Shown in pieces: positions 1-30,328 of a stretch of DNA of 30,328 nucleotides. Positions within the stretch are counted from its first letter, which is position 1, and every line of letters begins with the position of its first letter. The translations under genes were made by a program, and so were the position numbers. This DNA is from a virus, in the IMG/VR virus record IMGVR_UViG_3300037070_008532, positions 1 to 30,328 of that record. One strand, 5' to 3'. The notes below the pieces were generated by a model. It worked only from the letters and a program-made list of their open reading frames with translations. It searched no databases and was not told the origin of the DNA.

Positions 1-3000
1 AAGGGAGCGACGACCGTCAAGCGCTCTGTAACGCCCTTGCCGTCGAGGCAGTAGGCGAGCACCTCACTAGGGAGAACCAAGCTCTCGTAGAAGGACGCTC
101 TGTTGAGGTTGGTCACCGTCGAGGAGATGGCGATGCTGAGGTCGAGGTCGCGACGAGCGATCTGCTCTCCGACAAGCGCTACAGCGGAGACGGCGGTGAC
201 TGACCTACCTGTCTCGATACAACGCCGAGAGTCGGTACTGACGACAGTCGCTGCGATGACCAGACCGACAGGGTGATCCTCGAAGTCGGCCTGGCTACTG
301 GCCGTGATCGTGCTGACGACCTGGATGAGGTTCCCAGTCTCATCGAAGTGCCCCGGCGCCTGATGCAGGTCAGTGCAGGAGACGCCAGCGACGATAACCA
401 GAGGACGGTTTGGTTCGTTGTAGTCGGCTCGGTTGGCCCAGTTGGTGGCGGTGGAGACGATGGACAGCGCCAAGCCCAAGTCCCTGGTCCGCACCTTCTC
501 GATGACGGTGCCAATCGTCGTTGCGACGGCCACACCGACCGGGTGGTCTTCGAAGTCGACCTGATCGACCGGCTGAGTGAAGTTCGAGACGACAACCGTG
601 CCCAGATTCAGGTCGAACCGCGCCTGCTTGGAGATGACGGTGTTGACATCCGAAGAGATGACTACCGAGCGCTGCTGCTCATCGAAGTAGCCGATGTGCG
701 TGAAGTTCTCGGTCGGTAGCGTCGTCGTCGCTATGACAACAACAGGTAGTCCGGTTTCAACGAAGTGGCTGACGTGGGAGAAGTTCTCAGTCGGAAGAGT
801 GGTAGTTGCTACCACCACCACCGCCACCGGGTGATCTTCGAAGTCGGCCTGGTCAGAGGAGGCCACCGCTGAGACAACAGTGACTGGCCGATTTGTCTCG
901 ATATACGTGGTGCCACCGGGGACCGTGTACTCGGTGAGCAGGACTCCAGCGTTCTGAACGCTGTTACCCAAGTCAGAGATCGTGAAGGTGGTACCAGTGA
1001 AGTCCTTGCGCCAGTAGGCGGCGCCGGTCACGGCGTAGTTGCCGGAAGAGTAGGCGATGTCCTGGACGCCGATCCGTTGCCACCCGGACTGGAGCGACAT
1101 CGCCCCGGTGTCGAGCACGGTGGCGGCAGCGAAGGCCATCGACAGGTTGCCGTTGGCGGCACTACCCGACAGAGCGTTGGAGGTGATCGTGTCGACCGAA
1201 GTAGCCATCTTCCCCGACGAGTGGACGAGGTTCATCCCCGTCACCCCGGTCACCTCGTAGACCCAGAAGCAGATGTAGGCGATCTGCGTACCAGCGTATG
1301 GGTCGAAGCGGATGTGCTCGAAGCTGGTGGTACTACCAGTCTCGGCCTTGTACAACCAGAGCCGCATGCCGTGAGCGGCGTCAGCACCAGGAGCATTCTG
1401 GAGTGCTGTGTTAGTAACAGCGGAGAAGGTCTGCGGGTACTGGCCGGTCACCGTGACGGTGGGCGCCTGAGTGGTCGAGTGCCCGCCCTGCACGATCCCA
1501 GCAAACACGAACAGCGTCGAGTTGGGCGAGGGAGTGAACTCCCAGGTGTTGAGGTACTCCATCGCCCCGCCACCGAAGTTGTTCCAGCACGTCTTGATCA
1601 GGTGCGGCTCAGTGGATACCGAAGGGGCGCCCTCGTCCATGAGGTCGGGGACGGGGGTGCCGTCGAACAGCTTGTTGTCGAACGTCTTGGAGAAGTAGGC
1701 GGTGTCATCGACATACCCCGCCGACCCTCGCATGAGGTAGTTGCCGACCAGTTCACGACGGAAGCCGTTCTCCAGCGGTGACCAACTGACGACGGCCGGT
1801 GGCCAGGGGTTCCGTAGGGGGAAGTTGACCGTGTAGTCGGTAGGAGCGTGCAGGATGTTCTCATGTAGCTCGAACTCGGTGAACGGGTAGTTGTCGGCAT
1901 AGAGAGACACCGCCGACGACGTGCCCGTCTCGAAGAGATTGCGGAACAGGCGGCAGTACTTGCCCCGGATGGACGATGACGTGTTGTGGGGGTCCAACCC
2001 GTAGAAGGTGAGCGAGGGCACCCAGCAGTACTGGACCGTGGTGCCACGGTTGAGCTTGAACGCCGCCACGTAGTCCTTGCCGATGCAGTGGTCCCAGAAC
2101 ATGCCGTTCCACACCGCCGTCGCATCTGACGGGTCGTAGTAGACGACGTCGCCGGAATCACCCTCGGAGAAGGTGGTGGCGAAGGAACCGGCTGGCGTTG
2201 CCGTGGGCGAGACATTGGCGCCCGCCTTGGTGTAGCTGAACGTCGTCGGCGTCACCGCCGTGATCGTGGCCCGAGCAGGGTTCTGCGTTGCCTCGACGTT
2301 GTAGTCGAACGTTGAGTCACCGATGCGGATCTCCAACGTCTGGCCGACCGTCAGCAGAGGCGTCTGGCTGCTGCCCTTGGTATAGGTGAGCGTGCAGACG
2401 TTGGAGGTGCGCTGCTTCTGAGTGACCCAGTAGACGCCACCGGACTCGACGGTGCAGTACTCGAACCGGATGTTCGTGAGCGTCACGGCGTCGGGGCTGC
2501 CAATGGACGGGTCGAAGGTGATGACCCCCGGAGCGAATGAGGGATCGAGATCGCCCGCCTGATCGAGGTGCATGTGCCGGAACGTGATGTTCGACACCCG
2601 TATTTCGAGGGTGTGACACCGCAGCCCGGTGACGGTCCAGTGGCCCCCGCCGTCGTTGACCACCCGACCCGCCGCAGCGTTGGTCGTCAGCCACGATGAG
2701 GTGACTGAGACATCGGTAGCGATGTTGCCCCACATCGAGGACTCCAAGAAGCCCTCGGCCAGGTATCCGCAGTTGGCGGCATACCACGCCTGCATCGTGG
2801 CGAGGCTCCCGGAGTCGACCGCCGCCTGCCAGTCGCTGGGCGTCGCCGGGTGATAGGTGTCCGTGCAACCGACTGTTGATACAACAGTAAGCGAGCGTCC
2901 CGTATCAAGACAGTGAACGGCCGCAGTCGACGCAGTCGTCACCGCCATGACGACAGGACACAACGTCTCGTCGTAGTGAGTGGAGCTACTGCCGAAGGGG

Positions 3001-4457
3001 CCAGAGGTATCGGTAGCGAGCGTGCCACCAACCGTGAGGGTGCGCCCGTTGCCCGACTCATCGTTGGTCTGTGGCCCTGCCCGGAAGCTGTAGTACGCCC
3101 ACAGGTTGGCGCCGCCAACGACGCTGTCGGCGTACATCTCCGCTTCAAGCTGGGCCTGGGTCAGCGCACGGGTCCAGATCTTCACCTGGGCGACAGAGCC
3201 GTCGAGCCAGTCCCCGAAGAAGCTGCTGCCGATGTAGAGCGTGTTGGTGTCGGCCCACCCTGTGGGCAGAGTGAAGATGAAGTCGCCGGTCAGTGTCGTC
3301 GCTGGGGATTCGGCGTGATACAGATAGTCGTTAGCGCCGACGATGTCCATCGTGGCAGCGATGAACGTCCAAGTGCCGGGGGTGAACTGGAATGACGAAG
3401 AAGCCCCACCGGATGTACTGAGCAGGGCGTAACTGGTGCCATCGCCCCCAGCACCCAACTCCACGTAGAGGGTGCCGACGTTGTCGTTCGAGGACAGCAC
3501 CATCGTGTAGGCGTTGCGGTCACTGGCAAACTTGACCCAGCAGCACCATGTGATACTGGTCGAGGTGTTGAGGCCGGATGCAGAACGGGTGTACTTGTCA
3601 GCCGAGGCATCGAAGCGAACGGCGCTTACCGAACCCCCACCACTGGTGTGCGTGTAGCTATCGATGCTGGAGACGGTTGAGATGATGGGGAGTGAAAGGC
3701 CGGTGTCAACGAAGTGATGCGTGGTGTACGTGTCAGTCAGGGCGACCGTCGAAGCGATGGCGACCGACAACCCAGTCTCGCTGTAGGTAGGCCCACTGCC
3801 GCCCAACGTGATCGGTGGCCCCGAAGAGTCGGTGGTGAGCGTGCCCCCCGCAGTCAGGGTGCGACTGTTGCCACTCTCATCGTTGGTCTGCGGCCCGTTG
3901 TAGAACGTGTAGTTGGCCCACAGGTTCGAAGTCCGCACCGGCTGGTAGGTCGCCATCTCGGCCAGCAGTTCGGTGGAGGTGAGCGAGGCTGACCAGATTT
4001 TGACGGCAGCGATGCTGGCGTTCATCCAGTCTCCGTAGCCGTCGTTGCCAATGCACAACGTCCAAGAGTCGTTCATTGGCGTGCCGAAGCCTGGAGCGTT
4101 CGCCGCCTCGGTCAACGACCCCGCCCCGGAGAGCGCCTTGTAGATGTGGCCAGTAGCAGTGGTCGTGAACGTCCTGGCGACGAACGTCCAGGTGCCTACG
4201 GTCAGATCGAAGGTACCGGCAGTTTGGAAGGTGTCAGTAGCTGCTGAGAAGCACCCGAGAGCAGTGCCGGTGGAGTTGACACCAAAAGACTGGTAACCAG
4301 AACCGGCGTTGTCACAAGCAACGATCCCACCGAAGGCGTTGCGATCTACCTGGATCTTGACCCAACAGCAGATTGTGAAGTCAGAAGATCCGAGGCCCGC
4401 GGCCAAGCGCGAGTATTTGTCGGCTGACGCGTCAAAGCGAACGGCAGCGTTGGCCAT
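1..4457 (-). CDS. Giant tail fibre/adhesin with two LamG domains, beta-helix and 22-residue repeats (3' end outside window)
   Basis: The frame is open from the ATG at 4457 to the window edge (at least 1485 codons); I checked it codon by codon and found no stop. Order of domains: residues 1-220 LamG/concanavalin-like jellyroll; 225-270 two 22-23-residue repeats (each with an ETG or DTG core followed by IxSTV); 277-475 second LamG; 494-535 two more repeats; about 590-880 segments such as NITFRHMHLD and TLTNIRFEYC that suggest a right-handed parallel beta-helix; about 930-1175 a beta-rich domain; 1184 onward about 12 degenerate repeats. LamG folds usually bind glycans and beta-helices are common in phage fibres, so host-surface binding is inferred. 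The start lies 9 bases after the stop of the upstream gene with no strong ribosome site, suggesting translational coupling. The C-terminus is missing, so a chaperone or tip domain cannot be judged. Confidence 0.88.
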   Translation of the reverse strand, partial: MANAAVRFDASADKYSRLAAGLGSSDFTICCWVKIQVDRNAFGGIVACDNAGSGYQSFGVNSTGTALGCFSAATDTFQTAGTFDLTVGTWTFVARTFTTTATGHIYKALSGAGSLTEAANAPGFGTPMNDSWTLCIGNDGYGDWMNASIAAVKIWSASLTSTELLAEMATYQPVRTSNLWANYTFYNGPQTNDESGNSRTLTAGGTLTTDSSGPPITLGGSGPTYSETGLSVAIASTVALTDTYTTHHFVDTGLSLPIISTVSSIDSYTHTSGGGSVSAVRFDASADKYTRSASGLNTSTSITWCCWVKFASDRNAYTMVLSSNDNVGTLYVELGAGGDGTSYALLSTSGGASSSFQFTPGTWTFIAATMDIVGANDYLYHAESPATTLTGDFIFTLPTGWADTNTLYIGSSFFGDWLDGSVAQVKIWTRALTQAQLEAEMYADSVVGGANLWAYYSFRAGPQTNDESGNGRTLTVGGTLATDTSGPFGSSSTHYDETLCPVVMAVTTASTAAVHCLDTGRSLTVVSTVGCTDTYHPATPSDWQAAVDSGSLATMQAWYAANCGYLAEGFLESSMWGNIATDVSVTSSWLTTNAAAGRVVNDGGGHWTVTGLRCHTLEIRVSNITFRHMHLDQAGDLDPSFAPGVITFDPSIGSPDAVTLTNIRFEYCTVESGGVYWVTQKQRTSNVCTLTYTKGSSQTPLLTVGQTLEIRIGDSTFDYNVEATQNPARATITAVTPTTFSYTKAGANVSPTATPAGSFATTFSEGDSGDVVYYDPSDATAVWNGMFWDHCIGKDYVAAFKLNRGTTVQYCWVPSLTFYGLDPHNTSSSIRGKYCRLFRNLFETGTSSAVSLYADNYPFTEFELHENILHAPTDYTVNFPLRNPWPPAVVSWSPLENGFRRELVGNYLMRGSAGYVDDTAYFSKTFDNKLFDGTPVPDLMDEGAPSVSTEPHLIKTCWNNFGGGAMEYLNTWEFTPSPNSTLFVFAGIVQGGHSTTQAPTVTVTGQYPQTFSAVTNTALQNAPGADAAHGMRLWLYKAETGSTTSFEHIRFDPYAGTQIAYICFWVYEVTGVTGMNLVHSSGKMATSVDTITSNALSGSAANGNLSMAFAAATVLDTGAMSLQSGWQRIGVQDIAYSSGNYAVTGAAYWRKDFTGTTFTISDLGNSVQNAGVLLTEYTVPGGTTYIETNRPVTVVSAVASSDQADFEDHPVAVVVVATTTLPTENFSHVSHFVETGLPVVVIATTTLPTENFTHIGYFDEQQRSVVISSDVNTVISKQARFDLNLGTVVVSNFTQPVDQVDFEDHPVGVAVATTIGTVIEKVRTRDLGLALSIVSTATNWANRADYNEPNRPLVIVAGVSCTDLHQAPGHFDETGNLIQVVSTITASSQADFEDHPVGLVIAATVVSTDSRRCIETGRSVTAVSAVALVGEQIARRDLDLSIAISSTVTNLNRASFYESLVLPSEVLAYCLDGKGVTERLTVVAP
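106..908 (-). repeat. About 12 degenerate ~22-residue protein repeats in the fibre C-terminus
   Basis: Residues about 1184-1450 of the giant fibre are consecutive units of 20-27 residues. Examples are YIETNRPVTVVSAVA, DFEDHPVAVVVVATT, HFVETGLPVVVIATT, DFEDHPVGVAVATT, HFDETGNLIQVVSTIT, DFEDHPVGLVIAATV and CIETGRSVTAVSAVA. Rough pattern: aromatic-x-E/D-x-G/H-x-P/S-V-x-V-V-S/A-T, then a polar turn. The DFEDHPV units are close copies of one another and alternate with more diverged units. The alternation of a hydrophobic strand and a turn suggests a beta-spiral or stacked beta-sandwich shaft (inference). Confidence 0.8.
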
Positions 4458-4466
4458 GGCCGACCG

Positions 4467-5066
4467 CTACGACAGTTCGATGGCGACCGAAACGTCGAGA
4501 GTGTCGGTGTTGGCGAGCGTGCGGGTAGCCGACAGGGGCGACCAGGCGAGGAAAAGGCCCGACGTACCTGTGGCCGCTTCACTGAGGATGAGGTGCTTGG
4601 CATCGGTCCACGTACCAGTGGCGGTGAACGTCCTGGTCTGCGAGGTGACCTTCCAGTCAGAGTTGCCGCCCGCACCACCAGTCTTGGCGAAGGTCGGGAA
4701 GTGGGTGTCGCCCACCGTCCAGGCGCACGAAGTGGCCGGGGTATACCCGTTGGTCGCTGAGACTTCGACCACGTTGTTGGTGGCCATCGTCGCCAGGGTG
4801 TACGTCTCCTGGGGGGTACCGGTGCCGCCGTAAAGGCGCCCGTAGAGGGTGGCCCGCTTGGCCTGGGTGCGGAAGTAGACAGCGAGCAGGTCGTTCTCGC
4901 CTTCATCGGCCAGAGCGTTGTGGTTCCACGACCGGTCGTTCATGGCCTCGATGTACTCGGGCGAGGTGACCGGGATCAGCACCTCTCCGATTCCGTTGCC
5001 CCAGATGAGGCAGCGCTCACCATCGACGGTGCGATGGTGGGCGAACTGATAGGTGGTGCCGAGCAT
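4467..5066 (-). CDS. Beta-rich virion protein, probable tail/fibre component
   Basis: 199 residues with no family I can name. It is rich in Thr, Ala, Gly and short beta-strand-like segments (for example KVTSQTRTFTATGTWTD) and has no signal peptide, membrane segment or enzyme motif. The start at 5066 has a strong ribosome site, AAGGAGAT, 6-7 bases upstream, which overlaps the TAA of the preceding 57-residue gene. The gene sits between the collagen-like peptide and the giant fibre, inside a run of fibre/baseplate genes, so a structural role at the tail tip or fibre base is the likely one. This rests on context only. Confidence 0.8.
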   Translation of the reverse strand: MLGTTYQFAHHRTVDGERCLIWGNGIGEVLIPVTSPEYIEAMNDRSWNHNALADEGENDLLAVYFRTQAKRATLYGRLYGGTGTPQETYTLATMATNNVVEVSATNGYTPATSCAWTVGDTHFPTFAKTGGAGGNSDWKVTSQTRTFTATGTWTDAKHLILSEAATGTSGLFLAWSPLSATRTLANTDTLDVSVAIELS

Positions 5067-5078
5067 TGTGGTATCTCC

Positions 5079-5252
5079 TTAATCGATGATCACGTAGAGC
5101 GTGTTGGGGTCTTTGTCGGGCAAGGCGTCGTACTCGGCTTGGGTCATCGAATCCCACTGAGCATCCTGGCCAGGCTGGCCTGGATCGCCCTTCACCCCCT
5201 GCTTGCCGGTGGGCACCGTGACCTGAATCGGCTGGTAGAGGGGGGAGGTCAT
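5079..5252 (-). CDS. 57-residue collagen-like fibre peptide
   Basis: A short real gene. Residues 15-30 hold a collagen-like stretch, GKQGVKGDPGQPGQD, and the C-terminus is MTQAEYDALPDKDPNTLYVI followed by ID. This 'MTQAEYDAL..DPNTLYVI' ending is common at the end of phage tail-fibre and tail-tip proteins. Here it forms a free-standing small protein rather than the end of a long fibre. The start ATG overlaps the stop of the upstream gene by 4 bases (ATGA), and the TAA stop touches the ribosome site of the next gene, so the three genes are tightly coupled. A role in trimerisation or as a fibre connector is inferred from the collagen motif and the position. Confidence 0.85.
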   Translation of the reverse strand: MTSPLYQPIQVTVPTGKQGVKGDPGQPGQDAQWDSMTQAEYDALPDKDPNTLYVIID

Positions 5253-5983
5253 GGCACTCTCCCGTTGGGACCGACCACATAGCTGCCGCCCTCGAAGACT
5301 GGTATCGCCGCTGGGCCATACCAGACCGGGGCGACGATGGTGCCGCTGACGCCGTCATCCTCTAGCGGAAGCACGTCAGTAGAGGTAACCCGAGGCAGGA
5401 TCGTGACCTCACCGTAGAGCCAGGTGCGGATCTGGTCGGTGGGAGGCCACACTTGGGGCGGATGCACCTCAGGAGGCTGAGAAAAGTCGACCAAGTCGAG
5501 AGGCGACTTGGAGTACAAGTCCCAGTGATAGGTGCCGATGTAGGTGTTCTCGCTACGTGGGAGGAACAAGGTCACCTGAGTGAAGCCTGGTATCTCCTCG
5601 GTCGGAGCGACGTACTCGTCCTTGACCGCGAAGGTGTTGACGAGCGTCGAGTGGTAAGAGTGCAGCACCCGGATCTGCGCCGTCCATTCCCACGTCGTGC
5701 TCAGGTCGGCGGTTGGGTCGCTGGGATCTTCGATGAACAGGAGGACCGTCACATCATCGCCCTGGTAGAAGGTCAGGTCGACCCGCTGCGGGTAGCTGGC
5801 CCAGTCCCGAGAGGTTGTTGTACCTCCACCAGATCCAGACGAGATGGCGGGATAGAAGGGTATGACTGCCTGGTACATGCGCTCCTCCGGGAGTAGCTCG
5901 CTGACCTCATCGAACATCACCACCGACGTGGCGATCCGAGACGGAGCGTCTCGACCGAAGCGGAAGGCGGCGTACTGAGACAT
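5249..5983 (-). CDS. Baseplate/tail protein with BppU-like beta-sandwich
   Basis: 244 residues. Residues about 68-170 (VDLTFYQGDDVTVLLFIEDP, WEWTAQIRV, TLFLPRSENT, GTYHWDLYS) follow the pattern of the beta-sandwich often found upstream of tail fibres in actinophages and related to the baseplate upper protein N-terminal domain: a 'GdD' strand, a 'W.aqiR' strand and a 'YxWDL' strand. The end of that domain, WLYGEVTILPRVTSTDVL, fits too. The start overlaps the preceding stop as TGATG and the end overlaps the next start as ATGA. It probably joins fibres to the tail or baseplate. The family assignment comes from pattern memory and is moderately sure; the structural role is surer. Confidence 0.8.
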   Translation of the reverse strand: MSQYAAFRFGRDAPSRIATSVVMFDEVSELLPEERMYQAVIPFYPAISSGSGGGTTTSRDWASYPQRVDLTFYQGDDVTVLLFIEDPSDPTADLSTTWEWTAQIRVLHSYHSTLVNTFAVKDEYVAPTEEIPGFTQVTLFLPRSENTYIGTYHWDLYSKSPLDLVDFSQPPEVHPPQVWPPTDQIRTWLYGEVTILPRVTSTDVLPLEDDGVSGTIVAPVWYGPAAIPVFEGGSYVVGPNGRVP

Positions 5984-7599
5984 CAGGCTCTGATGTATGC
6001 GTAGATGGTGAAGTTCAGCGGCGTGATGTCGATCTGCCCGCTATTGCCGACATCCAACTCGCTGACGGTGTGATAGTGGGCCGGAATGGTGCTGACGGTG
6101 CCACCGTGACTGTGCTCCCCACCAGTGATGGTGTGACCATGGTTGTAGTTCGGCCCGAGGCCGATGCCGGTGGTGGCTCTCATCGTCCAACGGATCGGCT
6201 CCACGTCGTAGGTGTGCGAGGAGTCGTTGAACATGGCGTCGAGCTTGTTCTTGCCCTCCTTGGGTGACCCGGCGAAGTCGACCTGGGCGATGATTGGAGC
6301 GGCCACCCCGAACCAGTCCATGCCCTGGTGGGTGTGGCCGGGATCGTAGACGGGATGTTCGTGGTAGCCCCCCGACACGTCGTGGGTGGAGTGCGCCCCG
6401 CTGAAAGGGATGGTGAGCGTGGGCGTAGTGGCGTCCAACGTGCTTGTCCTGCCGTAGGCGCCGCCGACCGAGTGGTTGTGCGTAGGTAGCTGGGTAGTCG
6501 TCAGTGTCAACAGGTTCCCGCTACGAGTGGTCGTCTGAGTCGGCCCCATCGAGTGTGGCGAGTTGAAGTCCACGATCATCGTGCGCCGATTGAGGTTGGG
6601 CAGCGTCAGTATCCGGTGGGGAGCGGTCCCAGTTACCGTCCCGCCAGTGGCGACATTGAAGATCCCTGGATGATCGTCCTCACTCAGTGACTCGGTGCCG
6701 TCCATCGGATACCAACCCAGTAGCCGCATGGTGGTGGGAGACTGCAAGCAAGTGATCACGGTGCCGATGGGGATGATGCCCTGAGTGGCCGACATCGAAG
6801 CGAACTGACTCCACACCCCATCGACGCAGACGTACATGTTGCCGTTGGTCACCTGGATGAAGATGTCCCCATTGACGTGAGAGGAGACATTGGGCAAGAC
6901 GGTGCCCCTGCTGAAGTTCTTCGCAGCGATGTTCCCCACGGCGGTGACATCGGCACTGGTGACGAGGTTGGTGGAGGCGATGTCACCCTTGACCTGAAGG
7001 TCGTCCTCGATCTTCAGCGTCTTGACGCCTGACCGATAGGCAAAGGTGTCGCCCTCCCAAGACGTCTTGCCATCGCCCCTGACGAGGTAGTGATTCCCCG
7101 TGTTGTTGGCGTTGCGGATCAACTCACCAGTGGTGGGGATCTTGGTCAGCAGTGCCTTGGACAGCAGCTTGCGCTTGTCCACGATGTTGTTGGCGAAGCT
7201 CGCTGATGTGGCATCGCAGTACACCGAAGCCAACACCGTCTCGTTGGCCTCGGGATCGGGGAACACCGGGTCGACGGAAGCAGACGCCGACGTGTTGAGC
7301 CTGAGCACTCCACCGTCATCCACCACGACGAGCACGAACTGACCGTTGGCCCCCGGCGTCGGCAGAGGTAGCGAGTTGCCGGTGACCAAGACGAGCTTGC
7401 CGTTGACGATGGCGGTGCCATCGCTGATCGCCACCGTCTTGGCCGACTGAGCGTTGACCTCACAACCGTCAATCACGCCCCACTGGGCGTTGGCCAGGGT
7501 GTTGAAGTCGATCTGATCTGGCTCGGCCAGGACCGGCTCGCCCACCCCGCTGGCATTCGGGATCAGGAATCCGTCATGCGTTACCGCTGGCCGTGCCAC
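5983..7599 (-). CDS. Tail fibre with collar-type domain and six His-x-His metal motifs
   Basis: 538 residues, GTG start with strong AAGGAGG site. Residues 1-150 form a beta-rich attachment region (VTHDGFLIPNASGVGEPVLA). Residues 170-270 hold fibre strands (VRGDGKTSWEG, NGDIFIQVTNGNMYVCVDGV). From about 275 there is a tail-collar-like domain: IPIGTVITCLQSPTTMRLLG, then WYPMDGTESL and LTLPNLNRRTMIVDF. The distal part carries His-x-His pairs at 374/376, 413/415, 422/424, 487/489, 496/498 and 508/510, and the protein ends TPLNFTIYAYIRA, typical for collar proteins. In T4 gp37, HxH motifs coordinate a line of iron ions in the trimeric receptor-binding tip; the same use here is inferred. It is likely a receptor-binding fibre. 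Confidence 0.88.
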   Translation of the reverse strand: MARPAVTHDGFLIPNASGVGEPVLAEPDQIDFNTLANAQWGVIDGCEVNAQSAKTVAISDGTAIVNGKLVLVTGNSLPLPTPGANGQFVLVVVDDGGVLRLNTSASASVDPVFPDPEANETVLASVYCDATSASFANNIVDKRKLLSKALLTKIPTTGELIRNANNTGNHYLVRGDGKTSWEGDTFAYRSGVKTLKIEDDLQVKGDIASTNLVTSADVTAVGNIAAKNFSRGTVLPNVSSHVNGDIFIQVTNGNMYVCVDGVWSQFASMSATQGIIPIGTVITCLQSPTTMRLLGWYPMDGTESLSEDDHPGIFNVATGGTVTGTAPHRILTLPNLNRRTMIVDFNSPHSMGPTQTTTRSGNLLTLTTTQLPTHNHSVGGAYGRTSTLDATTPTLTIPFSGAHSTHDVSGGYHEHPVYDPGHTHQGMDWFGVAAPIIAQVDFAGSPKEGKNKLDAMFNDSSHTYDVEPIRWTMRATTGIGLGPNYNHGHTITGGEHSHGGTVSTIPAHYHTVSELDVGNSGQIDITPLNFTIYAYIRA

Positions 7600-7614
7600 G
7601 GCGAGCCTCCTTCG

Positions 7615-7923
7615 TTAGCGCAACTTCCCGATGCTGTGCAGGTAGCGGGCAACTTCCACCGGCATGCGGTACTGCTTGCCCGCCTCCAACTTGGTCGAGA
7701 AGTGAGGATTCCCATGGGTGAACTCATCGATGGTGACAGCCATCCGAACGACGACCGTGCCGTCCGGGTCCAACTGCACCTGCTGCTGCTCGATGATCGG
7801 CTCGACCTCGATCTCGCGAGAGCCAAAGCCCAGGTCGGCCGGTCGAGTGACCTCGTTCTCTTCCCCCGGCATGAGTGATTCCGTGCCGGTGGGATCTTCT
7901 TGGTTCTTTGTCCTTGTGGCCAC
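7615..7923 (-). CDS. Small structural protein of unknown function
   Basis: 102 residues, GTG start with AAGGAG about 9 bases upstream. The first 35 residues are polar and probably disordered. The rest has a VQLDPDGTVVVRMAVTIDEF strand segment and a C-terminal helix MPVEVARYLHSIGKLR, which resembles endings of phage neck or head-tail connector proteins. It lies between the capsid decoration gene and the tail fibre, where completion or connector genes are expected. I do not recognise a named family, and 'connector' is only a context guess. Confidence 0.8.
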   Translation of the reverse strand: MATRTKNQEDPTGTESLMPGEENEVTRPADLGFGSREIEVEPIIEQQQVQLDPDGTVVVRMAVTIDEFTHGNPHFSTKLEAGKQYRMPVEVARYLHSIGKLR

Positions 7924-7962
7924 GATGGGTGCTCCTTAGTCGTGTATCGAACGGTGCCGAGA

Positions 7963-8499
7963 CTACGCCTCGAAGTCCTCCAGCCAGGTGATCAACGTGA
8001 CCCTGGCCTTGCCTTCGATCTCGGCGTCGTAGACATCCTGGGCCAAGTCGGGGTGCTCGGTGACGTACGCCTCGACCTCGTCCACCGTGTGGGCAGCCGG
8101 GTCGAAGCCGATGGGCACTCCTTCACCGTCGCCCTCTTCGGGTGGTGCCCCCATCCGCAACGTCGGGGCAGCGCCGGTCGCAGCCGGGACCACCCAGGTG
8201 GGTGACTGGGCGACGTTCTGGTACGTCAGGGTGACGGTGCGGTTGCCGTCTGCACCAGAGAAGACGACGTCCAACGTCGGCCCCAGGTTGAGGGTGGTGG
8301 CGCCGCTGGCCGGGGTGCCGGTCGTTGGCGTGTAGGCCCAGTCGTAGTCGGCAGCGACAGCGCTGGAGTACAGCGCCGGGTTGGCCTTGAAGACCCAGTG
8401 CATGCCGTTGGCGGCGTCAGCCGTGGCAAGACCGGTGGTGACGCCGATGACGCCCTTGGACCCGAAGGTGTTGGGGCCGTGGACAGCGACGATGGACAT
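7963..8499 (-). CDS. Probable head decoration protein with Ig/PKD-like domain
   Basis: 178 residues. Residues about 35-105 form an Ig/PKD-like beta-sandwich (TTLNLGPTLDVVFSGADGNR, then TVTLTYQNV). The C-terminus, VDEVEAYVTEHPDLAQDVYD then AEIEGKARVTLITWL, is the 'V.eV.ayv..hPd.A..v.daE..gkaR.TLI' helical ending that recurs in actinophage head and head-tail proteins. It directly follows the major capsid protein gene, the usual place for a decoration protein. The ribosome site is GGAGG, inside GGAGGTATCGCC next to the ATG. Between the capsid gene and this one lies a GC-rich hairpin. Function comes from domain type and position. Confidence 0.8.
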   Translation of the reverse strand: MSIVAVHGPNTFGSKGVIGVTTGLATADAANGMHWVFKANPALYSSAVAADYDWAYTPTTGTPASGATTLNLGPTLDVVFSGADGNRTVTLTYQNVAQSPTWVVPAATGAAPTLRMGAPPEEGDGEGVPIGFDPAAHTVDEVEAYVTEHPDLAQDVYDAEIEGKARVTLITWLEDFEA

Positions 8500-8523
8500 G
8501 GCGATACCTCCGTATCGATCAGT

Positions 8524-8554
8524 GGGGGAGAGGCGACATGATCACCCCTCCCCC
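8524..8554 (-). terminator. GC-rich hairpin between capsid and decoration genes
   Basis: Left arm 8524-8533 and right arm 8545-8554 pair over 10 positions with a single mismatch (GGGGGAG pairs with CTCCCCC), with an 11-base loop. On the minus strand no T-run follows, so it may be a weak terminator, an attenuator lowering expression below the capsid gene, or an RNA-stability stem. Confidence 0.5.
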
Positions 8555-8578
8555 GATCACCAGGTTGGGTGCGATCCC

Positions 8579-9940
8579 TCAGTTGGTGATGATCTTGACG
8601 ACCGAGGACTCGGTGATGACACCCCAGCCCCAGATCGAGTACCACGCCAGAGCGTGCTCACGGCCGAAGTCGAGCACCCCGCCATCGCGGAGTTCGACCG
8701 GCAGCGAGATGGCATGACCGAAGGCGTTGTCGCCCAGCATCATCGCCTCGTACACCGAAGTCGACGGACCCCACGGCTGGCCCCACCCGGGGGTGGCGAC
8801 GGCGAGCGGGTAGTCGTTCACGGACCCCGGAGGGGTGTCGGGCGTTGGCGACGTGCCGTCGACCGGCTGGGTGATGTTGGCGTACGGGTTGCCGCCCGAA
8901 CCGGGAGCCAGGTCGGTCGACAGGCCGAGGTTGGCGCCACGCCAGTCGACGGTGTCGTTGGGGGCGTTGGTGACCGCGGCGCCGGGGAGCGTCGGGAACG
9001 GGTCGGTCACATCGGTCACCGACGACGGGCCGGTGATCTGCGTCGTCTCGATGAACACCACGTCGTTGAGACGGCCGATTTCCCCGAGCATGAAGTTGCC
9101 GGGGGCGGCATACTTCGTGACTTCGATCCATTCCGGGGTATCACGGAGCCGTCGTCCCTGGTGGGGGTGGATGAAACACACGTATGTCTCACCGAGGCGG
9201 GGCACGTTCTTCGACGCGAGCACCTCGACGGCGTCCTTGACGCTGTGCGGGGTGAGCATGTACCAGTTGGCCGGGGTGCCCGCAGCCGCGTTGACGGCTG
9301 TGTAGTTGGCTGCCGGGGTACCAGGCTCGTAGACGCCGTAGCCGACGTTGATGGCCGCTGGCTTCTGGTAACCGAACACGACGCTTGACGCCCGGGAGAG
9401 TTGGTACCTCGCCTGGTTGTCCATGTAGAGCGCCATGTTGCGACCCAGAAGTCGGCTGGCCGACGCCATGATGTCATCGAACGAAGCGTTGAGCAGCAGT
9501 TCAGACACCGCCACAGCGAAGCCCTGCTCGGCCACCGTGATGGCGTACTGCTGGGCCGAGATCGCATGGGTCTTCATGCGAACGCCTTCCACCAACGGAC
9601 CTGCCGGGATGGGCAGATTGTTGTAGCGGAGGAAGTTTACGGTGAGTCCCGGCATGGTGCCGAGTTCCGTCTTCTTCACGGCGAACTGCTCGAACCGCAG
9701 CACGGGCATCGACTGGAACAGGATCTCCTTGGACCAGATGGTCTGGATCGCCGGTCCCATCATCGTGGTTCCGGTTGTGATACCTGCGCCGTATCCGGCT
9801 CCAGTGTTGTCTACACCGTAGGGACCGTCGTAGCCGACAGCCGGTGTGTAGTTGGAGAAATCTCCTCCGGTAGCGATTCTTGTCGTACCGGTGATACCAG
9901 ATACAACAGGAAGCTCGCCGCCAAGACCTGCTCCAGGCAT
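8579..9940 (-). CDS. Major capsid protein, N4-gp56-like (HK97 fold)
   Basis: 453 residues. From about residue 80 it follows the N4-gp56 capsid family: VNFLRYNNLPIPAGPLVEGV, then ISAQQYAITVAEQGFAVAVS with SELLLNASFDDIMASASRLL, GRNMALYMDNQARYQL, and the C-terminal YEAMMLGDNAFGHAISLP and ALAWYSIWGWGVITESSVV. The first 55 residues are Gly/Thr-rich. A linker at about 330-390 is rich in Pro, Gly and Thr and may be an extra surface loop. The start has AAGGAG 9 bases upstream. The gene follows the scaffold gene after 18 bases, the usual order. It should build the icosahedral shell. Confidence 0.92.
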   Translation of the reverse strand: MPGAGLGGELPVVSGITGTTRIATGGDFSNYTPAVGYDGPYGVDNTGAGYGAGITTGTTMMGPAIQTIWSKEILFQSMPVLRFEQFAVKKTELGTMPGLTVNFLRYNNLPIPAGPLVEGVRMKTHAISAQQYAITVAEQGFAVAVSELLLNASFDDIMASASRLLGRNMALYMDNQARYQLSRASSVVFGYQKPAAINVGYGVYEPGTPAANYTAVNAAAGTPANWYMLTPHSVKDAVEVLASKNVPRLGETYVCFIHPHQGRRLRDTPEWIEVTKYAAPGNFMLGEIGRLNDVVFIETTQITGPSSVTDVTDPFPTLPGAAVTNAPNDTVDWRGANLGLSTDLAPGSGGNPYANITQPVDGTSPTPDTPPGSVNDYPLAVATPGWGQPWGPSTSVYEAMMLGDNAFGHAISLPVELRDGGVLDFGREHALAWYSIWGWGVITESSVVKIITN

Positions 9941-9958
9941 GGTTGCACTCCTTCGGGG

Positions 9959-10768
9959 CTACCGCCCCCGTTGACGATTGGGTGAAGTGGCTCGCAGGAG
10001 TTGCTCGCGGTATCTCTTATACGTGTCCATGTCCATTGTCCTGATGTCATCAGGACTCAACTGCTCGTACGACGGCATCTGTTCCATTGGTCCTACGGGA
10101 GGGACCGACGCCATCGCCGCTCCCCTAAACGGTTGCGGTTGAGCCGCAGCCGCGATGTTGTTGAAGATCGTCTCGGAGCGAGCTTTCATCTCCTCGATGG
10201 ATGCGTCAACGGCCTCGGGGGTGTCCCCCCCGATCAAGTCCCGGAGTTCCGGGAGGATGTACTCCGACTCTTGCTCGATTCGGGCGCTCCGGTAGGCGTG
10301 CGCCTCCTGGAGTGCCCGTTCACGTTCGAAGATTGCTCGATCCGTATCGTAACGGGTGCTGAGTTCCTGGATCTGGTTGTTGAACTCAGCCTCGCGCTTC
10401 TCGAAGAGTTGACGGAGGTCCATCTCCGACTCTTCCTTGGCCTGTCGCGCTGCCTCGGCCTCTTCGGCCAGACGGGTGCGCTCGGCCGCTTCGGCTTCAC
10501 GGGCCTCCCGAAGCTCCTTCAGTTGGCCCTGCATCTCCTCCAGCCGGGGGTACAGCTTGTCCTTCTCCTGCTGGCGTGCCCGCTCGATGTCCTGCTCCGT
10601 GAAGCGCCCTTGGGGCTGCTGTTGGGGCTGATCCGTCACCTGGATGGGTTGTGTTACCGTCTGATCGGGTCGCTGTTGCGCCCACTGCACGGTGTTCTGG
10701 GGCTGGGCGGGCGTCACGCCGACGAGGACGCCCTGACCGTCCGAAGTGATGGTGTTGTCATTGGACAT
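9959..10768 (-). CDS. Capsid scaffolding protein (coiled coil)
   Basis: 269 residues from the ATG at 10768; a TTG ten codons upstream is in frame but less likely, and GGAG lies 13 bases before the ATG. Residues 1-55 are Gln/Pro-rich and disordered. Residues 55-170 form a long charged coiled coil full of Glu, Arg, Ala and Gln. The C-terminus is basic (TSPNRQRGR). This layout just upstream of the capsid gene is that of a phage scaffold. Residues 238-254 read SPDDIRTMDMDTYKRYR, and a near copy occurs in the zinc-finger-like protein at 22.7-23.3 kb. No serine protease domain is present, so maturation by a fused protease is not visible. Confidence 0.88.
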   Translation of the reverse strand: MSNDNTITSDGQGVLVGVTPAQPQNTVQWAQQRPDQTVTQPIQVTDQPQQQPQGRFTEQDIERARQQEKDKLYPRLEEMQGQLKELREAREAEAAERTRLAEEAEAARQAKEESEMDLRQLFEKREAEFNNQIQELSTRYDTDRAIFERERALQEAHAYRSARIEQESEYILPELRDLIGGDTPEAVDASIEEMKARSETIFNNIAAAAQPQPFRGAAMASVPPVGPMEQMPSYEQLSPDDIRTMDMDTYKRYREQLLRATSPNRQRGR

Positions 10769-10798
10769 GGTGATCGTTCTTCTCCACTGAAGGTTCAA

Positions 10799-10893
10799 CG
10801 GCGGGTTCTACGGGGAACGCGACCCTTACTACTACCACAATCTGACCTGATACAGGGGTATCTCAGTTCTCTTAGCGACGTTTCGGACGGCCA
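10799..10893. promoter_or_regulatory. Intergenic gap with repeated GATACCCCTG motif
   Basis: A gap of 95 bases in front of the scaffold gene, one of few in the structural operon. It holds TACAGGGGTATC (10851-10862), which recurs exactly at 18708-18719, and is extended here to GGTATCTCAG. GATAC/GTATC form a short inverted repeat around 4 bases. It could be a promoter, operator or phage-specific start-associated sequence. I see no convincing -35/-10 pair. Confidence 0.4.
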
Positions 10894-11409
10894 TCACCGA
10901 TGCCACTTCCCCGCCCAGATCGCATCCTTGATGAACTGGCGCCCGCTGCTGACCTCGTCGGTGTTGAGGCGGGCACCTTGCCTCCAGTCCCTGTGTGCAA
11001 GCTGCGGAGTCATGAAGGTCATGCTGTTCGTCACCCCGGTAGGGGCGCTCCCAGTGACCAATCCGCGCCCCTGGAGGCCACGGACCAACTTCGATGAGTG
11101 TTCCGATAGATCCCTATCGGGCATGAGCTTGGATCCCTCGGCCAGAGCCTGCTGGGCGGCGATCCCAATCGTCGTCATGGCCGCTGCGCTGTGGCCCCGG
11201 GCGAACTTCATCTCCGACGCCGTGTGGGGTACCGGCCCCTCGTCCTCGTCCCACTCGTAACCAGTCTCCGGGTCACGGTGGGAGATGTGCAGGCCACCGA
11301 TCTCTTCCTCACCCTTGTAGACCCGATAGCTGGTCTTGTCGTAGTCGCTCTGCCGGTGGTACTGGTACTTGCCGCTCTGGGCCTGAGAGACGTGGTCACT
11401 TGCCGCCAC
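10894..11409 (-). CDS. Tandem paralogue 3, possible GNAT-like fold
   Basis: 171 residues, GTG start, with GGGAGACACGCC just before it inside the end of the upstream gene. Third member of a tandem triplet: it starts AASDHVSQAQSGKYQYHRQ, has YKGEEEIGGLHISH in the middle, DRDLSEHSSKLVRGLQGRGL before the end, and NTDEVSSGRQFIKD near the C-terminus. The middle resembles a GNAT acetyltransferase core (strand, helix, then 'l.pS.dLSehSsrLv.kLqgRGLv'). The region where the acetyl-CoA loop would be reads FARGHSAAAMTTIGIA, without a clear R/QxxGxG/A. Activity is therefore doubtful and the fold is inferred. It is the most diverged member. It overlaps its upstream paralogue by 14 bases. Confidence 0.82.
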   Translation of the reverse strand: MAASDHVSQAQSGKYQYHRQSDYDKTSYRVYKGEEEIGGLHISHRDPETGYEWDEDEGPVPHTASEMKFARGHSAAAMTTIGIAAQQALAEGSKLMPDRDLSEHSSKLVRGLQGRGLVTGSAPTGVTNSMTFMTPQLAHRDWRQGARLNTDEVSSGRQFIKDAIWAGKWHR

Positions 11410-11890
11410 GGCGTGTCTCCCTCAATTGCTGGCGCATGTGGTTGCGGCCAAGGCTGACCGTCTCAGTGTTCAGTCGCCGCCCTTCTCGCCGGTTCTCGGG
11501 GATGGTGGCGTTGTAGCTACGGAACTCGATGTCGTTGGACGCCTCCGACTCAGCCGACCCGGTGACCAGACCACGCCCCTGGAGCTTGCGGACCAACCGA
11601 GAGGAATGCTCAGAGAGGTCGGTGGACGGCTGAAGCTCCATCCCGTACGCAGACATCTCGCGCTGGGCGATACCAATCATCGTCGGAACGATGTGCCGGT
11701 GCCTCGGGTCCACGCCCATGAAGTAGACGTTGGCCGTCCTGTCGCTGTCGGGGAGGACGGTCATCGTCCCAGCCATCTTGTCGCCCTTGTAGACGTTGAT
11801 ACCCCTGGCGTCGTTGGTGTAGTCCCCACCCTCCATGTGATACTCGTACTTGCCAGTCTGAGCCTTGGAGACGTGGTCACTGGCGCTCAC
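11396..11890 (-). CDS. Tandem paralogue 2, possible GNAT-like fold
   Basis: 164 residues, GTG start preceded by AAGGAG. Same plan as its neighbours: SASDHVSKAQTGKYEYHMEG, YKGDKMAGTMTVLP, VDPRHRHIVPTMIGIAQREM, STDLSEHSSRLVRKLQGRGL, and NTETVSLGRNHMRQQL at the C-terminus. The HRHIVPTMIGIA stretch lies where a GNAT protein has its acetyl-CoA loop but lacks the usual glycines. Its C-terminal codons contain the ribosome site of the next paralogue, so the three are translationally chained with identical 14-base overlaps. It sits between portal and scaffold, a place where minor head proteins are common. Confidence 0.83.
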   Translation of the reverse strand: MSASDHVSKAQTGKYEYHMEGGDYTNDARGINVYKGDKMAGTMTVLPDSDRTANVYFMGVDPRHRHIVPTMIGIAQREMSAYGMELQPSTDLSEHSSRLVRKLQGRGLVTGSAESEASNDIEFRSYNATIPENRREGRRLNTETVSLGRNHMRQQLRETRRGGK

Positions 11891-12392
11891 GGCGCGTCTC
11901 CTTCAACTGCTGACGCATGAACTTGCGCCCGTGGCTGACCTCCTCGGTGTTGAGCCGGTTCCCCTTACGCAGGTGTTCCGGGGTATAGACAGGACCACCG
12001 AAGCCGATGTCGTTGGACACGCCGCTCTCTCGGTTCTCGGTGACCAACCCTCGCCCCTGGAGCTTCTGTACCAACCGGGACGAGTGCTCGGAGAGGTTGG
12101 CCGAAGGGACCAGCCTGGTGCCCTCGTAGTTCTCCATGTGGTTGTGCATGACGCCGATCATCGTCGGGACGATGTGACGGTGTCCGGGAGCAACCGACAT
12201 GCCGCCGACTCTCGCCACCGGTTCGTCAAGAGGCTCGTCGTTCTCGTCGTAGTCGTCGGGGTAGACCCCCATGTTCCCGACACGATGCTCACCTTTGTAA
12301 ACGTTGAGATACTTGGCACCAGACCAGTCATGCTGGAGGTGATACTGGTACCGGCCGCTTTGGTCGGTGGAGAGGTGGTCGCTAGCGCTCAC
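11877..12392 (-). CDS. Tandem paralogue 1, possible GNAT-like fold
   Basis: 171 residues, GTG start overlapping the portal stop as GTGA. First transcribed member of the triplet. It reads SASDHLSTDQSGRYQYHLQH, YKGEHRVGNMGVYP, a short acidic insert DDYDENDEPLDEP, APGHRHIVPTMIGVMHNHM, SANLSEHSSRLVQKLQGRGL, and NTEEVSHGRKFMRQQL. Conservation of both ends with a variable middle suggests gene duplication followed by specialisation. Function unknown. A minor virion protein or degenerate acetyltransferase are the two readings I would test. Confidence 0.83.
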   Translation of the reverse strand: MSASDHLSTDQSGRYQYHLQHDWSGAKYLNVYKGEHRVGNMGVYPDDYDENDEPLDEPVARVGGMSVAPGHRHIVPTMIGVMHNHMENYEGTRLVPSANLSEHSSRLVQKLQGRGLVTENRESGVSNDIGFGGPVYTPEHLRKGNRLNTEEVSHGRKFMRQQLKETRRERQ

Positions 12393-14047
12393 CGAGAATC
12401 ATCGTCCTCGTAGTCCACCATCTGCGGCGGGTACTGGCCGTAAGCGAGCATCTGCATCTCCTGGGCCAGGGCCGGATCGACAGGTGGAGTAGCGGGCATT
12501 GGATTGCCCTCGGCGTCGGCCGTCATCATCGGCTGACCGTCTGGTGTCATACCAGTGGCCATGAGGTTGAAGGCGGCGATCTGGCTGCGGATGAGATCGA
12601 GAGCGCCTTGCTCCTTGGTGTCCTCGATGACCTCTTCGAAGATCTCCCTGATCTTCTGGTCCGGGAACTGCTGGCCAAGGTCGCGCAAAGCTCCACGGCG
12701 CGACTCCAGGCTCATAGCCATCTTTGCCTGGATCTCGTTGATCTTGATGAGCGTGTCCATCGGCATCGGGCTAGGCCAGTCCACCGAGGAGCGGTATGAC
12801 ACCGGGTCGGCCGGGTCAAGCTGGGGGAACTGGTCGGGCTTCAGGATCGTGGCCGACAGACGTGGGTTGTAGACGGTCAGGTCAGGGGCGAACAGGAACG
12901 CATGCTTCATCACCAACTCGTTGATGCGCTGAAACATGGGTATGTACTGGATCTTCTTGCGCTCATGCTTCAGCATCAGGGGCTGGTACTGCATGGAGAG
13001 GGCCACACCCGATGTGTTGCTGATCGGCTGCATCGTGCCCAGAGCAGCGGCAGGCACGCCCATGAACTCATGCATCGACTGCTTCAGAAGCTCCATGTAG
13101 CCGAGGGGACCGGTGAAGTTGGTCTGCAACTCCAGGTTCTGGACCTTGGCGTCTTTGTTGCCAATCGCCCATACCTTGCGGGCGCCCTTCTCCAGGTTGC
13201 TGGCCTTGGCACCAGTGATCACCGTCACCGGAGCGACGTGGTAGTTGATGATGTCGCTGATCTCCGTGGCCTTCTCGTTGTATTCCCTGTTCAACGAGAT
13301 GATGTCGTTCGCATCACCTAACCCCCACGGTGAGGAGGCCACGGAGAAGTTGGGGGCGAAGGCGATTGGTATCTCACCAATCGGGTTGGGCCGCTGGTCG
13401 ATGAGTTCATCGTTGATGTACTCCTCGATGGTGTCTTCGGTCATCAGTTCCACGTACGTCATGACCTGGCGGCTGCCGTCCTGCGCCGTGCCCCAGAACT
13501 TGTACTTCAGCTTGAAGCGGATCATCCGAGTGCGGTCGTGCGGATGCCACTCGGGGAAGCAGAAGGCCGGATTCAGAGGGAGTATCCGAATCCGACCTTC
13601 ATGCGGCAGTCCCGCCGTGTCCATGTACGGCTGCTCGTAGGCGACCTTCACGAACACATCACCAGAGACACTGCCAAGTTGGCCGATCTCCATAAGGATG
13701 GCCTGCTTGTGGTTGTGGACCTCCCACACCTCCTTCAGGGTGTAGGGCACAATGGCTCCGGTGGCCTCGGGACTGTGGAAGTTGACGCCCTTGCCAAAGG
13801 AAAAGTTGACGACGAAGTCTATGAACGCCCGGACCCAGTTGAAGGTCAGTTGAGGCTCACCGATCTCCCTGCGATAGGCCCAGTGGTGACCGAGATACCA
13901 GGCCCAGTTGTTGGCGTAGCGGTTGAGGCGAGGCCCGTGTACCTCGAACTCCTCGTCAGCGAGTTCAACCAGGCCCAGAGGGCTGATGGCGATAGTCAGG
14001 TCAGACGCTGCCGCCCGATAGGAACCTGGATGGAAGGCGACGGTCAT
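12389..14047 (-). CDS. Phage portal protein
   Basis: 552 residues. It has the features of an SPP1/HK97-type portal: an N-terminal region ANNWAWYLGHHWAYRREIGE, then LTFNWVRAFIDFVVNFSFGK, a clip/wing section GDVFVKVAYEQPYMDTAG, a stem-like segment SSPWGLGDANDIISLNREYN, and ALGTMQPISNTSGVALSMQY with a following helix MLKHERKKIQYIPMF. The last 60 residues are Pro/Met-rich and acidic (YEDDDSR), typical for portals. Start overlaps the upstream LamG gene by ATGA and its stop overlaps the next gene by GTGA. As a dodecameric ring at one vertex it would be the DNA entry point and terminase docking site. Confidence 0.9.
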   Translation of the reverse strand: MTVAFHPGSYRAAASDLTIAISPLGLVELADEEFEVHGPRLNRYANNWAWYLGHHWAYRREIGEPQLTFNWVRAFIDFVVNFSFGKGVNFHSPEATGAIVPYTLKEVWEVHNHKQAILMEIGQLGSVSGDVFVKVAYEQPYMDTAGLPHEGRIRILPLNPAFCFPEWHPHDRTRMIRFKLKYKFWGTAQDGSRQVMTYVELMTEDTIEEYINDELIDQRPNPIGEIPIAFAPNFSVASSPWGLGDANDIISLNREYNEKATEISDIINYHVAPVTVITGAKASNLEKGARKVWAIGNKDAKVQNLELQTNFTGPLGYMELLKQSMHEFMGVPAAALGTMQPISNTSGVALSMQYQPLMLKHERKKIQYIPMFQRINELVMKHAFLFAPDLTVYNPRLSATILKPDQFPQLDPADPVSYRSSVDWPSPMPMDTLIKINEIQAKMAMSLESRRGALRDLGQQFPDQKIREIFEEVIEDTKEQGALDLIRSQIAAFNLMATGMTPDGQPMMTADAEGNPMPATPPVDPALAQEMQMLAYGQYPPQMVDYEDDDSR

Positions 14048-15129
14048 GTGATCGGTGGTCCTGACGAGTCAAGGACGGGCGTACCCGCCTGGGTGAGGGT
14101 GCGTCCGTTGCCGCTGTCGTCGGTGGTCTGCGGCCCGGCGTTGAACTTGTAGTTGGCCCACAGGTTGGCGGTCTTCACCGGAGCGTAAGTGGCGGCCTCT
14201 GCCTGGATCTCCGCTTCGGTGAGGGCGACCGTCCATATCTTGACTGCGGCGAGCGACCCGTTCAGGAAGTCGCTGGTGCCGAATCCGTCGCCACCGAGGT
14301 ACATCGTGTTGGCATCAGCGGGTCCGCTGACCGCCTGGTTGGCATTGGTGACCGCCGTCGTCCACGATCCCCCGGCGATCTTCCAGCCGAAGATGTCGGT
14401 GCCTGGTCCAGCGCTGGTGTCGTTGACACAACCAACGAAGAACCATGTGCCGACCGCCATCGACACACCTGATGAGACGTTGCCGCCGCCTGACGTGTCA
14501 CGTCGCAGCGTCGTGCCATCGGCCAAGGTGGAGATCATGTAGTAGTTGCTAGCCGCGTTGTCCTGGCAGAAGAAACATGAGAGGGCGTTGCGGTCGACGG
14601 CGATCTTGGCCCAGAACGTGATCGTGAAGGAGGCGCCCAACCCACTGGCCGAGCGGGAATACTTCATTGTGCCTGCGTTGAAGCGCACCGCCGAAGGCGT
14701 CGCCCCGGCGTGGTATGTGTCGGTGACCGCCACTGTGGAGACGATGGTGACACCGCGGCCCGTCTCGTTGTAGTTCGTCCCACTAGCAACACCGGCCGTG
14801 AAGTTGACGGTGTTGGAGATCTTCTCGCCCGACTGCTTGACCACGCCGATGGGGATGGTCCCGTCAGCACCGCTGTCGGGCATCGGACTGAAACGAGCCA
14901 CCGTCAACTGGGTGGCCGAGACGTAGGTCGTCGCCTGCGGGCTGTAGTTGGCGTAGACCACCGACCCGTTGACGAAACCGGTGCCGTTGACCGTCAACGT
15001 CTGAAGGCCCGAGGTCCGCAGGGCCGACGTCGGGGACAGGGTGGTGACGGTGCAGGTTGCGGTGACCCCGGTGTTGACAGCGGGGTCCGTCGACCTGCCC
15101 GAGCGCCAACCACCTCCGACGTACGACAT
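14044..15129 (-). CDS. IPT/TIG plus LamG protein, probable virion surface protein
   Basis: 361 residues. Residues 25-115 look like an IPT/TIG Ig domain (TTLSPTSALRTSGLQTLTVN, GTGFVNGSVVYANYS, TIPIGVVKQSGEKISNTVNF). Residues 119-140, YNETGRGVTIVSTVAVTDTY, are one copy of the repeat found about 16 times in the giant fibre. Residues 145-361 are a LamG/concanavalin jellyroll (ASFTITFWAKIAVDRNALSC, SLAAVKIWTVALTEAEIQAE, NLWANYKFNAGPQTTDDSGN) very close to the two LamG domains of the fibre. It is placed upstream of the portal, away from the fibres, so a head-decorating glycan-binding protein is one reading. Starts with TAATG overlap, ends with ATGA overlap. Confidence 0.87.
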   Translation of the reverse strand: MSYVGGGWRSGRSTDPAVNTGVTATCTVTTLSPTSALRTSGLQTLTVNGTGFVNGSVVYANYSPQATTYVSATQLTVARFSPMPDSGADGTIPIGVVKQSGEKISNTVNFTAGVASGTNYNETGRGVTIVSTVAVTDTYHAGATPSAVRFNAGTMKYSRSASGLGASFTITFWAKIAVDRNALSCFFCQDNAASNYYMISTLADGTTLRRDTSGGGNVSSGVSMAVGTWFFVGCVNDTSAGPGTDIFGWKIAGGSWTTAVTNANQAVSGPADANTMYLGGDGFGTSDFLNGSLAAVKIWTVALTEAEIQAEAATYAPVKTANLWANYKFNAGPQTTDDSGNGRTLTQAGTPVLDSSGPPIT

Positions 15130-15413
15130 TACGGTCGCCCCCCTTGCTGCTGCTGCAACTGGGTGGCGTACTGCTCTTCGGTGTTGAACCGTTCCGACAT
15201 CCCATGCTTGAAGTGGGCGATGCGAGGGATGATGCGGCCCATCATCTGGAAGGAGGGTTCCGGGCCGTGGTCACAGGTGGCGCACGCATGCACGTCACTG
15301 CGCTTGGTCGGCGGGTGGCCCATCTCGAAGGCGAACGCCGACTGGTATCTCTTCTTCTCCAGCCGCTCGCCCTCGGTCAACGCCGGGTCCGGGTAATCAT
15401 GCTCGGCAGGCAT
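15129..15413 (-). CDS. Small head-region protein with CxxC and NTEE motif
   Basis: 94 residues, TGATG overlap with the upstream gene and TAATG with the next. It has a charged N-terminus, CATCDHGPEPSF (one CxxC pair, perhaps half a metal site), and ends HGMSERFNTEEQYATQLQQQ. The RFNTEEQYATQL stretch resembles the C-terminal RLNTEEVSHGR motif of the triplet proteins 3 kb downstream. Unknown function. Its place just before the LamG and portal genes suggests a minor head protein. Confidence 0.8.
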   Translation of the reverse strand: MPAEHDYPDPALTEGERLEKKRYQSAFAFEMGHPPTKRSDVHACATCDHGPEPSFQMMGRIIPRIAHFKHGMSERFNTEEQYATQLQQQQGGRP

Positions 15414-15628
15414 CAGCGCTGCCTCCGGTAGGGCGACTTCGCCCGCGTGTAGCTGCGGTAGGCGTTCTTCATTGGAGAGCGGATGTACAGCGACGGGAAC
15501 TGCTGGTTGCTGATGGGGCCGAAGGGGTCTGACGGTGCGCCGGTCTTGTGCAGCCCAGCGTTGACCTGGACGTGATGGCGCGAAGGTGAACGGCGTGGCC
15601 GTGTCTCACCTCGGTAGCCATCCGCCAT
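15413..15628 (-). CDS. Small basic protein, unknown
   Basis: 71 residues from the ATG at 15628, which follows the upstream TGA by one base; an in-frame ATG 18 codons earlier would overlap that gene and has no ribosome site. Rich in Arg, Ser, Pro and Tyr (RPRRSPSRHHVQVNAGLHK; SYTRAKSPYRRQR), without clear folded domain. Basic, disordered proteins in this position may bind DNA or capsid inner surfaces, but nothing proves it. Confidence 0.72.
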   Translation of the reverse strand: MADGYRGETRPRRSPSRHHVQVNAGLHKTGAPSDPFGPISNQQFPSLYIRSPMKNAYRSYTRAKSPYRRQR

Positions 15629-15629
15629 G

Positions 15630-16025
15630 TCACTTGTCCTGGTATCCCCGGCGCCCTCGGCGCACGCGCTGCTCGCCGCCACCTTGGGGCGGCGTGTAGG
15701 TGATCAATGGCCCTCCCGGCTTGCGCTCATGAAGCGGCTTCTGCCAGTAGGGAAAGTTGGGGTCGAAGCGGGGCGTCGGTGACGGCTCCCTCACAGGGCG
15801 AAGACCACGGCCCACGTTCTGGCCGACGTACTCGGTCATGTCGGGCGGGCCTCGGTAGTCGAAGCGCTCCCCGGCGTTGTACTGGTCGAGAGTGAGCGAC
15901 TGGAAGCGCTTCTGCCACTGAGTGCGGTCAACCTGACGGGACTCTTCCGTCTCCCGGCGTGGAGGAGCGTTGGCGGCGTGGATCTCCTCGTCGCTCGGCT
16001 CGGGGGTGGTGGTGAGACGGCCCAT
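15630..16025 (-). CDS. Pro/Arg-rich small protein, unknown
   Basis: 131 residues, ATG preceded by GAGAGG about 8 bases upstream (the site runs into a GGTATC word). Composition is Pro, Arg, Gly and Gln-rich with aromatic patches (TQWQKRFQSLTLDQYNAGER, DPNFPYWQKPLHERKPGG). Mostly disordered by eye. No family recognised. It belongs to the block of small genes between terminase and portal. Confidence 0.78.
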   Translation of the reverse strand: MGRLTTTPEPSDEEIHAANAPPRRETEESRQVDRTQWQKRFQSLTLDQYNAGERFDYRGPPDMTEYVGQNVGRGLRPVREPSPTPRFDPNFPYWQKPLHERKPGGPLITYTPPQGGGEQRVRRGRRGYQDK

Positions 16026-16037
16026 GTTGATACCTCT

Positions 16038-16298
16038 CTATCGACCCGGGCCGTAACCAGTGCCGATCCGGTTGCTGTCCGTCACCTGTCCAGCAGACAA
16101 CGCCCCGTACGTAGGGGTGGCCGCAGCTTGTATGGCCTGTCTTGGAGTGTCCCCGACACCGCTGGCCGCAGTACCGGCTGGCGGGGAGGCCATACCTGCC
16201 CGGGGTGACATTGGCGCCGTGTTCAGGGGGGAGAAGCTCGACCGGGCCGGGTTGGCTCCCTGGTCCATGCCGTAGCGACCTCCGATTCCTCTGGCCAT
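16038..16298 (-). CDS. Gly/Ala/Pro-rich small protein, unknown
   Basis: 86 residues from the ATG at 16298, whose first base is the last of the upstream TGA region (TGATG); a GTG one codon earlier is also possible. Low-complexity Ala, Gly, Pro, Ser and Thr without charged core (ARSSFSPLNTAPMSPRAGMA, PTYGALSAGQVTDSNRIGTG). Likely disordered. No function can be given. Confidence 0.72.
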   Translation of the reverse strand: MARGIGGRYGMDQGANPARSSFSPLNTAPMSPRAGMASPPAGTAASGVGDTPRQAIQAAATPTYGALSAGQVTDSNRIGTGYGPGR

Positions 16299-16474
16299 CA
16301 CTTACCTGCTCTCGTCTTGGCTGCCTTCTTGGCCATCTGCGAACGACGCTTCGGTCCCTGTGCCGAGGCGTTGGAGATCTTCGCAGCCTTCTCCTTGGAG
16401 TAGCCCTCATCTTTCAACGCCTCGTACTCGTCAGGCTTCTTGATCGACGGGCCTGGTGACTTACCTCCAGGCAT
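16298..16474 (-). CDS. DUF7218-like small protein
   Basis: 58 residues: it starts with PGPSIKKPDEYEALKDEGYS and continues KEKAAKISNASAQ, then a basic tail (RRSQMAKKAAKTRAGK). The pattern 'GPSIK.p..YEaLr.eG.SKEKAArIsNa.a' is the small actinobacterial and phage family I know as DUF7218. Role unknown; the basic tail would suit nucleic acid contact. Both ends overlap neighbours as TGATG, so it is part of one operon. Confidence 0.82.
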   Translation of the reverse strand: MPGGKSPGPSIKKPDEYEALKDEGYSKEKAAKISNASAQGPKRRSQMAKKAAKTRAGK

Positions 16475-16656
16475 CAGAGGCCAGCTTCCAGCATGCGCCG
16501 TTCCAGCGACCCCAGGCGGGGATCAATGGTCCCGGCCTGCAACCCCGGCCCAGTGACCCGGCTCTGCTGGACCCGGGCATCGTGATCCTCCCGGCTGACC
16601 TTGCGCCCCGGGTGGAACGCCAGGTCGGGGTGGTCGGTTTCGTGTCCGCTAGCCAT
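16474..16656 (-). CDS. Small charged protein, unknown
   Basis: 60 residues from the ATG at 16656, which has a good AGGAGG site 6 bases upstream; the longer in-frame ATG lies before this site. Charged, with HETDHPDLAFHPGRKVSRED and RLGSLERRMLEAGL at the C-terminus (amphipathic helix). No family recognised. Its start is divergent from the plus-strand gene beginning 33 bases away. Confidence 0.72.
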   Translation of the reverse strand: MASGHETDHPDLAFHPGRKVSREDHDARVQQSRVTGPGLQAGTIDPRLGSLERRMLEAGL

Positions 16657-16688
16657 GAAACCTCCTCTCATTGTGATACCATGGGGGC

Positions 16689-16943
16689 ATGGAGTTGAGA
16701 CTGACGAGCGAAGGCAGCGAAGTGGTGGTCGAGAACATCCGGGCGTTCCTCACCCTCGATGCTTCTGACGAGACGCAGTACGCCGAGAGCCTGAATCGTC
16801 TCCTGGCGGTGCAGTTCATGTTCGAAGACATCCTGCGACAGGCAGACACCAACGCCGAACCCCTCACCTCGATGGCTTTGAAGCTTCGCACGACCAACCC
16901 CTACTACACGTCGATCTTGCCGAACGACGGCCTCAGGCCGTAG
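16689..16943 (+). CDS. Lone plus-strand small acidic protein
   Basis: 84 residues on the plus strand, against all its neighbours. Sequence begins MELRLTSEGSEVVVENIRAF and forms helix-like segments (QYAESLNRLLAVQFMFEDIL). It is preceded by GGGGG close to the ATG. Its last 40 bases overlap tail-to-tail the end of the minus-strand DUF7178-like gene. The minus-strand frame opposite is Arg/Ser-rich and looks like a shadow, so I favour the plus strand. Function unknown. A promoter must lie in the 32 bases between the divergent starts or inside the next gene. Confidence 0.65.
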   Translation: MELRLTSEGSEVVVENIRAFLTLDASDETQYAESLNRLLAVQFMFEDILRQADTNAEPLTSMALKLRTTNPYYTSILPNDGLRP

Positions 16944-17887
16944 TTCTCGGGCAGGAACTGCCTGCCCATGTGCGACTGACGGGTGTTCTCCAGCTTGGTG
17001 TTGGACGCCTTGCGCGCCTTGCGGGCGTCGGGGTTCTCGATCACCTTGCGCTGCTGGTGGGCGTACCAGATACCGCCCAGGAACGCTGACGGCTCGATAT
17101 GCGTGCCAGTCTGGCGCATGATCTGCTGACGGGCCGCTTCCGATGCCCCCTGGAAGTGAGCCACCCGGCCCTTACCCGACAGCCCTCGACTCGTCGCGTA
17201 AGGGATGTCGGTGCGGTTGACCCCGGCGTCGTGATAGTGCGTGTCGACCGTGGCGTGGGGGTAGCTGGGATCAGCGATGGTGCGCCCGAAGTCCCCGAGC
17301 TTCAGGTCGCCCAAGGTGTCCAATGGCTCGCCCTCGTAGTTGCCCGAACGGATCGACCAAGCGTTCATGAACTCCCGGCTGCCGATAAAGCCGAGTGGAG
17401 TACCGGCCAACCCCGACTTCCCCCGATGATGCTTGGCCTCGGCCTTGGCCGACTCCGCTTCGGCGTGCCAGTGGCTCGCCTCTGACGTGTCGCCACGCTT
17501 GCGCGCAGCGGTGCGCCGAGATGCCGCCGAAGCGCCCCGACTGGCTGCATCAGCAGCCTTCGTCATGTGCTGCACTTGCTTGTCGCTGATGTCGCCGTGG
17601 ACCAACTGGAGTCCCTGGATCCGGTTCATCTCAGCCTCGTTGGCCGGGGAAAGATGGGCCAGCAGGGCGGCGCCCGCTTCGTGTGTCTGGCCGATGGCCT
17701 CACCGATGTGTTGGGCGTCCTCGTTCCATGAGGGGAAGAACGCCTCCCCGTGCTCTCGGTGTATGTCGGGCGCGTTGGCGTAGGCCCGGACGTAGTTGCC
17801 GGTGATCAACTGCTTCTGCTTGGGCGTCCACAAACCGCCCGGTGCCTCGCCTGTGACGGGCTTGAAGTCCCTGGAGGTGGTCTTCAC
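16904..17887 (-). CDS. DUF7178-like phage protein
   Basis: 327 residues, GTG start overlapping the previous stop (GTGA). The order FFPSWNEDAQHIGEAIGQ, then GAALLAHLSPANEAEMNRIQ, FIGSREFMNAWSIR, and HATVDTHYHDAGVNRTDIPY matches the actinophage proteins I know as DUF7178 (pattern: 'a.iaaLSP...we.N', 'k...F...', 'vtvD.Ha.d...gr'). Residues about 105-160 are an Ala/Arg/Lys/His-rich helix, probably an insertion. The C-terminus reads LENTRQSHMGRQFLPENYGL, resembling the NTE..S.GR.F endings of the triplet proteins. Function of the family is unknown to me. Family call moderately sure. Confidence 0.82.
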   Translation of the reverse strand: MKTTSRDFKPVTGEAPGGLWTPKQKQLITGNYVRAYANAPDIHREHGEAFFPSWNEDAQHIGEAIGQTHEAGAALLAHLSPANEAEMNRIQGLQLVHGDISDKQVQHMTKAADAASRGASAASRRTAARKRGDTSEASHWHAEAESAKAEAKHHRGKSGLAGTPLGFIGSREFMNAWSIRSGNYEGEPLDTLGDLKLGDFGRTIADPSYPHATVDTHYHDAGVNRTDIPYATSRGLSGKGRVAHFQGASEAARQQIMRQTGTHIEPSAFLGGIWYAHQQRKVIENPDARKARKASNTKLENTRQSHMGRQFLPENYGLRPSFGKIDV

Positions 17888-18324
17888 GTCTGGCGGCTCC
17901 TCGGCTTGCGCCAGCCCTTGCTGATGGCATTCTTGCGCGCCGTGTCCAGCACCTCGGGCTTGCGGAGGTACTTGGGCTGGAGAGCCATCGGCAACTGCCC
18001 CTTGCGGAGGTACTGCTCGTTGACGGCGTCGAGGGCATCCGGCGTGGTGTTGATCATCTCGAAACCCGTGTTTGACCGGATCGTCGGCTTGATGAGGTAG
18101 TTGCCCAAGTTCGACGGTGGCCGTCCGGGGGGCGCCTCACCGGTTGGAAGCGTCGTAGTCGTCGGTGCGGGAACGTTGAACGTCGGTGAGGTCACCCCCA
18201 CGGGCTTGCTCTTAGCCGACACCTGCTTGGGCGGCTCCGTCATCCCCGGTGGCAACTTCAGCCGCTGGGGGCGAGTGCCGAAGCCGACCGTGAGATACGG
18301 CACGGCCTTCGGCTTCTTGGGCAC
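17884..18324 (-). CDS. Pro/Thr-rich small protein, unknown
   Basis: 146 residues, GTG start, weak ribosome site. The first 75 residues are Pro, Lys and Thr-rich and include a short PAPTTTTLPTGEAPPG stretch like the Thr linkers of the secreted proteins at 24-28 kb, though no signal peptide is present. The C-terminal half is helical and basic (ALDAVNEQYLRKGQLPMALQ; LDTARKNAISKGWRKPRSRQ). It ends by overlapping the next gene (GTGA). No family recognised. Confidence 0.78.
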   Translation of the reverse strand: MPKKPKAVPYLTVGFGTRPQRLKLPPGMTEPPKQVSAKSKPVGVTSPTFNVPAPTTTTLPTGEAPPGRPPSNLGNYLIKPTIRSNTGFEMINTTPDALDAVNEQYLRKGQLPMALQPKYLRKPEVLDTARKNAISKGWRKPRSRQT

Positions 18325-18330
18325 GACTGC

Positions 18331-18696
18331 TCAGTCTTGAACCATGGCGGGGTTGATGCGGTACAGACGCGTCTCGGAGCCGAGTTCCATCTCGAACTCC
18401 GGGCCGTTCTGGCCGACACTGGCCCCGATGACGAAGTCGGAGAGCATCGTGGGAGCTTCGATCCAGGTGGACGAGCCGACGTGGGCACGCTCGCGCATCG
18501 TCTCTTCGGGGGACTTGACGCAGAGGAACGGACGGCCGCGCCCGTCGCCCTGAGTGTCGCCGTACGCACCGAGGCCGAAGTCGTTGGGAACATCGGTATC
18601 GGTCGCCACGCCCTCTTCGAAGCGGAGCGGTCCACGCCGAGTGTTGTTGATGGCGAAGCCGTGCTCATACTGGACTTCCGGGTCCGGGTAACCCAT
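18331..18696 (-). CDS. Beta-rich small protein downstream of terminase, unknown
   Basis: 121 residues from the ATG at 18696. A GTG two codons upstream is in frame but its G abuts the ribosome site AAGGAGG, while the ATG has the right spacing, so I choose the ATG. The protein (PDPEVQYEHGFAINNTRRGP; GDGRGRPFLCVKSPEETMRE; FVIGASVGQNGPEFEMELGS) seems globular and has one Cys. First gene of the block after the terminase gap, so probably read from a promoter in that gap. No family recognised. Confidence 0.8.
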   Translation of the reverse strand: MGYPDPEVQYEHGFAINNTRRGPLRFEEGVATDTDVPNDFGLGAYGDTQGDGRGRPFLCVKSPEETMRERAHVGSSTWIEAPTMLSDFVIGASVGQNGPEFEMELGSETRLYRINPAMVQD

Positions 18697-18845
18697 GGGC
18701 ACCTCCTTACAGGGGTATCGAGCCGATGCTAACCCATCTATCAGCGCCGACGCAGCTATCAGAACCTGACGCGGCCGAGACTCCCCCTACGTATGTCGCT
18801 TCGTAGGTAGCGAACGAAAGCATTCGTCGCGGTGACATCCGTCAC
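18697..18845. promoter_or_regulatory. Gap after terminase with hairpin and repeated motif
   Basis: 149 bases without a gene. CCTACG and CGTAGG (about 18786-18808) form a 6-bp stem with a 10-base loop just after the terminase stop, without T-run. Nearer the next gene, TACAGGGGTATC (18708-18719) repeats exactly the word in front of the scaffold gene, in the same orientation, just upstream of the AAGGAGG site. TGATAG occurs twice. Likely end of one transcript and start of another; no clear -35/-10 pair. Confidence 0.45.
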
Positions 18846-20426
18846 TCACCGGTAGAACGGGCTGTCGATCTGCTCCACGGTCGGCACCGTCTCCATCATC
18901 GTGCAGGCACAAGCCAGCGCCGCCGAGTCGACGTAGTCCTCATGGGCCTCCCGCTCGTTGGGCGCCTGGATCAGGAGATACTGCCCCTGCATCACCTTCT
19001 CGGCGTCGACCATCTGCTGGCGGAAGCGGCGCCATACACGGGTACGGCGGGCCTTGGAGTGACCTGGGTAGACGAGCATCTGCCGCTGGATGAGTTGGAT
19101 CAGGTGCTTCCAGCGCTCGCTCTGGTTCTTGGAGTCCGACGAGTAGGGGATCACCTCGCAGCGGCTGCCCATCAGACGGGCCATCCGGCTGGCCACCGCC
19201 GACCCCATGCCCTGGGCGTCGACCCCGCAGAAGGCGATGTCATAGGGGTCGAGGAAGTCCATCATCTGGAAGTACTGCTCCTCCCAGTCGGTGTTGTGGA
19301 TCTCCAGCCAGTTGAGGATCCGGTGCTCTCGGTAGCCAGCGGCGTCGGGGAAATCCCAATCAACCCACATGACCGTAACGACAGTTGAATCCTTGACACG
19401 GGCAGGGTCGATTCCCACCACACACGGTGAACGGTGCCACCCTCGGACGAGTTGCATCGAAGGGTCAGCAAGGTAATCAAGGTCGTCCTCCGTGACGAGC
19501 ATGCCCCGTTCGAGCATCCATTTGAGCCGGTAGCTCATCTGGTACTCGTCGGAGTCCTCACCGAGCCGGATCTTCTCCTTGTCGATGAACTTCTTGTAGT
19601 TGGGGTTGTACTTGCAGACGGTGCGCTCATCGAACTCGAAGTGGTTCGGACGGGCACGACGGCTGGTGAAGCGGCGCTTGTTGAGGTTGATCGCCTTGTA
19701 GAAGTCGCCCTTGTGATACCCGGGGGTGCCGATCTTGACGATGGTCCCGGCGTAGAAGGCGAGCATTGGGTGGATGCTCTTGCGGATCACCGTCTCGTCG
19801 GCGTCCTGGCACTCATCGATGATGATGATGTGATACGACGCACCTTCGATCTTGGCTCGGGGGTTGGCAGTCTGGCGACGGCAGTAGGAGCCTGAGGCCA
19901 GACGTACGACCTTGGACTTACCCTCCACCCGGTCATCGATCTCGGGGTCGTAGAGCACGGCCTCTGCGATCTCGCTGGTGAGGCGGCTGACGATGCGGCT
20001 GAAGACCAGGTCGGCCTGGTCGTCCACCGGGGCGAAGATGCCGACCCACACGCCTCGCTTGAACTTCTCCAGAATGGGATAGCTCTTGGCCAACTTGGGG
20101 AACAGCACCATGCAGCCCGCCAGAGTGGTAGCCACCGTCTCTGACTTTCCGCTCTGGCGGGCCAGCAGACCGGTGATCTCCTCGGCGTCGCCCAGGATCA
20201 GGGACTCGATGATGCGGTATGACAATTGCCGCTGGTAGGGGAACATCTGGAACCCGGCCAGTTCCTCGCAGAAGATGATCGTGCGTTCGATCAACTGGTT
20301 GAGGAAGTCGGCCATCTCCTGGTCGAGTTCCTCGAATCCCGGATCGACCTCATCAGCATCGTCCTCGATCTCTTCTTCCAGCAGTTCTTCGGGATCCGGC
20401 CCGTAGCCGAGATCGATGATCGTCAT
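18846..20426 (-). CDS. terL: Terminase large subunit
   Basis: 526 residues. ATPase: Walker A ARQSGKS at 89-95, Walker B IIIIDECQD at 200-208, coupling motif KIGTPGY at about 231. Nuclease of RNase H type: VVGIDPARVKDSTVV with Asp340, FCGVDAQGMGSA with Asp403, and Asp500 in EDYVDSAALA. The first 35 residues are very acidic. This motor cuts concatemeric DNA and pumps it through the portal into the prohead. No small terminase can be named nearby. The start lies opposite a plus-strand gene and upstream minus-strand genes end in a hairpin, so a promoter in 20427-20519 is likely. Confidence 0.95.
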   Translation of the reverse strand: MTIIDLGYGPDPEELLEEEIEDDADEVDPGFEELDQEMADFLNQLIERTIIFCEELAGFQMFPYQRQLSYRIIESLILGDAEEITGLLARQSGKSETVATTLAGCMVLFPKLAKSYPILEKFKRGVWVGIFAPVDDQADLVFSRIVSRLTSEIAEAVLYDPEIDDRVEGKSKVVRLASGSYCRRQTANPRAKIEGASYHIIIIDECQDADETVIRKSIHPMLAFYAGTIVKIGTPGYHKGDFYKAINLNKRRFTSRRARPNHFEFDERTVCKYNPNYKKFIDKEKIRLGEDSDEYQMSYRLKWMLERGMLVTEDDLDYLADPSMQLVRGWHRSPCVVGIDPARVKDSTVVTVMWVDWDFPDAAGYREHRILNWLEIHNTDWEEQYFQMMDFLDPYDIAFCGVDAQGMGSAVASRMARLMGSRCEVIPYSSDSKNQSERWKHLIQLIQRQMLVYPGHSKARRTRVWRRFRQQMVDAEKVMQGQYLLIQAPNEREAHEDYVDSAALACACTMMETVPTVEQIDSPFYR

Positions 20427-20519
20427 ACCTGCTAGTCATACCAGTCTTTGGCCAACGATTAGCGCATCCGCCGAAAGGGAACCTGGGTCCACGGCGGGAA
20501 CCACAACCAAGGAGACACC

Positions 20520-20717
20520 ATGAACCAACAGCAGGGCGCCCCGGGTCAGTCCCAGGGGCAGGGCCAACCGAACGTGGACCCGATGCGGTCACAGAACCCC
20601 AACAACGAGCAGGGCAAGCCAGGGTACGACCCCAGCCAGCCGACGCTCACCCCCGCCGACCAGGGCTACGTCCAGCCAGAGTCAGAAACTGAGGGCCGTC
20701 AGCGCCCCGGTCAGTGA
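20520..20717 (+). CDS. Lone plus-strand Gln/Pro/Gly-rich small protein
   Basis: 65 residues with a strong AAGGAG site 9 bases before the ATG. Sequence is disordered: QQQGAPGQSQGQGQPNVDP, NPNNEQGKPGYDPSQPTLTP. It diverges from the terminase gene (94 bases between starts) and ends just before a hairpin. The strong ribosome site and clean start argue it is translated. No known family; proteins of this composition occur as small virion or host-interaction factors, but this is not shown. Confidence 0.7.
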   Translation: MNQQQGAPGQSQGQGQPNVDPMRSQNPNNEQGKPGYDPSQPTLTPADQGYVQPESETEGRQRPGQ

Positions 20718-20726
20718 TCTGACCTG

Positions 20727-20765
20727 ACAAAAGAAGAGAGGGACCGCCGTAGAGCGATCCCTCTC
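20727..20765 (-). terminator. Rho-independent terminator on the minus strand
   Basis: GAGAGGGA (20736-20743) pairs with TCCCTCTC (20758-20765), with CGC/GCG extending inside. Read on the minus strand the stem is followed by TTCTTTTGT, a good T-rich tail. It would end the transcript of the small genes at 20.85-22.3 kb before the terminase. It also lies just after the plus-strand stop, but has no T-run in that direction. Confidence 0.75.
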
Positions 20766-20824
20766 ATCCCGAACCGACCCCAAGTACCGATGGCACCTTG
20801 GTCGATACCTCCACTGTAGCTGAA

Positions 20825-20842
20825 GTTGGCCATCAGGCCAAC
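20825..20842 (-). terminator. Perfect 7-bp hairpin after the Cys-rich gene
   Basis: GTTGGCC (20825-20831) and GGCCAAC (20836-20842) form a perfect stem with a 4-base loop, 11 bases after the stop of the Cys-rich gene. No T-run. It may be a first, weaker terminator or a 3' RNA-protecting stem ahead of the hairpin at 20736. Confidence 0.45.
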
Positions 20843-20852
20843 CCCCCTGGTA

Positions 20853-21110
20853 TCACTTCTTGCGTGTGCGGTTGCGGTAGCTGTCGTAGTACGACGTGGT
20901 GATCTTCACGCACTTGTCGCCCTTGCACCCCTTCTGGTGGCGATACAGCGAGGCGTCGGGACAGGTGGCCGAATCACGCTCCGGGTCGATGCCACAGATG
21001 TGCTCTTCGCTCACGACGATGGGCTTGGGCTTGCGCCCAGGCCGTCCACCCTCCAGGGTTGCTACCCGAGCCTCCAAGCTGGCGAACCGGGCCTCCATGG
21101 CGCTGCTCAT
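20853..21110 (-). CDS. Small Cys-rich, probably zinc-binding protein
   Basis: 85 residues. The N-terminus is a short coiled coil (AMEARFASLEARVATLEGGR). The second half has four cysteines and a histidine: HICGIDPERDSATCPDASLY then RHQKGCKGDKCVKITTSYYD. The 'CG...D..CPDASLYRHqKGCkGd.CV' order recurs in small actinophage proteins and suggests a zinc site and DNA contact. The end is basic (YRNRTRKK). Start overlaps the upstream stop (ATGA). Function inferred only. Confidence 0.8.
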   Translation of the reverse strand: MSSAMEARFASLEARVATLEGGRPGRKPKPIVVSEEHICGIDPERDSATCPDASLYRHQKGCKGDKCVKITTSYYDSYRNRTRKK

Positions 21111-21364
21111 GCCTCCACCAACACCAACGGAGGCGTGACCTTGATGACGTAGAAGGAGTCCTGGGAAGCGGAGTAGCCAACGAGACGGCCCGTCTCGTCA
21201 ACCTCCTCGGCCTCCCACTCAACACCCTCCCGAGCACCGTAGGTGTCCCGCAGGGATTCGACCAGCGTCTCGGCACCGTCGATAGTAGTGGAGGTGTGCC
21301 TCCGCAGGATCTCTTCGGCGCCCGCCAGCTTGCGAGTGATCTCGATGGTGTACTTCTCAGACAT
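21107..21364 (-). CDS. Small alpha/beta protein, unknown
   Basis: 85 residues: KYTIEITRKLAGAEEILRRH, STTIDGAETLVESLRDTYGA, then WEAEEVDETGRLVGYSASQD and a hydrophobic end, FYVIKVTPPLVLVEA. A compact strand-helix-strand fold is likely. No family recognised. An inverted repeat (CCGCAAG/CTTGCGG) lies right in front of the start, with a possible promoter. Confidence 0.8.
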   Translation of the reverse strand: MSEKYTIEITRKLAGAEEILRRHTSTTIDGAETLVESLRDTYGAREGVEWEAEEVDETGRLVGYSASQDSFYVIKVTPPLVLVEA

Positions 21365-21365
21365 A

Positions 21366-21390
21366 CCGCAAGTTTACCAAATCCTTGCGG
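21366..21390. promoter_or_regulatory. Inverted repeat upstream of the 85-residue gene
   Basis: CCGCAAG (21366-21372) and CTTGCGG (21384-21390) form a perfect 7-bp inverted repeat with 11 bases between, one base upstream of the start at 21364. A third partial copy, TTTGCGGCG, lies near 21402. On the minus strand TTGTAG, 16 bases, then TAAACT resembles a weak sigma-70 promoter overlapping it. Operator or mRNA stem are both possible. Confidence 0.4.
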
Positions 21391-21392
21391 CA

Positions 21393-21614
21393 CTACAACA
21401 GTTTGCGGCGAAGAGCTTTCGTTGCCGCCAGAGCGCCTTCAAGCTCGACCTGGAGCAGGCTCAGTTCCTTGCTCGGTTCGGGCGATACCCGGTACACGTC
21501 AACCAGGGTCGTCGCCGTTCCGAGGTTCCCCTCCAGCATCAGGTACAAGCTGTCGCTGTTCAGCCGGTCGTAGCGGCTCTCCTCCGGGATGGGCACGCTC
21601 CTCTTCTTCCACAT
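21393..21614 (-). CDS. Small helical protein, unknown
   Basis: 73 residues from the ATG at 21614, chosen because TGGAGGGG lies a few bases upstream; the longer in-frame start has no site and an odd composition. Begins MWKKRSVPIPEESRYDRLNS and ends in a helix, SLLQVELEGALAATKALRRK. No family recognised. It overlaps out of frame with the end of the preceding open frame (21499-21876). Confidence 0.72.
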   Translation of the reverse strand: MWKKRSVPIPEESRYDRLNSDSLYLMLEGNLGTATTLVDVYRVSPEPSKELSLLQVELEGALAATKALRRKLL

Positions 21615-21876
21615 GCGGACCCCTCCAGGTGCTGATGTCGGACACTGGTATCTCAGGCATCCTGCGGTGAGGGTCTTCCGCCCTGGTGCAGACACCGAAG
21701 TGGAGAGCACGATTCCCAGCGCGAATGCGTGCTCCCCACCGGGAGCGACGATACGGCGGGAGATCCTCGATCAGCCAGGCGGTTGATACGTACTTGTGGT
21801 CATAGGCGGGTATGTCGTAATCCATGCCCCAGTAGACCTCGACGCCCAGGATCTGCTTCGAGTGGATGAGGATCAA
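21499..21876 (-). CDS. Probable small gene with uncertain start and end
   Basis: Between the KTSC gene and the 73-residue gene only this frame looks coding: ILIHSKQILGVEVYWGMDYD, IPAYDHKYVSTAWLIEDLPP, YRRSRWGARIRAGNRALHFG. I place the start at the TTG at 21876, which overlaps the upstream TGA; an ATG at 21825 is the alternative. The last 38 or so residues (RAHPGGEPLRPAEQRQ) overlap the next gene out of frame and look non-coding, so either the overlap is real, a +1 frameshift joins the frames, or the sequence has an error. No known family. Confidence 0.5.
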   Translation of the reverse strand: MILIHSKQILGVEVYWGMDYDIPAYDHKYVSTAWLIEDLPPYRRSRWGARIRAGNRALHFGVCTRAEDPHRRMPEIPVSDISTWRGPHVEEEERAHPGGEPLRPAEQRQLVPDAGGEPRNGDDPG

Positions 21877-22274
21877 GGGCGTGCCCTGGTGGTCATGCCG
21901 CGTTGCGAGTTGCTGGGGGCCGACACCTCGTCGGGCGTCATCAGGCGGTAGTCGTAGCTGTTGAGGGGGAAGTTGATGTGCTTGCCCTTCGACGCCGCAC
22001 GAACGAACGCCAGGTACCCCTCGGGGGGCACCTCCAGGTAGATGTAGCCGTGGTTCTTGTTGTTGCGCCACTGCACCTGGATGGCGTTGTTCTGGTAGTC
22101 GTAGCGGTAGCGGCTGACACGGGAACTCTTGGGCGTCTCAGCCCAAGGAGTCAGGTCATGCTGGTCGTCGTTGTACGCCTCGTCATGTACGTACGTACCG
22201 GCGTGAACCTTCTTGCGTTCGGAGCCACCCTTGCCAGCAACGGTGGCGGCTTTGCGGGGTTGTGCTGAGGCCAT
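21873..22274 (-). CDS. KTSC domain protein
   Basis: 133 residues. Residues 50-115 match the KTSC domain: SSRVSRYRYDYQNNAIQVQW, then NHGYIYLEVPPEGYLAFVRA with ASKGKHINFPLNSYDYR. The family pattern is S..i..i.YD....L.V.F..g..Y.Y..VP...y..l..A.S.G..fn..Ir..Y. KTSC domains bind RNA or nucleic acid in some described cases and are frequent in phages as small single-domain proteins. The N-terminal 45 residues are basic then acidic linker. It starts divergently from the plus-strand gene at 22306 with only 31 bases between. Confidence 0.85.
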   Translation of the reverse strand: MASAQPRKAATVAGKGGSERKKVHAGTYVHDEAYNDDQHDLTPWAETPKSSRVSRYRYDYQNNAIQVQWRNNKNHGYIYLEVPPEGYLAFVRAASKGKHINFPLNSYDYRLMTPDEVSAPSNSQRGMTTRARP

Positions 22275-22305
22275 AAACGTTTCCGTATCTTGGTAGGATC
22301 AGATC

Positions 22306-22578
22306 ATGCTTTGCAAGGGCGTCGGCGTTGGGATCACTCTAAACCCCGAGGACGGGGACGTTGGCGTGATGCTGTCTCTACACGACGAAGAGGGTGACGA
22401 CGATGCCCGTGGCTTCATCATCCTCACTGCGGAACGCTCCGTCGAGATCGCCCTTGGGATGATGCAGCGGGCTGCCGAAGTCCACAAGTTGGAGGAAGAG
22501 ATCATGGGCACCCCGATGGACGACCGTGCCGCCAAGGTGGCCAAGATCGTGGAGCGCATGCACGGACCCGCCAACTGA
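22306..22578 (+). CDS. Lone plus-strand acidic small protein
   Basis: 90 residues: LCKGVGVGITLNPEDGDVGV, MLSLHDEEGDDDARGFIILT, then a helical part (AERSVEIALGMMQRAAEVHK). Weak AGGA site before the ATG. Flanked by a divergent start on one side and by a strong hairpin (22589-22619) on the other, so it looks like an independently transcribed unit, as in phage morons. The antisense frame is Ser/Arg-rich and looks like a shadow. No family recognised; the acidic character would fit a small inhibitor or DNA mimic but nothing more supports this. Confidence 0.72.
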   Translation: MLCKGVGVGITLNPEDGDVGVMLSLHDEEGDDDARGFIILTAERSVEIALGMMQRAAEVHKLEEEIMGTPMDDRAAKVAKIVERMHGPAN

Positions 22579-22588
22579 CTGCCCTTCA

Positions 22589-22619
22589 CCCCCGCCGCTC
22601 GGTTGAAAAGCGGCGGGGG
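22589..22619. terminator. Strong bidirectional hairpin between convergent genes
   Basis: CCCCCGCCGCT (22589-22599) and AGCGGCGGGGG (22609-22619) form a perfect 11-bp stem with a 9-base loop. It lies 10 bases after the plus-strand gene and 77 bases from the end of the minus-strand zinc-finger-like gene. No T-run on either side, yet position and strength fit a shared terminator. Confidence 0.7.
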
Positions 22620-22696
22620 AGGGTGATTCCAGGGGAAAGACACTCTGGTCAAACCCTGGCAACCAGACACGCGATCTGGAGGGGCAGGTTTCACCC

Positions 22697-23299
22697 TTAC
22701 GCAGGAGCGCACTCGTCCTCATGGGCGTAGCGCGCTTCGATGTCGTTGCAGACCAGACCACACCAGAGGCACATCACGTCGGGGTCGGCCTCTTCCGGCT
22801 CTGGCTCGGCCAGCAGCATCTCCTGCTCGGCCTGCTCCTTGGTCAGCATGTTGAGCCGGAACTTCTTGTACGTCTCCATGTCCATGCCAAGAATGTCTTC
22901 GGGCGTCATGTGCTGGTTCATCTGATTCAGACCCCAGTCCTGCTTGGTCTGCTGGCGCACGATGCGACAGCGGACGCACTCCTGGATCGTCACGAACTTG
23001 TCGTCCGACTCCCACGCCTGCGACCAGTTGTGCCCGAGGATGTCGCACTTCGGTACGTTCAGCGCTTGGCCTGGCGGAAGCCCTTCATGAAAGCTGCCTT
23101 GCTTGGGCGGGAAGCGGTACCTCCGATCCTCACTCTCTTTGCGGGCGAGGTCTGCGATGTGTTCCCTCTGGGCCTGGGTGAAGCCTTTCGGGCCTGCGAA
23201 ACCTTCGATGAAGGCGTCACGCGCTTCCTGGGAACCCCAGTACTCGCGCATCCGCTGGGCAAGAGACTTGTCAGGTGGACTACTTGCGCTCTCAGCCAC
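22697..23299 (-). CDS. Two-zinc-site protein with scaffold-like motif
   Basis: 200 residues, GTG start with AGGAG 7 bases upstream. Residues 20-60 are helical. Cys85, His90, Cys108 and Cys111 (CDILGHN; ECVRCRIV) could form a zinc ribbon. Near the end CLWCGLVCNDIEARYAHEDE plus Cys197 gives a C2HC finger (Cys177, Cys180, His193, Cys197). Between them, residues 132-148 read TPEDILGMDMETYKKFR, nearly the same as SPDDIRTMDMDTYKRYR in the capsid scaffold. A protein that binds nucleic acid or partners in head assembly is conceivable; the family is unknown to me. Confidence 0.82.
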   Translation of the reverse strand: MAESASSPPDKSLAQRMREYWGSQEARDAFIEGFAGPKGFTQAQREHIADLARKESEDRRYRFPPKQGSFHEGLPPGQALNVPKCDILGHNWSQAWESDDKFVTIQECVRCRIVRQQTKQDWGLNQMNQHMTPEDILGMDMETYKKFRLNMLTKEQAEQEMLLAEPEPEEADPDVMCLWCGLVCNDIEARYAHEDECAPA

Positions 23300-23475
23300 T
23301 GGTTCTCCTCTCGCAACTGGATGACGGCTCGTAGCTGGCTGACGAAGTTCGGATCGTTGAGGATCATGGCCATCGCTTGACCCGTTGCCTCGGTGACCGG
23401 CTTCACCAGTTCAGGTGGCACCAGTGTAGTGACATAACGCTCGACGTAGCTAGCGAGAAAGTCGCCGGGGTTCAC
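23059..23475 (-). CDS. Small helical protein with long out-of-frame overlap
   Basis: GTG start at 23475 overlaps the upstream stop as GTGA. The first 62 residues are convincing: NPGDFLASYVERYVTTLVPP, ELVKPVTEATGQAMAMILND, FVSQLRAVIQLREENQWLR (coiled-coil end). The frame then runs on for about 240 bases over the start of the zinc-site gene, with a basic Ser/Arg/Pro composition (VPRKRVTPSSKVSQARKASP) like a shadow frame. Either the overlap is truly translated as a basic tail, or a -1 frameshift would fuse it to the next gene, or the true end was lost. I annotate the whole frame, sure only of the N-terminal half. Confidence 0.6.
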   Translation of the reverse strand: MNPGDFLASYVERYVTTLVPPELVKPVTEATGQAMAMILNDPNFVSQLRAVIQLREENQWLRAQVVHLTSLLPSGCASTGVPRKRVTPSSKVSQARKASPRPRGNTSQTSPAKRVRIGGTASRPSKAAFMKGFRQAKR

Positions 23476-23723
23476 ACCCCTAGCTTCTCACGAAGTCCAT
23501 CAGCCATCCCGGGCAAGCTCACCTGGGACGGCCTGAACCAGCCAGCGCCCATACCCCCGTATGTCATGGGGTCATCGAACACCACCTTCAGGATCCTCCC
23601 CGCCGCCTTGGTGGGCACCACCCGTGTCAGGGTGCCAGGTAGGACTTGGTCCCCGAAGTGGACATCGACCGCCATGTCGATGAAGCGGTTGAGAGGATGA
23701 GGATGTACCTGCGTGTGAGCCAT
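23472..23723 (-). CDS. Small protein, unknown
   Basis: 83 residues, HTQVHPHPLNRFIDMAVDVH at the N-terminus, LPGTLTRVVPTKAAGRILKV in a beta-rich centre, then FDDPMTYGGMGAGWFRPSQV. It looks like a small beta-barrel. Ribosome site is weak (GGTAGTATCTCAGT before the ATG) and the start follows the Thr-rich secreted gene by 20 bases. Its stop overlaps the next GTG. No family recognised. Confidence 0.78.
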   Translation of the reverse strand: MAHTQVHPHPLNRFIDMAVDVHFGDQVLPGTLTRVVPTKAAGRILKVVFDDPMTYGGMGAGWFRPSQVSLPGMADGLREKLGV

Positions 23724-23743
23724 ACTGAGATACTACCGTCAAA

Positions 23744-25726
23744 TCACAACGTTGGGGGCAACACCACCGTTGTTGTGGTCGTTGTCGGGGGAGGCCCGAA
23801 CGGCCCCGGTGGGTTGGCGCAAGCGCTGCTCTCGGGCGGGTACGTCACCAGCACCGGGCCAGCGGTCGGGTTGACCTCGTACGTCAGGAAGATGCCCTCA
23901 CGGAGGAACTCGTCCGAAGGATCCTGGATCCAGAACCCGTCGTCAGTGAGTATCCATCCGGGTACATCATCAATGCTGCCATCCGGGTTAACGGAAGTGC
24001 CGGGGTAGAGGATGTCCACCGTTGCTCCGGGTTGGTAGACCAAGTCCTGAGTAGATACCACGTTGCCATTGATGTCCCTCATGGTGAGTATGCCCGTTAC
24101 CCCAGCGAGGCTGGGGAAGCCGGGTGTCTGGAAGGTAATGCGGATCGTTGGCACCTCACGGACGCAGACGGTGCCCGCTGCGCCAAAGGTGAACGTCTCA
24201 GGCAGGGTCGTCGTCGTGGACGTAGTTGTCGTAGGAGCCGTGGTCGTCGTCGTGGTTGAAGTAGGGCCGGTGGTTGTCGTGGTGCTCGATGTAGTCGGCA
24301 ATGTTGTCGTAGACGACGTGGTTGTCGAGGTCGAGGACGGGGAGGTGGTCGAGGTCGATGACGTGCTCCCCGGCTGAGTCGTCGTCGTCGTTGAACTGGG
24401 GGCCGTAGTCGTGCTCGCCGGGACCGTGGTCGATGACGTGCTTGACGAGGTCGTGGAAGTGCTCGGCGTCGTCGTTGTCGAGGTGGAGGTAGTCGGTGCC
24501 ACCGTCGTGCTCGTCGTCGTGGTCGATGGGGGCAGGGTAGTGGTAGTCGAGGTGCTTGTCGTCGGGGCCACCGTCGTCGTCGTCGTCGTAGACGAGGTTG
24601 TAGGCGACGTAGTGGAGGTCGTCGTTGAGGGCGCGGTGGTCGTAGATGTCGATGATGTCGTTGTACCCGGTGTCGTGGTGGTCGTAGTCGTGGCTGGCGG
24701 GCAGTCGGGCGGCAGAGTCACCACCGCCGTGGCCGTCTCGCCCGAGTTGGCGTAGGTCAGCGTCAGCGGGGTCGTCAGGCTTGCTGGGTACGGGAAGGTG
24801 ACGGTCTGGCCCGACTGGAAGACCAGCGGGTTGCCCGAGTAGTCGGTGCCGTCCGAGAAGGTCAGGAGGCCGGGGACACCGTTGAGGTCGGGCCGGTTGC
24901 CAAATGTGATCGAGATCTCGGGCAGGTTGTCGGGGCCGCAGAAGGCGAAGTCGTCAATCCCCAGCAGGCTCGGCTTGGGCAACGTGGTCGTCGTCTGACC
25001 AGGCACGGTCGAGGTGGTAGACGACGTGGTCGTTGTACTCGATGACGTAGTCGTCGGTGAAGTCGTAGTGGTGGACGATGACGTAGTCGTCGTGGTCGGA
25101 GGCGTTGGCAGGCATTCACTCACATCCGGTTCTGGTTGGCCGGTGTCGAAGGCGATCACCCGGCTGCGGCCCTGGGCGTCAGCGAAGAACGAGCCGATCA
25201 CGCCGTCCCAGTCGGGGATGGCGTTGACGCTGACCGAGATCGGGTTCTGACCGGTCTGCAACCGCTCGTCAACCCCCGGCGTCCCCACGAACTTGCACAC
25301 GAACACCTTCTTCGGCGCCACCGTCGTGGTCGTCAGAGCGACCGTCGTCGTAGTTGTCGAGGTCGTAGGCGTCGTCGTAGTGCTGGAGGGGGCCACCGTT
25401 GACGAGGTAGCAGGTGTCGTAGACGTGGATGACGGAGCCGTCGTGGTAGAAGACGCCGCCGTAGTGGTCGTGTCCTGGGCGGAAGTCGTCGTCGTGTACT
25501 TGGGGATGGTCGAGGTGGGCGTGACCGTGTTGCGCGTCGTGGTACTCGGGTATGACGGCTCCGTTGTCGTTGTGTCGTGACCTGGGATCGTGTACCACGG
25601 TGGTTCGTGCTGGATCGTCGTTGTGGTGCTGTCCTCGCCGCCTCCGGTGGGATGTGTTGCCAAGACCGGAGCAGCGCTCACGACCAGGGCACTGAGTGTG
25701 ATAGTGAGCGCTGCCCGGAACTTCAT
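23744..25726 (-). CDS. Secreted Thr-rich multidomain surface protein
   Basis: 660 residues, AGGA before the ATG. Signal peptide 1-23 (MKFRAALTITLSALVVSAAP, cut after VLA). Then Thr/Ser/Pro linkers at about 51-138, 209-250 and 344-510 separating three globular parts: 140-206 (VFVCKFVGTPGVDERLQTGQ, NPISVSVNAIPDWDG), 253-342 (LLGIDDFAFCGPDNLPEISI) and 511-640 (TVCVREVPTIRITFQTPGFP; VPGWILTDDGFWIQDPSDEF). The first and third resemble domains I know from actinobacterial, notably Acidimicrobiia, secreted proteins. No LPXTG or membrane anchor at the end (VVLPPTL). Host-like cargo in a phage; the linkers are possible glycosylation sites. Role unproven. Confidence 0.88.
   Translation of the reverse strand: MKFRAALTITLSALVVSAAPVLATHPTGGGEDSTTTTIQHEPPWYTIPGHDTTTTEPSYPSTTTRNTVTPTSTIPKYTTTTSAQDTTTTAASSTTTAPSSTSTTPATSSTVAPSSTTTTPTTSTTTTTVALTTTTVAPKKVFVCKFVGTPGVDERLQTGQNPISVSVNAIPDWDGVIGSFFADAQGRSRVIAFDTGQPEPDVSECLPTPPTTTTTSSSTTTTSPTTTSSSTTTTSSTTSTVPGQTTTTLPKPSLLGIDDFAFCGPDNLPEISITFGNRPDLNGVPGLLTFSDGTDYSGNPLVFQSGQTVTFPYPASLTTPLTLTYANSGETATAVVTLPPDCPPATTTTTTTPGTTTSSTSTTTAPSTTTSTTSPTTSSTTTTTTVAPTTSTSTTTTLPPSTTTTSTTVAPTTSTSTTTTPSTSTTSSSTSSTTVPASTTTAPSSTTTTTQPGSTSSTSTTSPSSTSTTTSSTTTLPTTSSTTTTTGPTSTTTTTTAPTTTTSTTTTLPETFTFGAAGTVCVREVPTIRITFQTPGFPSLAGVTGILTMRDINGNVVSTQDLVYQPGATVDILYPGTSVNPDGSIDDVPGWILTDDGFWIQDPSDEFLREGIFLTYEVNPTAGPVLVTYPPESSACANPPGPFGPPPTTTTTTVVLPPTL
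24197..24697 (-). repeat. Low-complexity Thr/Ser codon tract
   Basis: Residues 344-510 of the 660-residue protein are nearly all Thr and Ser with Pro, Ala and Val, encoded by repeated ACG/ACC/ACT and TCG codons (GTCGTCGTC on the plus strand). Similar shorter tracts are at about 25313-25576 and 24977-25102. They could vary in length by replication slippage and they create long Val-rich false frames on the plus strand. Confidence 0.85.
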
Positions 25727-25736
25727 GGCCGGGATC

Positions 25737-26348
25737 CTAATCCACCACGTTGAAGGTGCGGAGGAGTGTCTCCAACTCGGTCGGATCGGCAGACTGAGCC
25801 TGCATCACCGCCGTGAAGGAGGCGTCGGCCGGTGAAGCCACGACCATGTTCCACGTCATGTGGAGCGGCCCACAATCCGTACCGATCTGGATGACGCCGA
25901 CGAACACCGGATCGTCGTACTCCTTGAAGGCGATGGTGTCGCAACCGCCCGTCAACCCGTACTCGTCCATGAGGGTCAACGGGTCGGGAGCGAACGGGAC
26001 GGTGAAATAAGACACTCCCGGCACTTCGAAGGACGTGTAGAACTTCTGGATGTCGGGCGCCGCCACGATGGAGGGCCGTCCCTCGGCGGCGGTGCCCTCC
26101 TCGGGGATGAACGCCATCGTGTTGACGTCCTGCCAGGCATCTGGCACGGCGATCACGATGGTGTGCGAGTCGTCCACCAAAGGCATGTATCCCGGTGGAA
26201 TGGGGATGGTGGTGGTTGGGCCACTGGGCACGGTGGTCGTCACTCCTGTCGTCGTGGTGGTCGGTTGGGTGGGGAGCGTCGTGACGGGCGGGGGCGGGGC
26301 GGTGGTGGCCGCTGCTGCGGCCACCACCAGTGCTGCGAGGATGAACAT
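25737..26348 (-). CDS. Small secreted protein with Thr linker and extracellular domain
   Basis: 203 residues from the ATG at 26348; a longer in-frame start would lie inside the upstream gene. N-terminus MFILAALVVAAAAATTA is a short signal peptide, weak in positive charge. Residues 18-52 are Pro/Thr linker. Residues 58-203 (HTIVIAVPDAWQDVNTMAFI, IQKFYTSFEVPGVSYFTVPF, LMDEYGLTGGCDTIAFKEYD, FVGVIQIGTDCGP, LETLLRTFNVVD) form a domain with Cys136 and Cys159 likely bridged. This domain I know from Acidimicrobiia secreted proteins, where it is often fused to proteases or kinases. It may be an immune-like bait, a binding module or host cargo; function unknown. Ends 10 bases before the next start. Confidence 0.84.
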   Translation of the reverse strand: MFILAALVVAAAAATTAPPPPVTTLPTQPTTTTTGVTTTVPSGPTTTIPIPPGYMPLVDDSHTIVIAVPDAWQDVNTMAFIPEEGTAAEGRPSIVAAPDIQKFYTSFEVPGVSYFTVPFAPDPLTLMDEYGLTGGCDTIAFKEYDDPVFVGVIQIGTDCGPLHMTWNMVVASPADASFTAVMQAQSADPTELETLLRTFNVVD

Positions 26349-26362
26349 GTCGTGTCTTTCTG

Positions 26363-28351
26363 TTAGCAGGTGGCTGGAAGGACCATCCCGGGCGTGAAGC
26401 CAGGGGGCAGGGACACCGTGACCACCGGATCGGCCGGAACCGTGGTGGGCGGTGCTGGGCAAGTCGTGGTGGGCGCTACGACGGTCGTTGGAGGCGATGT
26501 CGTCGTCGTGCCCACCACGACGGTCGTGGTCGTCGTGACGACCGTGGTCGGTGTAGTCGGCGGGACAACGGTAGTCGTCGTCACTACGGGCGGGTCCGTG
26601 GTTGGGGGCGGCGGCTCCAAGCAGTCGATGTCATCGGCGTTGATCCGCTGGCAGACCACGACAAGGTTGTCCTGGTTGGCTGCTTCGGCGTCACCGGCTG
26701 CGATGACGTTGACGAAGTCGCCCGCTTGCAGTCCATTGACCTGGTTGCCCTGGGTCACCTGGGATTGGGCCGTGTTGTTGCCAGAGTTGGCGTTGGCGAG
26801 GCCGAGACTCACGACGATGGTCACCTGGCGCATGTTGACCTGCGCTCCGGTGGCGTCACCCATCGTGGTGTCGAGTCCCTCGAAGGTGGCGTCAAGATGG
26901 AGCAAGATGCCCTGGAAAGGCACGTCGATACCCCTGGACGTCGCCGCCATGACCTCACCGTTGGCCGATTCGTGGACCATGGCGAGCATCTCGGACATGA
27001 ATGCCGCCATCATCACGATGGACGAGGCGTCCTCAGCGCTGAGTGTGGCTACGCCGCCTCCGAGGGTGTTTCCTCCGGTGTTCGCGCCAGCGGCTCCCAC
27101 GTTGGCAACAAGCACTTGTTGGACGATGTCAACCACACCATCTCCTGACGCAGCCGCCATAGCAACTTGACGAACGAACGTGTCCGAGTCGTTGCCGGTA
27201 GCGGTGGCGTCTCCGGTGGAGATACTGCCCACCGCGGGGCCGTAGCCGTAGCTCTGCAAGAGCGCAGGCAGAAGCATGGCAAAGAGGTCTTGGGCGTAGG
27301 CATTGTCATCTCCCGGATCCGCCGAGAGCAAGCCGCCTGCTACTCCCGAAATGTCGTTGATACCTGAGTTAGCCAGAGCAAAACCGACGTTGAGAACGGT
27401 GGCTCGCTGGGTGACGTTGAGTTGTGCTGTGTCTTCTCCAAGGAGTTGGGCGTACTGACTGATGTCGGTGGTTGAGAGGTTGCCAGTTGCGTTGGCGTTG
27501 CCAGCGGCGATGGCACCGCCAGAACCTCCAGCAGTCCCTGCACCGGCCACACCGTTGAGGCCGCTATTGGCCGTACCGACACCCATCCAGAGGGAGATGG
27601 CGAGTTGGTTGGCATGGGCGTCGGTGTTCTCATCGCCGTTCTCCCTCGCTGCCTGGGTGATGTACTGGCCGATGTCGAGGCCGGTGGCGTCAGCGTCACC
27701 AGTGGTGATACCAGCGGTGATCCCGCCCCCACCAGGCGTCGAAGCGATGCCGTTGTAGCCAGAGTTGGCCAGAGCGACACCCAAGTTGATGATCAGAGCG
27801 ACCTGGAGCACGTTGGCAACTGCCTGGTCCTGTACCGTGATATCAGCGCCCTGGGTGACAACATTGGCGTCCTGAGATCCCACGGCGGTGGCATCTCCGG
27901 TCAGGATGTCGGTTGTCGCCTGGGGCGCACCCGGCTGGTTGGCGTTGTCCACCTCATGGTTGTCGCCCGAGTTGGCGTTAGCAACTACCGTCGCTGTGAT
28001 GACTGCCGACTGGTCGTTGTTGACCTGATTGGGGTTGGACGTGCTGACCACAGCGGTGTCCTGAACCTGGACAACCTGCTCGGTGCCGGTAGGAGGCTCG
28101 CTAGCCGTCTCCGTAACCGGTGCTTCGGTGACCGGAGCCTCTGGTGCTCCAGTAGACGGAGCAACCGTCTCCGGGTCGGTGACGATGACCTGGATGGTCG
28201 TCGGAGCCTCGGTGGTCGGAGCCGCCGTCGTGGGCGCCTCTGTCGTTGCTGGAGGGTCCGTTGGTGGAGTACTGGCGTCCACCGCCGCCGCGCTGATGAG
28301 GGTCAAAGCCCCCGCCGTGATGACTGTCGCCATCCCCTTGATCCGCCGCAT
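26363..28351 (-). CDS. Secreted protein with six ANSG.N / GDATA repeats
   Basis: 662 residues, AAGGA 6 bases before the ATG. Signal peptide 1-26 (ending AAAVDA), Thr/Pro linker to about 90, repeat region 95-570, Pro/Thr linker 580-635, C-terminal PPGFTPGMVLPATC. Repeats: ANSG/ANTG.N at 126, 195, 261, 327, 423 and 521; GDATA-like at 152, 218, 284, 380, 498 and 553. Each unit combines a QxxxxxNVG-type strand segment with a TGDATA turn, suggesting a beta-solenoid. I know such repeats from actinobacterial surface proteins and similar ones from candidate-phyla bacteria. No anchor. It stands between two other secreted genes. Whether it acts on the host surface or the virion is open. Confidence 0.86.
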   Translation of the reverse strand: MRRIKGMATVITAGALTLISAAAVDASTPPTDPPATTEAPTTAAPTTEAPTTIQVIVTDPETVAPSTGAPEAPVTEAPVTETASEPPTGTEQVVQVQDTAVVSTSNPNQVNNDQSAVITATVVANANSGDNHEVDNANQPGAPQATTDILTGDATAVGSQDANVVTQGADITVQDQAVANVLQVALIINLGVALANSGYNGIASTPGGGGITAGITTGDADATGLDIGQYITQAARENGDENTDAHANQLAISLWMGVGTANSGLNGVAGAGTAGGSGGAIAAGNANATGNLSTTDISQYAQLLGEDTAQLNVTQRATVLNVGFALANSGINDISGVAGGLLSADPGDDNAYAQDLFAMLLPALLQSYGYGPAVGSISTGDATATGNDSDTFVRQVAMAAASGDGVVDIVQQVLVANVGAAGANTGGNTLGGGVATLSAEDASSIVMMAAFMSEMLAMVHESANGEVMAATSRGIDVPFQGILLHLDATFEGLDTTMGDATGAQVNMRQVTIVVSLGLANANSGNNTAQSQVTQGNQVNGLQAGDFVNVIAAGDAEAANQDNLVVVCQRINADDIDCLEPPPPTTDPPVVTTTTVVPPTTPTTVVTTTTTVVVGTTTTSPPTTVVAPTTTCPAPPTTVPADPVVTVSLPPGFTPGMVLPATC
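26681..27976 (-). repeat. Six imperfect protein repeats (ANSG.N / GDATA)
   Basis: Unit spacing by the ANSG.N landmark is 69, 66, 66, 96 and 98 residues, so the first four are regular and the last two carry inserts. Units read e.g. LIINLGVALANSGYN, LWMGVGTANSGLN, LNVGFALANSGIN, VSLGLANANSGNN. Confidence 0.82.
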
Positions 28352-28376
28352 GTCCTTATCCGCCTCTTTCTACGAA

Positions 28377-28408
28377 GAGGGCGGGGTGGCCGAAACCACC
28401 CCGCCCTC
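28377..28408 (-). terminator. Strong hairpin between two secreted-protein genes
   Basis: GAGGGCGGGGTGG (28377-28389) and CCACCCCGCCCTC (28396-28408) form a perfect 13-bp stem with 6-base loop. It sits between the Ser/Ala-rich gene and the next gene. On the minus strand only TTCGTAG follows, so termination may be partial or the stem may protect mRNA. Confidence 0.65.
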
Positions 28409-28435
28409 GGGTTCCCTGACTCTAGGGAAGGTTGG

Positions 28436-29479
28436 TCAGCCCGCGTCGCCCGTGGCCGAAGCCGTGTCGGAAGACGTGTTGTTCTGAGTCTGGCTAACCG
28501 TGAGGGTGGCGCTGTTGGTCGCCGTCGCCGCCCCCGTGGTGATGTTGTTGCTCGCCGTCGAGGCATTCGCCCCGGCGTTGGCGTTGCCGCTGGTCGAGCC
28601 GCCACCGGCTCCACCCGTCGACTCCACCGCACCCGTGCTGCCCGCCGCCGAAGCGCCCGAGCCGCCAGAGGCCGACGACACGTCGCCGCTGGACGAATCC
28701 GTCGAGTGGGCGTCGCCGCCCTCGGACTCGCTCTCCGACTCCTGGTTGGCGTCGTTGGACTGGCTGACCGAGTTGGAGGCGTTGTTGCCACCGCTGTTGG
28801 CCGACGCGTCCTGCGACACGTAGACGTTGGCGTCGGCGTCCTGGTGGACGCTGCTCTCGACCTCGGCGCTGGCCGCGGTCGGGGTGCTCGACGCTGACGC
28901 CGAAGAGGCTCCACCCGCCGAAGCGGACGACGCCGTGGTGGCTGCGCCACCGGTCGCCGTGGCCGAGTTGGTGGACGAGTTGGTCTGCGACTGGGTAACC
29001 CCACCGCCGACCGTGTTGCCCGCCGTAGCGGCGCCAGCGGCGATGCCGTTGGTGGCCCCGCTGGTGTTGCCCCCGATGTTGCCGTTGGTGGAACCGGACG
29101 TACCGGCCGCTCCACCCGTCGCCTTGACGCTGCCGCCCGAGTTGGCAGCCGAAGCGCCCGTGGCCGAAGCCGAGGACACGTCGCCCTCGCTGCGGTCGGT
29201 CGAGTCGGCGTCGCCGCCCTCGCTGGACGAGTCGCTGTCCTGGTTGACGTCGTTGCTCTGGCTGATGGAGTTGTACTCCACGTTGTCGCCCGTGTTGGTG
29301 TACGCCTTCTGGCACACCTCGACGGTGACGTCAGCGTCCTGGCTGACGTGGCTGTCGACTTCGGCCTCCGTAGCCGGGTCGTCGCTGTGCTCCTCGGCCG
29401 AGGCGATGCCGCCCCATCCGAGGGTGAGGCCCGCCGCCGCCAAGGTTGCGGTGACGATCCGCCGTTGTGATCGCTTCAT
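28436..29479 (-). CDS. Secreted Ser/Ala/Gly/Asn-rich repeat protein, curlin-like spacing
   Basis: 347 residues, AGGAGAG before the ATG. Signal peptide 1-28 (MKRSQRRIVTATLAAAGLTL, cut after ASA). The mature protein is almost only Ser, Ala, Gly, Thr, Asn, Asp and Gln, with a single Cys. It is made of two similar halves (about 39-176 and 205-345), each starting AEV(D/E)S..QDAD and holding NSISQSNDVNQ or NSVSQSNDANQ, then SEGGDA.STD and GDVSSAS. The G.N.....SQSND.NQ spacing recalls curlin repeats (S.....Q.G..N.....Q), but length and order differ. A fibrous, matrix-like or amyloid-like secreted protein is an inference. It is followed by a strong hairpin. Confidence 0.86.
   Translation of the reverse strand: MKRSQRRIVTATLAAAGLTLGWGGIASAEEHSDDPATEAEVDSHVSQDADVTVEVCQKAYTNTGDNVEYNSISQSNDVNQDSDSSSEGGDADSTDRSEGDVSSASATGASAANSGGSVKATGGAAGTSGSTNGNIGGNTSGATNGIAAGAATAGNTVGGGVTQSQTNSSTNSATATGGAATTASSASAGGASSASASSTPTAASAEVESSVHQDADANVYVSQDASANSGGNNASNSVSQSNDANQESESESEGGDAHSTDSSSGDVSSASGGSGASAAGSTGAVESTGGAGGGSTSGNANAGANASTASNNITTGAATATNSATLTVSQTQNNTSSDTASATGDAG
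28445..29365 (-). repeat. Internal duplication of the Ser/Ala-rich protein
   Basis: First copy about 28952-29365, second about 28445-28867. Paired landmarks: AEVDSHVSQDADVTV with AEVESSVHQDADANV; NSISQSNDVNQ with NSVSQSNDANQ; SEGGDADSTD with SEGGDAHSTD; VTQSQTNSST with VSQTQNNTSS. DNA is similarly biased and may recombine. Confidence 0.85.
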
Positions 29480-29561
29480 GTTCTCTCCTGAATCAGGGCG
29501 TTTCCGCCGTTTGTCGGTACCGAACCGTGGAATCTACCACTCTCGGTGAGAACGGTTTCCC

Positions 29562-29855
29562 CTAAACGTCTGGCAACTTGTGGCCTTCATCAGCGGCCAA
29601 AGCCGCCTGGCCCTCGAAGTAGTCAGACACCCGGATCAACCCCTCCCGCCTGTCAACATCCTCCGTCAGCGTCGCCGTGATGGCGATGCAGGCGGCGTAC
29701 GTTGCAAGTGCTGGTGAAGCAAACACGTCTTGTCGACGTATCACAACGGCGTCAGGCAGTTCGTCATCAACTCGGAATGTGACAAACCCGTCTGTCACAG
29801 AGATTGCGTTGTCACGCTTGAAGACTGCGTACTTGTCGTCGCTGTCGCCCACCAC
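29562..29855 (-). CDS. Small protein, unknown
   Basis: 97 residues. GTG start at 29855 (a second GTG follows) with GAGGAG upstream. It reads DSDDKYAVFKRDNAISVTDG, FVTFRVDDELPDAVVIRRQD, VFASPALATYAACIAITATL, then a helical end. The '..AVVIR.qDvFa..aL..Ya..i..a..l' pattern looks like small actinophage proteins. No function known. It precedes the secreted cassette with an 82-base gap to the next start. Confidence 0.78.
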   Translation of the reverse strand: MVGDSDDKYAVFKRDNAISVTDGFVTFRVDDELPDAVVIRRQDVFASPALATYAACIAITATLTEDVDRREGLIRVSDYFEGQAALAADEGHKLPDV

Positions 29856-29882
29856 TAACTCCTCGGCTCGGGAATGGAGATA

Positions 29883-30086
29883 CTACACACATCCCGGAGG
29901 CAGTTGTCCAGAGAAACTTCCCGTGTAGGCAAATCTCACTCTGACCAGGGCTTCTTCCCTCGTCAGACCCCTCTGCATGAGGGTTGCGATGACCGCCTGC
30001 CATACATCGGGATAGTCGAGTACGGCTAGGTTTGGGAGAACGTGGTATCTCTTCTCGTTGGGAGCATCTGTTGCTAGCGTTGTCAT
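29883..30086 (-). CDS. Small protein, unknown
   Basis: 67 residues from the ATG at 30086, with GGAGAG 8 bases upstream overlapping the previous stop; a GTG five codons earlier is in frame but inside the upstream gene. Sequence TTLATDAPNEKRYHVLPNLA, VLDYPDVWQAVIATLMQRGL, TREEALVRVRFAYTGSFSGQ. Helical, globular by eye. No family recognised. Confidence 0.72.
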   Translation of the reverse strand: MTTLATDAPNEKRYHVLPNLAVLDYPDVWQAVIATLMQRGLTREEALVRVRFAYTGSFSGQLPPGCV

Positions 30087-30090
30087 AACG

Positions 30091-30328
30091 TCACTCTCCA
30101 CGATCCCGGACCACGCGTGCCCTGAGCGCTTCGCCCTTCAACAGCGCAACGGTGGCCCGGTGGTGACCGGAGAGGATGTCCCAGCGCCCCGAAGGGTGGG
30201 CGTAGACGACGGGATACTGGTTCCCGACATCATGTTGATCGGCTGCTGTTCGCCCAGTCTTCTCGTAAGCGTCACCCATGTAGTGGCCGACGTGCTCTGA
30301 GAGGACGCTGGGTTGTGTGGCGTGCAGT
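30091..30328 (-). CDS. ParB/sulfiredoxin-like domain protein (5' end outside window)
   Basis: The frame stays open to the window edge; an internal ATG at 30279 exists, but the sequence before it (TQPSVLSEHVGHYM) reads as coding, so the true start is upstream. The domain shows YPVVYAHPSGRWDILSGHHR then ATVALLKGEALRARVVRD, with the 'l.GHHR..a....G...a.V' core of ParB-like nuclease and sulfiredoxin folds, frequent in actinophages next to head genes. ParB-type CTPase boxes are not visible. Function unknown. Confidence 0.75.
   Translation of the reverse strand, partial: LHATQPSVLSEHVGHYMGDAYEKTGRTAADQHDVGNQYPVVYAHPSGRWDILSGHHRATVALLKGEALRARVVRDRGE

Follow-up and report, generated by a model that had tools for sequence, protein, structure and literature searches.

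A phage-borne cassette of putative secreted surface proteins, and anchored and clipped sortase-type C-termini among its relatives

Results

Gene content of the cassette

The window analyzed here is the whole 30,328-base virus record IMGVR_UViG_3300037070_008532 (positions 1 to 30,328). Its minus strand carries a tailed-phage structural module composed of a LamG-type protein, a major capsid protein, a portal and a large terminase. The capsid protein is 48-68% identical to those of the Streptomyces phages BRock, GiJojo and LuckySocke and the terminase 47-48%, and by these two proteins BRock and GiJojo are the nearest isolated relatives of the window phage. BRock is described as a virulent 112 kb myovirus (PMC7453282). 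The LamG-type protein (3-4457; 1,485 aa, with Laminin_G_3 domains), encoded near the window end, is probably a tail or receptor-binding protein. Three consecutive small genes adjoining the portal gene (10894-12392; 171, 164 and 171 aa) represent a local triplication and share the N-terminal start V[AS]ASDH[VL]S..Q[ST]G.Y.YH.

An earlier note, made from the letters alone, had described four neighbouring minus-strand genes at 23744-29479. They are present there as described, and they are real genes with homologues in other phage contigs. The features are as follows.

18846..20426, minus strand: large terminase, which groups the phage near the Streptomyces phages BRock and GiJojo
23472..23723, minus strand: flanking gene u83, conserved in sibling phages; the other boundary of the inserted block
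23744-25726, minus strand: gene A, 660 aa, with a signal peptide, Thr/Ser-rich linkers, three small domains and the C-terminus LPPTL-stop
25106..25315, minus strand: A domain 1 (A-dom1, VFVCKFVGTPGVDERLQTGQNPISV type), identified from the sequence
24695..24970, minus strand: A domain 2 (ISITFGNRPDLNG type), placed elsewhere within A of contig G002
23810..24193, minus strand: A domain 3 (A-dom3), which defines the phage family; beta-rich AlphaFold2 model, pLDDT 85
23747..23761, minus strand: clipped sortase motif of A (LPPTL), immediately 5' of the TGA stop
25737-26348, minus strand: gene B, 203 aa, with a hydrophobic N-terminus and an actinobacterial accessory domain
26363-28351, minus strand: gene C, 662 aa, with a signal peptide, repeats, a Pro/Thr tail and the C-terminus LPATC-stop
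26366..26380, minus strand: clipped sortase motif of C (LPATC)
28436-29479, minus strand: gene D, 347 aa, with a signal peptide and two copies of a Ser/Gly/Asn/Gln-rich stretch
29562..29855, minus strand: flanking gene E, conserved in sibling phages
30091..30327, minus strand: flanking gene G, which extends past the window end and is conserved in other phages of the group

Gene starts were assigned with a simple gene caller. For B, the ATG at 26348 with an AGAAAG-type ribosome site upstream was taken as the start, and a longer TTG open reading frame from 26462 was set aside. The signal peptides that the earlier note had given to all four products are borne out by hydropathy and sequence for A, C and D, whose N-termini combine a charged n-region with a hydrophobic stretch and an A-x-A-like end. 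In B, only the hydrophobic stretch is present, so that its export signal is weaker than those of the other three. Threonine, serine and proline make up 55% of A, and the repeats of C are of the TGDAxATGNxS...NxGxAxANSGxN kind. The cassette genes are under purifying selection; dN/dS in the window comparisons is approximately 0.17-0.21 for C, 0.20-0.22 for B and 0.37-0.41 for D.

Domain homology and folds

No anchor helix or enzyme family was found in the products of A to D with Pfam, PHROGs, NCBIfam and PADLOC, in agreement with the earlier observation that none has an anchor or enzyme motif, and no PADLOC model of known anti-phage defence proteins matches them. The statement about anchors is correct as far as the helix is concerned, but the C-termini LPPTL-stop of A and LPATC-stop of C correspond to the first part of a sortase signal.

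The Actinobacteria-type domains proposed for the cassette could be traced for B only. It matches the C-terminal accessory domain of the Rhodococcus S1C serine protease WP_208722155 (26% over 188 aa), but lacks the protease domain that the Rhodococcus protein has. The model of A-dom3 has no PDB match at E<=1e-3; its weak top structural matches, below significance, are GH2 enzyme domains, fn3 domains, monobodies and FlgD. Sequence searches against solved structures gave nothing convincing, and the AlphaFold2 model of C is unusable (pLDDT 31). A curlin-like functional amyloid was considered for C and D, and neither matches the curated curli repeat model of Pfam. Profile comparison detects no homology between C and D, and therefore their shared repeat style cannot be taken as such.

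Among 50,697 phage records there is no match for C, B, A-dom1 or A-dom3, which agrees with the view that tailed phages seldom carry such a set, although other phages that do carry it are described below. A-dom3 is absent from all INPHARED records, and GiJojo lacks it, unlike the window phage. In 84,980 bacterial and archaeal genomes (one pattern-limited scan each), A-dom3 and C are likewise unmatched, so that the term host-like finds no support for these two. Plasmids gave no match for A-dom1, A-dom3 or C and one weak match for B.

Spread and synteny of the cassette

A search of related phages for the block, as the earlier note had suggested, recovered all four genes in two further uncultivated phages, the IMG/VR contigs L001/G001 (111 kb) and L002/G002 (37 kb), with identities of 58-78%. 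Between the window and these contigs, C is 75-78% identical, B 67-75% and D 66-75%. Their terminases are 49-52% identical to that of the window, and the cassette lies in the opposite orientation relative to the terminase. The order D-C-B is kept, D immediately preceding C in each of the five contigs with C; A adjoins B in the window, but is found on the other side of D in G001 and G002. An opposite-strand gene between A and D of G001 (L001:5576-6283) resembles a small methyltransferase; the window cassette lacks a counterpart.

The contrast between terminases of about 50% identity and C proteins of 75-78%, together with the opposite orientation, implies either separate gains of the block or its exchange between phage lineages. 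In the records of phages with more similar terminases (G005 78%, G015 77%, G006 73%, G010 73%), C and B are lacking; some of these records are fragments, as are most contigs, and such an absence is thus weak evidence. A is also mobile alone, since the A proteins of L111 and L114 are 80% identical over 303 aa and the terminases 48%. For D, a scan of viral contigs returned no confirmed match even though D is present in L001 and L002, so that its spread is undercounted by that scan.

The position of the block can be seen by comparison with L117, a sibling phage with a terminase identity of 85%. The window reads G-F-E-[D-C-B-A]-u83-u184-u90-u133-u81-terminase, and L117 reads A ... G-F-E-u184-u90-u133-u81-terminase. 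Two phage genes thus flank the block, and less than 1 kb lies at this place in L117. Genes E, F and G (29562-30327), beyond D, are kept in several sibling phages. A bacterial chromosomal island at a contig join, which the earlier note had named as the finding that would overturn its proposal, or another assembly join, could be brought forward for the resemblance of B to an accessory domain of an actinobacterial protease. Conservation of the flanking genes in sibling phages, on either side of the block, argues that the cassette is not a contig join, and the same genes are embedded in a phage contig of 111 kb that also has capsid and terminase genes. We consider an island or join to have practically no likelihood.

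C-termini of the A and C families

The A family, defined by A-dom3, comprises 33 distinct proteins from 35 viral contigs. Almost all members have an N-terminal export signal and are Thr-rich, and their C-termini fall into two classes only. A complete sortase signal is present in 15 of the 33 proteins, i.e. an LPxTG-like motif (LPPTG, LPHTG, LPSTG and LPFTG among others) after which a helix and, in almost every case, a basic tail follow. This class includes the A proteins of L115, L116, L118, L120, L124, L125, L127 and others; an example from G006 is LPPTGSNSGTYLAIAALALGSGLALFSVGRKRRRA. The remaining 18, the window protein included, are clipped and have neither helix nor tail. Seventeen of them stop exactly one residue past LPxT (e.g. 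LPPTL, LPPTR, LPATA), and the eighteenth ends in LVPTE.

Counted from the C-terminus, the clipped ends (n = 18) have L at -5 in 18, P at -4 in 17, P at -3 in 15 and T at -2 in 18, and positions -6 and -1 are unconstrained (2.9 and 2.2 bits). T is followed by R, A, L, E, V or G. Synonymous variation is seen in the codons of L, P and T. The conservation is not circular, because all helix-less members of the family lie in the clipped set; however, 11 of the 18, including the window protein, form one all-clipped sub-branch and are not independent, so that part of the conservation reflects shared descent. The A tree requires seven state changes, at least three of which are forced by well-supported branches. 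A single clade of clipped forms is rejected (p-AU 1.9e-5) for a group that was named after first sight of the tree and on a tree of 127 columns. Judged from this tree, the clipped form of A arose more than once.

The same end is found outside the A family. C ends in LPATC in the window and LPLTC in G001/G002, and in two of its five relatives, those of G033 and G036, it is anchored (LAVSG/LAFTG followed by a helix and a basic end). A is also anchored in G033 and G036, and the two proteins share their state, clipped or anchored, in 5/5 contigs carrying both. By its sequence, an Rpf-like transglycosylase downstream of A in L113 (9826-10203; PF06737, 6e-29), which ends in SLPVTR-stop, is a third protein family with the clipped tail. 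Among 1933 called genes, a C-terminal LPxTx occurs in 16, all of them A, C or one Rpf-like protein, and each of five permuted motifs occurs 0-1 times.

Programmed frameshifting or readthrough into a hidden anchor was considered and rejected, because there is no general helix in any frame past the clipped stops; for the window A, none was found in any downstream reading frame. Small membrane open reading frames follow the clipped stop in L108 and L126 and are likely separate genes.

Several neighbours of A were recorded. In L108, L112, L121 and L133, A adjoins an amidase- or GH25-type endolysin gene, which hints, at four loci, at late expression near lysis. In L112, the gene directly upstream of A and the GH25 endolysin (6986-9487) encodes a putative virion protein with apiosidase-like glycosidase and collagenase-type binding domains. 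A TROVE/Ro60 vWA RNA-binding protein gene (L118:7437-9029) lies directly upstream of an anchored A, and gp30 of GiJojo is annotated as a Ro-like RNA binding protein.

Discussion

Sortase signals, whose short LPxT tag serves bacteria for fixing proteins to the cell wall, are textbook biology. The families of A and C include complete signals, and the clipped LPxT end is conserved and recurrent, which leads us to an explanation through the sortase pathway. The clipped motifs in A and C, read together with the complete ones in their relatives, point to wall attachment or to this pathway over a generic secreted decoy. We tentatively propose, with not quite an even chance of being right, a cassette of secreted surface proteins, in anchored and clipped versions, through which the phage makes use of the host sortase pathway. 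In this proposal, the infected cell's own sortase would attach anchored versions to its wall. Clipped versions, having no stop-transfer helix, would exit from the cell, and their LPxT-X terminus may still be a ligand or minimal substrate of sortase. The enzyme would then fix the protein to the wall from the outer side, whether on the dying cell, its debris or neighbouring cells. The benefit is the part of which we are least sure: by analogy with T5 Llp, a first guess is a masked or changed wall surface, which would spare the progeny from being lost to infected cells and debris; aggregation of host cells would be the second.

Precedent for attachment from outside comes from S. aureus, in which sortase A covalently builds exogenous K(FITC)LPETG-amide into the wall without helix or tail, and the authors suggest that these two elements are indispensable only when a protein is exported from within the cell (PMC3929722). 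Like the clipped tails, this substrate has one residue after T and no helix or tail, but it is an amide rather than a free acid. The exogenous LPETG-amide substrate was not incorporated by S. agalactiae, E. faecalis and S. cohnii (PMC3929722). Other observations count against a sortase reading: G follows T in only 1/18 clipped A proteins, no phage sortase was found among 21 contigs, and B and D are without an LPxT-type end. Known sortases prefer G after T.

An extension of the proposal, which we regard as unlikely, is sorting in trans, in which the sortases of neighbouring or lysing cells would bolt the LPxT-X proteins on and the phage would decorate uninfected cells. The anchored and clipped states would then represent a cis/trans switch that was gained several times.

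Soluble secreted adhesins or matrix proteins, acting in aggregation, biofilm or as decoys, with the LPxT end as a relic of an anchored ancestor, would account for the Thr-rich linkers and small beta domains and for the NSGxN/Asn-Gln repeats, all typical of surface stalks. In C. difficile, a sortase substrate whose whole sorting signal is deleted ends up in the supernatant (PMC5569036), which agrees with such secretion. A relic, however, would be expected to decay, yet L, P and T are retained despite synonymous substitution, with their immediate neighbours on either side unconstrained, and three unrelated proteins share the same end. This explanation seems to us doubtful, if somewhat less so than sorting in trans.

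The variable last residue of clipped A, seldom a cleavable G, and the endolysin genes beside A at four loci could also fit a sortase pseudo-substrate, released in bulk near lysis, that would occupy the host sortase and lower surface-protein display, with a weakened wall surface or removal of receptors as the outcome. The pentapeptide LPRDA (LPxxA-type) is described as an SrtA inhibitor with a cited IC50 of 10.6 uM (PMC9774600). Large multidomain Thr-rich proteins would nevertheless be a costly display of five residues, and their domains are themselves conserved; moreover, an LPETG peptide left native substrate display unreduced in S. aureus growth (PMC3929722). We judge a pseudo-substrate distinctly unlikely, more so than sorting in trans.

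A place in the virion, as tail or head decoration rather than on the host surface, is suggested by the putative tail/virion genes that A adjoins in L108 and L112 and by the location of the window cassette near the terminase. Export signals in nearly all A members and complete membrane anchors in 15 of the 33 render it highly improbable.

Returning to the sortase-pathway proposal, our literature searches for LPXTG proteins encoded by phages or for truncated sorting signals returned nothing that matches this arrangement; a conserved, repeatedly evolved signal cut one residue past LPxT in secreted phage proteins is unmatched in the literature searched. Should the tail act as a ligand or substrate of sortase, phages would have a means of altering cell wall surfaces, perhaps including those of cells not entered by them, and LPxT-X might be worth trying as a minimal tag for ligation. 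For other actinophages it gives a one-line sequence rule, namely an exported protein ending in LPxT-X.

Comparison with known systems

With the LPXTG/LAXTG sortase substrates of Gram-positives, the cassette shares a Sec-type N-terminus, a Pro/Thr-rich linker and a C-terminal LPxT-like motif. It differs in that A and C of the window lack the G (LPPTL and LPATC, in which the first four positions agree) as well as the helix and basic tail, and in that the genes are phage-borne; relatives of both proteins in other phages have the complete signal. The role proposed for the cassette may resemble that of Llp, an exported envelope protein of the lytic phage T5. Llp is a small superinfection-exclusion lipoprotein; it binds FhuA and belongs to a Gram-negative system (PMC9586334).
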